Of a stretch of DNA of 64,000 bases, positions 1 through 64,000 are shown piece by piece. The DNA is from Fasciola hepatica (lineage: Eukaryota > Platyhelminthes > Trematoda > Plagiorchiida > Fasciolidae). The DNA lies in NCBI GenBank assembly GCA_948099385.1, contig CANUEZ040000193.1, positions 74,501-138,500 on the forward strand. Direction: 5' to 3'. The notes under the pieces were generated by a model. The model was not told the DNA's origin and did no database searches. It saw only the letters and a program-made list of their open reading frames with translations. Position 1 is the stretch's first letter, and each line of letters starts with the position of its first letter. The position numbers were made by a program, and so were the translations under genes.

Positions 1-462
1 AGGAATTCTGGAAGCTAGATTGGCCGTGGCCATTACCTGTCCTGTGCAACCTGAACTGAACTGAACTGAACTGACTGAAGACCTTGTGAGTTGCCGCGTG
101 GTTTGAATTTTCGAATTGCTCTCAGCGTTAAGCATTTTTGCATTGATTGGTGGAATAACACACGTTATTTCGCCAAACTAACGTATCGTAATTAGTATTT
201 CGGTACGCGTACTTTTTGAAGAGTTCACTCTCTTCAGAAGAGTTTATTCTCTTCAAAAACTGAGTATACCTTTTGGTGTCCTTTTTGGTGTTTTTTGTTG
301 GTGTCAGTGCAACTGATACCGGCTAACATCTTTTTGTGGCGCTTTTTCTAGTGTACTGTTTTTGTGGAACTTTTTAGTGTGCGGGTTTACTGCACCTGCC
401 TTAGTGTACCGTTTGTGTCTGTTCAAAAGTTGTGTTATTGTCCCACGGGTGTTTGAAACGAA
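1..462 (+). other. CR1 5' untranslated region
   Basis: No convincing ORF precedes the ORF1 start at 463. Positions 51-79 hold a CTGAA tandem run. Positions 8-80 resemble 4766-4840 downstream of ORF2, so the element shows similar sequence at both ends. From about 225 to 300 there are short direct repeats built on CTCTTCA and TTTTGGTGT. An internal promoter is expected for this class but none can be identified by eye. Confidence 0.5.
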
Positions 463-933
463 ATGAATGGGACAAAGGTTGATCCCATTGGCCAGGCAGT
501 AAGCTGTGGGAACAAGGACTGCACGGACCTAGTGCAAGATGAGGGAATTCAATGCGACCAGTGTTGCATTTGGTTTCATCAAAAGTGCTCCAAGCTGGAA
601 GAGAAAGACTTCGAGCTGCACATCAAGTACCCATCGCTCAAGTGGATATGCGCCCATTGCTTTGCGTTTGCAAGGGAGTGCTCGCGTATAATTCGAGGCG
701 AGCTGGGGAAAGGGGACACTAACGTGGAGATGGAACCAAGACTAGAGAGAGCCGTTTCGATCCATAGCCTAGAGGGAAAGGAAAACCGGGTGCCAGAGCG
801 CAAAAATAAAAAAAAGGCAACCCAAGCCAAAGGGCAAAGAAGGAAAAGAGGTAGCAGGATTCACCAACGTGGGGAAAAGCCTCCTGACGGAAGTGGAAGC
901 CCTCAAGGAGCAGGTCAAACGCCTAGATGCTGA
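463..933 (+). CDS. CR1 ORF1, first frame: PHD-like zinc finger part
   Basis: This frame encodes a Cys/His-rich domain in residues 14-67 with the order C-C-C-C-H-C-W-C-C (for example WFHQKC and WICAHC). That order is typical of the PHD fingers found at the N-terminus of CR1-group ORF1 proteins. A Lys/Arg-rich linker follows. After about position 816 the frame loses meaning, and the same protein continues in the next frame (869-1843). The break falls at an A-rich run, with eight A's at 808-815. A single lost or gained A would explain it, and slippage at that run is the alternative. ORF1p is expected to bind the element RNA. Confidence 0.7.
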   Translation: MNGTKVDPIGQAVSCGNKDCTDLVQDEGIQCDQCCIWFHQKCSKLEEKDFELHIKYPSLKWICAHCFAFARECSRIIRGELGKGDTNVEMEPRLERAVSIHSLEGKENRVPERKNKKKATQAKGQRRKRGSRIHQRGEKPPDGSGSPQGAGQTPRC

Positions 934-1843
934 GGTGCAGCGCATGAAGCGTGACACTGAGGTCATGGCAGACAGAAGTAGAAGACTGCTACTTCATAAC
1001 CTTAGGGAGAACATTGTAAAAGACGGTAGAATCAGGAAGGAGGAAAACCGCCGGCATGTGACTGAGGTTCTTAGGATGGCTGGCCTACCTCCCACGACAC
1101 CAATAGTCAAGTGCCATCGAATAGGACTATGGCGTGGAGCACAACCAGCGCCGCCACGACCCCTGGTAGTTGTATTCCACAGTGTCTACTGGAGGGATAT
1201 GCTGCTGTCCAGGGCGGGAGCAGTTGAGGGCAACACGCAGGGAATGGTTAGGGTAACACCTGACAGCCCAGCATTTGTGAAACCGGCTAATGCCATAGTC
1301 TCGCTGAGAACGGGCACACCTGATCTTAAGAGGCCGAAGCTACATATAGCGAAACTGGAGATGACTCCTCTTGGGAAGTCAACACCTAAGGCCCAAGGAG
1401 TAATCCAGATACCAAAGGTGGCTTCAGGCTCCGGTATACAAAAAGCCAAAGATCAGAAAGTTCGAAAGACCAAAAAGAAGGGGACTCACAGGGCATTTAG
1501 TCCGGTTGGTGTTGAGAACGTGCAGCCAGCCAGCCCGATTCTAAAGGATACCCCCAAGAAGTCCTCTCTGGTGCACCCAGCGAAGCTGGAGGTATCAGAG
1601 GGAAAAGCCGAGGAAACCAGTTGGGCTAAGGTGGTCGCAAGACCATCCCGGCCCATCGGTACGGCGACTCAAAAGGGGGTAACGTCCTTTGTGCATGTCG
1701 AGCCTGACACTGGGGCGACGGGTGGAAAAGAAAAAGCCACGACACTCAGAGTCTCACTCGATATGCAAGATGCTGCACCGCCGACACCCTTAGAGGCAAA
1801 AAACGGGGCATCACCTCGGAGATTGCGCCCGAGGATACCCTAG
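869..1843 (+). CDS. CR1 ORF1, second frame: coiled coil and RRM-like part
   Basis: This is the continuation of ORF1. It starts with a heptad-like stretch (LLTEVEALKEQVKRLDAEV) suited to a coiled coil. An RRM-like block typical of LINE ORF1 proteins follows (RLLLHNLRE, then VKCHRIG and RPLVVVF), and then a long basic Pro/Ser-rich tail. The listed start at 869 is a GTG and is only the first start-like codon. The frame is already open through the Lys-rich linker from about 800, so this is probably not a separate gene. It ends 14 bases before the ORF2 start. The likely role is RNA binding and chaperoning in the retrotransposition particle. Confidence 0.7.
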   Translation: MGKSLLTEVEALKEQVKRLDAEVQRMKRDTEVMADRSRRLLLHNLRENIVKDGRIRKEENRRHVTEVLRMAGLPPTTPIVKCHRIGLWRGAQPAPPRPLVVVFHSVYWRDMLLSRAGAVEGNTQGMVRVTPDSPAFVKPANAIVSLRTGTPDLKRPKLHIAKLEMTPLGKSTPKAQGVIQIPKVASGSGIQKAKDQKVRKTKKKGTHRAFSPVGVENVQPASPILKDTPKKSSLVHPAKLEVSEGKAEETSWAKVVARPSRPIGTATQKGVTSFVHVEPDTGATGGKEKATTLRVSLDMQDAAPPTPLEAKNGASPRRLRPRIP

Positions 1844-1857
1844 CCCTAGAATTAGCA

Positions 1858-4623
1858 ATGAAGTCAGTAACGAGGACCAGGGAACCGTCAATATGGTACA
1901 CCAATACCTGCAGTCTCCCGGGAAAAAGAGGGGAGTTGACGGCTAGGATCGCAGAGTCTGAGGTCGTTGCGTTGACGGAAACTTGGATAAAACCATATAC
2001 TGACATGCGCTTCCAGGGATACGCTGCCTACAGACAGGATAGAACAGATGGAAGGCAGGGGGGCGGAGTGGCACTTCTAATACGGACCGACATAGGCCAT
2101 TGGGAGGCTCCGTTCAACTTAGTCTCCGGTAATGTACAGGTCAGATCCTGCTTTATTAGGATCGAGGGGCGTACAGTATGCATTATCTGTATCTACAGGG
2201 CACCGCTAGCCACAGATGAGGAAGATGTTGAGCTTTTCCAAATGCTGGATGCGGTGCTGGCACAGACAAAGGAGTTCATCTTATTAGGGGATCTCAATCT
2301 ACCCGAAATTAACTGGGAAAACGGGATCGCACCAAGGGGATCAACGGGCGACAAATTTCTGCAGTGGGTCCAGCTACATGCACTTACGCAGCATGTGACA
2401 CAGGCCACTAGACACAGAGGTGGACAGCACCCGTCTCTCCTTGACTTAATCATAACGCGGCACCATCAGGACGTTAAGGAAATTAAGTGGGAAGAGCCAC
2501 TTGGAAAAAGTGATCATGTAGTCCTAAGGGTCACACTAAGACTAAGCAAGGCGCCGAAGGAAATCGCGTTACGTCGGCGCTATGGGAGAATCAACATAGG
2601 TGAACTGAAGAAGGCGGCGGAGGAAATTCAGTGGACACCGAGACACACAAATGCCTCCGTAGAGGAACGTTGGGAGACCATCAAGATGGGGCTACTCGAA
2701 CTTACAGATGAGTTCGCACCCCTGATGGTGGCAAGCAGTAGAAGTCTACCCCCATGGTGGAAGTCGAAGGTCCGCAAGGCCATAGTTATTCGTAGGCAAC
2801 GATGGGCGGCGTACAAGCTGTACAGAACTCAGGGGGCATGGAATAGCTATAAGATGGCTAGGAACAGGGCTCAAGAGATCCAAAGAGTGGAGAAATATGC
2901 TTTCGAGCGTCGGTTAGCGGCGTCGGTCCGCACAAACCCAAAGCGATTCTACGCCTACGTGCAATCTCACAAACGTATGAGAGAGAGCGTAGCAACTTTG
3001 GAAGGAGCACAGGGACGACTAGCTCTAAACGACGAAGACAAGGCTGACATGCTCTTGGAATTCTTCAAGAGCATATATCGACCAGAAAATAGTTTGGAGG
3101 AAAGAATGGAGGGCCCACAGGCGCCTCCAATACCCGAACTTACTGTAGGAGAAGAAGAAGTGTACGCGGAGTTGCAAACTTTGAACAGGAACAAAGCAGC
3201 AGGTCCAGACGGGATTCATCCAGCAATCGTTCAGCCTCTGGCCGAGGTCCTGAAGGCTCCGGTGACGAAGCTGTATGAAACGTCACTTAGAGAGGGAACT
3301 GTGCCGGGAGACTGGAGGAGAGCAACAGTGGTAGGCATTTACAAGAGTGGGCCCCGGCAAAAGGCGGAAAATTACCGGCCGGTTAGCTTGACTTCGGTAC
3401 TGTGTAAGTGCCTGGAGCGAATAGTCAGGAAGCAGATATCTAGGCATTTGGTTCAACACAACCTCATATCAAGTGCTCAGCATGGGTTTGTGGCAGGGCG
3501 ATCCTGTCTGACGAATCTCCTGCTGTTCCTCGATGAGGTAACCAAGCGTCTGGACGAAGGGCAATCGATTACGGTCTGTTACTTGGACTTCAGCAAGGCA
3601 TTTGATTCCGTGAACCACCGATTTCTGGACGTCAAACTGCAGTCCATGGGAATTGTTGGAAAGGCCAGACAATGGATAAGTAGTTTCTTAGCAGGGCGAA
3701 CCTTTAGTGTTAAGGTGGGGAACCATGTTTCAAAACCGGAAGGTGTAACGAGTGGGGTGCCACAGGGCTCGGTGCTCGGCCCTCTGCTCTTCCTCATCTT
3801 CATCAACGACCTAGCACGTGGGCTTACAAACCCCACCTTTATGTTTGCCGATGACGTCAAGATAGCTGGAGTAGATATAGAACTTGACGTGTTAGCAGTA
3901 CAAAACTGGGCACGCAAATGGGACCTTCCACTAAACCTCACCAAGTGTCAATGCTTGACCACAAATACAGGGGCTAGTGCGAATAGGGTGGGTTCGTTGC
4001 AAGTGGTCTCGCAGGTCAAAGACTTGGGCGTTATAATGGACAACAGCTTTAAGCCGTCAAAGCAGTGCACCTCAGCAGCCAATACGGCCAGGAGGGAACT
4101 CTTTCGAGTTAGATCCATTATGTCGTGTAGAGATCCGGAGATATTCGTTCCGATATATCAGGCCATAGTTAGGCCGCATATGGAGTACTGCGTGCAGGCC
4201 TGGGCACCGTACTACCAGAAAGATATCGACTGTCTGGAGAAAGTGCAAGGGCTAGCCACTAGAATGGTGGCTGGGCAAAGGGGGTTTAACTACACAGAGC
4301 GTCTCCGTGCCCTAGACCTATTCTCGATGGAAAGACGGCGCATTCGCGGGGATTTGATAGAAACCTTCAAGGTAATGAAAGGACTGTCAGGAGTAAGTCG
4401 AGAAGACCTTTTTTCGCTGATCCCCGAGAGCGGCACAAGGGGGCATAGCCTTAGATTACAAAGGAAACATTCGAGGCTCCAAATTAGGGCGAAGTACTTC
4501 TCAAATAGAGTGGTACCCTATTGGAATAAGCTCCCGGAAGAGGTCATAAATACCACAACAGTGAAGGCCTTTAAGAAAGCACTAGACCTATGTTGGGTGG
4601 CGGTATACCCCGAGTTAGGCTAA
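1858..4623 (+). CDS. CR1 ORF2: endonuclease and reverse transcriptase, 921 aa
   Basis: This ORF is uninterrupted. The N-terminal part is an apurinic-type endonuclease: LTETW with Glu41, GDLNLPEINW with Asp145 and Asn147, and GKSDH with His220. The reverse transcriptase follows: NKAAGPDGIHP, ENYRPVSLTS, YLDFSKAFDSVNH, GVPQGSVLGPLLF and the catalytic FADD at residues 663-666. The C-terminal region carries the usual CR1-group motifs (YCVQAWAP, RALDLFSMERRR, VPYWNKLP). The enzyme nicks target DNA and copies the element RNA from the nick. Its length is normal for the group, and no catalytic residue appears to be missing. This copy could therefore supply active protein. Confidence 0.9.
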   Translation: MKSVTRTREPSIWYTNTCSLPGKRGELTARIAESEVVALTETWIKPYTDMRFQGYAAYRQDRTDGRQGGGVALLIRTDIGHWEAPFNLVSGNVQVRSCFIRIEGRTVCIICIYRAPLATDEEDVELFQMLDAVLAQTKEFILLGDLNLPEINWENGIAPRGSTGDKFLQWVQLHALTQHVTQATRHRGGQHPSLLDLIITRHHQDVKEIKWEEPLGKSDHVVLRVTLRLSKAPKEIALRRRYGRINIGELKKAAEEIQWTPRHTNASVEERWETIKMGLLELTDEFAPLMVASSRSLPPWWKSKVRKAIVIRRQRWAAYKLYRTQGAWNSYKMARNRAQEIQRVEKYAFERRLAASVRTNPKRFYAYVQSHKRMRESVATLEGAQGRLALNDEDKADMLLEFFKSIYRPENSLEERMEGPQAPPIPELTVGEEEVYAELQTLNRNKAAGPDGIHPAIVQPLAEVLKAPVTKLYETSLREGTVPGDWRRATVVGIYKSGPRQKAENYRPVSLTSVLCKCLERIVRKQISRHLVQHNLISSAQHGFVAGRSCLTNLLLFLDEVTKRLDEGQSITVCYLDFSKAFDSVNHRFLDVKLQSMGIVGKARQWISSFLAGRTFSVKVGNHVSKPEGVTSGVPQGSVLGPLLFLIFINDLARGLTNPTFMFADDVKIAGVDIELDVLAVQNWARKWDLPLNLTKCQCLTTNTGASANRVGSLQVVSQVKDLGVIMDNSFKPSKQCTSAANTARRELFRVRSIMSCRDPEIFVPIYQAIVRPHMEYCVQAWAPYYQKDIDCLEKVQGLATRMVAGQRGFNYTERLRALDLFSMERRRIRGDLIETFKVMKGLSGVSREDLFSLIPESGTRGHSLRLQRKHSRLQIRAKYFSNRVVPYWNKLPEEVINTTTVKAFKKALDLCWVAVYPELG

Positions 4624-5026
4624 GCAGCTTTTAGGGTCAGATGCAATTTACTTATTGTTTCCACCTTACTCTGCCAGGGCTGATACTGCACAAAATTTCT
4701 GCCTTTCAGAAAAAGAAAATCACGCAGTGTTGGGAGCTACGGAAACGCGCCGACAACACAACTATCTGGACACACGATTGGCTCTAGCCACACCAAGTCC
4801 TGTGCAAACTGAACTGAACTGAACTGACCTGAGCTGAACCACCAAGTGGACGTAATCCACTTTCCTACATTTTCTTCCTATTTCCGTGTACTTGAGTGGG
4901 GTATAGATGTAACTCTGTCTAAGTCTGTCATCGAGGGAAATATAAGCAGGTACCAGACGGAGAATTTCTTTCGGTCTTCTAGTTCTTGAATAAAGCTATG
5001 AGCCGCTCAAAATCTCGCTTCGTGAT
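4624..5026 (+). other. CR1 3' untranslated region with AATAAA
   Basis: This stretch follows the ORF2 stop. Positions 4807-4839 hold a second CTGAA tandem run like that at 51-79. AATAAA occurs at 4989-4994 in GAATAAAGCTATGAG. The element's true 3' end is probably in or just before the palindrome cluster that begins at 5027. Confidence 0.5.
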
Positions 5027-5099
5027 ATCTGATAGACTATAGTCTATAGTCTGATAGACTATATATAGTCTATCAGTTTTAGACAGCTGTCTAAAACTG
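5027..5099. repeat. Cluster of three perfect palindromes
   Basis: Three self-complementary blocks follow one another: 5032-5047 (16 bp, ATAGACTATAGTCTAT), 5051-5076 (26 bp, centred on TATATA) and 5074-5099 (26 bp, centred on AGCT). The last two share three bases. The repeated word is GATAGACTA and its complement. The cluster sits between the CR1 tail and the gypsy element and may be the CR1 3' terminal repeat or a separate AT-rich hairpin array. Confidence 0.8.
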
Positions 5100-5313
5100 G
5101 GCCGTTTGTAAAACTCCAGCTAGACGGAATGCCACAAAGCAGAATCCTCTGCCGTTGTTCAGTGATCTGTCTTCCAGCTCTCTGGAAATACAAGACGCAA
5201 GCGCAGCCAAGACTAGCATCTTCTCAAGCGACACGCCCAGTTGAGGCCCCGAATGGGCAAACGATGAGCATAAGATGGGCAGTTACACTAGAAACAGCAG
5301 GCCCCGATGAGCC

Positions 5314-6025
5314 TATAGAAGACGTTCGGAAGCGGCAGGCGAACGTGTCTCCTATCGGGTCTAGCAGCGAATACCAACGATATCCCCTCTATCGGACGAA
5401 TAGAGAAGACGTAAGTCGGTTTGCAGATGCGAGGTGTATTCTATATATCGTGGCACCGAAACAGTACCGATACGAGAAATACACCGAACGGAAAACGGAA
5501 CGAAACGCGACGGCTGTGCTGAGAGCGAACCGCGAGCGAACGAACGAAAGTGAAAGTGATTTGAAACGAGGTCGACGGAAACCTCGGAAAAGTCAGTCCA
5601 GTAAAACGTAGGCAACCGGAGAACACTGAGGTCAATGTCAAACGTCAGAAAGGATGTAAGGTTGATTAGACCTTACATCGCGGTTTCCTTAGTAAACGCG
5701 TGCTTCGGTCCTTTGTACTGCGTGGACCACCTGCACGTTACTCTAATGCGCGGCACTGCACAAATATGTTAACCAGAACAGTATTCTCCACGACCCGTGA
5801 GAACGAGAAGGCGATTGGGAGAGATAGTGGTTAGCGTGTATTTGGGAGCGTGCGTGAGAGCAACGGTCAAATGGCCACCGCGCTTGGCAGTCAGCGTTCA
5901 GTTAAACAATAAACGTGGTAAAAGTATGAACGAAGATGGCAACCGCTACAAGGATCGTGGAGAAAATAGATCAAAAATGATGTCCAGAAAATAGTCATTT
6001 TCTCAAAACGATCGAGGTCACTACA
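5314..6025 (-). repeat. 3' LTR of the CsRn1-type element, with 300 bp insertion
   Basis: On the minus strand the LTR runs TGTAGTGACC...CTTCTATA. Its total of 712 bp equals the 412 bp of the other LTR plus exactly 300 bp. The extra bases lie at 5656-5955. Outside them the two LTRs match almost base for base. Differences are seen in the outer 30 bp (near 5329-5340) and one near 5979. Confidence 0.9.
5656..5955. mobile_element. 294 bp insertion in the LTR, flanked by AAGGAT
   Basis: AAGGAT occurs at 5650-5655 and again at 5950-5955, while the other LTR has a single AAGGAT at this point. This is the footprint of a 294 bp element with a 6 bp target duplication. The alternative is loss of the segment from the other LTR by recombination between 6 bp repeats. 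The insert opens with a small hairpin (GTAAGGT-TGATTAG-ACCTTAC, 5656-5676). About 160 bp of it (5660-5820) resembles 11690-11850. It has no long ORF. Confidence 0.65.
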
Positions 6026-6037
6026 GCAGCCCCCCGC
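6026..6037 (-). other. Polypurine tract
   Basis: Immediately next to the 3' LTR start (TGTAG on the minus strand) lies GCGGGGGGCTGC. Such a G-rich tract is the expected primer for plus-strand synthesis of an LTR retrotransposon. Its position fixes the LTR boundary at 6025/6026. Confidence 0.65.
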
Positions 6038-6067
6038 TAGAAAGCACGGAAAGCTTTCGAAAAAATG

Positions 6068-6442
6068 TCAAGGAGGAAAAGGCATACAAACAATATTCGT
6101 GTGCGCGAATGCGTGCAAAATACGTGCATGTAGCTGTGCTGTAGGATGCTGACGGGCAGAATCCGTGGTATGCAGGAACCGTAGGATGATGGTCGAGCGT
6201 AAACCAGATTCGTTGCCAATGACGTCGGTTGCGTAAATCGTCATCAAGGTGTGCCACACCAATAACGTCCAGTGTCGGGTAACCGTTAACCAATATGATA
6301 TCCGGAAGCCAAATCGATAGGTTCGTAAATGGGCAGGAACGAGAACGACAAGGCCGATCCAGAATGCAAACGTTGGTGCCAAAATTCTCCAGATTTCGTG
6401 GGACCAGCGAAGCGTACCATATGGCAAGGTTCCATGAAACAA
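6068..6442 (-). CDS. Possible small ORF between pol and 3' LTR, 124 aa
   Basis: An open frame runs in the sense direction between the pol stop (6584) and the 3' LTR. The product is rich in aromatic and hydrophobic residues, with two candidate membrane stretches (near LAPTFAFWIGLVVLVPA and WTLLVWHTLMTIYATDVI). Overlapping frames are also open here, so the ORF may be chance. No envelope motif, signal peptide or furin-like site is visible. I do not assign a function. Confidence 0.2.
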   Translation of the reverse strand: MFHGTLPYGTLRWSHEIWRILAPTFAFWIGLVVLVPAHLRTYRFGFRISYWLTVTRHWTLLVWHTLMTIYATDVIGNESGLRSTIILRFLHTTDSARQHPTAQLHARILHAFAHTNIVCMPFPP

Positions 6443-6583
6443 AAAGAAACGAAAAACTGGTGTAGCAACCGCAATGGACTTGACTAGAATACAGTAATAA
6501 CTAATGAGGTATGTTAAATCGTGTCGAAACGATAAACACGAAAGTTATTACTGCGAAGTGCAATGGTTAAGATCGTGTTTGAC

Positions 6584-9500
6584 CTAGTCGCGAAAACGTG
6601 CTGGGCAAACGATCTTCCGACCGGAACGTGAGACGGGAGCCTCATTCACGGACGGGTGCGTAGGCGTGCTCTGCTGACTTGAACGTGAGACAGTATTCTC
6701 ATTCGAGGACGTAGCAGGGCCAACTGGCTGCTGACTTGAACGTGAGACGATAGCCTCATTCGAAGTCGTAGCAGTACCAACTGGGTGCTGTCCTGAACGT
6801 GAGACGATAGCCTCATTCGAATTCGTAGCAGGCAACGCTAACTGCAGACCTTGACGTGACACGGAAGTGTCGTCAACAGGCAGTGCAGGGTTAACATCGA
6901 ATCTCATGTCAGCGGGCGACACGCTACCATCAACGTACGCGGCTTTGAGACGATCGATGCTAACGGTATCGACGCGACCGTGTCGATCAACCTTAAAGGT
7001 CTTATCGTGACGAGAAATCACGCGAAATGGACCTTCGTAAGGCTGTTGTAATGGTTTCCGTACCGAATCAACACGAATGAATACATGCGAACAAGTTTCG
7101 AGTTCGGTGGGAACAAAAACCTGTCGTCGCTGCATTCGAGTCTGCGCCGGAGCGAGATTTTGCATGTACGTAGATAAACGATGAACGTAAGTCTGTACGG
7201 CAAGTGAATCTGTACTCCGTGGCGTAAAGAATTCCCCAGGCAGTCGTAATGTCGTGCCGTAGACAAGTTCTGCGGCGGAACATTGGATATCTGCCTTTAT
7301 GCAAGTCCTGATACCAAGCAGAACTAGCGGTAACGTTTCGTACCAGTCGGGGCTCTCGTGTGCTCTAAGAGCCGCTTTGAGTTGGCGATGAAAACGTTCG
7401 ACTAAACCATTCGATGCCGGATGGTACGCGGTCGTGCGAATGCGTTCCGTACCCAGCATGTGAGTTAATGAAGAGAATAGATCGGACTCAAATTGTTGCC
7501 TTCGATCGGTAGTGATTGTGGAAGGACAACCATATGAAGCTATCCATCGTTCTATCAGATGTCGAGCCACTGATTCGGCCGTGACGACAGAGATGGGAAT
7601 AGCCTCGGGCCACCTCGTAAATCTATCGATGCACGTTAGTAAATAGGTATACCCGTGTGATGGGGTCAATGGACCCACAATGTCTACGTGGATATGATCG
7701 AAGCGAGCATCAGGCGTAGCAAAAGTACCGATAGGCGAAGCTACGTGCCTATGCACTTGAGTTCGTTGACATTGTAGACACTGTTTTGCCCACATACGAA
7801 CATCTTTCTTCATGGACGGCCAGACGTATCGTGCAGCTACTAATCGGAGACTGGCTGCGATGCCTGGATGTGAGAGTCCATGAAGGGTATCGAACACGAG
7901 ACGTCGATATGCAGAGGGTACGACTGGTCTAGGTATGCCAGTAGACATGTCGCAGAGTATCGTCCCAGCACTGGTGGCTAGAGGTACGGACTGACACTGT
8001 AGCGACGATAACTGAGCTGCTTCCATACATGAAGAATCCTGTGCCTGTGCGGCAGCCATGGCAGGGATGTCTAAAACCGGAGATTTAATGGCATTAAGCG
8101 GAATACGCGACAAAGCATCTGCAACGCAGTTCGACTCACCTTTAACGTGTCGTAGGTCAGTCGTGAACTGAGAAATATAGTCTAAATGTCTGACTTCTCG
8201 TGGAGAGTAACGATCAGACTTAGTATGCAATGCATACGTCAAAGGCTTATGGTCTGTAAAGAGGATGAAATATCGACCCTCGACTGCATGGCGAAAGTGC
8301 TTAACGGCATTATATGCAGCCAGCAGTTCGCGACCAAAAGCACTATATTTGGTTTCCGTGGGATTGAGGCGTCGAGAGTAGAACTCTAATGGCTGCCATA
8401 TCCCAGAAACAGACTGTTGCAGGACCGCTCCGATGGCAAAGTCGGATGCATCCACCGCTATGCTTAGCGTGGCGGATGGAACTGGGTGCATGAGGAGCGT
8501 GGTCTGAGCTAATGTCGCTTTAATCTCCGAAAACGCTACTCGTGCGGCATCCGTAAGCGACAACTTACGTGGATTGCCACGAAGTAGGTCAGTTAATGGA
8601 AGCAAACGTTCAGCAGCATGGGGTATGAAACGACGATAAAAGTTAACTAACCCCAAAAATGCCTTGAGCTCCTTGATTGAGGACGGTACGGCGTAATCTA
8701 AAATAGCGCGCACTTTATCCTCGCAAGGCTTAATACCCTCTCGAGTGATCTTGTGGCCGAGGAACACAAGTTCCGGTTTGCCAAGTTCACATTTATCAGG
8801 ATTGACTACTATTCGATGTTCGGACAAACGTTGAAATAGTAGCGTCAAATGTTGGAAATGTTCATCTACGCTCGACGATGCGATTAGCAAGTCATCGATA
8901 TAAACGTGAACAAATTCCAAATCTCGTGTAATGCTATCGATAAACCTCTGGAATGTCTGAGCAGCATTTCGCAAACCAAAAGGCATACGTAGGAACTCAA
9001 ACAAACCAAAAGGAGTCGTGACAGCGGTTTTCTCGACATCTTCAGCGGCGACTGGGATCTGGTGATAGGCTCGCACCAAATCGATCTTGGAAAATACAGT
9101 CGTGCCGTGAAGTGATGCCGTGATGTCGTGTATGTGGGGTATCGGATAACTATCGTAACGGGTAACCGAATTTAGTGCGCGATAGTCGCCACATGGTCGC
9201 CAGCTAACGCCATCTTTCTTAAGAACCATGTGCAGAGGTGAGGCCCATGGACTGTGAGAAGGACGAACAATACCTTTAGAAAGTAAAGTGTCAAACTCAC
9301 GTTTGGCGAAAACCAATTTGTCCGGTGCCAGTCGGCGAGGTCGTGCCGTGACTGGTGGTCCGTTAGTGACAATGTGGTGGGCCACACGATCGGTCACTGT
9401 CTCTATCTCTTCAAATGGTTTAGTCAATATGGGGAATTTAATAAACAAAGACTGAAAATCGTGCGGAATGTTAGAAAACAATCCTGTGATTCGGTGTGCA

Positions 9501-9934
9501 TCTGTTCGAGCTGCAGTACCCGTAAATTTAATGTCCGACGAAGGATCGATAAGCTGCAGCCTACGTGAATCAACAAGTAATTCATAGTGCTGCAGAAAAT
9601 CGATTCCCAGTATGCCTGTGGGAACATCCGCAAGAATGAACGTCCACAGATACCGTCGTCGTGGTCCCAGGTTGACCGCAAGCTGTCTCGTGCCGTAGGT
9701 CGGAATGGAGGAACCATTCGCCGCTGACAGCCGAAGCAAAGAAGCTCGTGGCTTGTCTTTACCAACCGGCAAGACAGAAACTTGGGCCCCAGTGTCGACT
9801 AGGAACCTAGCGTTAGTGCACGAATCATGCACGTAAAATAAACGGCCAACCTGAGACTGATTGCCGGCGAGTACGGCCGCTTCTACTCGCCGGCAGTGGC
9901 GTTTCCCGCCGCGTATGAACACGGCTGTCTGCAC
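6584..9934 (-). CDS. CsRn1-type Pol polyprotein: protease, RT, RNase H, integrase
   Basis: This is one open frame of 1116 codons. Domains in order: aspartic protease with DTGA at residues 47-50; reverse transcriptase with [15 protein letters not shown] and catalytic YIDD at 345-348; RNase H (VDASD 494-498, then [11 protein letters not shown]); integrase zinc-binding H685, H689, C719, C722; DDE core D751, D810, E846 with the expected 35-residue spacing; and a GPF module (PYEGPF 965-970). The tail has five 19-residue repeats built on NEAIVSRS. The first codon of the open frame is GTG inside the gag overlap, so it is surely read by -1 frameshifting from gag. The residue after Asp810-Arg is Arg, where gypsy integrases usually have Gly. 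The C-terminus ends [12 protein letters not shown]. Confidence 0.93.
6620..6830 (-). repeat. 57 bp tandem repeats encoding the Pol tail
   Basis: Units begin at Pol residues 1040, 1059, 1078 and 1097 ([32 protein letters not shown]), an exact 19-residue period. A weaker fifth unit precedes them (TSVSRQG). The repeats are in frame and lie outside the enzymatic domains. Confidence 0.85.
9862..9907 (-). promoter_or_regulatory. -1 ribosomal frameshift signal (gag-pol)
   Basis: On the minus strand the gag frame reads G GGA AAC, the canonical X XXY YYZ slippery heptamer (9901-9907). A 5 nt spacer GCCAC follows. Then comes a perfect 12 bp stem, TGCCGGCGAGTA with TACTCGCCGGCA, around a 10 nt loop. 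The gag stop TAG lies at the loop side of the first arm. A loop word CGGCC can also pair with GGCCG downstream (9843-9847), which would make a pseudoknot. A -1 slip here leads exactly into the pol frame. Confidence 0.88.
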
Positions 9935-10743
9935 CTACGGGCGGCTGGTCCGAAAACGCGATGGAACCAACAAAAGCCGCTGGTAGGATGATCGGGTTTG
10001 GATGAGGCAGGTGAGGCGGATTCACGGCGGACGTGGGCAGTGGAGGGCGCCCGTCCGTGCCGTTGTTTACGTGGGCTACTGCGAGGTGTAGGTATTTTAA
10101 CTCTGTCCTTGAAGGACAGGCGGCGCTGGATGGATCGAGAGTGCCGAGGCCTCTCCGGCGATTCATCCAGGTCGACACCCCTAGGATTGCGCGAAGTCGT
10201 GGCAATGAGGGGATTAGCCCCACTGCCGACACGTGCGACAATTTTGTCAGCCACGGCGGCTGCTCGTTCCAAGGACGAGTCCTCGAGGAGAGCAGTAACG
10301 GTGGTCTGAACGTGGAAGGGTAGAGAGTCCAACCACAGTTCCTTAACTATCTCCGAATCCTTATCGGCGGGCCCTGCCAAAGACCGGAGATGAGCTAGGT
10401 GGCGGCTGGGTTTAGTATCACCTATGGGGTGCCGTGCTAGTAGCTGACGCAGCCGTTCCTCCCGAGAAGGAAGGAAATGTAGTATAGCCTCCTTAAGCCG
10501 ATCGTACGGCTGCACTTGAGGAGGATTTAATACCAAATCCCTCACCGAGGCGATAACATCACCTGGAATAGCCTCTAAGGCATAGGAAAATCGTTGGCGT
10601 TGGCCAACAATCCTACGTGCCTCAAACTGCAGCTCTAAGGCTGCAAACCAAACCTCTGGATCATGAGGGATAAACGCCACGGGTTTAAAGGCAACCGCAG
10701 ACAGAGTGAGATCTGTGTCGAGCTGCGCCTTATCCTCTGACAT
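9883..10743 (-). CDS. CsRn1-type Gag, 286 aa
   Basis: Gag starts at an ATG (10743) after the primer-binding region. The N-terminal two thirds carry the capsid-like helical pattern usual for this clade ([17 protein letters not shown], then [31 protein letters not shown] and [11 protein letters not shown]). The C-terminus has the CHCC zinc finger C-x3-H-x9-C-x3-C ([18 protein letters not shown]) typical of CsRn1 elements. The protein should assemble the particle and bind element RNA. It ends at a TAG inside the frameshift stem and overlaps pol by about 50 nt in another frame. Confidence 0.9.
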
Positions 10744-10857
10744 GGCTACGTTGCGATAATATATCGTAAAAAATATATATCGTGCAACGAAAAGAGGACG
10801 TGAAACAGCGATAAATCACAGACTCACCGGGCGGGCGAATAATCCAGGAGGTTCTGG

Positions 10858-10875
10858 AAGTTCTCGGGCTCACCA
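10858..10875 (-). other. Primer-binding site of the CsRn1-type element
   Basis: Directly inside the 5' LTR, after one spacer T, the minus strand reads TGGTGAGCCCGAGAACTT. TGG at this place matches the CCA end of a tRNA. A second, older element in this window has TGGTGAGCTCG in the same position. CsRn1 is reported to use tRNA-Trp. From memory the tRNA-Trp complement begins TGGTGACCCCGACG, so 11 of 14 bases agree. The tRNA identity is therefore tentative. Confidence 0.6.
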
Positions 10876-10876
10876 A

Positions 10877-11288
10877 TATAGAAGACGTTCAGGAGCGGCT
10901 GGCGAACGTGTCTCCTATCGGGTCTAGCAGCGAATACCAACGATATCCCCTCTATCGGACGAATAGAGAAGACGTAAGTCGGTTTGCAGATGCGAGGTGT
11001 ATTCTATATATCGTGGCACCGAAACAGTACCGATACGAGAAATACACCGAACGGAAAACGGAACGAAACGCGACGGCTGTGCTGAGAGCGAACCGCGAGC
11101 GAACGAACGAAAGTGAAAGTGATTTGAAACGAGGTCGACGGAAACCTCGGAAAAGTCAGTCCAGTAAAACGTAGGCAACCGGAGAACACTGAGGTCAATG
11201 TCAAACGTCAGAAAGGATCGTGGAGAAAATAGATCAAAAATGGTGTCCAGAAAATAGTCATTTTCTCAAAACGATCGAGGTCACTACA
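10877..11288 (-). repeat. 5' LTR of the CsRn1-type element, 412 bp
   Basis: This is the uninterrupted LTR. It matches 5314-6025 except for the 300 bp insertion. The ends on the minus strand are TGTAGTGACC and CTTCTATA. The LTR ends in TA rather than the usual CA. AGCC follows at 11289-11292. Confidence 0.9.
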
Positions 11289-11292
11289 AGCC

Positions 11293-11689
11293 CAGTTTAT
11301 CGTACGATTTCTGCAAGTGAACTCCCCTCTTCTAATTTCCACTTCCCTCATTCCCGTTTCACAGTTTCTTTACTCCGGATTACTACAAACATTTGTAATA
11401 GTTTGAAAATTTCACGGAAGTTTACTGTAGGCTTTCCCAGTGAACAACGAAATGTTCTGCCCAGAGCTAGTCCTCTACAGCTTAGCATTTACCCTTTTTG
11501 CGTAATCAAGCAGGTTAAACGACGAAGCCCAAAAGTCGAGACATAATTATTATTCTTAGTCCATTTGTTCAACCCGCGTGAATGACTGAACTTGGCCATG
11601 TATTTAAGGTCTTGCATTTTCTCATCACCATGCTATTCCGCTTGTTCTTTACTCACGCTTGCGTGAGTGTGTCCCATCGGACCATTAAT
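11293..11689. other. Unassigned stretch
   Basis: Flank of the gypsy insertion. A 108-codon open frame crosses it, mostly LTR-derived at its start. I recognise nothing in it. Confidence 0.4.
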
Positions 11690-11850
11690 TTGTTAGATCG
11701 CCAAACCTTACTTGGCGGTTATCTCACTCGATGCGTTCTTCGGTCCTTTGTGCTGCGTGGACCGCCCGCACGTTACTGTGATCCTCGGCACTGTACAAAT
11801 ACGTTAACCAGAATGGTATTCTCCACGATCTGTGAGGACAAAGAGCGATT
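11690..11850. repeat. Dispersed repeat shared with the LTR insertion
   Basis: This segment is roughly 80% identical by eye to 5660-5820 in the insertion within the 3' LTR. Common words include CTTCGGTCCTTTGT, CTGCGTGGACC and GTATTCTCCACGA. It starts with its own small hairpin (CGCCAA-ACCTTAC-TTGGCG). An RTE 3' tail begins right after it. Confidence 0.75.
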
Positions 11851-11854
11851 ACGA

Positions 11855-13130
11855 GTTTCAGTTTCAGTTTGTTCAACCATTACCTCGCACCTCTTTGCTC
11901 TGGTTTCGGTTGCTACCTCCCGGTATCGTCCAGTAAAGGGCGAAGAGAATAGAAGCATAGTGATAAGGATCCAAAAAGACGAAGTATCAAAAAGAAATCA
12001 AGACCAAAAGGAAAGAGTCAAAATGCAACTATGCCAATGCACGCGACACCTAGCCATATCACATAATGTCTCCAACCATTTAATAGGAGGACCACGTGGA
12101 CCCCAACCTGGAAGTCTAGCACGTCCCACTTGACCAAGCCCACTGGTCAAGGTTTTTCTACCTTTTTGCCATGTCATAGACTGACCACCTGGACCTACCT
12201 TCCAGTTACCACCTGCCTCAGAGAACAACTTACGCTGAGAAAGTCTATCCGTGGGCATGCGTAACACACGTCCCAACCACCCTAACCTGTTTGGATTCAG
12301 TACTTGATCTAGAGACTGACCTCTGGTTCCCAACAAGTTGCGCCGAACCTCAGCATTACTGATACGGTGTTCCCACCATACTCAAGCAATGCTCCGGAGA
12401 CATCGATGCTCAAACACCAACAGTCTTCGTCTATCTTCTACCCTCAACGGACATATTTCGGGACCGGATAAAAGAACTGACCTAACCGCTGCATTGTAAG
12501 CTGTACCCTTAACAGACAGTTGGATGTTACGCCGACGCCCCAGATGACAGTTTGGCAAAAGCCAAACGCACCTTCTGTATACGCAATGACACTTCATCCG
12601 GTATCTGTCCACCTGGTGAGATGTAACTGCCTAAGTAACAAAATTTATCCATCAGCTAGAGTTTCCCCCGCCAACACGAGATTTTGGTGTTGAGCCAACC
12701 CAGTACTGCAGCAGCATTTTACACTTTGAAGGTACAAAACGCATCCCAAACAATGCTACACTGTTATTAAGGCTATCTTAAAGAGCTTGCAACTTACCTG
12801 GATCTTCGATCAGAAGAACAATATCGTCCGCGTATTCCAAATCAGACAGTTTACTGCCTGAGCAAAGATCGGCGCCGCTGTTCTCGCACAAGGATAGGGC
12901 TATCTCAGGAATCAATTAAATCACAAGATTGAAGAGGAAGGGTGAAAGAGGGCAACCCTGACGAACACCACTTTCCATTGTGAACTCGGGTGAAAGATCG
13001 CCGTAAGTACGAGCTTGGCTTCGGCTGTTCGCGTACAGGCATTAGAAAATAGTAATAAACCTCTCTGGCATACCCTTCAGTGAGAGGCAGTGTCAGAGAA
13101 CTGTGCTGTCGACTGAATCAGTTTCGAGAT
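11855..13130 (-). mobile_element. RTE-type LINE, 3' part, decayed
   Basis: On the minus strand this encodes the C-terminal RT region of an RTE element in broken frames (ALFPECNASGTK-like region, LRVEDRRRLLVFEHRCLRSIA, LGWLGRVLRMPTDRLSQRKLF, MTWQKG, LPGWGPRGPP). The 3' end has a CTGAAA microsatellite (11857-11875 on the other strand TTTCAG), typical of this family. It parallels 23520-24695 closely. Similarity stops at about 13130 (GTCGACTGAATCA), where unrelated DNA begins. The copy is 5' truncated and dead. Confidence 0.85.
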
Positions 13131-13530
13131 GAAATCATCAACATTTTCATTACCGTTTTCTTCTACGAGGGAATGAACTCTCTCATATCTCGAAAACGCC
13201 CTTCATTTCCTCCTTTTCCTGTAGTGTACCGCAACTGTAGGATCCGCCAAATACGCTAAGCTCAGTTCGATAGTGGCACAGTTCTCTTTAAGCATGGTTG
13301 CTACCTTACAACCCAATAAAAGTGCAATCATTTAGAGTTCATTTATGGATGCTGATTTCAGCTCAGTAATTGTTGCTTTGACAAAGGGTACTTTATTTCG
13401 CCGCCGGCCACGCAGTTCCACCCAGGTACTGTACGCTGCCACCAGGTCGGCTAATTCCAAGCTGCTTTGCGTGACCTGCTGATGTTCAACTTTCAACTGA
13501 GCTTCCCGAAAACACCCTTTTTTAAATACG
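13131..13530. other. Unassigned stretch
   Basis: Sequence between the RTE fragment and the BEL/Pao fragment. The minus strand has a 50-codon stretch without stops (LELADLVAAYSTWVELRGRR) that could belong to the BEL/Pao element, but I do not recognise it. Confidence 0.3.
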
Positions 13531-14730
13531 TCTAATGCCTTCGGACCAGTTCTCCATTTCTCGATAGGTGGTTTGATGATGGTCGCTTGGGTAGAGCAAC
13601 TTCGTGTTGCTCATCGTGACGTTCTGTCTTCGAATTCGCCATTGAAGGCACCGACTGATCTTCTTTTGAGTGGACTTCACTTTCCTGAGATAGACCGTTG
13701 GATTCAATATCGAAAAGTTGGTTGTGTATTACATAGGCCCTTCTCTGAGCAATCGCTAGGCAATTCACTGATGCCCGTTCTTGACCTTCGTTCGTCAGGG
13801 GTCGGAGAATTGTCCAGCCAAGTATAATTCGCATAGCGAATGGTTCTTTTCCATTGCCTTTGCTCCGTTCAAGCACCCAATGAACCTCTGGTACATTGCA
13901 TCCAATTCGTATATCAACGTGTGGCCTGGACACTTCTTCGAACACTATGTCCTTGAGATGAGACCATCTCTTAGCCATTGATCTAATAGTCATCTGGTCT
14001 CGTTGGCAAGCTGTCTATTGCAAAGGCTTCCGGAATGTCTACTGTCCCTTCATTAGTTAAAGATTTTAACTGCAGGGCCAGCCTCATCGAACTGTTAACA
14101 TTGCAATGATGGTGAGATAGGTAAGCTCGCGAACTAGTTCACAGCTTTCTATGAGCTCGCGCGTAATCAGTGAAGTATTCGACCCCGTGTCCAAAAATGC
14201 TATGACCCCCCTCAATCCTTTAGGTGTCGCGATGCCGACAAGTACGATGCCTAATCATACCGGTTTGAAATCATCAAGTCCTGCTGAACAGACAGTCCTG
14301 GGTTCATCCGGCTGAGTGTGCCTATCGTTCCGAGGGTTATGCAGTAACGGGTGATGAGTACTCTAACATCCGTCCTGGTCGCATTTCACTCTAAAGCGGC
14401 ATCCAGAGGCTCCAGGAGAGTGGTTTAAACACACGAAGCATGAGCCGATCCTTTTTACTGTCTACCACCGATCGGATATACTCATCCCATGAAAGATCGG
14501 ACGATCTAGTAGCCGATGCAGTGAGTAACGTAGCTTGCATTCGGTTGCCCTCTCGGGCTTCCGACTTATCATGTGCATGTTAGCCAAAGACTGGATTCGG
14601 TTGCAGTCGTTCCCTACAACTTGAGTCGATGTTGGTTCCGTTCGCACCAGGCAGAAGCTCTCGCGTACGATTTGTCCAAATCGGAATTCGGCCGACGTCA
14701 ACAACTGCGATTCCTTGGAGAGTATCACTT
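13530..14730 (-). mobile_element. BEL/Pao LTR retrotransposon fragment (gag finger, protease, RT start)
   Basis: Read on the minus strand, the fragment shows in order a CCHC-type knuckle followed by HHPLLH (near 14335-14445), an aspartic protease (FLDTGSNTSLIT, near 14150-14205), and the block between protease and RT that is diagnostic of BEL/Pao (IRIGCNVPEVHWVLE then EPFAMRIILGWTI, 13820-13930). Frameshifts and stops break it, and the RT core, RNase H, integrase and LTRs are not seen. The right boundary with the oppositely oriented RTE copy is uncertain. Confidence 0.75.
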
Positions 14731-14849
14731 AACCTGCAGTCGGAATTTGAGGAGAATCGAGCGTTCGACTACTATAACGTGGAACAGCTGCGTTTCCCGA
14801 CGAAATCTCTCCAGTTCTTTCCAAGCTAGGTGGAGAAGCCCTGATAAAA

Positions 14850-16030
14850 TCACCCACCACCTCGTTCCGTGATATTTGGATCAAGATGCGTATTATGTTA
14901 TCATGGGGCGGGTCCATGATTGTACCCATAATCAAGGAGGGAATACGCGACGACTGTAGTAACCATCGTGAGATTAGCTTCATTTCAGGGTATTAGCTTC
15001 AATTTTTCTGCGTCGTCTGACATCGGTTCGCAAGAGGATCGCCCTTGAACAACAGGCCGTATCCCTCCCAAGTTGAATTCTCGCCATCACCAGTTGCTTT
15101 GGTGGTAGACAGCATTCCACTGTTGTCCGGATCGTTACCACACCCGACCGGCATTTAGTGCTCACCGAAAACGTATGCCACGGAAGCTCGTGAATCTACT
15201 GAGAACGTTGTACTCTCATGCTTTTGGCCGCCGGTTTACAGTGAACTATACAGTCCATTCGAAACGTCGGGGTTGTTCGACACGGTGTCCCACTTCGTCG
15301 TTCTCGTTCAACCTCGTCATCGGCAAGATAATACCCCATTTGACGTACGCGTTTCACCTTCAAAGTGCAAAGTGATGTTGTAAAACTGAATGACAGCGGT
15401 TCTAAACCTAATGCCCAACGGAGGTGCTAGCTATTGTCGATCGCTTCACTCACGTCGGAAGCACTGTGACGACGAATGGAAGTGTGCACTGTGCTTCGGT
15501 GCGCCCAGTTCTGTTGCATGGTTGCGAGATATGGAATCTGCGTGCGGAAGATGTTCGTCATTTTTCGACTATCGATGTTTGCGCAGTATCGCTATGACGG
15601 GATGGAACGACCGGGCGAGCAACCATGAAGTCAGAAATAAAATATTGAGTACATGTTCAGCGAATGTCCTATCACAGCTTATTCAGCTTTGTAGGCTTCG
15701 TTGGTTGGGACACTTTGCTTATGGCAAACATGTCTGCCGTAATGTGCTTTTTTCTGTTCCTCATCGGGAGTGGAAGAAACCGTTTAGAGGTCAACAGATG
15801 GCTTGGCAACGGGAATGAGAAAATATACATCGAACTTAGGAAAAGGAGACGCCTCACTTCTTCGTGTTTGGGGTCCAAAAGTTCCATCGAACAGTTGGCT
15901 GGGTACACTGAAGGATGTGGCACCGAACCGTGAACAATGGCGATTGTGTTATCACTTTCTATCGAATCGGAATTGGGGATCGGCGTGCGTTTGTGAAGTT
16001 AAACTGTATATTCCGTGTGTTGACTACTAG
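14850..16030 (+). mobile_element. RTE-type LINE, RT region, decayed
   Basis: Plus-strand fragments match RTE reverse transcriptase: GSMIVPIIKEG followed by CSNHREISF (14905-14990), RKLVNLLRTLYSHAFGR (15180-15240), a corrupted RQGCP-x-FLFN block (15275-15315), and the C-terminal LCRLRWLGHFAYGKHVCRN then REWKKPFRGQQMAWQRE (15680-15815). Internal deletions and frameshifts are present. It ends at about 16030. Confidence 0.75.
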
Positions 16031-16420
16031 GGCGTTCTTTCATTGTCCCACTCCTGTAGCTGTACTCCTTGTCCACTTTGTTCATTCATTCTAATTCTAC
16101 GTGCAACATAGTTAGGAGGGCAGTGGTCAGTGGGGTTTGCCATGCTGTTTAGCGCTGCACGGTGATAATGATGATGAAGCTGCCCATGTGCTTCGGTAGG
16201 CCCTCCGAACGCATGCCGTACAGGCGGACAAATTGCGATACATCTTCCCATCCATCTCGTATGTCCGTGTTCCGATACGCGCTAGCTGAGAACCTGGCTC
16301 TAGCCTCACCTAATAACAAAGCGGCACTGGTCGCTTATCGAGAATGCTTTGTATTCAGATGGTCTAGCAGGTTACGTCCTGTCTTTATGCCACAAGACAC
16401 TGGATCTCTGCGCCTTATCG
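16031..16420. other. Unassigned stretch
   Basis: No feature is recognised. It may hold the decayed 5' part of the next RTE copy, whose recognisable similarity begins near 16420. Confidence 0.3.
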
Positions 16421-18312
16421 GCGCCGGCTGGAAGCGAGCATGATAAAACACGACTCGTTCTGAGACGTGAGTTCAACGCAAGTCTCCGTAGGGACCACGA
16501 AATCTGGTGGCCCCAACGTGCCTGAGATGGAACGCACTACCGCCATGGGAAATTTCCACAAGCTGTTCTATCCCATTCGAGTCACCAATAAGAAGTCATT
16601 GGGTGCGAGTGGAACAATCTGTAGGGCTGACGGTTTCGCAAATTCACAACCAGAATAGGCATCTCGAACGCTGGGTGGATCTCTCGCGGACACAGTTCAG
16701 CTGGCCCTCAGTGTTAGCATCTCATAGCTCTTCCGGCACACGTTCAGTGGTGCGTTTCGACAGGTCCACCTACCGAGGTGGAAATCCGAAGGGAAATCCA
16801 AATCTTGGAATGTCAGAAATCACCGGGCTCTGATGGCATTCCCCCAACCTATTTTAGAGACATTGGGGTGCAACTCGTTAGAGAACTCAGGTTTTGTTCG
16901 CAAAAGTCTGGAATTCTGAGCAAGTTCCGTCCTTGTAGGGAAAGTCAATGGTTATTTCCATCTTTAAGAAGGGCGCGCGCACTTACTGTGCTAACCATTG
17001 GGGTATGAGCCTTATCTCAATAATGCCGACGCTGCTTACATCTGTCATGCTTCGCAGGTTGTACCAAAAGCGTGAAAAGCTGACTTGTAAGGAGCAGGCT
17101 GGGTTTCGTGCCGGTCCTGTATGTCTCGATCAAATCTTCATCCTTGGACAGCTGTAAGAGCACGGTCACACATTCCAAAGACCAACAATCATCGTGTTCT
17201 TGGACATTTACGCGGCTTTTGCCTCTGTCGATAGGGCTGTACTATGAGATTGATTGTTGAGCCGTGGAATACCTGGGAAGTACGTATCGGTCCTCAAAGA
17301 GTTGTATTGTCACACCTAAGGTCGGGCCGGGGTCCAAGGCCAGCTTTCGTCCCCTGTTGTCATCTCCATTGGAGTAGAAAAAAGTTGCCGTATATCCCCA
17401 TTTCCATTCAAACGTTCCATAGAAGACGTTCTACGCAATGCTCTGTCTGGTGTTCCAAACGGTGCAGTTGAATTTCTCTCACGGAACAGAGTTTTGACTT
17501 GAAATATGTCGATGATATTACTTTGCTGATTGATAATGCGCAAGCAATACAACATGCTTTGGAGCACTAGCTGATTGAGATGTCCATATACCAAATGCAT
17601 TTTGGGCCTTCCAAGTACGAAGTGCTTTTACAAGACTGGCAGAAGCCTGCGCCTGCACCCACCGTTTGTAATGATCAGCTAGAGTGAGTTGACAACTTTC
17701 CGTAATTCAGGAGCTTGATACCAGCTAGAGGTGGTGTTACGGAAGAGATCAGTTCATGATTAGCAAGAGCTAGAACAGTCTTCGCAAACCTGCGACACCT
17801 GTGGCGCCGCGGTGACATCTGGCTGTCTCTTAAGAGACGGGTGTACGTCGCCGCGGTTTGAAGTGTTTTACTCTACGGTTGCGAGACCTAACCGCCTCGT
17901 GTTGAGGATGCTTGGCGTCTTTTTGTGTTCGACTATTGATGTCTGTGGAGTATTGCTCGCGTCTGGTTTGAATATCGAGTAAGTAATGACGAGGTGCGCC
18001 GTTGTGTGTGAGGCATGGATAGCCGCCCTCTTAACGAAGTGATCTTTCTACACCACCTCCGGTGGCTTGGTCATGTTTTAAGAATACCTGTCCATCGTCT
18101 ACCTTTCCGTGCCCTATTTGCACGTGCTGGACAAGGCTAGAAGAAGCGACGCAGCGGTCAGGCTATGACATGGCGTTGAGGTGTGAAGAAGTTAGCACCA
18201 GCATTGGTTTTGATTAGTGCTTCCCACCTTCGGGGTTAGGGCCAAGGGACGAGGATTGTCGTTGGTCAGAGATGTTGAGAGACATGGCTGGGCTTGGAGT
18301 CAGTGATGCAAA
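16420..18312 (+). mobile_element. RTE-type LINE, linker plus RT, decayed
   Basis: The copy begins in the linker between endonuclease and RT (GGCTGGAAGCGAGCAT, also at 55383-55397) and continues through the RT. VISIFKKGARTYCANHWGMSL, KEQAGFRAGPVCLDQIFILGQL and IIVFLDIYAAFASVDRAVL show the core. The C-terminal part from 17381 is almost identical to 30094-31025, including its stop codons. Typical motifs there are LLQDWQKPAPAPTVC, LRHLWRRGDI, LRWLGHVLRIPVHRLPFRALF and AMTWR. The 5' endonuclease is missing. Confidence 0.85.
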
Positions 18313-18529
18313 TGCTGTGCAGTCTGTCTGTTGTACAAGTGCGCTTCGTTATCACAGGAGTGTTACTCGGACGAATGAAATGGCAAAGGACATCAAAGAA
18401 ATACGTTAAGAAGCAAAAGGAGTCGGCATTTCACTTTTTATCAGTAACTCTCTTTTACTGTATTATACTTCCCTCCCCCTACTTTGTGATTGTTGTTGTT
18501 GCGTCGGCCTTTTGCTTGATGCCAAGATG

Positions 18530-18531
<2 letters not shown>

Positions 18532-18576
<45 letters not shown>
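18532..18576. repeat. (TA)n microsatellite
   Basis: About 22 uninterrupted TA units, lying between the 3' flank of the RTE copy and a dispersed repeat. Confidence 0.98.
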
Positions 18577-18579
<3 letters not shown>

Positions 18580-18642
18580 AGACGGAATTTCCCCTTCCCG
18601 GGCAAGGTTTGTAATGTGTCATGACCCACGGTTGTTTCCCAC

Positions 18643-19054
18643 GACATAAATGAGAAACCGGCGCACTCGATCTCAGCTGACAACTCCGATCGCTCAAGCC
18701 CGCTATAGCAAATCAAAAGACAACAGCTCAGATCGCCAACGACTGCTTTTTTCTTACAGAAACTGACATGCGGTATTTAAAGTGAAAATCAAACATTCCC
18801 GAACTCGGGCGTCCAGTTAGGCTGATGCCCTGTTGGGTCGATTAGGCCTATAAAAACGTTTTGCTGGATTGATTATTGATCTGCTGGCCCAGTTGGCGTC
18901 AGACTGCAGATGACTGCTCGATCAGCAAAAAGGGTTACGTCCAGAGTGATCTGACGAATTATTGTTTATTCATGATGCAATCCGGCCTGATACGCTTGAG
19001 CTTGTAATGGCTTTCTCGGAAAAAGTTATTTCTCTCGCTTTTAACTTCCTAACA
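18643..19054. repeat. Dispersed repeat X, copy 1
   Basis: This is similar along its length to 22082-22500 (roughly 75% by eye). Shared words include CATTCCCGAACTCGGGC, CCCTGTTGGG and AATCCGGCCTGA. It holds a TATAAAA-like word and no long ORF. Size and spacing would suit a solo LTR or a short non-autonomous element; the class is unknown. Confidence 0.7.
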
Positions 19055-19089
19055 GTTTGGTGTAATGCCAACACAGTTTTGCAGCAGTG

Positions 19090-19930
19090 GATCCGAAATA
19101 TTGCTACGCTGTTGTTGCGGCTATTCAAGAAAGTTTGCAGTTTACTTAGTTCTCCACTCGGAGGAATAATATCTTTCGCGTATTCCAAGTAAGACAGTTT
19201 ACTGCCTCAGTAAAGGTTGATTCCGCTATCCTCACACGAGGATAGGACCGTCTCAAGAATCAATTCAATTACAAAATCGAAGAGGAGGGGCAACCTTGAC
19301 AAACGCCACTTTTCGTGGTGAACTTGGGTTGAGAACCGCAGTGAGCACGAGTTTGGCTTCGGTTGTTCGCATGTAGGCATTGGAAAACAGAAATGTTTTC
19401 TTTTGGAGTACCCTTCAACGAGAGGCAGCGCCAGAGGAATGTGCGTTCGGCTGATTCGAATGCTGCCTCAGTTTCAAGAAATACATTGTGGACCTACAGA
19501 AGGTGTGCCTTTGCCCTCAAATTTATCGGAAGCTAAACATATGGCTGATACAACTTTGACCGGGTCTGAAACTGGCTTGATGCTCACGCGTACACCTTTT
19601 ACCGGTGCTGGATGATCGGTAAAAAATAATCCCGGAAAGCAGTCGGGATGTGTTACTTACCAAGCTAGTTTCTCTGTGGTTTTGACGAGGGTACTTATCA
19701 TCTTGTAAATCGCTGCAATCACGAATTCGAACTATTACCCGAGAATCTGCTGACTATAATATATTACCCGAGGGAGTTTGGTTGACTACGAAGCATCATC
19801 TCCATTCTAAAAAAATGAACGGATGCAACCCGCCTTGTCCAGTAGCTTTGTATCCTTTCGAATAACCTATCTCATGCACAGCCACCGTTTCTGATTAGGG
19901 GTTGATGTCTACCTTCATTGTTTCTCTTGC
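19090..19930 (-). mobile_element. RTE-type LINE fragment, middle of RT, decayed
   Basis: This resembles the 12780-13120 and 24400-25130 minus-strand copies. Common features are the region around GTATTCCAA-TAAGACAGTTTACTGCC (the YADD region), the block GGGCAACCTTGACAAACG (RQGCP region) and ACCGGGTCTGAAAC (GFRPG region). It has many stops, and no 3' tail is present. Confidence 0.75.
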
Positions 19931-20563
19931 AACTGTTGTCTGGGTCAAACCAACCAATCGTGCTGTAATAAAACCAATCAGCCAGAAGAGCCACTCATAA
20001 TTGAAAACTGGACGGAAACGTTATAGTCATCACTTATGAAAACGACCTAATAAACGGAGAGAGTTTGAAGGAAAAACGCCCTCATTAACTAACGAGCCAG
20101 GTCAGAACCGGTCAACTTTGTCGCATGTTTCTCGCGAGTCAAGAAATTTGTTAGACAATGGTGATTAACGTAGTTCAAGCACTCTACTTCGGACAAATAT
20201 TTCGTGGATGCAACTGCCAGTTGGACAGAATTGGGTTATTTTAACTAAAATGATTTTAGGGAACAATAAAGTTTCGCTTACACGCAAACTGTAACTTGGT
20301 ATTTTGAGTTGGTTTTGCTCATTTTACTGCACTTTTGGTACATTCAAGCGTTCAGTTGCCTTATGGCTGTAGATTCAACTTTACGACCTGCTATCGACAT
20401 TTGAGCAATCCACTTTACTTTCGTAGTCCTACCAGTGTGATATTTTTTTCATCCGTTAACTTCACTTTCACTTGTTAGCTCGCTCGTGAAATATAATTCT
20501 CGCACCTTTGCAGTGCTTTTTATTCTTCGTTTTTAGCCTTACTGAAAGAAAAAAATTGGATCT
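19931..20563. other. GID8: 5' flank of GID8
   Basis: This is AT-rich DNA with no recognised repeat. TTCTTCGTTTTTAG at 20523-20536 resembles a splice acceptor, so a 5' UTR exon boundary may lie at about 20537. A stop TGA lies in frame about 7 codons before the GID8 ATG. No promoter can be assigned by eye. Confidence 0.35.
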
Positions 20564-20953
20564 ATGTCTACACTACATCATACAGAGTCCGATGACGTAC
20601 GCAATTCGAAAATTAATAGCGTAAATACATCTGAAGTGCTTCCTGCTGGTGTCCCTCTGCATGCCTTTGGGTCGATTGAAAGTAATGATGGACTCAGCTT
20701 AACCCGTCAAGAAATCAATCGCCTTATATTGGAATATCTCGTAGTCGAGGGTTACAAAGATGCAGCTGAGAAATTTAGTCGTGAAACCGGTATTACAGAA
20801 CCGCTCACTGAGATGCGTATTTCCGGAGAAAGCTTGGTGGATCGAATGTGGATCCGTGAGGCGGTATTGAGGCGGAATATAGCGGAAGTGATAGAGAAGG
20901 TAAACTCCTTGTGGCCCGAGTTATTTGACAAGAACCCGTTCATTTATTTCCAG
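20564..20953 (+). CDS. GID8: GID8 exon 1 (LisH and start of CTLH)
   Basis: GID8 (Twa1) is a scaffold subunit of the CTLH/GID E3 ubiquitin ligase. This exon encodes 130 codons: an unconserved Ser/Asn-rich N-terminus (1-45), the LisH domain (about 46-76, INRLILEYLVVEGYKDAAEK), and the start of CTLH (IREAVLRRNIAEVIEKVNSL, then PELFDKNPFIYFQ). The animal protein has the same order (NRLIMNYLVTEG, then LNSLHPELLDTNRYLYFH-like). The ATG is the first after an in-frame stop. The exon ends at a codon boundary in a good donor, CAG|GTATGT. The N-terminus is about 20 residues longer than in vertebrates. Confidence 0.92.
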
Positions 20954-21735
20954 GTATGTGGTAGTTGGTTCTTTGTTGGTTAAATTTCTTATTGGCTTAA
21001 TTTACCGCAGTGATGCTTCTTAGTTGAGATACACTTGTTCCAGCTTTTTATTTAATTTTTGAGGATAAGTGCTGCGGAATGGGCGAACCCCAATAACCTC
21101 AATGACCCGCCGCACCATTAAGGATACCCGGTGATCACGAGCGTCAGACTTGGAGCAAACAACCATGTAAGGCGGGATTCGGTAGTGAGCCGTGCGACGG
21201 TGGATTGCTGTCTGCCACCAAGGTAGCTAGCGGGATGTGAATCCTCGTGGTAATAGATGCTGAAGCCACTCGACCGTTGTTCTTCACATGTGTGCATTAG
21301 AATGGACCATCCCATAACCAGGGTGATTCTTTGCACTATCAATAATCGGCACCTTCAGCCTTGGAATAGAAAGTCACTCAAGTGCTTTGTAAGCCAGGCG
21401 TGCCAACGAGTCGGGCGACAGTGGAGTGCTACCTACCGGCGAACACTGTGGCGAAATTTCCATTTCAGGTTAATCAGCTGTGATCATTGTGCTAAAGGAA
21501 AGAATACAACTTGAGACTAATCGTTCAGGTCTTGAATCTATTTGCATTTTGTTACAGATCCATCAGATAACTACACATGATTGAACAGTTTCAATAGTAG
21601 ATTTAAACTATTTATAGTTTGGTTCATCGTGCAGAAACAACGCTCATATCACCGTTGAAAATCCATATAAGCGATTTGCCTCCGTGGACTTTCATGAGTC
21701 CTTAGTAAAGGACATACCCCGTAGTCACAAGAATC

Positions 21736-22045
21736 TATAGGAGACGAAGGGTATACGACCCTCGAACGTATCTTCTGTTGAGTTTCTGGGTGAAGTACAA
21801 ACGGGCCCCCCTTGGTCGAATGAACAGCGAGGACTCGAGTCGGTAAACAGATGCGGTAACGTATTGTGTATATCGTGGCACCGAAATAGCACCGATATAA
21901 GCCGTACACGAAACGTAAACGAAGCGCAGCAGTGAACCGAGAGTGTACAGTCGGCGAAATCCGAAAGTCTGTCAAAGGCGAAGTCGACGGGAACTTTGTG
22001 CTTCTCAAGTTCAATAAAACGAATACAACCGAAGAAAAGCGGTGC
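21736..22045 (-). repeat. Solo LTR related to the CsRn1-type LTR
   Basis: It resembles 5314-5620 in the same orientation. TATAGGAGACGAAG matches the LTR edge TATAGAAGACG. The block TATATCGTGGCACCGAAA, the following CCGATA and ACCGA words, and GTCGACGG-AACTTT are shared. Identity is clearly lower than between the two LTRs of the young element. No internal gypsy region follows, so this is a solo LTR or an LTR fragment of an older relative. Its right edge is uncertain. Confidence 0.7.
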
Positions 22046-22081
22046 ATTCAAAATTGAGTATCAGAACAGATCATAGAGATA

Positions 22082-22500
22082 GTAATACGTTGCGACTCTC
22101 GAGAAACCTGCGCACTCAATCTCAGCTTGCCACTTTAGTCACTCCAGCCCGCTACGGAAAACCAGAAGGCAAAAGCCCGACTCGCCAAGAATGTGTCTTT
22201 CACAAAGATTACTATGCTGCATATAAAACGAAGATCTAACATTCCCGAACTCGGGCATCTAGTTAGGTTCAAGCCCTGTTGGGCCGATTAGGTGGATAAA
22301 ATGGTTTTCCGGTCGATTATTAATCCTTTGACCCAGTTTGCGTCCGACTGTAGATAAATGCTGGATCAGCGAAAAAGAGTTACGTCACAAGCGGTCCGAT
22401 AATTTATTGACTATTGGTTGTTAAATCCGGCCTGACACACTCGAGTTGGTTATTGGCTTGCCTACAAAAGTATTTTTTTCGTCTTAACATCCTTACAGAA
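22082..22500. repeat. Dispersed repeat X, copy 2
   Basis: Counterpart of 18643-19054. Both run from GAGAAACCxGCGCACTC through the TATAAAA word and CCGGCCTGA to a CTTAAC-TCC-TAACAG-like end. The copies differ throughout, so both are old. Confidence 0.7.
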
Positions 22501-23519
22501 AGGAAGTAAACATAAATATCTGGAAGATTTTCATTTTCTCGGAACAGTCGAGTTTACCACAAATCCACAAACGTCACGGAGAATCTTGTGACTTTGATTG
22601 AGGAACTAAATAGAATCTCAGTAGTCCAGGTTTTCAGGGTCGATATTACATGACAGGTCAGTCTTATTCATATTGGCTTATTTTTTTAAATACTATGCAG
22701 TTCTACTGTTTGTTTTTGTCCGGGAGTGAAATGGCTTGTATGCTTTCGTGTGGCGCGGCATTAGAGGAGATTTAAATTTTCTGTTCGCTATTCTGCCACA
22801 TCCGTTTGGGTATTCATAGTCGAGGACATTTGTGATCTAGAGTACCCTAATTGTTCGATGGTAATAATTACGGGTCATTCGAGAAAAAAATGTGTTGTCA
22901 TCAACACGTTGTTGTCGGTGGAAAAATTAAAATTAGGCGATGTTTCGGTTACCCTACTGTTTTTCGGGAAATCGGTCGTTTAAGGTCCATCGAAGAAACC
23001 GAAGACACGTGCCAGTGTTACGAAGAGTGGTAAAAATCCACACTAACCTAGAAGAACGAGAAGCGATGGTCTTTATCGGCGAAGGAGAATATAGGGGTAA
23101 TGACACCGTCTACTGACGGATTGATTCGTTTATCAAACAGCACGTCATCGCTTGTCCAGAATCGACGAAAAGATTGAAGCCAGCGAGCATACCGACGCAT
23201 TGCGGCCGCTACTGGTCCTGGCGCGACAGAACGAATGTGCTCTTATTCTCCTATAATTCTGTTCTATATGTAAGTAGATATCGGATATAGCCTGCAAAGC
23301 GATCCTGAGTGTATGAAAAAATTGGAAATTCAAAGAAACTGCTGCAGCTTATGGCTGCGTGGATTTCCTGGTCACGGGCACAGATGCTTCATTCCTGAAG
23401 TTGCGTGTTTCGGCCGGTAATGAGGAATCAGTGGCAGTGGAAACAAATGCAGGCTAACAGTAGCTGATCAAAGGTTTCGGGCAGTTTGCGGAGGCGGCAA
23501 GTCGCATGGTTTTCTGAGA
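22501..23519. other. Unassigned intronic stretch
   Basis: AT-rich DNA with short open frames only. I recognise no domain or repeat. Confidence 0.4.
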
Positions 23520-26380
23520 AATTCAGTTTCGGTTTCAGTTTATTTAAACACTGACCGCCGCACTTCTGGGCTCTGCTTTCGGCTGCTACCTTCCAGCATT
23601 GTCCATTAAGGAGCAAAAATAGAAGCACAAAGTGAAAAAGATCCAAAAAAAAGTAATAGGCGGAAATCACGAGGACAATCCCGAATGCAACTACGTCACC
23701 CAGCCATATCGCTCACTGTCTCCAACCATCTGCTAGTCGGGTCACGCGGACCCCAACCCGGAAGTCGAACACGTCCTACTTGGCCAAGTCCATTGGTTAT
23801 AGCCTTCATACCTTTTCGTCATGTCATGGACTGACCACCCTGACCTACCTTCCAATCACCACCTGCCTCAGAGAACAGCGTACGCCGGAGAAGTTTATCG
23901 GTGGGCATGCGTAACACATGTGCCAACCACCCTCACCTGTTTAGATTCAGTACTTGATCCAGAAACAGACAACTGGTTCCCAACAAGTTGCGCCGAACCT
24001 CAGCATTACTGATACGGTGTTCCCACCATAATTGGGCAATTCAGCGGAGACATCGATGCTCGAACACCGTCAGTCTTCGTCTGTCTCATCTTTACGGCCA
24101 TGTTCTTGAGCTGTATAAAAGAACTGACCTAACCGTTGCATTGTACACTCTACCCATAACAGACAGTTGGATGTCACGCCGGCGCCAGAGATGACAAGAT
24201 AGCCAAAAACAAACGCGCCTTCTGCATGCGTGATGACATCTCATTTGATATCAGGCCACGTGCTGGGATGTAACTACCCAGGTAAGAAAACTTATCTACT
24301 TCAGCTAGAACTTCCCACACCAGGACAAGATTTGGTGTCGAGCCAGCTCTGTCCTGAAGCAGCATTTTACACTTCAAAGGTCCGAAACTCATCCGAAACA
24401 TAATGGCACTTGTTTAGGCTATTTGAGAAGGCTTGCAACTTACCTGGATCTTCACTTGCGTATTCCAAATCAGACATTTTACTGCCAATCAAATTACAAA
24501 ATCGAAGAGGAAGGGTGAAAGAGGGCGACCCTGACGAACACCACTTTCCATTGTTAACTCGGGTGAAAGATCGCCGTAAGCACGAACTTGGCTTCGGCTG
24601 TTCGCGTACAGGCATTAGAAAAGAGTAGAAAACCCCTCTGGCATACCCTTCAGTGAGAGGCAGTGTCAGAGAACTGTGCTGTCGACTGAATCAAGCACCG
24701 CTTTCAGCTTAAGAAAACCAGATGATGGGCTTACGGAAGATGTGTTTGTGCTCTAAGGTTTGCCGAACAGTAAAGATGTGGTCGATACAACCCGGACCGG
24801 GTCTGAAACCGGCTTGATTTTCACGCGTATGCTGTATAATCGGTGGAGAATGAGCCTGGTGAGCAGCTTGAAGTGATACCTACCGAGCTAATTCCTTTGT
24901 GGTTTCCACAAGAGGACATATCGCTTATCTTGTAAATCAGCACAATCATAAATTCACACCATTTCCTAGGAATCTGCTCACATCCCAAATAATACGGAGG
25001 AGTTTTGTTAACTCCGAAACCAAATCTTCGCCTCCATCCTTGAAAAAAATGGAGACAACCCATCCGGTGCAGCGGCTTTGTATCTTTTCAAGTAACATAT
25101 CTCCCGCACAATTTTCATCTCTGATGATGGAATGATATCTGCATGTATCGGTTCACCGGTAGGTATACTCGGAAGGTCCAGTGTTGAAGTGCACCAACTG
25201 AATGGTCCCCTAAAGTGCTCCGCCGATTGATTCAGACTACGTCCCTGGAAATGAATCAGTGAACCTTCGGATTCCTTGAATAACTCATACCGGCTTTCCG
25301 TGGACCGATACCTCGGAAAAGGTTGTGAGTATTCCCAACAGAGGCAGCCTTTTCTATTTTCCCATATTTGGCAATCCACTACTGCTCGCGGTCATTTCCC
25401 AGGCTCCTAGTCAGTTGGCGTCTCAGGGATCTACGCACTTCATTGCATGTGGCATACGGGGGGAGAGATCTGCGAGCATTCCATCGTTTGTGCGGCCTAC
25501 TTGAACCTTAGTCCTGTGTGGCGTTAGACGCTGCATACTAGGTTTTATCGATCTGCAGCCGGCGTTCATCTGAGTCTTGCACATCCGGCTGCATCGACAG
25601 CGGGTACACAGCTCTGCTTGAAAAGTAGATCGTCGGCTGTCGTCTAGAAGAAACCACGCGGGGTGGATGGCATTTACTTTGGTGCGACGACGAACGAAAC
25701 GTAAACAGAAGCGAGCACGTATCAAGGCGTGATCAGTGTCCACAGGCGTAGAGCAAAATGAACGACAGTCTTCAAATGATCCACACCAACGGTGACCAAT
25801 CACAATATGGTCAGTCTGAGTCCGGCGTTGTGAAGACGTAGGAGGATGTCATGTCGTTTTGTGCGGCTTCTTATGGCAGAAGTTTGTACTTGCCAAAAAC
25901 AATCTGTGGTCGGAGCACAGCTGAATGTGAAGATCGCCGTTATCGGTACGATTGGCTGGGATAGCAAATTAGCCTCTAATATGCCTTTCGGAATGCCCCA
26001 GTTGGCCAACTTTGGCGTGAAATCCTCGGGAACGATCACCACGTCTGTTGAACGCACGGTTCACAGCAACTGAGGTAAATCCTGATAAAATTCTTTCTTG
26101 GTTTCAGAGGAAGTGCAGTCAAATGGGCACGTACACAGACACGACGAAGAAGTATTGGCACTTCAGTTTGTTGTCGTTGACACGAACAGAACCTTCATAC
26201 CGAACTGCACACGAAAGACTGCTGACTGGAATCCAGTTTAGCAGTGCAAGATGAGCTCTCGTGGTCAAAGCAATCCGAGCGCCGGACTGACCACGAGCAT
26301 TAGGAACCTGACCATGCGACACACGAAGAGTCAAGCTAGAAACTGAAGTTGTATCTGGGGCGCTTAGCATGATCTTTTAT
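23520..26380 (-). mobile_element. RTE-type LINE with endonuclease and RT, decayed
   Basis: This is the longest RTE copy. On the minus strand it starts with endonuclease pieces (RGQSGARIALTTRAHLALL and QYFFVVSVYVP, 26119-26340; VIVPEDFTPKLANWGIPKG, near 26030), then TPVDTDHALIRARF-like and RRTKVNAIHPA (25670-25740). The RT follows (RYKAAAPDGLSP, 25080-25120; LEYASEDPGKLQ, near 24460), then the C-terminal region (VLVWEVLAEVDKFSYLGSYIPARG, about 24240-24330). The tail has TTTCAG microsatellite sequence at 23520-23545. Several frameshifts make it non-coding. It lies antisense inside the GID8 intron. Confidence 0.85.
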
Positions 26381-27349
26381 GCTTGTTTCAGAGACAACAT
26401 ACGTCTATTTTAAAAATGTCGTATTTTAGAGAGGGCAGCCTGTTGCCTTATCTGACATAATATGTGAGCGGTAAAGACAGCCAAGTGAAATGAAGATATA
26501 GGCTTAAGGAGTGCGTTCGATTCATACCCAACTCCTGAATTACTTCTTTCTTCAGAGCCGTAATAACCCGTGTCGTTTTGCATCGATCTTAAATTAAGAG
26601 AGGAAAGATTGATAAGGCCCTTTACAGGGAAAATGCTGGAGGTTTCTGGGCGAGTTATACTTCGCAACTGCCCACACCACAGAAGGGGTTTTTCTTTGGG
26701 AACCCAAACCGGAGCCTTTAACTCAAAAGTCTGACCCACAGGGCAGTGGGGCATTAATCCAGCATAAGTGCGTGCCCGAAGAACCCTTGAAGGAACTTCT
26801 TCTGGTCTGTCACGTGAGAGCTGATTGTTGCAACCAATCTAGCTTGTGTTTGTCCGTGTTTTGTTATCGATCCGCTTTTCGGATTCAGTCCCTAGCTCCA
26901 TGCAAGCGGAACGTGGATGGGGCAGCATCCTTCGAGTCCGGGACTGCCCAGCTCAGGCGGGCGATAGCTGCCCAGTGAAGTGCGATGACTTCTCCCACCG
27001 TCGAGGGAAACCCCAGGTACTCCACTCCCACATCTATTTGGTAGAAGTTTTTAGACCGGTAAACTGTTTCTCCGTGTTTATTTGCTGGAGTGTCTTTTCC
27101 AGGGTCGTACTGATTAGAACCGGATTCCGAGACTGGACTTCGTCTAGCATCTACCCATTGACCTGTCAGGCATGATTGTATCTCCGGCTTAAGGAATTCA
27201 TTCTGCATAGCTCTTTGGATCATGGAAGCACGCAAGCCATCACACCACGTCAAGGTGCAGTCCTATTATGATGGTTGGAGATTTTAACTCAACGAAGGCT
27301 GGTTTTAGGTGGCCTATTTTTGTTGTATTTTTTCCTACGGCCGGCGTCT
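26381..27349. other. Unassigned intronic stretch
   Basis: Open frames of about 110-120 codons exist on both strands (26410-26754 minus, 26885-27253 minus), but their products show no recognised domain. The stretch lies where the integrase and 3' LTR of the following gypsy remnant should be, so it may be a replacement or a later insertion. Confidence 0.35.
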
Positions 27350-28943
27350 ACCCCAAACGCGTAAGTCAACGGCTTATGATCAGTGTAGACGATAAAGCTT
27401 CTACTTTCCAAAATGTGTTGAAAGTTTTTTATTTCAAGGTAGATCGCAAGCAATTAACAGCCTGAGGTGCTGTAACGAGTCTGTGGCGGTTGGAGTTTTT
27501 GAAAGAAAATGACAATGGATGCCTGACACCATTAACCATCTGTGGCAATTCGGAGCCAACGGCCGTTTGGGAGGCATCTTTCCGCAATGTGAGAATAGCG
27601 TTGTTATCATTGCTTAATTGTACGAGCGTGAGAACTTTTGACAACACTTGCTTGGTCGCTTGGAAAGCTAATTGAACTTCGGAATTCATTAAGAACTGGC
27701 GCAGCCTTTTTTTCATAAGTTCAGTAAGTAGCTGCAAGATCTCCAGACAGTGGTATGAATCGATAATATGGTAGTTGGTAGTGCCCAGGAGACGATGGAA
27801 ACTCTTGAACGATTGCGGTTCCGGTCATAGACAGTATTCACTTTGTTTTGGATGGGTCGGATGCCTTCACTGTCAACATACAGGCCATAGAACTCAACAG
27901 ATTTGGCGCCAAGATACATTTAGAGATTTCGACTGAGATGCCATAATTTTGGAAGCGTTGGAACACCTGGCGCGAATGCTCGCCATGTTGATTTCCATCC
28001 GTACTAGCAACGAGGACGTCGTCAATATAAACGAAAGCAAAATCCAGACCCCGAAAAACTTGGTCCATGACTCTAGAATGTTTGAACGGCGTTGCGCAAG
28101 AATTCGTACAATCCAAATGATGTCGTAATGGTGGTCTTCGGAACATCCTCAGACGCGACGGGAATATGGTAATGCACTCTTACCAAATCAAGTTAGCAGA
28201 AAACGCGTTTGTCACACAAACTGTTGGAGAAGTTGTGAATGTGTGGAATTGGGTAACGGTCGGGTACCGTGGCGTTGTTAAGGTTGCGGAAATCACCACA
28301 CAGGCGCCAGTCACCGCTGTGCTTTGGAACTATATGAACTGGGGAGACCTAAGGACTGCTTAATGGGCCAATCGTCCTCAAGTTTAGCATGTTATAATTC
28401 TGCTTTTGCTACAGATAGTCGCTCAGGCAATAATCGGCGGGGGCGTGGATATTGGTGGACCTTTGGTGGCAATGTAATGTTGGTGCGTGTGAGGGGGACG
28501 TTTGCGGTTGGGTGACTGCTGGAAAATTGTCCAAAATGGAGAAGAACGGAGAGCGTACTGTCATTGGACGTACTCCGAGAGAGTTGGTGGAGGTATCTAC
28601 GCCTTACGTTTTAAAAAACGTATTACTGTCCAGCAGAACACGATGTTTCACATCAACCGCAAGCGAAGGGGCAGAGGAGAAATCAACTCAGAGAATAGGG
28701 TAATTAACTTCGGCTATCCTGAAAATCCAAGGAAGCTGTTAGGGTAAACTCAAGTAAACCTCAGTAGCTTTTGACCGTATATCTTCATTGAAGATCTGTT
28801 GGCTGCTTGCAAAAGGAGAGTGGTAGGTCGCAGATTGTGTTAACCAGACGGTATGGGGGCAACACTGACTTGAACATCTGTGTCAACCAGAAACCGCATT
28901 CCAGTAGACTGATCAAAATTGTAGAAAGAGCGACCAGATTTAA

Positions 28944-28989
28944 AGTCAGTGGCGGCGGTCTGCATTACTGACTGTCTGTCTCGTTTCCC
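28944..28989 (-). promoter_or_regulatory. -1 frameshift signal in the older CsRn1-type copy
   Basis: On the minus strand gag reads TCG GGA AAC GAG..., which contains G GGA AAC in frame (28983-28989), followed soon by the gag stop TAA. The -1 frame opens into pol (GKRDRQS). After a 9 nt spacer, AGTCAGT can pair with ACTGACT over a 16 nt loop. The arrangement mirrors the one at 9862-9907. Confidence 0.72.
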
Positions 28990-29809
28990 GAAGCTGTTGC
29001 TTTGAAAGCACATGATGGCTGACAACGACAGCTTTCTCTCTCCAAGACGTCGGTGGTATCAACAAAACGATGGTCGAGACGAGGCAGAGTAATTACGACA
29101 TGATTTTGAGCGGGACATGGAATGTTGGCTATTGATGTACTGGAGAACAGCATTCATCTGGGAGGTTAGGTTGGCCATTTGTTCTTTTAGTTCCGAGATA
29201 CAATGGGGAACCGATGTCTGAGACGTCATAACGGCCAGCGCGTTTGTGTGGTCCACCTCCGGCATTCTGCCAGCGGTGACTGCTAGTTCCTCAATCAAAA
29301 CGCCTGGGTTGAAGGACGCAGAAATTTCCTTGGTCGACGGAGGAAGGTGTTTCAACCAGAGGTCGTAACAATAAATGCTTCGTTATCGTAGAAGGTAAGA
29401 AGGCTTCCGATCGCCGAGAGAAATATTTATGGACAGAGTTTCGGTGTGATTTCGATCAGAAAATTCTGTCTGATGGATAATTGTGTTCTTGATTTCATCG
29501 TAAGGATTGTTCGGCGGGGGTTCATAAATAAGATCACACTTCCTCCGCAACTTCGGCAGAAAAGGCCTTGAATAACAAGTACATCACAGAGTAACAACGC
29601 TCACGATTGATGTGAGGAAACGCCTATGTTTGTGCAAATCACGGGCTTGGATTTGAAATACAAAGCGAAGGTAGTTTCAAATTGACTGAAGCTTCGAGGG
29701 CGTTGTGGTTGATTTCAGTGCCATCAGAATTCATGTTGGATGGGGATGGTGTACAAAATATAGTAGCTGTGAACCATGAGTGGAATGCACAACACCCAGA
29801 AGCAGGAAC

Positions 29810-29823
29810 GCGAGCTCACCAAT
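29810..29823 (-). other. Primer-binding site of the older CsRn1-type copy
   Basis: Next to the inner edge of the LTR, the minus strand reads TTGGTGAGCTCGCG. Its first 11 bases, TTGGTGAGCYCG-like, agree with the site at 10858-10876. Confidence 0.55.
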
Positions 29824-30058
29824 TTGTAATGAAAAGGCAGATGTGGTGTCTCTGCAGTCGCGTTTATTCGAAATGTGAACAATCAAGCATGTACAGTCTG
29901 TACACAAAACGACCGTACGTGCGTGCGTTTGCGTCAGTAGCAGTTGACTACGGATCGATACGCGTACGAAGCAACCGAGCGTCGATGGTACAACAAAGAT
30001 GAGAAAAAAACCGAATCGGTAGGATACCCGAACCGAGGCAGTCATGCCTGACGTAACA
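29824..30058 (-). repeat. 5' LTR of the older CsRn1-type copy, about 235 bp
   Basis: Boundaries are inferred from TGTTACG at the outer end and ATTACA before the primer-binding site. No partner LTR is found in the window, so the length is an estimate. Confidence 0.5.
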
Positions 30059-30093
30059 ATCGATACGCGCTCTACATGTATGTTATGTTCCAC

Positions 30094-31025
30094 AAAGTTG
30101 CCCCATGTCCCCGCTTCCTTTCAAATGTGCCATAGAAGACGTTCCACGCAATGCTCTGTCTGGTGTTCCAAACGGTGCAGTTAAATTTCTCTCACGGAAC
30201 AGAGTTTTGACTTGAAATATGTCGATGATATTACTTTGCTGATTGATAATGCGCAAGCAATACAACATGCTTTGGAGCACTAGCTGATTGAGATGTCCAT
30301 ATATCAAATGCATTTTGGGCCTTCCAAGTACGAAGTGCTTTTACAAGACTGGCAGAAGCCTGCGCCTGCACCCACCGTTTGTAATGATCAGCTAGAGTGA
30401 GTTGACAACTTTCCGTAATTCAGGAGCTTGATACCAGCTAGAGGTGGTGTTACGGAAGAGATCAGTTCATGATTAGCAAGAGCTAGAACAGTCTTCGCAA
30501 ACCTGCGACACCTGTGGCGCCGCGGTGACATCTGGCTGTCTCTTAAGAGACGGGTGTACGTCGCCGCGGTTTGAAGTGTTTTACTCTACGGTTGCGAGAC
30601 CTAACCGCCTCGTGTTGAGGATGCTTGGCGTCTTTTTGTGTTCGACTATTGATGTCTGTGGAGTATTGCTCGCGTCTGGTTTGAATATCGAGTAAGTAAT
30701 GACGAGGTGCGCCGTTGTGTGTGAGGCATGGATAGCCGCCCTCTTAACGAAGTGATCTTTCTACACCACCTCCGGTGGCTTGGTCATGTTTTAAGAATAC
30801 CTGTCCATCGTCTACCTTTCCGTGCCCTATTTGCACGTGCTGGACAAGGCTAGAAGAAGCGACGCAGCGGTCAGGCTATGACATGGCGTTGAGGTGTGAA
30901 GAAGTTAGCACCAGCATTGGTTTTGATTAGTGCTTCCCACCTTCGGGGTTAGGGCCAAGGGACGAGGATTGTCGTTGGTCAGAGATGTTGAGAGACATGG
31001 CTGGGCTTGGAGTCAGTGTTGCGAA
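30094..31025 (+). mobile_element. 5'-truncated RTE copy, near-identical to 17381-18312
   Basis: The two segments align over about 930 bp without a single length change (constant offset of 12713). They share the same stop codons and frame breaks, for example after VDNF and in the LLYGCET block. Differences are few and cluster in the first 80 bp. Both end at the same 3' point (GGAGTCAGTG). This copy lacks everything upstream, as expected of a 5'-truncated retrocopy. Confidence 0.9.
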
Positions 31026-31235
31026 TGATCTACGGTGTCTGTTAGACACTCGTATTGCATAAATATATAAGTGTCATTCAAAGAAACAAGCTGGCAAAAA
31101 GTATAGTGAGGAGAAGCTGAGATACGGAACCATATATTTCCTATCGGCTGCTTATACTCTGTAGTACTTCCGCCTTCCCGTTGTTGAAGTTGTGTTGGTT
31201 CCGTTTGTTCCATGCTCGATTTCATGCCGGTCTCT

Positions 31236-31239
<4 letters not shown>

Positions 31240-31297
<58 letters not shown>
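31240..31297. repeat. (TA)n microsatellite
   Basis: About 29 TA units, ending where an inverted piece of the hammerhead repeat begins. Confidence 0.98.
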
Positions 31298-31299
<2 letters not shown>

Positions 31300-31432
31300 T
31301 AAGTAGTATGTAAACGTGTGGACAAAATTTTCCCGGAAGCACACGACCAGACGATTCAAATTAGATTCTAGTGAACATATAACATCGCAGTGTACAAGTA
31401 TGAAGACGAGTGGGCAGAGGAGTACCAGGTAC

Positions 31433-31475
31433 GCATACCTGATGAGCGGCAACAACCGCGAAACCGGTCGTGTAC
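31433..31475 (+). ncRNA. Hammerhead ribozyme motif, copy 1
   Basis: Core CTGATGA at 31439-31445. Stem II is GCGG/CCGC with the loop CAACAA (31446-31459). GAAA at 31460-31463. Stem III is the self-complementary ACCGGT (31463-31468). The cleavage triplet GTC falls at 31467-31469. Stem I pairs GCATAC (31433-31438) with GTGTAC (31470-31475) with one mismatch. All conserved core bases are present. The lack of a stem III loop suggests that it works, if at all, as a dimer, as known for the small hammerheads of Penelope-like elements and retrozymes. Confidence 0.85.
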
Positions 31476-31676
31476 TTCCGGGGAAATGTTTTCCACACGT
31501 TTACATACTACTCACTATCAATATGAGCGCTTGCACACGTAGCTTCGTTGTTCGTTGGGTTAGCAGTGACCCAGACACGAATAACTATGAGAAATCACAG
31601 TTGTGATTCATTTGTGGGCTCTTCGATGAAGAGTATCCATTCACACTCCAGACGATTCAAATTAGATTCTAGTGAA

Positions 31677-31780
<104 letters not shown>

Positions 31781-31825
31781 TGGTAGTCAGTAGTTTGTAA
31801 ACGTATTGACGAAATCTTCACGGAA

Positions 31826-31868
31826 GCACACGACTGGTTTCGTGATTGTCGCCGCTCATCGGATGTGC
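31826..31868 (-). ncRNA. Hammerhead ribozyme motif, copy 2, decayed
   Basis: On the minus strand, stem I GCACAT pairs fully with GTGTGC, so both strands have changed relative to copy 1 in a compatible way. The core reads CCGATGA (T to C in the second base), GAAAC is intact, stem II is weakened (GCGG with TCAC), and stem III reads ACCAGT. It is probably inactive but clearly homologous. Confidence 0.75.
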
Positions 31869-32092
31869 CCACCCAGTATTCCCGTGCCTACTCATCTGTC
31901 TACCTGCACCCTCCGATGGTAAATCTTCACCAGGGTATAATTTGAATCTTCTGAAATGGTAACGGATAATCTGCGTCTAAGTGTACACAGGTGAATCACA
32001 ACTGTGGTTTCTGTTAGTTATTAGTGTCTGGGTTGCTGCTAACCCAACGAACAATGAGACTGCATGTTCAAGTGCTCATATGAAAGGTAAGT

Positions 32093-32770
32093 AATGGAGT
32101 CACAGGCAGTGTACTTGGTCCCTTGCTTTTTCTGATGTATATCAACGACGCAAATATAGCCTTCCATATCTATTCTTTCCATCTTTGTGATGTAAGTACG
32201 ACACTCAGAAACATTTGCGCGGATCTATCTGCACTTAGTCGTTGGTGCCACGACAAACTTCTTAGCTGTTAAATGTCAAGTTTTATTGATACTAGTGATA
32301 TTCATCCCCGAGATTTTGAAATTGCAATGGGTCTCTTATTACTTGCTCATTCACCATTCGTCATCTTGACCTCGCCCTCTCAGTATCCCTGATTTTTTTC
32401 ACAGCTTGCTTTTATCGTATCAGCTACAGCTAGGTGAAGCCTGAATCTTGTTTGCTGCGCTTCCTATCCTCAGGAGAGTATCATTTGTATCCCTTAATCC
32501 CATGTTAGACCCTAGCTTGAATACTACCCATTAATTTTACCAAGCATGCCTGAATCTATTAGGATGGCTCTAAAAATAATACAAAGCCTCTGTTACTTGG
32601 ATGGCCCGCAGTGTTAAGCTACGATGAACATTGCCAGTACATAAATAATGACTCTTTGACTTTGTCCCTTGAAACAAAATTTAGTTTGCTTGCATATATT
32701 GCTACATCAACGGCCCTAGTTATTATCAAAATAGTAGCTGAGTTTGCTCTATGGCCGCGCTTCTTTCTCC
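32093..32770 (+). mobile_element. CR1/jockey-like LINE RT scrap
   Basis: The start reads GVTGSVLGPLLFLMYINDA, the RT block ahead of the catalytic site. LSALSRWCHDKLLSC and later LETKFSLLAY-like pieces follow. No YADD and no ends are visible. It is a short, old remnant. Confidence 0.65.
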
Positions 32771-33779
32771 TAGTTTGTGGTAAGCTCTAGACTAAGCCGT
32801 CTATCAGTATTTCAGAACTTCAAACCGAGTCTCAAGTTCTGTCTACACGTACTTCGTACCTTCCGTTACCCATGTCCTGGATCCTTATCAGAAGATGGAA
32901 CATTCGAGAATGGTCTTGACTTTAAGTGGCATACTCGGGCCTCTATCCTCATCGTATCATTTGAAATTCCAAAGATCAAACGGATTCATTGCTGTATCTA
33001 TTTTCATGCCCGTTTTTCATTTGGGTGGTTTTACCATCATCCCAAAAATCCCCACTAGCCGCGACTGCAATATGTTTACCACAGCAAATCTCAGCACGCG
33101 CAGATGGGACGAAAACAGAACATAAATGGGCTCAGATATAGTATTTTTACATTTTTATATTTATACCATATTTTATCACATAACTGGGGAATGAAAGAAC
33201 CTAGGTTTGATAAAATGTTGATATGTGGTAAATAAAGTACAGACAAATATATCGAAATAACACGGGTTATTTCATTTGCTTATTTTCAGTCTGTGAATGT
33301 TAGTTACTCATTCTGTAACAAGTCTATTTTTAATTTAACAGTTACACCTGCTTTCAGTTTCGCTACTTATACAAACCGAGAAATACTCAGTGATCGAAAA
33401 ATTTCGTAAAGGTTTGGCGGGAAATTTTCGTTTCATTTCTTAACAATAAGGATCAAAGTTTCCCATGAAGAGCCCATTGTTGCGCAACGAACCACGTCCG
33501 AGGAAGTTCGTCAGCCTGTATTCTCTATCAGTTCCAGACAATCATTCAACCTGGACAGTCGACGAAAACCCAAGATTTACTGGGGATGCTGTCCTGGTCA
33601 AGGTGCCATTGCACACAAATGTGGTTTTCACAAAACAGTATGAGTGGTTAACGCGTGTAAAGTGACAATTTCAGCTATACAATAGCTAACGAGTGGATAG
33701 ATCAAATAAAGGTGTTTTCTTTGTGTTTTGTCTACTCCCAAACATTGAAATAGTAAGTTGCGAAATTCAATCTTTCCAG
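32771..33779. other. Unassigned intronic stretch
   Basis: AT-rich intronic DNA. Small open frames such as 33465-33665 have no recognised product. AATAAA-like words occur but have no gene context. Confidence 0.4.
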
Positions 33780-34045
33780 GGTATCTTCGACCGGCCTGTG
33801 CAATACCGCCGTTTCCAGCCTTTTACTCTACGGTTGCCAGATCACCCCGCATTGGGAATGCTCGAGGGCTTTCCATGTTTGACCACCGATGTCTTTGAAG
33901 CATTGCTCGTGTCTGGTGGGGACATCGTGTAGACATTGACTAGATTCGTTGTCACGTTGTACGCAGTTTGACCGAAGTATCATTCTGCACCGCCTCCGGT
34001 CGCTGGGACATATTTGTCCATCGTATACCTTCCTATGCTAGAAAC
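33780..34045 (+). mobile_element. RTE C-terminal scrap
   Basis: The DNA follows the RTE 3' coding region: TTTTACTCTACGGTTG, then GATGTCTTTGAAGCATTGCTCGTGTCTGGTGGG, then the CACCGCCTCCGGTCGCTGGG block (compare 17867-18070). It ends at ACCTTCC about 310 bp before GID8 exon 2. Confidence 0.75.
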
Positions 34046-34356
34046 AACAAAATGTACGGGGGGAAAGCAAAGTAACTACGCACTGCTCCTCTTGACCGTC
34101 CACCTTCTGCTTCCCGTAGTACTTTATTCCCCCAAAATTTTTACCGTTCAATGGTGCTGGTATCATCCTTGATTTTTTACTCGTTGGTAAATGATAAAAA
34201 ATACACCTTAATGAATCGCATATCGTTCGAGACTTCACGGGGTACCAAACTAGTGAAATAACTAATGACCTAAGGGGTTCTAATTTGATTTCAAACGTCT
34301 TTTTACATACCAGCTGACATCGAATCTTTTATACTTTCCGATTCCCATCATATTAG

Positions 34357-34791
34357 CTTCGACAGCTACAGATGCTGGAGCTTATCCGCAATCACAAACT
34401 GGAAGATGCTCTTATATTCGCGCAGTCATACCTGGCTGATCCGGTCGCCAAACGACTTTCTGATCACCCGCAACTACTGAACGAAATGCAAAATACAATG
34501 GCTCTCTTGGCATTTGACGACCCAGCTCAGAGTATCTACGGTTGTTTACTTGGTCCTCAGCACGCAGAACTCGTGGCTGGTGCATTAAATCGAGCTATTT
34601 TGAGGCACATAGAAGCTTCGGGGGATGATTTGGATGGTATAGATGAAGGAAAAACTTCAGCTACAGCCAATACAATCGGCTACTCTGGTACCTCGTCAAC
34701 TGTCCCAAGATTGACTAAAATGATGGCTATGCTCTTGCATTTTCGCGAATTGGCTCAATTGGAACTGCCAGCTGAACTGGCTTCTTTATGA
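34357..34791 (+). CDS. GID8: GID8 exon 2 (rest of CTLH, CRA)
   Basis: This exon supplies codons 131-274. It begins LRQLQMLELIRN right after the acceptor, which restores the animal GID8 sequence without a gap (exon 1 ends YFQ; the vertebrate protein reads YFH-LQQQHLIELI). CTLH continues to LALLAFDDP-like sequence (ALLAFDDPAQSIYGCLL), and the CRA region runs through LNRAILRHIE to LTKMMAMLLHFRELAQLELP. A Gly/Ser/Thr-rich insert of about 25 residues separates the last CRA helices. The C-terminus is shorter than in vertebrates. With exon 1 the protein has 274 residues, compared with about 228 in humans. Confidence 0.92.
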   Translation, partial: LRQLQMLELIRNHKLEDALIFAQSYLADPVAKRLSDHPQLLNEMQNTMALLAFDDPAQSIYGCLLGPQHAELVAGALNRAILRHIEASGDDLDGIDEGKTSATANTIGYSGTSSTVPRLTKMMAMLLHFRELAQLELPAELASL

Positions 34792-37700
34792 ACTGTGATA
34801 CATATGTATTCTCCAAAGTTTTATTCTCTGCACCCGTTTTTCATAAGTTTCGGCTTTCATTGCACAACGACATGCCTGCCGAACGACCATCAAGTTGATG
34901 TTGCATCATGGCGAGACGATAACAGCCTGTTACTTGAAATTTTTTCATTATGTAAATGGCCGTCACGCTGTGCTGAATCTCAGTGATCCCCACCATCACT
35001 CTAATTTCAACGACACCTAGAACCCTAATGCGTTGACCATTTTCTCGTCTGTCGTAATCAATATATCAACTCGATGGTGACACTTGTTTTCCTTTAAGTA
35101 GTGGATGTAAGCGGCTTTCACGATCGACTTGCCCACCATATAGAATAGATCGGACGACTTCAGTTCTCTAAAAGCACGATTGTTATTTTATCTCTCCCGA
35201 CAGGAGACTGTGTCTCAATGTATCCTCAAACAAACGACAAATTCGCAGTCAAGGAAGGTTTGGCATAAGTCCTCATCGCTTAGATGTTAATATGCTTTTC
35301 CGAAACAATGCTACATGCTGTTGATTATGCATTACCATAATCCTGGTTAGGACAAGACTGATTGCATAATTTAGCTTTTCAGATGTATTTGAGACTGAGT
35401 TGGATTTCTCAGACCGCAATTGTTCCGTTCTAAAATTACACTAACCAGGGTTTTATGCAATCACTTACCATTCAAGGAGTACTTATTTAAGTACTTTTGA
35501 GATTGAAATCTGACATGCGGATGTTGTGCTGCTAGTAGTACTGGTTTAAAATGTCAATCCCACCATCCCTCATTTACTGTGTATAAGGTGGTAAGTATGG
35601 TGCTGGTTTTATTCAGAATTCTTGAGAACCCCCTAAACCAACGAGGGTTGATTAAATCTATCGATTAGCGTAATTTTGCTAAAGCTGCTCCTAGGAAAAT
35701 GGCTGAGGGCAGTGTATGGTCGATATACTGATGGAATTTGTTTGAGTCTGAAACCAGAGTGACCCGATTGGAGACGGGAACCTTTATACTGTAACTTAGA
35801 TCCGGTCATCACAAAGATAACATATCTTGGTGTGGTGGGATAGCTTGCGGGTCTCGATGACCCAGCGAGCTTCACAGTATGGCGGGCGATTTATTCAAGC
35901 CTGAATAGTCAATGGACATAGACCAGATACAGTTTAATCCCCTGACAGACACATTGACCATATCTGTCTGGTTTCTGCGATGGGTTGAACGGTTACCGAA
36001 GTTTGCATACAGCGTAGATCGTCGCTCAGGATAATGGTGACCGCTAAGCCTGTTGCACTGATGAATATGGCTAATGATATGTAAGTCACTGCTCAGACCT
36101 CTGAGCCCTGCTTTCGCTCTTTGTCTTCCGGCCTTAACCGTCTCCATTCATCCCATCTTACACCATTTGCTGCTTCTAGCAATTTGACCACATCTCGTTG
36201 TTGAATGCGTTCGCAAGCAAGTTAGTATCCTAGACAGCGTGCTAACCCCCGTACCAGTCGTCACTAAGTTTACCTTATGTGCGGCGTTTATTTATTAGCT
36301 GATGACGTTTATTGTATGCGCGAGACGAGAATCCAGGATGCAAATAGTATAGCACAACCGACGGCTGCTAGACCCATAAAGTATTTCTTATGGGTAAATG
36401 CTTTATGGACGGTCTGCTGAGGGTAAAAGCGAGTACAGTTTTGTGAAGTAGGTTTGACATGTAGTCTGCTATGTGCGGTAGTGCTTCGTCTTTCAATTTG
36501 TGTCCGAAAAGAGTCATAGCAAGCGATGTTAATTCGCAGTTTAGTCATATGCTAATCGACTGAAATTCCGACTAACGAATTTCACGATAAACTCATCGGG
36601 ATTCCCCACACAAGCTGGATCTCTGACACCAGTTAGTATATTAAGTGCATCGGAACCCTGTCTGTATGATCATTATGCTTTTCTCGCCCAGCAAACTGAT
36701 ACTGGCTTTAGAATTCTTTGGTTTAGTCCAGATCATCGATTCTTCACGCAAAATTTGCGGCATAGGAACAACAATTCGACAGACGCAGACTTATCACATA
36801 GAATAAGTCACCGTTGGTGCAATGCTGTCGTCAACTAGACTGCATTGGATCACGTTTGTGGTCTCCGACAATGTTGTTTTAGCTGCACTTCAATTCACTG
36901 GACGTCGCCACAGGTCACAAACCCTGCTCATGGCTCTTGTTCGGCATTTGGTCACAGCGATTGAATCTCAAGAATCAGTGTACCAAGCCAACGGAAACGC
37001 CACATTGTCATTGAAAGCAATTCGATGTGAGGTCGTGAGCAGTCTTTGGATTTGAGGATCTAAATAGGCTACTTGAACGAAAGTAACTGCTGTGGTGGGG
37101 GTTTTCAGCTTGACAAATTAGGGCAAGTGTCTGAATGTTTGTGGTCCATGTCATAGAAATTGCATAATCCACTTTTTTGAGCCCATCCGGTCCACAGTTG
37201 AATCGCTTACGTAAAAGATCGATTCAGTTGAATTCGTTGAACTTTGAAACTGCTTATATTTTTCGTGTAAACTGTCATACCCTACTTATTTCGAAAGACA
37301 CTGTGGAGCTCAGTAAATTGGGTTCTACCATGGAGGGCTCAGCTGTACATCTGCAACTGCAGGGCTAAGATAAATTGCGTTCGAGTTGGTTAGTTACATC
37401 GGTTTCTTAGGAAATTCTAATAATGAAGCGACCCGCGATAGCGACAAAACTGGTTTACTACATGAACATGAACGAACAACCCGAACAACAGGTCAGGTAC
37501 TTAGGGGGAAAATTCAGTTGGTCAAGTCTTCGTCACGAAACGAAGCGCCATGGATTGCAGCCATTGTAGGTCAAAAGGAAGGTGCGGGAGGGTTATCTTG
37601 TAGCACGGAAGTGTGCAAGAGCTTAATCCGAACAATCTGGGCTCAACTGGAGTTCACGGCCCTTAAGCGTATGGAAAACAACTTCAAATCCTAATATACT

Positions 37701-38624
37701 CAAAAAAAAAACGTAGAATGCTATGGGATATCCTGTCCACTAAGTTCATTACTATATAGTAAACACATCGACCCATTGAGGAAAATGTGCCTAAAAGCTG
37801 TGAAAACGTGATTTGGACCAATTAGTTAAAGTGACGGTGACCCCACCTGTTCGCATAGCTAGAGGCAGACGTGTATCAAGGACGCATTCGGAGTGTTTCT
37901 TCTTTTTTGCGATGCATTTCGAGTATTACTAACGTTAAATAACGACGACAGCGTTCACAGGTTCGGTTCCTTCGAAGTGGTTACCATCCTAATGCTATAG
38001 GCACGCAAACCACTGTTATTTGTTCCCAGAAAGACAACTATTAACCTACAAAAGATAAAAAGCGAACAAAACGACTAACTTTCAGTCAACGTCCCCGCAA
38101 CCGACGAGTACGTGGAAATCTCAAGTGTCTGATATTAGACTCTAGTTTGCTACCCGTGTAGCAACTTTCAAAAGCTGCACAAAGTCGAAATTGCAATGAA
38201 ACTAGACAACTCCCTTGATGTATTGCTGGTTGTGCTGGAAAATAAAGCTGGGTCGTAAATCACTCCAAAAAAGTTGGGATGGTGGGACGAGGTGTTCACT
38301 GAGAACAAAAGTTTGACCTGGAGCGCCTTGGGAATTACTGGCGATATTTGTGAGAATAAATTTAGAAATTCTGTCGTCAAAATAGCGATGGCAGCTCTGC
38401 GAAGGTTTGCAGTGAAGAAAGACTAACTGAGTGAGATATCAAACGAAAGGAGAGGAAATTTACTGAAACCCATTCTCCATCAACTGCAAAACGTCCTACC
38501 CAAAAACCAAATTGCGCCTGTTGTAAATCCAAATTCCTTAAGTCTTCATTTTGTTTAGCAGATAGATTTCGGGGGCATTTTTTCACGATGTGCAGCATTG
38601 TACACGTTATTCCGCTTCCTGTGC
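34792..38624. other. Unassigned stretch downstream of GID8
   Basis: The GID8 3' UTR must begin here, but no AATAAA close to the stop was seen. The rest has only short open frames (for example 36822-37055 and 37386-37694, both plus) without recognised domains. No transposon motif was found. Confidence 0.4.
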
Positions 38625-38957
38625 TGTGCTATCGACTGCTACTTCGGTAATCAGAATCCACATTTGGACTGTTTGCGTTCTTTATTCTCATTGGTCAATT
38701 CTTCTGGCTGGACGTCCATCGTGTATTGGGCCTTTTTTTGCTCGAACCACCAACCGACCGCTGGCAGTTCACCTCAAATGTAGGTTTTGCTTCTGTTACC
38801 CATTTTTCTTGTTTACTACAACATGTATCACTGATAATTATTTTATTATTACAGAACCAACATCTTACCGAGAACCTGGCACCGTGTCGACCTCGGGTGC
38901 GTCTCTATTCAGGTCGCAAACCAATGTAGATCGTTAACAAAAGATTTGTTATCTACA
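38625..38957. repeat. Dispersed repeat Y, copy 1
   Basis: Similar to 51857-52183. The best shared block is CTCAAATGTAGGTTTTGC through TTTTATTATTACAGAA to CTTACCGAGAAC. The internal TTATTATTACAG looks like a splice acceptor but also occurs in the other copy, so it is not evidence for a gene. Confidence 0.7.
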
Positions 38958-40083
38958 CGATATGCGAACTTCTGCCTGTGTTTCCGCAGCAGTGACGAAA
39001 GTTTTGAATCGAAAGCAGATGACTTTTCAAAATCCGTACTGGAAAATATATCAAATAAATTGAGTAACGTCTATGTGGAACCCGACGAGCGTCTTAATTT
39101 ACATAAAACAACGTTACTTAGCTGAAATTGGGAACCAGACATCTCTCCAATGTGTCAATGGGATCAGTCATCGATTAACTGAATTTCTTCTCTCAGTATA
39201 ATAAAATAACTCGGTAAAAACGACGTTTCTTTCGCCGTATCGACTGCTTCTTAGATTAGGATAAAGACTTATGGTTCGAGGTATTAAAAGTGTTCCTGAT
39301 GATGGACGTAGCTGGATAGTAATTTCAGTGCTTTGTAGCTGTCGCTAGTTGCAAACTGAACTGAACGTATGACTCAAATAGCAATTCGAAACCAATTTAT
39401 ACTTGATTAAGCCCAATCGTGTAAGAATTAAAGTAAAACATATAAAAGAATGCGAAAGTGAATGCTGAAGAGAGTAAATGCATGCTCGCAAGTCCCTCGG
39501 TTTACATTAGATTACTGGTCACCGAAATTTTGCTAGCTTTTTTGTATCACCGAACAGAAGTAGTGGAATTTGAACCAGTTTTGCCTACGGGGGATTTAGT
39601 TGATGGACCTCTGAGATAGCCAAAATGTAATTGTTCATATGTTCGAAGGATTATCACAGAGCCAATTTCCAGTCAAGTTCGGTCTTTTTTACTGAATGTT
39701 GGGTGGAAGATTATTTTGTGTTCTTCCGCGAATCAAAGGCCGCTAAGTGTAGACGATGGTCTTTATATTGGCTTCGTCCGAAATCGGATTGATCTCGGAG
39801 CTCATCTAGCCAACGGTCAAAATGCAAAACTGAACAAGTTCAACGTGCTTTACACTGGCTGTAGAAGTTTGATTCAGACAAACATTACCCATTAACTGGG
39901 TTTGGTGACTTCGGTTGCTATCTCCGAGCAGCAACCTCAACCAGAATTAATGAGAAAAGACAACAGCAGGACTGGAAAAGCATGTGACAAAACGTCTCCT
40001 AGGTCAAAAAGCGTCCCATATGAACAAGGCTCGATTGTATTATTGTCATGAGAGTATGGAGCTATTTGATCCGACCCACTAAC
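38958..40083. other. Unassigned stretch
   Basis: AT-rich DNA with no recognised ORF, repeat or RNA gene. Confidence 0.4.
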
Positions 40084-40203
40084 TCTAGTGAGAATTTTTT
40101 CCGCCTGTGAATTATCTTGTTTTATTAGCGTAGGAAACAATGAACGTATAATTTTGTAGTATGCAAGGATCAGTTTCTTCCGTCGGGGTTGCTCGTGTTC
40201 GAT
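40084..40203 (-). CDS. Weak candidate host exon, 40 codons
   Basis: On the minus strand an open frame begins right after TTTTGTATTTTGCAG, a good acceptor, and meets the donor-like AGA|GTTAGT. The peptide is Lys/Arg-rich (EQPRRKKLILAYYKIIRSLF, then PTLIKQDNSQAEKILTR) and reads like protein rather than chance. I do not recognise the family. The frame stays open beyond the donor to 39937, and no neighbouring exon was found. Confidence 0.22.
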
Positions 40204-41855
40204 CTGCAAAATACAAAATATAGAAAACTCTATGAGCACAAATGCTCAGTACGTGTACCAACAGGATCCTACACTTACATAAATCGAACACCGATATGGC
40301 TGCAAACAGCCGCCTCATTACAGTCTGTTGGCCCATATACCCAAGCGTTGCACGCAACGTATAGTTCCGACTGGTGTGGGCGACCAAGGCTTGAGGGTGA
40401 AATAAGGCTGACATGATTCATCCCTCATTCTATCGATCGGCCATCCTGTTGCTCGTGATTTCGCGGGATCGGTACTGAGCAGGAGCTGACGAACTGTCTG
40501 CCAGTGAGACTAAGCCGTCTATCGAACGACGTGACAGATCATACCCTCATAGGAGCCACATTGTAAAAGTGAAGATCGTTGAAAGTACACTGACGAACAC
40601 CGCTACTGGTGGTAAATTTGGATAAATGATTCATAAACAGGCAGCTTCAACTGCGTGTGTTGAAAGAATAAATACAGGAAACTGATGCACCGTATCTCAA
40701 ATTCGTTTTCACTAGTTTTTGTCAGACTTGAAGTTTGTTTCAGGAATGCAACTAAAGTCTTGACAGTCTTCGTAGTCAATGATTATTGAAACTAAAACGG
40801 AATGATTTGACCCAGTTCTATACAGCGCGGATACAACCAAATGGTATCTCAAACAAAGATAGAGACCTTAGTCCATTCCTAGCGGGGACGGCAAACCAAT
40901 CGAGAGCAACAATTCGAATAAGAAGCGGTGACTATTTTGGAAGTGTCCCACGGTGGATGAAAAGAAACCCACTGAGAACCGGGCGAAACTCATCGGAATC
41001 CGGAAAGGAGGGGGGATAGAAAGATGCCGATTAGGACATTCATCGGAGCAATCGGACTAACACAGTAAGGGTGGTACGCAGGAGAACCAGCTCAAAGGCC
41101 GCGGGCACGTGGCCAAACATGAGCTGAAATGCATAAGGGGCCGGCGGACTGATGTTGCTGCAGTGCGTGTGTGAGCAAGAAGCGTGTCCGGGCATTTGGT
41201 CGTCAGACATTTGAATGATTGAATTACGCTTTATTCATTTAGGCCTGTCAAATGTCACGCTCCCAGAAAGTGGGTTAGGCGTAGCTCGTTCCCTTGGCCA
41301 TTCTCGGAATATATAGTTAATACCTGGTAACCCAGAATTATAAAGGCATACACTGATCATGAATCGACAGACGAAAGGGCTTGCGCTATGCTGTTATGCA
41401 AATGCATCACAATCAAATTATTTTGATCGTTATGACTTCACGACAGCTTCACACCGGAATTACTCAAGCCGAAGGCTTGAAACCAAGGTCAGCTGGATTG
41501 GTAGTGAGGTCTACCACAGCAGTGCCTGGTGAATCTGGAATTCAAGCCATTGTCCTTTTTGAGGTGATTGACACTTGATCCACTTGACTACCTCAGTGAA
41601 TAAAATGACTCACCTTAACGACTACATGCGACAGGCAAAACAGGATTCATCATTGGCCTTGTCTTAACCAATTGGGTGCTACGTCTGAAAAACTGAGGTT
41701 GGTTTGCGCGATAACGGGAACACTATACAGACTGTGACATTTTGGAAATACTACATTTCCAGGTTCAAAAACAATGGAAAAAGGTTTGGGACTGGATTTC
41801 TGCTACTTTTTGAGAGTGACATTTGACAGACTTAAATAAATATAGCGTAATTCAA
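40204..41855. other. Unassigned stretch
   Basis: No recognised ORF or repeat. Short frames such as 40786-41019 are unremarkable. Confidence 0.4.
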
Positions 41856-41972
41856 TCATTCGAATGTCTGGTGACCAAATATCCGACGGTCAAATTTCCA
41901 TTCGACCAAATGTCCGGCGACCAAATTTTCCATTCGACCATGTGTCCAGCGACCAAATGTCCGGGAGCCAGA
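41856..41972. repeat. Minisatellite with unit CATTCGACCAAATGTCCGGC
   Basis: Three imperfect units of 32-42 bp start with CATTCGA at 41858, 41899 and 41931. Inside each, the word GACCAAATxTCCG recurs. The array is short and degenerate. Confidence 0.8.
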
Positions 41973-43149
41973 AAGAGGTGTGTATATCGTCGTCCATGTT
42001 TACCTATACTGAATTTTCTGACCGTACAAATATCCTTAGATCTCGCTCGTCTCACCCCCTCGTTCGTTAAATCTCTACTCTTGTGCCCACTGGCACAGAA
42101 GGCGATAAGTGAATAGGATCGCTTAATTCCGTTTGATATATTATACAATAACAGAGGACTGAAATATACGGATTCCTTTGAGACTAAATTGTGAATAGTA
42201 ATCGAATGATGTACGAGAGTTTTTAAATACAGTCAGGAAGTACCAGAATGGGCGTCTTTTATAATAGTGCACAAACGAGAAGATAGAATCGCGTCAGGAA
42301 ATCACAGGTCGCAACGGCTCACCTGAAACAAAGAACAGAATAAAAGAGAACAGGTAGAAATAATTTAGTGTGGCTGTTTAATAACAACAGATAATCAAAG
42401 CTCCATGTGTGATTAGTAAATTTCAAAATGGCTTGTCGCCATTAAAAGAGCATGCAACAAATGATTTCACTTAGGGAAATTTTATCCTAGTAGTGAAACT
42501 TCGTACATCAGCCAGTTCGCGTATCACGAAATGAATGGGAGTTTTGGTACACATGTAAATCATCGAATGACCGAACAAATTAACAATGGCATTATGATTG
42601 AAAAGATGGGAAGAAGACAGTTTGCGAATTATTCTTCCCTACCTAGCACACTTCACACTGCGTAACATGTACTGTTTTGGGCAGGGGCTGCTATTCCTAG
42701 AAGCTGCACGATTTTCAAACACGTCGATAGTTTACTCTCTACTCGAGGATTCGTCGAGAACAACTTTTGGTTATTCTCTCCATTTTTGGTTGAAGTAAAT
42801 AAACTATTCAATTTCGCTCCGGAGTGTTCATATAAACGTCGGCAAACCCGGGGCTTAGTGGTTTTGTGTCTGTTTTTCCTTAAGCTAGTAGACAGGTTAG
42901 ACTCAGGCACTGCACGTTCCTTGTTCACGTATCGTGTATCTGCAACTATCGCCGTACAACTACGGCTACGGCTATCCTTCAGTGATTCCACACGCTGTGG
43001 AAATTGTGAACAATGAGCTTACGTCTAAATAACCAGGTAGTCGCATGCACAATTTTGTCTCACACAGTTAATCAAAATGCGCCCGAGAAAACTTGTCACT
43101 CAAATGGTAGCTTGTTCAGTCCCTGTAATTTGATTTAGATTGTAAGAAG
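41973..43149. other. Unassigned stretch
   Basis: No recognised genes. The open frames at 42653-42991 (minus) and 42786-43016 (plus) overlap each other and look like chance. Confidence 0.4.
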
Positions 43150-43260
43150 CGTACATGGGCAATGTTGTTGACGCTCATCAGGTATGCGTACCTGGTACTC
43201 TCCTGCCCAGTTATCTTTATACCGTGAAACAGATCGTGTGCTTCCGGGAAGTTTTGACCT
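43150..43260. repeat. Rearranged hammerhead repeat: two half motifs facing each other
   Basis: On the minus strand the 5' half is kept: ACCAGGTACGCATAC followed by CTGATGAG (core at 43174-43181) and CGTCAACAAC, matching 31424-31456. On the plus strand the 3' half is kept: GTGAAACAGATC and GTGTGCTTCCGGGAAG (43224-43250). The halves belong to different strands, so an inversion has split the ribozyme. The plus-strand half leads towards the PLE at 43430. Confidence 0.7.
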
Positions 43261-43429
43261 GTCCCCTAGGTATAATACTATCTGATGAGTGACGTAGGTT
43301 GTTGGGTTTACGATGGGGAACACTGATGGCCAAACCGTGCCCAAGCTAGCCTTGATACGTGTGAATGTGAGTGTAGACACCACCTCTTCCGGAAGCTCAT
43401 TCAGTGCATTAATTACCCTAAAAGATAAT

Positions 43430-45430
43430 AAATTTGTCAGGATGCCTTAGTTTTGCCACTTGGATGTAAAATACTGTCCTCAACCAATGTCAAACCGAGG
43501 TTCTCTCATTCGGTTTGAAATATAGCACCCCACCTAGAAACATCAGTTTTGTGGAATCACAATCTCGTTTTGAATATTTCTTCGACGAACTGTTATCCCT
43601 GAACCGAAAATAGACGGAAGCAAAAATCTGATTTAAAGAAAGACTTGTTGATCTCGTACTTCAATACAGATGCGCTCCAGCTCGACAGAGGAGTCTTTTA
43701 AATGAAAATCATCTGAAGGCACCTCAAGAATTGAGATGCAACAACAATATCGTCATAATGCAACCTGACAAAGGGTTGGGGGTGGTCATCATGAATGAGA
43801 CAGATTAGATAGGAAAATGAAGATTGTTCTGACAGGTGCAACCCAATTTCAAGTATGCAACAAAGAGGACAACGTAACAAGTCTAGAAAAAACCATCTCA
43901 CAAGATGTACAACTGCTACTCGAGGGTGGGATCATTGATCAGTGCTCCGCGAAACAACTTAAACCGAGCGGTCGTCAACCATCTCAGCCCTACGGACTAC
44001 CTAAGCTGCGCACGCTCAGTGTGTCATTTAGACCCATCCTATCAATGAACTACTCAACGCAACACATGTTAGCGAAGTGGTTGGTCAAAACACTGAGGCC
44101 AATCACAAAAAACCTGACGCAATACAGCCTTGAAGATAGCTTCGAGCTAGCTAAAGCTCTGGATTACATCAATATCAGAAACTGACATTCATCCAGCATG
44201 GACATTAAGTCACTATTCACCACCGTGCCGGTGCGCGAAACACTTACTTTTAATTGTGACTACGTTCACAAAGAGAAAATCAACATCAAAATTCCAGTAA
44301 CGAAACTGAAACTCCTATTATTGTGGTAAACTGAAAACGTTTCAGTATTCTGAGCAATTATTTTCACCAAACTGATGGCGTGGCAATGAGGAGCCCACTA
44401 GCCCCCCCCCCCACCGCTCTCCGAAATATTCAAGACGATTCTGGAGAATAGGATAATAGACACTATCGGTGATACGCATCTCTACAGGAGATACGTCGGT
44501 GATATCTTTGTTATCAGCATCTCAGAGCGGGACCCCATCGATCTCTTCCGTAGACTCAATAAAGTTCATCCGAACACAGCTCACCGTCGAGCACGAGTCT
44601 GGGAACAAGTTCGCATTTCTCGATATTATGATAACCAGGCGTCCAGGGGGTTGCGTGGACAGGCCGCTTTACCGAAAGCTCACATGGTTGGGACAGTACC
44701 TGCATTTTACGAGTTTTATGCGCCTGAGTTACAAACGTGAGCTAATGCGAACCATGTATGACAAAGACTGCAAAATCTGTACGACAGTTAGTCTGAACTG
44801 TGAAACGGAGCTGCCAAATAGCATGTTATAGTCAAGTGGCTACCCATAACATTTTATCAAAAGGTACTGAACAGCATGCAGTCAAAGTCAGTCCCTAAAT
44901 GTAAGGTTTTCTTGCATTCATCCTTCAAGGGCGATGACAAACAAACCGTTTGCGCGCCGCCTGAAATCGGCATTGAAGCAGTCATACAATGCCGCCGAAT
45001 CTGCCCTACTCTACACATGCAGACAGACATTCGTCCCTCCACCAACCAAACTTTATCAGTTCATCCCACATCACACCTATACATGTCCACGCGTGGGAGC
45101 TCGGCCGCCTACCCAGGCCGAACTGAACAGCAACTTTGACTGAGGGTGACGGGACAGGTCTCAAGGTGGGTGGACACCTATGTTGACCAACTGGAAGCAC
45201 GCCGCAAGAGGTCACAGGCCAGGAATCCGTCAGCCTTTTGCACTGCACTGCATTTGCTAGACAAAGCACTGGATCGACCGCACAGCTGAGTTCTATGTGA
45301 TCTTCTTTGCCACCAATTCAAGTCTACTACAGTCCAAAGATGGAAGCTTTTTGTGCAAGTAAAGGGAGTTATTCGACGCTGCTCTGGTAAGAACATGATG
45401 TTTGTGAACTTACCACCGGTAATATTATTG
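43430..45430 (+). mobile_element. Penelope-like element (RT and GIY-YIG endonuclease), decayed
   Basis: Plus-strand fragments in order: FGLKYSTPPRNISFVE (about 43510), NIVIMQPDKGLGVVIMN (43750), QPYGLPKLRTLSVSFRPILS followed by MNYSTQHMLAKWLV (43980-44085), SMDIKSLFTTVPV (44198-44235), RRYVGDIFVIS (44489-44520, catalytic YVDD now YVGD), EHESGNKFAFLDIMITRR and GQYLHFTSF (44590-44715), and a GIY-YIG-like endonuclease around YTCP-R...PGRTEQ (45070-45130). Frameshifts and a C-run (44402-44412) break it. Such elements encode RT plus GIY-YIG endonuclease and belong to neither the LTR nor the LINE class. Confidence 0.85.
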
Positions 45431-45441
45431 TTATTGTAATG

Positions 45442-45443
<2 letters not shown>

Positions 45444-45494
<51 letters not shown>
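45444..45494. repeat. (TA)n microsatellite at the PLE 3' side
   Basis: About 25 TA units beginning just after the last PLE-like sequence. Confidence 0.98.
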
Positions 45495-45496
<2 letters not shown>

Positions 45497-48400
45497 GTAA
45501 TATGCACCGGATGAGATACAGACAAATCTATCCGGATACAAATGGTGCAACGTAACTCTATTCTCTTTTCAAGCTCATGTCGGGAAAAGCGGGCTTCAAA
45601 TTATTAGAAAATGACACCAATTTTCAGTTTATTCACAGCTTCACAAGAATTACGCTATAAAATGTTCAGAAGGTTATCACAAGCCAAAACTTGCACTTGA
45701 AAATTATGATGGTGAACTTTTGTAATGAAGTATAGAATACCATCAAATTGGAGTGCCATAGGAATGAGCTCTCGATTTTTCTATTTTGTATTCCACGTTT
45801 GCGCAGCTATGCAGAAGACGCATGCGCCGGAACCTCAGAGGCTCATCGCACTAACAAGAATATCCAATGAATTTGATCCTGAGAGCTGAAGTGGAGCACT
45901 GCATGTGGTGTGAATAGGTGACGAGTTGTACGATGGTGGACCACTCTTTATTACTGTTGTAAACGTCACTGGTTGGGTTCAAACTCCACAAGTACGAGGT
46001 AAATGAGACTAATACCACTAGACCAAAATCAGTCAAAGTTTCATACCTAGTTACCAAATAAAACCAAATTTATGTCTAACAAAGCTGTTATCAGTGGGAC
46101 CTAACTTAAGACAATTTGATTGACCATAACTTATTAACCTTATATTAAGGAAAGCACAGTTCATCGGGGACCGTTTTTGATTGCATATCCATATACGAGC
46201 CGTACAGATTGATCACGAGGATACTTTGTAATATTTCGTACACCGACGGTACTGGTTATGAAACACAAGGACCTAGTTCATATAAGGCCCCAAATGGTCA
46301 GTCGCTATGGTAATCCGCGCGACAATCAAACTGTCTATCATTACTGTGAGGGTAGGGACTGACCCATCGTCGATAGACAGCCAAGTCCCGTTAGCAGTCA
46401 GTCCGTCAGCGCCTGTCCGAATTCCAGGTCAAGTTTTGAGCGAACAGAATCACGAACGACAAGACAAGGAATCAATATGGCGGAAAAGGATTCGCGGCAA
46501 TTGGTGGTTGGCCGGATCACCAATCAGAAGAGATGCTCCCCGGTGCCAGTTCGACCCAGTTAGATTGTGATGCGACAAACGGTGACAATGACTCTTGCTA
46601 ACTGCATGAAACGTACGTTTTCTATTAGTAAACAATTATTCAAAGGCAAAAAAGTCTCCTTGGACCTAGCGCGACGGAACAGAGGAAGCACCATAGTCAA
46701 TTTGCCGATCATTTCATGAAAGCCTCCGATTTGTGCGAACTTTTCTAGTAGAATCGTTCGTATGATGAAATGAAACTAAAGCACAGTCCCACTAGGATCG
46801 CGATGACCCAAAAACGTTTATTCGCAGCAGCTTAAACCGTTCATATAGAAAAGTTGAGTTCCTTTACAAAATTCGTAGGTATAATCTAGCTCAGTGTGTT
46901 CTTTAGGAATGAATACTCCCGGGGGGTTTAAATTCCTAACACTCCTACTGAAAACGGTAACAGTGATTAGATTTTGACGTCTTCTAATTTCTCGCGAGAA
47001 AAACTACGTTGCGTTGTCCACTTGAGAAGACGGCGGACGACACTGAAATTCGTAATTTGCGCCTTTGAAAGTGCTATTTTAACCAACTGCGTAAAAAAAG
47101 TGGGACCGTTAATGGTTCGTCAGCCAACATCGAATCGTTTATTGTTATTAAGCAGGTCATGCTGGTCAATTTAGCACCGTCTTGCGTAGAAAGCCCGAGT
47201 CCAGTAGCAGCGGTATGACGTCCATTACCATAGTGTTTCTCAGTAACCTGTTTGCGATGTAATTTCGTATGTTTTTTCTGGTTTCCTGAATTTGAAAAGA
47301 ACTTCAACGAATCTGGTACAGTTGGAGCAACCACTAACCGATGGCTAATTCTCAGCAGCAACCCAACTAGGAAACCGAAATTATCCCCAGTTTGAAAAAG
47401 TAAGGAGGGAACTTAAATAAATGATAGATGTGAATACAAAACCCATTTTTCATAATCCGAAGTCATATCTTCCTGCCTATAATCACTAGTTGGAGGCATC
47501 TCGTGGAAGCCTGACACACCATAAATATCTTGGCACAGCGGTCCAGCTTTTAAGGTTATCTTCCCCGTTACGGACTGGCTGCCTAATGTCACTTATCTTA
47601 TCAAGATTGATGCAGCACTTGATAAGTGGTATATGATGAATTAGTTAAGTCCACATCAACAATCCGACGATGCGTTGAACCTGGTTATTGCACTTTTTCT
47701 ATTAAGTTGCTTGCGTCGATGGAACTAATATTTGCATATTGGTGTTGATTGTCAGCTACCTGGCGTCAATTTCATTCAAGTCATCAATTGGTATGATAAC
47801 CACGTTAGTTAGCCATGGCTGAATGCACTGTAACTGCGATTATTGTGTGCACGGTCATCGATGCTTAACTTAACTTCGGACACAACGCATGTGGTCCGGT
47901 GACTGAGGGAGTCTCCGAGAACTACGGTTAGGAACCAGTTCAAATAGCTTGGGAGAATGCTGGACTTGTTTGGAAATTATATTTGACTTCACCTCACAAA
48001 ATGAAACTAACTGTACTGTTTTAATTCCGACGCTGTCGACCAAAACACGACATCGAAATAGATGGAATAAGGATGTTAACACTGTCAGATCGTGAGTTAA
48101 ACAGCATTATCCAACAACCTGCTACTCACGTATACTCACCTCAGTAAAACATACGCAAGGCAAAAGCATCCCTGAATCAGTCACATGCAAAACTGCTTCA
48201 ACAGTAGAATGGCTGGGGAGCCCAACTGGTTGATCAGACGACAGACCATTGGTCCACAGATTTTCCACGATTTCCGTCAATCACTTTATTAGTAGTCAAT
48301 GAAATAACCAATTAGATCATCAGTGCCTACTCAAAAAAATCCTATCAACGTCTAAGCGGCCAAAACGCAGGGCTTAGCCATGGGCTTATTACAAGCCCTA

Positions 48401-48588
48401 CAGACCATATCAATAAAATACGGAGATAAACAACGACAAATTATGATGTCGATAACAGGATGTACATTTGTTCGTCCTTCTCCAGTTATCATCATCGCCG
48501 TACAGCACTAAACAGTAGAGCAAGCCCTTCTGACCACCGCCTATCTCCAGTCATATTCGTACCAATGAGTGTAGGCTGTTTGAGGTTG
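45495..48588. other. Unassigned stretch
   Basis: AT-rich DNA. The open frames at 46307-46570 (plus), 47074-47361 (minus) and 47870-48082 (minus) have no recognised domains. No repeat was identified. Confidence 0.4.
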
Positions 48589-49284
48589 CCGCCATCCTCA
48601 GCTAGAGACGAATGGGCATAAATGGACCTCAGTGACATTTCAATCTCCCTCAGTGGAACCATCAGTTTATCTTGTCAATCGGTATCAGCAATTCTCAAAA
48701 ACGATGAATCCCACAGACTACCATTAACGACTTGAGAATTAATTACCAAAAAACAACTGTCTCGCCACAATGGATTTCCTAAATGCTACGGTGGGTAGGT
48801 ATATTCCAGATTACCTTTACGTTTGTGTTTTTCTACCTTCAGTCACAAAGTTCACTGAGTGATAATTACAACAAACAGTGGTTATCCTGGCGATTGCACA
48901 CAAAAAGAGCTAGAACATGTTCCATTTACGTTTATCCTGGTATGATATTGTTTCATTCTGCTGCTCAGTATATCATTCTCTAACTGTCACCCCCAGATCA
49001 GTATTGGTAGATGTTCTAAGACCCCTCTAATATTAGCCACTCCTACACATCCAGCAAACTTTCCTGTATTCGCCGTGCATCGTTTACCCAATGACCCCAT
49101 TCTCATCAGGGGTGCAGTCACGTAATTTATTATTATTGTTGTTATTATACAGGCTTGAACATATTTTTAAGGAGTTGTCAGTTGTCGGGAAAAATGGGGA
49201 GAGATTCTACACACCAAAACGGGTTAACAGCTTAGAGAAAACTACGTCCTTGTTTGCTAAAACACGAGCAAGGAACGGAACTAC
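48589..49284 (+). repeat. Inverted repeat, left arm, 696 bp
   Basis: Its reverse complement recurs at 50156-50851 with the same length. Every block compared by eye was identical. The arm contains the last part of a LINE (minus strand) and about 500 bp of adjoining DNA. It holds ATTATTATTGTTGTTATTAT at 49127-49148. Confidence 0.95.
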
Positions 49285-50155
49285 GGAACTGCTGTCCAAC
49301 GATAATTTAAAAATGTAGCTGAAACGAGCAACAGGTCGACAAGTGTGACCGATTCCGAGAAAAGTCGCAATGCAGCGGGTGTGAACAGTCAGCAGTGATC
49401 TTTTCGGCAAATAAATTGGATGCCATTACGTGCTTATCACATTAGTCCGATATGAGGCCTTTTAAGGCTATACCCGAAACACGACTGATGATGCGCAGAC
49501 TTCTACGAAGAGTGATATAGTCATTTTTCAACAGGCGATCAAAATTACGGGTGAACATTATTGAACTATAGGAAATGTACACTGGCGTACCGAGGAAGAA
49601 ATAACACTGGAGAGCACTGAACAGTCAAAGTACATGAATATGATAATGATAAATGATAATAACCGCAGTTTTCTAACAGTAATTTAAAATGCTACGACCA
49701 ATGTAAGTTCTCTAGTAAAGTCACACCGAGATATTTAACACGGTTTACACTTGCAATAGGAGTAGAATTAATAGTGATGCTGTCTTCTACAAAGGGCGAT
49801 CGTAAAATGGGTACAATGCATTCTTGACATTTGGCATTGTTTAACAGAAAACCAGACTGCTCAGAAAAGTGTCGGATACGGACAGCATTTCCATGAAACT
49901 CACCTAATTCAGACTACCGGGAGACAGACCAACTCAAAAGATCCTCATCGGTATAGCTGAATAAACGAGCTAAGTGGGTTACAGCTAAGTCACCAATGCA
50001 CGTATTGAATACGTATGGAGAATGAACAGCTCCTTAGAAAAAGCCACGATACCTAGTGGAATTACACAGATCGTTGAAGAATTTTGCGGTGAAATTGGCT
50101 AGACACAATCTTGTATCAGATGTAGAGCGCCGAGGTTTATATGCGCAGAACCCCT
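49120..50155 (-). mobile_element. CR1/jockey-like LINE fragment, RT C-terminus
   Basis: The minus strand reads FLLNNAKCQECIVPILRSP and VNRVKYLGVTLLENLHWS (49700-49860), then LRRSLRIISRVSGIALKGL, CSHPLHCDFSRNRSH (about 49390-49530), and VVPFLARVLANKDVVFSKL (49215-49300). It ends in an AAT/AAC microsatellite (49127-49148), as LINE tails of this kind do. It resembles the LINE at 61355-62930. Upstream it is cut by the inverted repeat boundary at 50156. Confidence 0.8.
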
Positions 50156-50851
50156 GTAGTTCCGTTCCTTGCTCGTGTTTTAGCAAACAAGGACGTAGTT
50201 TTCTCTAAGCTGTTAACCCGTTTTGGTGTGTAGAATCTCTCCCCATTTTTCCCGACAACTGACAACTCCTTAAAAATATGTTCAAGCCTGTATAATAACA
50301 ACAATAATAATAAATTACGTGACTGCACCCCTGATGAGAATGGGGTCATTGGGTAAACGATGCACGGCGAATACAGGAAAGTTTGCTGGATGTGTAGGAG
50401 TGGCTAATATTAGAGGGGTCTTAGAACATCTACCAATACTGATCTGGGGGTGACAGTTAGAGAATGATATACTGAGCAGCAGAATGAAACAATATCATAC
50501 CAGGATAAACGTAAATGGAACATGTTCTAGCTCTTTTTGTGTGCAATCGCCAGGATAACCACTGTTTGTTGTAATTATCACTCAGTGAACTTTGTGACTG
50601 AAGGTAGAAAAACACAAACGTAAAGGTAATCTGGAATATACCTACCCACCGTAGCATTTAGGAAATCCATTGTGGCGAGACAGTTGTTTTTTGGTAATTA
50701 ATTCTCAAGTCGTTAATGGTAGTCTGTGGGATTCATCGTTTTTGAGAATTGCTGATACCGATTGACAAGATAAACTGATGGTTCCACTGAGGGAGATTGA
50801 AATGTCACTGAGGTCCATTTATGCCCATTCGTCTCTAGCTGAGGATGGCGG
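50156..50851 (-). repeat. Inverted repeat, right arm, 696 bp
   Basis: Mirror copy of 48589-49284. The inner boundary lies in GTAGTTCCGTTCC and the outer one in GAGGATGGCGG. The spacer between the arms is 871 bp. Confidence 0.95.
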
Positions 50852-51856
50852 TATCCTTGTGATATTCTGTGAACGGGGTCTTATTGATCTCTACGTTTAG
50901 TAAAATGGGTTATGGTCGAAAAGGTTCTAGAAACGTACGTTCTTTTACGCTGTGAGGATGGCGGATAGTCATGTCGACCCAGCTGTGGACAGGAAATAAA
51001 CATAGGAATTGGTTAAGCTGGTTCATGTAAGTTACATCGATTATATAGCGCAGGTAATGCATAACAGACAAAAGACCGCCCACATTTTTAGGCATATGTT
51101 GTGTTCTGAACGCCTGATGGCTACCAGACCGTTTCGATCTAACTCTGTCGTTCAAATATATGTTCCCTATTCGTTGTCCGAAGCAGATTTAGCCCAAAAG
51201 CTACTGGTACAAATAATCCACCATCCATGGAACCAGTCACATTCCTTTATTCTATTTTCGTCTTAGTTACTATCGCAGTTTCGTGCACATATCACACTGT
51301 TTTATGAAATCGATTAGAAAATGTCTGACTGAAGGTTAGCATCTAGCTGTGTTCGTCTTCGGATATAGTACGCAGTGCTCCAAACTGAATAATTCCGGGA
51401 ATTCCACATCAAACCAGCGAAATGCGGTGAGAAAACAATTGGTGCACTAGTGGTCGAAAGGTCATCACCGTGAAATTTAGTCTGTGATGTCCCAGGTTCC
51501 AGTCCTGACACCGCCGATCACTTCGTCATTCAACAGCCATTGAGTAACCGCGCCCACCTTCCAAAGCTATCGTGCACTGTCGTATAACAACTGAAGGAAA
51601 TAAAAGGTTATTTCTCTTTTGTTTTGTCATGGCGGTTGTCTGTTCGGGTGGCTTCACTTTGGAAAAGCTACCTTCCATTAAAATTAAGACAAGTAGATTT
51701 CATTCATGATATCACTTCCTTACAGAACTGTTTAATTATCGAGAAAATCAATTTTCCTATCTCTCTGTCAAATTTGTTTATGTCTTTGCACTACCACTGT
51801 AAATTGTCCTAACTTACTGTAACCCTATGGTAATGGTATTCCGTTTTCGATTTTTG
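50852..51856. other. Unassigned stretch
   Basis: No recognised genes or repeats. Overlapping frames on both strands at 50910-51266 look like chance. Confidence 0.4.
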
Positions 51857-52183
51857 CTATCGGCTACTATTTCAGTATTTTGACCTTATTCATCAGTTCT
51901 TCTGAATTATAAGCCACTTTAAATTTGATCACGTTTTAGCTTGACCCGCCAAGTGACGGTGTTTCCCAACTAAGACCGTGGATACTTCATCTCAAATGTA
52001 GGTTTTGCTTCCGTTATCCATTTTTCTTGCTTGTGACGACATGCATCACTGATACAACTATTTTATTATTACAGAATTACACTATTTTACCGAGAACTTG
52101 ACTGTCTTCTGGCATTATATGGACCTCAGGTGCGTCTATTCGGGTGGCAAGCCAACTTAAATCGCTAACAATTGATTTTCCAG
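51857..52183. repeat. Dispersed repeat Y, copy 2
   Basis: Counterpart of 38625-38957, about 75% similar by eye, same orientation. Confidence 0.7.
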
Positions 52184-54252
52184 GAGAGGTCATTCGCTTG
52201 TGCGAATATTGGTCTAGGAGTTCCGACCCAAGTGTCACTGTATCAAGTGTATGGATCACGCGTGCTGCTGCCCGACCAGACCAAAAGTGTTCAGCGTCTT
52301 CTGTGTTCTGTCTCAGCAGTGGCTTATTCCGTGTGTGGCTTGTTAACACAGAGTGGAATCTATGTTATTTCAGTCTCTGTGAATTGGGACGTTAAGCGTC
52401 AGTTTTGTGTTTGTGTGACCTGATGATACAACCTCATAGAGCTGTCCGAGATCGCAAGTACTGATGAGATAGTTTCGTCGCTGATAGAACGGTGTTTTCT
52501 TAGCACATGAACTAGTTTTATCTATAACTTTGTCTACCAGCTTTGTTCCTATATTTCATAACTCAGACGGATGCACTGCAATCCTAGTTGTATTGTACTG
52601 ATTTTAGTGAGTTAACATGATTAACTAGGGAGCCTCGTCGACATTTTAACGTCGTCAGTGAGTATTTAGAAGAAAAAAATTTCGGTGTAACCAACAAAGT
52701 CAATGAACTGAAGGTTCCCATGACAATTTCACTCACGTGTGTTCTTCCTTCTTAATTTTCGTCTTTTGTTTTCGAAGTACAAACACAATGGTTGTCACAA
52801 CGAGCACGAATGCAATAAATGACACTGACCAATAAAGAGAAAGAAACAATGTGTCAAAAAATGTAGGTTTCAACAGTGTTCTTTGCGTTGATCAGATACC
52901 GAAGTTATCGGTAAAACTAATTTATTCCGAAATCTTCAACTACATCAGTTGTTTGTGTAACGTTTTTCTCAAACTAACAAATCCTTCAACGCTTAGAACA
53001 GTTCGAATGTTTCCGAAAACTTAGAACCGTATGGCATGCCTTTTAGGTACGTGCAGAGCTAGCGGACGATTGGCAGTAGTCGACTGAGATCTGAATTTTG
53101 AATCTCGATTTCAGTGTCATTTCTGCACGGGAAGTTTAACAGCTTTCGCACTCTGTGAGGCACATTACCCGGGATAAACTGATTTATCTGGATCACCTTT
53201 AGAAACTGTGTGCACATCTAATACAGTCGTGGATCGACGTATCAGTATGTCCAATTTTGATCGACTTAGGTGGTTTAGTTCAAAAGGAATCGCAGACAAG
53301 TAGGCTGGGTTACATAGGTTTTTGATCATTAAATAAGAGGGTAAAATGGTAGCTTCTACCTTCGATCTCTTATTAGGTTCGAAACCATGTATGGCCAGAT
53401 TTTTCAAATTTTCGACATTTCACTTCTGACAAAAGGATCTATAAGGAGCTTGGTGTGCAACACTTGGTGTTGCTCACACTTTTGGACGGAAAAAATTTTG
53501 ACTATATTTTGGCGTGCATGTTAGTTTAATTAAAAAAGATAGTTGTTAATGCATCCGGCTCGTATAATCCGGTTCGTTCACACACAAGAAATTTCGCCGG
53601 AGGCCAAATTACAAGCACAGTGGTGGATACCTTACTTCACCGTAACTTTTGGACGAGCAACAAATGTGATCTGTTTGCAAAATGTACGAAGCTCCCTGGG
53701 CCGTGGTCTGGTAGCTCGGTAGAAGCAATTGGTAGTCACTCGGCGGCTGTTCATTTCACTGAGTAAATCGGAACTAACTTATATATTTGACTGAGGTTTC
53801 ACGAGGCAAATAACGACAGCCCACTGAATTCGGGCTAGGAGAAAACATCACTTTATCCGCTATTTCGTAAAAACTATCTCATGAGGCGGTGACATGCCTG
53901 AAAACTCAAAAGGTTTACTAACCTGCGATGATTATTGCGAACAGCGGTATTGGAATCCCATTAATTCTACCAGTACCTAGTAAAAATGCAATAAGGAAAG
54001 TGAGTGTCGCTACAACAGTTACAAACAACTTAGTTTATTTAGTAAAAATTACTGAATATTGAGAAACTTTGCTGGATATGAAGAATGACAGGTTAAATGT
54101 GGATCATATTATCTGCAAAAATGGTCGTATATTTTACACTCAAACAATGTGGTCCAGTTGACCTCATCGACGTTTTTTTATTTCACGAGTTTTACCAGTT
54201 GTGTTGGAGAACCACTGCACTAGAAGGGTATCACAATTAGAATCAGTTTTCC
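52184..54252. other. Unassigned stretch
   Basis: AT-rich DNA. The two overlapping plus frames at 52144-52423 have no recognised domain. Confidence 0.4.
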
Positions 54253-55134
54253 GAGACAACTGTTTTCAATGATTTATTCTCCAATCTTTACGAATCATAC
54301 AGGAAATGGTTGTGCTGAAATGATCAAGGGTCATTCGGACTGGACATAGTTTGTGGGACGTGGTTGGGGTTAGATCGAAGTGTGGATCCGTGCGACTAAG
54401 TCGTGACAGTCACATAGTTCGGAGCTGAGTCATTGGGGTGGGGGTGGTCCAGTTGTGGCCAGGGTAATTGAAAGGCTTGGGAGAATTTCTTCTGTGTACA
54501 CAAAGCAGGTACGAAAAGACGGATGCTAATCGCCTCAGCGGTGGCCAGTATATGTAAGCAAATTTGTTCAAGGGGATCGGGGGGGGGGGTAATCTATGGA
54601 CGATTTGAATGCCAAATCCATGCTTATTTGGTGACATGAGTCTACCAAATGCCCGGGAATGGCACTCCCTGTGGTTCCTGTTCCTCCATGTTGTAGCCAC
54701 CGTGGGCAGTGTCTCTTAATTCTTTGGGATAGTTGCCTTGCCGTTCGGCTTATGTTGGTTGCATTACATTTACATCTGAACAATGCTGGCCACCTCGACC
54801 GTAATCTAGCCCCATAAACACATCCGCTTACACATACTGGCCACCGCTGAGGCGATTAGCATCCGTCTTTTCGTACCTGTTTTGTGTACACAGAAGAAAT
54901 TCTTCCAAGCCTTTCAATTACCCTGGCCACAACTGGACCACCCCCACCCCAATGACTCAGCTCCGAACTATGTGACTGTCACGACTTAGTCGCACGGATC
55001 CACACTTCGATCTAACCCCAACCACGTCCCACAAACTATGTCCAGTCCGAATGACCCTTGACCATTTCAGCACAACCATTTCCTGTATGATTCGTGAAGA
55101 CTGGAGAATGAATCATTGAGAACAACTGTTTGTC
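54253..55134 (-). mobile_element. Penelope-like fragment between inverted copies of its 3' end
   Basis: The left arm (54253-54573) and right arm (54815-55134) are near-perfect reverse complements of about 320 bp. Identity is highest in the middle (54290-54560) and lower at both edges. The minus strand of the left arm continues the endonuclease ORF and ends with the PLE C-terminal motif (LCTQKKFSQAFQLPW in another frame, 54470-54510). The right arm is therefore an inverted copy of the element's own 3' end placed at its truncated 5' end. Confidence 0.85.
54410..54783 (-). pseudogene. PLE GIY-YIG endonuclease fragment
   Basis: The minus strand encodes FRCKCNATNISRTARQLSQR followed by IKRHCPRWLQ, SAIPGHLVDSCHQISMDLAF and KSSIDY. 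This is the PLE version of GIY-YIG with its CxC entry and SAIxxHL...H segment. The YIG word itself reads NIS, and a G-run at 54582-54592 shifts the frame before the C-terminus. The RT is absent. Confidence 0.8.
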
Positions 55135-55374
55135 TCTGAGAACGTGTTTCGATGTCACAATGTGCATATTCTAGAATCAGTTTGCCTAATATGGATCACC
55201 AACCGTACTTGCTCCGTATCGAAGTGATATAACAATCTTTAATACACTTTTCGCATGAAAATAGTTTTTATACGCCTTTTGACTACGCTGATATTGTTCC
55301 AGTTTCAGGAATTGAATGTAAAATAATTTGTTGAACTTTAATGTTGGTGTATTGTTTTTCTTGAGGCATGCCAT

Positions 55375-57165
55375 TCAATTCCGGCTGGAAGCGAGCATAA
55401 CGAAACACGTCTCAAAACAAGACTTTCATTGGACGCAAATTACTACAGAGATCGCGAAATCCGGTGGTCGTAAAGTGCATCATAATGGGATTGCACTGCC
55501 ACAATAGGAAATTCCCTCAAACTGTTCGATCTCTTTCGTGCCGGCGGTATGAAACCATTAGGTGTGATCAAAGTTAATGGTTCACTAATTATAATCAGCA
55601 GCTGGATCTCGAATGCCAAGTGAAGCACTTTCAGACACAGTTTACCTGGCTTCTCGGCACTCGTCCCGTAATCTGTTTCTACAGATCCACAAGGAAATTC
55701 AACCGCTAGGACATCACAAAATGCCGGGATCCAATGGCTTTCCCTTAGCCCCGTTTAAAGATGGTGGAGTACAGCTTATTATGAACTTCGCATTTTGTTC
55801 TCCAAACTGTGGAATTAAGAGCAGGTCCCCTACTTGTGGGGGGATCAGTTGTTGCTTCATCTTCGAGATGGGGTTGTGTATTGCTTGGGCTTAACATAAG
55901 GGGAGCAGCCTTATCCCAACAGCATCGAAGCTGCTAGTGTTTGTCTAGTAGGTTGCGCCAAACACGTGAAGAGCAGATTCGCAAGGAGTAAGTCGGATTT
56001 CACATCGGACGTGGATGCATCGACCAAATCTTCGCCCTCCAGCAGTCACTACAGCACCGTTATAAGAAAGGTAAAAACGTGTTCCAGATCAACGATCATC
56101 GGTTTTGTGGGCATTCACAAGGCCTGCAACTCTGTCGACGGAACTGCATTATCGGATTGTTTGTTGAGAAATGGAGTACCTGAAAAGTGTCGGTCCTCAA
56201 AGAATTACACTATCCTCCCTCAGATCAGGTCAGTGCTTACGATCAGCTTTTATCAGCCTTCGTCGTCTGCTGAGAAATTCGACAAGATTACAAACATATC
56301 TATTCTTTTCAAATTTGCAGTAGAGGATGTGATACGAGTTTTTTTTTTGACTGCTCGAGGGAACAATTTTGACTTTGAATATGCCAATGACATCGCCTCG
56401 CTGCTTGATAACGCATAGGCAATGATGCACGTTTCGAACCAATCGATGATTGAAGTATTCAGATACGGTATGCTCCTTGCGCCTCTAACGTGCACGGCGA
56501 AGTACTTTTGCAAGACTAACAAGAGCCTGTGCGTTCAATTACCGTGTGTGCTGAGTAGCTAGAAGTAGCTGATAGCTTTGAGTACTTAGGGATCTTGCAC
56601 ATAGCTGGTGGTGGTGCTGAGGAGGAGATCGCACCATGAATAACCAGAGCCAGAGCGGCTTTTGCTAACCTGAGACAGCTGACTTCCTCTTCAGGAGCTG
56701 GTGTACAACACCGCTGTTCGCAGTACTCAAATTTACCTTTACGAGGTCTGGCCACTCCATGTTGAGGATGCTCGGCGACATTCTGTGTTCTACAACCAAT
56801 GTCTCAGAAGCACGGCTCGTGTCTGGTGGGAACATCCAGTGATCCATGAAGAAGTTCGACACCGTGCGTTGGGTATAAATTGCAACCCTTTGACCGAGAT
56901 AATCGGTCTACGTCAACCATGATCGCTCAGACATGTTTTGCGTATGCCTTCCTCTCGTCTACCTCTCTGGGCTCTATTCGGATTTGTTGGACAGGGTTGA
57001 AAGTAGCGACGTGGCAGTCTGGCCATGACTTGGCGTAGGTGTATGAGGAAGCTAGCGTAAGCACTGGCTTCAGTTGAAGTCCCTGCCTTCCTGGTTAGGG
57101 CCGGAAGGATGAGGTTGGTCGTTGGTTAGAGAAGTTGAAGGATATGGCCCAAAACAGAAGACGGT
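55375..57165 (+). mobile_element. RTE-type LINE, linker plus RT, decayed
   Basis: Starts at the same linker point as the copy at 16420 (CCGGCTGGAAGCGAGCAT). RT pieces follow: CRSSIDQIFALQQ-like sequence (about 56020), CNSVDGTALSDCLLRNGVPEK (56125-56190), FDFEYANDIASLLDNA (56370-56418, YADD changed to YAND), PLHVEDARRHSVFYNQCLRS (56755-56815) and VWWEHPVIHEEVRHRALG (56820-56875), then LRHVLRMPSSRLPLWALF (56930-56980) and AMTWRR. It ends shortly after GTTGGTTAGAGAAGTTGAAGG. Confidence 0.82.
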
Positions 57166-57382
57166 GGCGCCAATTCTTCAGGATTAACATGTTCCCATTC
57201 CATTACTCATGAACGCAAAGGAAAAAACATCAAAAAGTGGACGGTAAAGTAGAATGCATTCGTTCTTTCTACTGACCACTCTCTCACATTCCGCTGGATT
57301 TTTTTCCTGACGTTCCTATTGTTGGGTTACCATTAGTGTTATTGCATTTGTACCAAGCTTTACTTTAGGTCTATGTTTACTG

Positions 57383-57383
<1 letters not shown>

Positions 57384-57423
<40 letters not shown>
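57384..57423. repeat. (TA)n microsatellite
   Basis: Twenty TA units downstream of the RTE copy. Confidence 0.98.
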
Positions 57424-57425
<2 letters not shown>

Positions 57426-57841
57426 TACCGGTATTAAAACATGAAATTATACAAGCAGTGCACCCTAATGCAACCATTAATTTTGTGAGAGCTCTAACAG
57501 TTGAGTTCGCCCACCTCCATTCTCTGTACAGATCTGACATATTCATACGCGAAAACTCACCTCAAACACTTGTCCTTACTTTCTGAATCGGTTCGTTTAG
57601 TTTGTTATCGTCTTAGCGTATGCCATTCACTTATGGTTGCTTGATATCACCTAAGCTCATTCTACTCCCCATGCTTACCAGCCCCCCCCCCATATGAATA
57701 TCTGAATACAGACCTGAGAAAAGAAATTTCTTCGCGCCCCCAATACTTGTATTTATGGGCTGGATATTTTACGATTTTCAATTAAAAGGTTTCATCCTTT
57801 TGGACAACGTTTGCGCACCACAACTCATCTGGTCCTTTCTA

Positions 57842-57955
57842 CAATCAGTAGCATATACTGACCCTTGACCATTTCAGCACAACCATTTCCTATATGATTT
57901 GTAAAGACTAAAGAATGAATCATTGAAAACAATTGTTCTGATGTCACAAGATACA
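57842..57955 (+). repeat. Third copy of the PLE 3'-terminal sequence
   Basis: GACCCTTGACCATTTCAGCA through GAATGATTCATTGA-like sequence repeats 55057-55170 in the same direction, with about 85% identity. It is a stand-alone fragment of about 110 bp. Confidence 0.8.
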
Positions 57956-58439
57956 CTAGTTCTCGAGGTTATGCTGGTCTTATTCGGATAATTTTATACA
58001 AGCGTTTGTAGATTTTTCTCACTTTCTGATTCGTCTGTACACAAGTTCTTGTATATGGAACCTGGCTTTTTCCTCGCTAACAAATTTTTGAACTAGCCCC
58101 AAACCCAAATTCAAATTTATATTGTCATGCGATTATTGAATCCAGTGTCCGGCGTTTTGTTGCTGTGTCCTGTAAATCAGCGTTAGATGTTCCGGCTTAT
58201 GGATTTCCAGTGAGTTCGTCTACTGATTGTTGTAAATATCTGTGTCCATGTTTTGTTCACGTTAATCTTATCGTAATGGGATCACAAATCAGTCCACTTC
58301 ACGTCGTAACTAATGTCCTTTCACGCTCATCGGGTTGCACTTGACTGGCCAGACTTTTCTGTCGCCTCGGACGCACCATCCAATCAAGTGTCGTTATTGA
58401 TTTGCTCTAGCGTTACCTTTGTCATTGTAAAACTCATTG

Positions 58440-61400
58440 TATCCTTCTAGTCCAGAGACTCTCGTTCTCTTTCTGAACGGCATATTCAAAGCCCTCCGCC
58501 ACAGCAATTTCTGGCGAAGATGGACAATGGTTATTCCGGTGGAATCTATGCAGCAGCTACTCAAGCAACAACCAGAATGGAATCCAGTAGAGCAAGAAGT
58601 GAAAAACCGGAAAATACCGATTGTCAAGACGCTGTCCCAAAGTATGAGTGAATTTCACTACGAGCCTGATAATGGTATAACATTTGACTCGTGATATGGC
58701 AGATACGAAGACGTTCCTAAAGTTGATGGAGCCACTGTCGATGTTGCCGCTCGATTACTTCTTTCGAATAAACTGGGCCCGGATGAATACCACAAGTACT
58801 GTGATTTCACTGGCCCAACATATAAAAGGGACCTTGATTTAGCAAATAGTAAAACACCTTAGTGCCATTTTTTGTGAACTCCCCTTTTTGTTAAACACGC
58901 GTTGCCAATGTTTGCAACTTTCAAACAGTGCTGGCAACGACTCTGTCCTCCCCAAAGGTCACGGTAGTCGTTAATATGAACGTTTACAATTCTAAAATCT
59001 CGAGACTGGTTTTTTCAACACTCTTATTTTGTCTGTGGTCTCCACTCACCTGCTGACAATGAAATCCGCACCCGGCTCTTATCCAAGCTTGAAACACTGC
59101 GAAAGCATACTATATCCGGTCATCAAAGAGTTTCAGTTCCTGATTAATTTATAATACGACTCCAGGATGATCCAGAAGGCAGATGTACAGCCAGTTTCCA
59201 TAATTTCTGCTTCAACTATACCAAGACAATCACGACTTCCTCAAACAAACTTCGGAATTAGATCGTGCGCTCAATGATTGCACTGCGGATTGTGGCATTT
59301 CTCTCGTTTTCAAGCGTACAAGTCACTCGAATGTGAAGTATGTGTTAGAACCGGTCATAAAGAAAGCATCTGTCGAGGCCATTCTAATTCACACATACGA
59401 TGGTGCGTCAACCAAACGTCGCAGTTAGTCAGATCTCAATTTCCCCATGAATGCCCTCGGTTTCAAGTCCTGCCGGAGGCATATTTGTACTTGCACTAAC
59501 AACCTCCCAGTAAAATTACGAGTTAACACAATATCTCATGTGACTACTATTTCTGAATCCACACGGAATTTATTAAGCAGACCAGCTTATCAGCTAACCG
59601 CCCGTATTGCTCCACGCCGCATCAGATGAACAACTGCCATTTGTTTTTGAGTTAATGTGTGAATTTTGTTTACGTGACTATCATTCGTACGGTACTTGTT
59701 ACACACCCCAACTCAATCACATGAATCTACCTGGCATCGACTGCATAATTTGCATGGTTTATTTGGTAGGACAATAACATTTTCGCCCGTAAGTCCTGGT
59801 ACTTGACTTGTATTCTACCCCACCTGGTCTGTACCTTGCAAACCAGCGGAGCTTTTTTTTACTGCGAACTGGCCCGACTAAAAAAAATGGTAGTAAACTG
59901 CTCATCATGGGCGGTACCGATCGTACCAGCCAGAAAGGCAGATGGCACCGTCAGGATCTGCGCCGATTTTTCAACGGTACTGAACTGATATCTTCAGACA
60001 CACCAGTATCCACAACTTGTACCAGATGATTTGTTTGCCAAGTTGAACGGCGGTAAAATATTTTTCCGAAATTGATATTTCTGAGCCCTACCTAAAATTT
60101 GAGATTGAGGATGAATGCGAAGTGTTGCTTACTGCAGACATTCACAAGAGTCTGTATCGTTATCACCGTTTGCCTTTCGGTGTTTAATGTGCTCAAGTAA
60201 TTTTTCAACAGATGATGGACACGATGTTATCAAATCTGGAATTTGCAGTGGCATATCTACGTGACATAATTCTCGTTAGCAAAACAACAGATGAACATAC
60301 TGTGCATTTGAATTACATTGCAGTGGATTTCGGAATATGTGTTCCGAGTTCAGCCTCAAAAATGTTCAAGTGGATATTCAGTATCACCTACTTGGTGTCG
60401 ACCATTAACAATACTGAAAGAAGATCCAATGAACATCGCAGCTATAGATCGAGTGACTGCTGCGGCCAGTAAAGAAACCCCGCGGTCCTTTCTTGAACTT
60501 TTAAATTACTAGCACAATTTTTTTACCTCAAATATATCAACTTCAAGCTCCCATGAACCACCTGGCGTGGCAAAGCACCGACAAGTCAGAACACATTGAT
60601 TGCGATCAAATGAGTTATTACTTCCGAGTTACTTCTCACTCATTATGACCCCAAGTTGTTCATGACTGTAGCCGCTGAGGCTTCTGAGTATGGAACTGGA
60701 GCCGTTCTGCTGCATAAAGTCCCGGTTAGCAGTCGTAAGGAGACATAATATATCTCCCGTACATTCACATTAGCATAAAAGAACTACATTTGGATAGGAA
60801 AAGAAGGATAAGCACTGATGTCTGCACTCGAAAAGTTGGATAAGAATTTGCACGGAAGAACATGTACCTTGATTACTAATCACAAGCCGTTATCACACAT
60901 CTTTGGCACGAAGACAGGGGTACCGGTGCAAACTGTAAACCGGCTGCAGCCTTAGGCCCCTATTACGTTAGTTTATGATTTTGAGTCAGGCTTCATAAAA
61001 GCGAGAAGTTTTGGAAAGTTCTCTCTCCAGACTAATAGCTAGTCGTGGCAGCCGTCTTCTTGGCGAGGATAATGTAATTGCACTGATCACCATTCATTCT
61101 GATGTCTATTGTTTTCGGAGATCCACTGAGCGGTCTACCTGTCACCTCTGAAATGATCCGGCGCTAAACAGCGAAGGATAGACTATGCAGGAAGTGTTGC
61201 TTTACTGTAAAACGGTCTGGCCCCGCAAGCTTAACAACAGAGCTTACCAAGAGTTCTTCCAACAGGGGTTAACTTTATCTGTTGAGCAAGGATGTCTAGT
61301 GTTCAGTGAGCGAGTCGTCCAACCACAGACGTTGCAGTTAGATGTGTTAAGATAATTTTACTATAGTTACCTTTGTACCCGTCATATACACTCTCTGATC

Positions 61401-63520
61401 TCTCTGAAGCTGGACCTTTTCTTCAGAAGAAATCCTTCGGTTTCTACGAATCTCAAAAGCTGTTCCCGCTGTTGACCCAGATGATTTATCCTTCGCCCTC
61501 CTCAAACTTGAAGAAAATCCGCTAACGGAAACAATGACCTCACTCACCAAAGAATCCATTGATACCAGTACTTTTCCCGCCTCCTGGGAGCCCATAACAG
61601 ATGGGCCAATTCCGAAACACTCCAATTCCAACATTCTGCGGGAACGTTTTCTTTCCATAACCATCACTTTCTCTGCACTGAAGTTGACTGAGTGAGCTAT
61701 CCTTTAACGAATACGTCCCTCTCTTGTTGCTCCCAGTGGCTCTTACCAATTCGCATACAAACCCGACAGGTGCACCCTGAGTGCAGTTGCTTCAGTATGT
61801 CATTTCTGTTCAAAAAGTCTGAATAGTTCTGCGAAATCAACTCGCTTTGTCTTTCTCAACTGTTCCTCTGCTTTTGATTCGGTTTCCCGTTCCCTTCTTC
61901 TCCAAAATCTGGAGTCCTTTTGCTGTCCGGTTCTCTGCTTTCGTGGTTAAAAGACAACTTTTTCAACAGAACCGAGCGTACCGAAGTTGGTAACTCTTTG
62001 TCGAATCCCTTAATAAACAACTCTGATGCTCTTCCTGGTACTGTTCTTCCTCTGTATCTCCTCACTATGTATATTGGCGGCTTATCCAGCATGACTTTTA
62101 AGGTATGCCGACGATGTGATGCCATGTTAATCTATCTCCAACCAACCAGACTTCACCTCTTTTTCATAAATTGTGCTATTTATAACTCTCTTTCCGACCT
62201 ATACCTCAACAGTTCCAAATGTTCCGAGTGCATGTTTACTCTTTCTCCATCTTCTTATCCCAATGAATAATCAATCCTTAACTTTGTACCCATTTCCATA
62301 GCCGACTTGATCAAGTACGAAGGTGTTACTATAAACACTAATCTACTGTGGTCTTCTCATTTTCCAGGCAGTGTAAAGAAATTGTGTCGATTCCCTATTC
62401 AAATCCGCAGACTAAGGCAGTTTGATGTCAAACAAGCTCTCGTAATTTCCTTTGTCCACCAATGCATCCTGCCGACTCAACTTTACTGCTCTTCCGTAAT
62501 CTTTCTTGGCCTACTTAAAAGGGATTTTAATTCATTACGGCGCGGTTTAACTCCCGTCAGACGTGTTCCTTTGATTCCTATAGCCTCTCTCATCAATAAA
62601 ATATGTGGTCTACACAATTTCAGCTGTGGAAAATCCGCCTTAAAGATTTGTGTAGACCCTTCTCATCCTCTTTGCCATGACCTTTATGTTTGGCTCTCAC
62701 ATTCTTCTACAGGTTCCGAGTTTAGACTCATCCCGTCCCGTATAGGTGTTTATCTCAACTCTACAGTGCCTTATTCAGCACGTGTTCTTGTTGGCGAAGT
62801 GAATGTCACGGAGAAACTCGGCATCAGCCTCGGTGGCTGAACCTAATTCCAGTTTTGTACTTTTTCTGTCCCTTTTATTAAGGTGTTTCTGGATTGACAG
62901 CTACCGTTTTCGCTCCTTTCCGTGGTTGAAGTATGGGTTGTTAGCTTACAGAAGTCCTCTGCACAATACAACACAATACGATGAAGGCAGTTGTTCGGAG
63001 TTTTACCTACTGGCTATTTATGGGACGGAAAATTGAATATGTGGTAAAATCTTGTCACAAGTGTTCTAGGGCCGCTGAACTACCACCTAAGAGTGAACCC
63101 CGAATATGGCAACCCCCAACGGTCCCCTGGTCCAGCGTTCATATTGATTTCACTGAGCCCGTTGAAAACATCTATTGCCCAAGCACTGTCCATGCATACA
63201 ATGAGCGGCCCAAAGTTATTCCCATGCGCGCTACAACCGAAACCTTTGCAATTAAAAACTTGAGTAGAATATTTGCTCAGTTCGGTATACCAAAAGTGTT
63301 CGTCTCAGATAATGGTCAGAAATTAACATTTTCATGGTATCTAGTGTTCTGAGCTTCAAAAGACGTTCACCACGTGTGCTTTTTAGGGTATCACCGACAA
63401 TCAAACGGTCAAGTTAGACGGTTCCTGACACGTTGAAGCATTTACTGATTAAGTCACAAGAGAAAATAAACGACTCAGCGGAGTGCTCTCCTGATTTCAT
63501 ACCTATAAATGGAAGTTGGC
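58440..63520 (+). mobile_element. Ty3/gypsy element of a second type, decayed and interrupted
   Basis: Order: gag core (MSEFHYEPDNGITFDS, stop, YGRYEDVPKVDGA, 58640-58740), zinc knuckles (CGLWHFSRF and CEVCVRTGHKESIC, 59283-59370), RT (WAVPIVPARKADGTVRICAD, 59917-59970; LYRYHRLPFGV, 60150-60185; AVAYLRDIILVS, 60245-60285), RNase H (AAEASEYGTGAVLLHK, 60670-60720; ITNHKPLSHIFGTKTG), integrase (KSCHKCSRAAELPPKSEP, VPWSSVHIDFTEPV, FGIPKVFVSDNGQ, GYHRQSNGQV, 63040-63415). Stops throughout; the catalytic YLDD reads YLRD. No LTRs were found. A LINE splits it at 61355-62930. Confidence 0.85.
61355..62930 (+). mobile_element. CR1/jockey-like LINE inserted in the gypsy element
   Basis: The gypsy frame stops at LQLDVLR (61320-61350) and resumes at the motif KAVVRSFTYWLF (62983-63018). 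In between lies LINE RT in the same orientation: GPIPKHSNSN (61600), FLNCSSAFDSVSRSLLLQNLE (61855-61915), LRYADDVM (62098-62125), SSKCSECMFTLSPSS, YEGVTINTNLLWSSHF (62310-62360), FVHQCILPTQLYCSSVIF (62450-62505) and VDPSHPLCHDLYVWL (62650-62692). The 5' half with the endonuclease is missing. The exact junctions are uncertain by some tens of bases. Confidence 0.82.
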
Positions 63521-64000
63521 GGGGCTTTTGAGTACGGCCGCGCCGTTAGACCACTTTCGGAATTTATCACAAAATTATCCACACATTCGCCGGCTTACTT
63601 TTCTGTCTTTTGACCTTGATTGCAAATATTCATTTTACTAATAAAGTAATGCCACCCACGGTATATATTGCAATAAAATGTTGAAATCCATCAAAGCAAG
63701 AACTTTACCTGACCGATTGGTTCCTTTAGGAAATAATGGCAAGAAACAAATGGAGAAGAATTTTCAAGAAGTCCAGAGGTGGTTCTAGAAAACACAAAGT
63801 TGATTCGTCGGTTGCCTCTCGTAGAAGACCCACACACTACATGAGCCTTCCCGTGACGAAAAGCAGCAGCACTCTTTCCCTATCGAGTAACTTTTGGTGT
63901 TGTCAGACCTTGTTTGGTCATATGAATACTCTCAGCTCTGTGCAATCTTGCTACAAGAGACGTGGCTTCAAAGTGACATTGACGATGAAATAGTTGAGCT
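63521..64000 (+). other. Right edge, possible exon start
   Basis: No transposon sequence is recognised. A plus frame from 63736 to 63993 (MARNKWRRIFKKSRGGSRKH...) follows TTCCTTTAG, an acceptor-like word at 63722-63730. The product is basic and Ser-rich and matches nothing I know. It may be a host exon or chance. Confidence 0.25.

Follow-up and report, generated by a model that had tools for sequence, protein, structure and literature searches.

The sense strand of a GID8 intron in Fasciola hepatica contains a motif with the make-up of a hammerhead ribozyme, and the locus raises the questions of what carries this motif, how it came to lie there and whether it could act on the host transcript. 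The window analysed is a stretch of 64,000 nucleotides. The intron occupies 20954..34356 of the plus strand, with GT at 20954 and AG at 34355-34356 (splice junctions 20953/20954 and 34356/34357). The flanking exons, one with its end at 20953 and the other with its start at 34357, match structures of human GID8, and the joined protein of 274 amino acids shares 92% identity with GID8 of Fasciolopsis buskii along its full length. Among the other protein matches an unnamed protein was 97% identical over 54%, and the next named ones belonged to other flukes. The first-pass annotation had placed the ribozyme in the sense strand of a GID8 intron, and the flanking exons and the fitting splice sites bear this out.

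The core of the hammerhead (stem I, CTGATGA, stem II, GAAA and the ACCGGT palindrome) lies at 31433..31475 on the plus strand, with the predicted cut after 31469. Direct reading of the letters found CTGATGA at 31439-31445, GAAA at 31460-31463 and the cleavage triplet GTC ending at 31469, so that all core bases and the cleavage site are where they had been claimed. Stem II, annotated as 4 bp long, is GCGG/CCGC (31446-31449/31456-31459) with the loop CAACAA, and stem III is the loop-less palindrome ACCGGT (31463-31468), also as annotated. Stem I (GCATAC/GTGTAC, 31433-31438/31470-31475) is present too, but in the window copy it contains a single mismatch, C31434 x A31474. The annotation lacked an outer part of stem I, which together with an internal loop spans 31425-31432 and 31476-31481: 31425-31428 pair with 31478-31481 with one mismatch, and the internal loop separates this helix from stem I. 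Both the stem-I internal loop, which is the layout of canonical type I hammerheads, and the 6-nt loop II are present in the window hammerhead as predicted loops. With its CUGAUGA / GAAA / UH core and three stems, of which stem I is open and stem III is a palindrome only, the motif is a type I hammerhead.

Scored with the Rfam covariance model Hammerhead_HH9 (RF02275), the segment 31421..31492 (+), which includes outer stem I, reached 38.4 bits, with E-values of 6.8e-8 in a search of 1.2 kb and 3.6e-6 in a search of the whole window. The first-pass annotation had asked for a model hit above threshold: the match is significant, but it lies under the gathering score of 52, at which the default Rfam scan returned 0 matches. 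The relatives behave in the same way. HH9 gave 33 matches of 36-41 bits at unit spacing in a 10 kb array stretch (L015), and the 37 matches in four sampled stretches (L015, L021, L037 and L041) scored 36.3-41.9 bits, all below 52. Because all these scores fall under the gathering score, annotation at that score would miss the window hammerhead as well as the 37 matches of its relatives. A chance motif is ruled out by the E-value and by thousands of relatives in the genome, and the hammerhead at 31433..31475, judged from sequence, is confirmed as real.

The claim that the hammerhead lies inside a repeat also stood: it is carried by a 301-nt unit that has thousands of relatives in the genome. 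We number this unit u1-u301 from 31348; the hammerhead core then starts at u92 and the cut falls after u122. The plus copy, delimited by the 301-nt direct-repeat spacing and by chain mapping, extends over 31348..31683 and comprises one full 301-nt turn and about 34 nt more; it ends at ATATA, followed by (TA)n. Directly upstream, in head-to-head orientation, lies an inverted 52-nt partial copy (31297..31348, minus strand) that was absent from the first-pass annotation. It corresponds to u119-u170, that is, the 3′ half of the hammerhead and its tail, and matches 31466-31517 at 90%. Its 3′ end runs into a TA microsatellite (31240..31295), which forms the left outer edge of the insertion. A further TA microsatellite (31679..31778) separates the plus copy from an older full unit on the minus strand (31777..32081), which by chain mapping runs from u174 round to u177. 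This older unit, likewise missing from the first-pass annotation, is 75-78% identical to the plus copy (227 of 301 columns, or 75%, in a global alignment, and 77.5% by chain mapping), and its hammerhead is degenerate, with the core CCGATGA and an HH9 score of 13.7 bits. The locus most likely represents a drifted twin insertion beside an older one. A third, rearranged fragment, in which the 5′ half of the hammerhead lies beside an inverted 3′ half, was found at 43163..43255 (minus strand). A direct repeat of about 30 nt (31347, 31648) was considered as a target-site duplication and rejected: it is internal unit sequence, with a counterpart within the minus copy. The GC content of the window unit is 0.45. 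A consensus scan for RNA polymerase III boxes in this unit found no A box and no strict B box, only a relaxed B-like match, and a search for tRNA genes found none; a tRNA-derived SINE was dismissed on these grounds.

To what extent the unit is repeated in the genome was assessed with a pattern that fixes the hammerhead core and leaves the letters of stems II and III free. The assembly (1,499,821,164 bases, 656 contigs) contains 6,955 exact matches, whereas the reversed pattern, used as a control, gave 0. A 201-nt query found copies at multiples of 301 on several contigs; as only 40 of the 2,187 first-look candidates were scored, the counts obtained in this way are lower bounds ("at least"). 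A stricter pattern, the only one applied to viral contigs, had 0 matches there. Twelve array stretches (L009-L020, about 119 kb or about 395 unit lengths) contain 299 hammerheads detectable by the core motif, nearly all spaced at 301 or its multiples, from which it follows that roughly a quarter of the array length lacks an exact core motif. All 297 of the 297 complete array hammerheads, which were found by their core motif, retain both stem I and stem II along with the ACCGGU palindrome; among dispersed hammerheads, 62 of 69 retain the palindrome. A palindromic stem III is thus the rule in the family and not an accident of a single copy. A type I hammerhead in tandem repeats of 301 bp, within the range of about 150-450 bp, and a GC content below 50% are features of metazoan non-LTR retrozymes, and we consider it probable that the family is a retrozyme-like satellite with a dimer-type ribozyme that passes through the RNA cycle set out below.

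Dispersed copies were studied in 60 stretches around core-pattern matches, taken in contig order. A further 20 stretches at listed places, fetched afterwards and analysed with the same limits, served as a held-out test, and ten of the listed places were left out of the fetched stretches; the held-out stretches are not independent in one respect: they share the selection for an intact ribozyme, because all dispersed loci were chosen by the same pattern, which requires one. Eight of the 80 stretches were set aside as a second, diverged hammerhead family, seven of the first 60 by hand (L025, L031, L040, L051, L063, L066 and L080) and L090 by rule. This second family shares only about u45-u147 with the 301-nt unit, mostly lacks TA flanks and recurs at a spacing of 7,461 bp around L031 on contig C3; L040 was dropped with it, though one chain there ends at u34 beside TA. 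The main set consists of 53 loci with 77 mapped unit chains, two of which are truncated where the fetched sequence stops (L044 minus, L062 plus). Chains shorter than 40 nt were left out of the end, TA-flank and held-out counts, and those shorter than 25 nt out of a set of 111 chains used for 5′ ends and lengths.

At 53 of the 60 loci and at 19 of the 20 held-out ones we found copies of the unit in permuted frames, the chains ranging in length between about 40 and 692 nt. Dispersal of this kind appears to be that of the mobile copies of metazoan non-LTR retrozymes. The window unit has only two ATAT motifs, at u30 and u174, and 56 of the 77 chains have their 3′ ends there (37 at u174-178, 19 at u30-35). 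The other 21 chains have 3′ ends outside both sites; in five cases the end lies close to a further ATA, at u163-165. In the held-out set 22 of 30 chains ended at the two sites and 8 outside. A TA tract within 60 bases was present on at least one side at 52 of 53 loci (held-out, 17 of 19) and on both sides of 20 of the 32 single copies; the background on a given side was 16 of 3,130 positions in the flanks of L021-L040. Neighbouring chains were arranged head-to-head in 21 of 24 pairs, the others being two minus-minus pairs and one plus-minus pair 397 bases apart. Among the 11 held-out pairs within 100 bases, eight were head-to-head, with one each plus-minus, plus-plus and minus-minus. The pattern of 3′ ends, TA flanks and head-to-head pairs thus held in the test stretches, with exceptions.

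The lengths and 5′ ends of the chains bear on the nature of the template. More than one unit was present in 26 of the 111 chains (the longest given is 692 nt), which means that for these the template was circular or multimeric and could not have been a linear monomer; long chains of this kind would be expected from linear multimers as well as from circles. Chains of 300-312 nt are slightly in excess (n=9, against 4 each at 287-299 and 313-325 nt), a small surplus that hints at a complete turn round a circle. A pile-up of 5′ ends at u123, as a footprint of cleavage, was not clearly seen in these 111 chains from a ribozyme-selected sample: 4 of 111 5′ ends fall at the cleavage site (u119-127), or 3 of 32 among chains without the searched motif. 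The insertions themselves therefore do not prove cleavage. Apart from one cluster at u259-288 (27 of 111 chains; window 31606-31635) the 5′ ends are widely spread. The cluster coincides with a predicted hairpin, and is perhaps a reverse-transcriptase stop.

Whether the ribozyme could fold was examined by energy predictions, made without tertiary contacts. The active fold of the commonest array hammerhead lies, as a monomer, 4.7 kcal/mol above the predicted minimum (5.5 for the HH9 consensus). A dimer of two array cores, joined by a six-pair stem III, has a predicted energy of -46.1 kcal/mol, the cofold minimum being -50.0 kcal/mol, a gap of 3.9. The prediction thus places the active fold above the minimum even in the commonest array copy. 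The self-complementary ACCGGU helix III is too short to close in a monomer, which makes the ribozyme one of the dimer type; cleavage as a dimer is itself a prediction. The first-pass annotation had stated that such hammerheads act as dimers. The conservation of the palindrome in array and dispersed copies is as expected of a dimer-acting ribozyme. We regard it as plausible from these models that the family's ribozyme works as a dimer.

The window copy differs from the commonest array hammerhead by one change in stem I and one in outer stem I, each of which costs one pair. Its active fold lies 14.0 (monomer) and 27.5 kcal/mol (dimer) above the minimum, and its canonical stem I had a pairing probability of 0.0 in all eight contexts tried. 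When the inverted copy upstream was part of the folded sequence, as in five of these contexts, the strand with the cleavage site (31466-31473 and 31475-31476) was predicted to pair with it at probabilities of 0.96-1.0. The window copy is, according to these predictions, worn, masked by its inverted neighbour and probably inactive in the GID8 pre-mRNA. Of the earlier argument that the intron copy would be transcribed, the sense-strand placement stands, but action upon transcription is made doubtful by the lost pairs, the gap of 14 kcal/mol and the pairing with the inverted copy.

The evidence from arrays and dispersed copies can be joined into a cycle. Satellite arrays would be transcribed into multimers. 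In these, as suggested by their structure and by published work on newt and axolotl, adjacent hammerheads would be joined by the palindromic stem III and would cleave in dimeric form, setting free RNAs of 301 nt. Ligation of these monomers would produce circles, which should resist re-cutting because stem III cannot form inside one unit. A reverse transcriptase encoded elsewhere would then extend the 3′ ends of nicked or broken TA microsatellites annealed to AUAU (u30-34 or u174-177); the 3′ ends and flanks of the copies are the footprint that this step would leave. As (TA)n is self-complementary, both DNA ends could prime, and the head-to-head twin insertions are the footprint expected of such double priming. 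Target-primed reverse transcription would account for the preference of 3′ ends for TA-complementary motifs, the scatter of 5′ ends, the flanking TA tracts and the twins. We have fairly good confidence in the reading that the hammerhead in the GID8 intron belongs to a dispersed and worn copy of a non-coding, retrozyme-like 301-nt repeat with an RNA cycle of this kind.

A more specific form of the last steps is offered tentatively, and we think it rather less likely to be right than wrong: the ribozyme-made RNA circle might serve as a telomerase-like template, to which the broken or nicked ends of TA microsatellites anneal, TATA to AUAU, are extended by a reverse transcriptase on both sides and have their cDNAs joined head to head. 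If this were true, the retrozyme would be an RNA patch for breaks in TA tracts that needs no endonuclease, and TA tracts would be its genome-wide niche. On the return of animal retrozyme RNA to DNA, a 2020 paper says no more than that a circle needs to be "properly primed", with either target DNA or a small RNA as the primer (PMC7229834). The 72 dispersed loci examined point to one answer, priming by microhomology at TA tracts, and thousands of further copies are present in the genome.

The window contains other repeats. Two 952-bp copies (17381-18332 and 30094-31043) are 98% identical, and each is followed by (TA)n after about 200 bases. They lie in a stretch with broken frames that, on our own reading, resemble reverse transcriptase; the two pieces tried had no Pfam match. 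This stretch is a candidate source of the machinery acting at TA tracts. Long open frames at 457-4623 belong to a LINE (endonuclease, reverse transcriptase), and those at 6584-10815, on the minus strand, to a Gypsy-like element with reverse transcriptase, RNase H and integrase. A 702-bp inverted repeat of 99.7% identity occupies 48583-49284 and 50156-50857.

Three other explanations were weighed against the retrozyme-like cycle. The repeat could be an ordinary satellite that spreads at the DNA level, by extrachromosomal circles and recombination at TA tracts, with the ribozyme as a passenger. The arrays are indeed large and homogeneous, TA tracts are prone to recombination, and circular DNA would also give permuted copies longer than one unit. 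What speaks for an RNA intermediate instead is polarity: 3′ ends favour ATAT motifs while 5′ ends are spread, as in reverse transcription and not as in recombination. The intact ribozyme in all 297 array motifs points the same way, though homogenisation and the selection by core motif could also explain it. We regard spread at the DNA level as unlikely. Recruitment of the intronic hammerhead for processing of the GID8 pre-mRNA would agree with its sense orientation and intact core, and it has precedents in the intronic hammerheads of amniotes and of the schistosome SmPoMuc genes, as described in the accessible parts of two sources (PMC2576457, PMC6155905). The stem I that departs from the commonest array form, a predicted fold other than the hammerhead, with masking by the inverted copy, and a placement and structure like those of other dispersed TA insertions make recruitment highly improbable, and action of the window copy on GID8 is, from the folding models, not expected.

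The element might also be the terminal repeat of a Penelope-like retrotransposon. About 0.6 kb from the hammerhead fragment at 43163..43255 there is a broken remnant (43799-44831), which by its motifs is a putative Penelope-like reverse transcriptase, and the diverged second family (7 of 60 loci, by our own assignment) shares just the hammerhead region. Pieces of the remnant had no Pfam reverse-transcriptase match, however, and in tblastn they matched 3 of the 80 loci, none adjoining the repeat and each at least about 400 bases from it; this test is weak for 40 of the 80 loci, because those stretches are 1.0-1.4 kb wide, with flanks of about 0.5 kb. Moreover, the repeat builds closed 301-bp arrays. 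We consider an origin as a Penelope terminal repeat very unlikely, and keep to the retrozyme-like satellite.

Hammerheads carried by repeats are known from several animals. For Fasciola, no report of a hammerhead ribozyme or retrozyme was found in the open-access texts examined, and the word "ribozyme" has 0 occurrences in the available text of a study of Fasciola hepatica transposable elements (PMC11270206). In schistosomes, according to the accessible text of three reports, hammerhead repeats are known (PMC8490949, PMC2576457, PMC5993326). The SMalpha or W-element resembles the present unit in being a trematode repeat that carries a type I hammerhead, also in introns; unlike the window unit, in which neither an A nor a strict B box was found, SMalpha is described in the text seen as SINE-like with RNA polymerase III boxes (PMC8490949, PMC2576457). 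The small hammerheads of Penelope elements (Cervera 2014, Luense 2017) share with ours a weak or absent helix III and a proposed action as dimers, as summarised in available parts of later papers (PMC7761336, PMC6155905). The same texts describe them as lacking helix III or loop-loop contacts, and some as lying in Penelope terminal repeats (PMC7761336, PMC6155905). The first-pass assignment to this small Penelope-type form is less well supported, since the window hammerhead, unlike those variants, possesses an internal loop in stem I, and in the copies examined (half of the loci being 1.0-1.4 kb wide) the repeat is not adjoined by any Penelope piece.

A close match is with the metazoan non-LTR retrozymes, which are known from coral, mussel and axolotl; in the portion of the source available, platyhelminths are named as hosts without detail (PMC7229834). 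As described there, they too have type I hammerheads, tandem repeats of 150-450 bp, a GC content below 50% and thousands of copies (PMC7229834). The fluke copies differ in lying in TA microsatellites, in their 3′ ends at ATAT and in their head-to-head twins, and their RNA circles are inferred; a term search of the main text of PMC7229834 found neither "microsatellite" nor "inverted". The hammerheads of most invertebrate retrozymes self-cleave efficiently, by the same partial account (PMC7229834). Palindromic helix III sequences, with the possibility of dimers, are mentioned for several repeat-borne hammerheads in the text available of PMC3088659. In helix III the fluke ribozyme resembles HHR_Amex1 of newt and axolotl, in which a weak, palindromic helix III consists of a single base pair and a palindromic tetraloop and which, in the accessible description, needs a dimer to cleave well (PMC7229834). 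The likeness is one of described structure, and unlike HHR_Amex1 the fluke ribozyme has an invertebrate host. It may be an invertebrate satellite ribozyme designed to act solely in dimeric form, so that multimers would be cut and circles spared.
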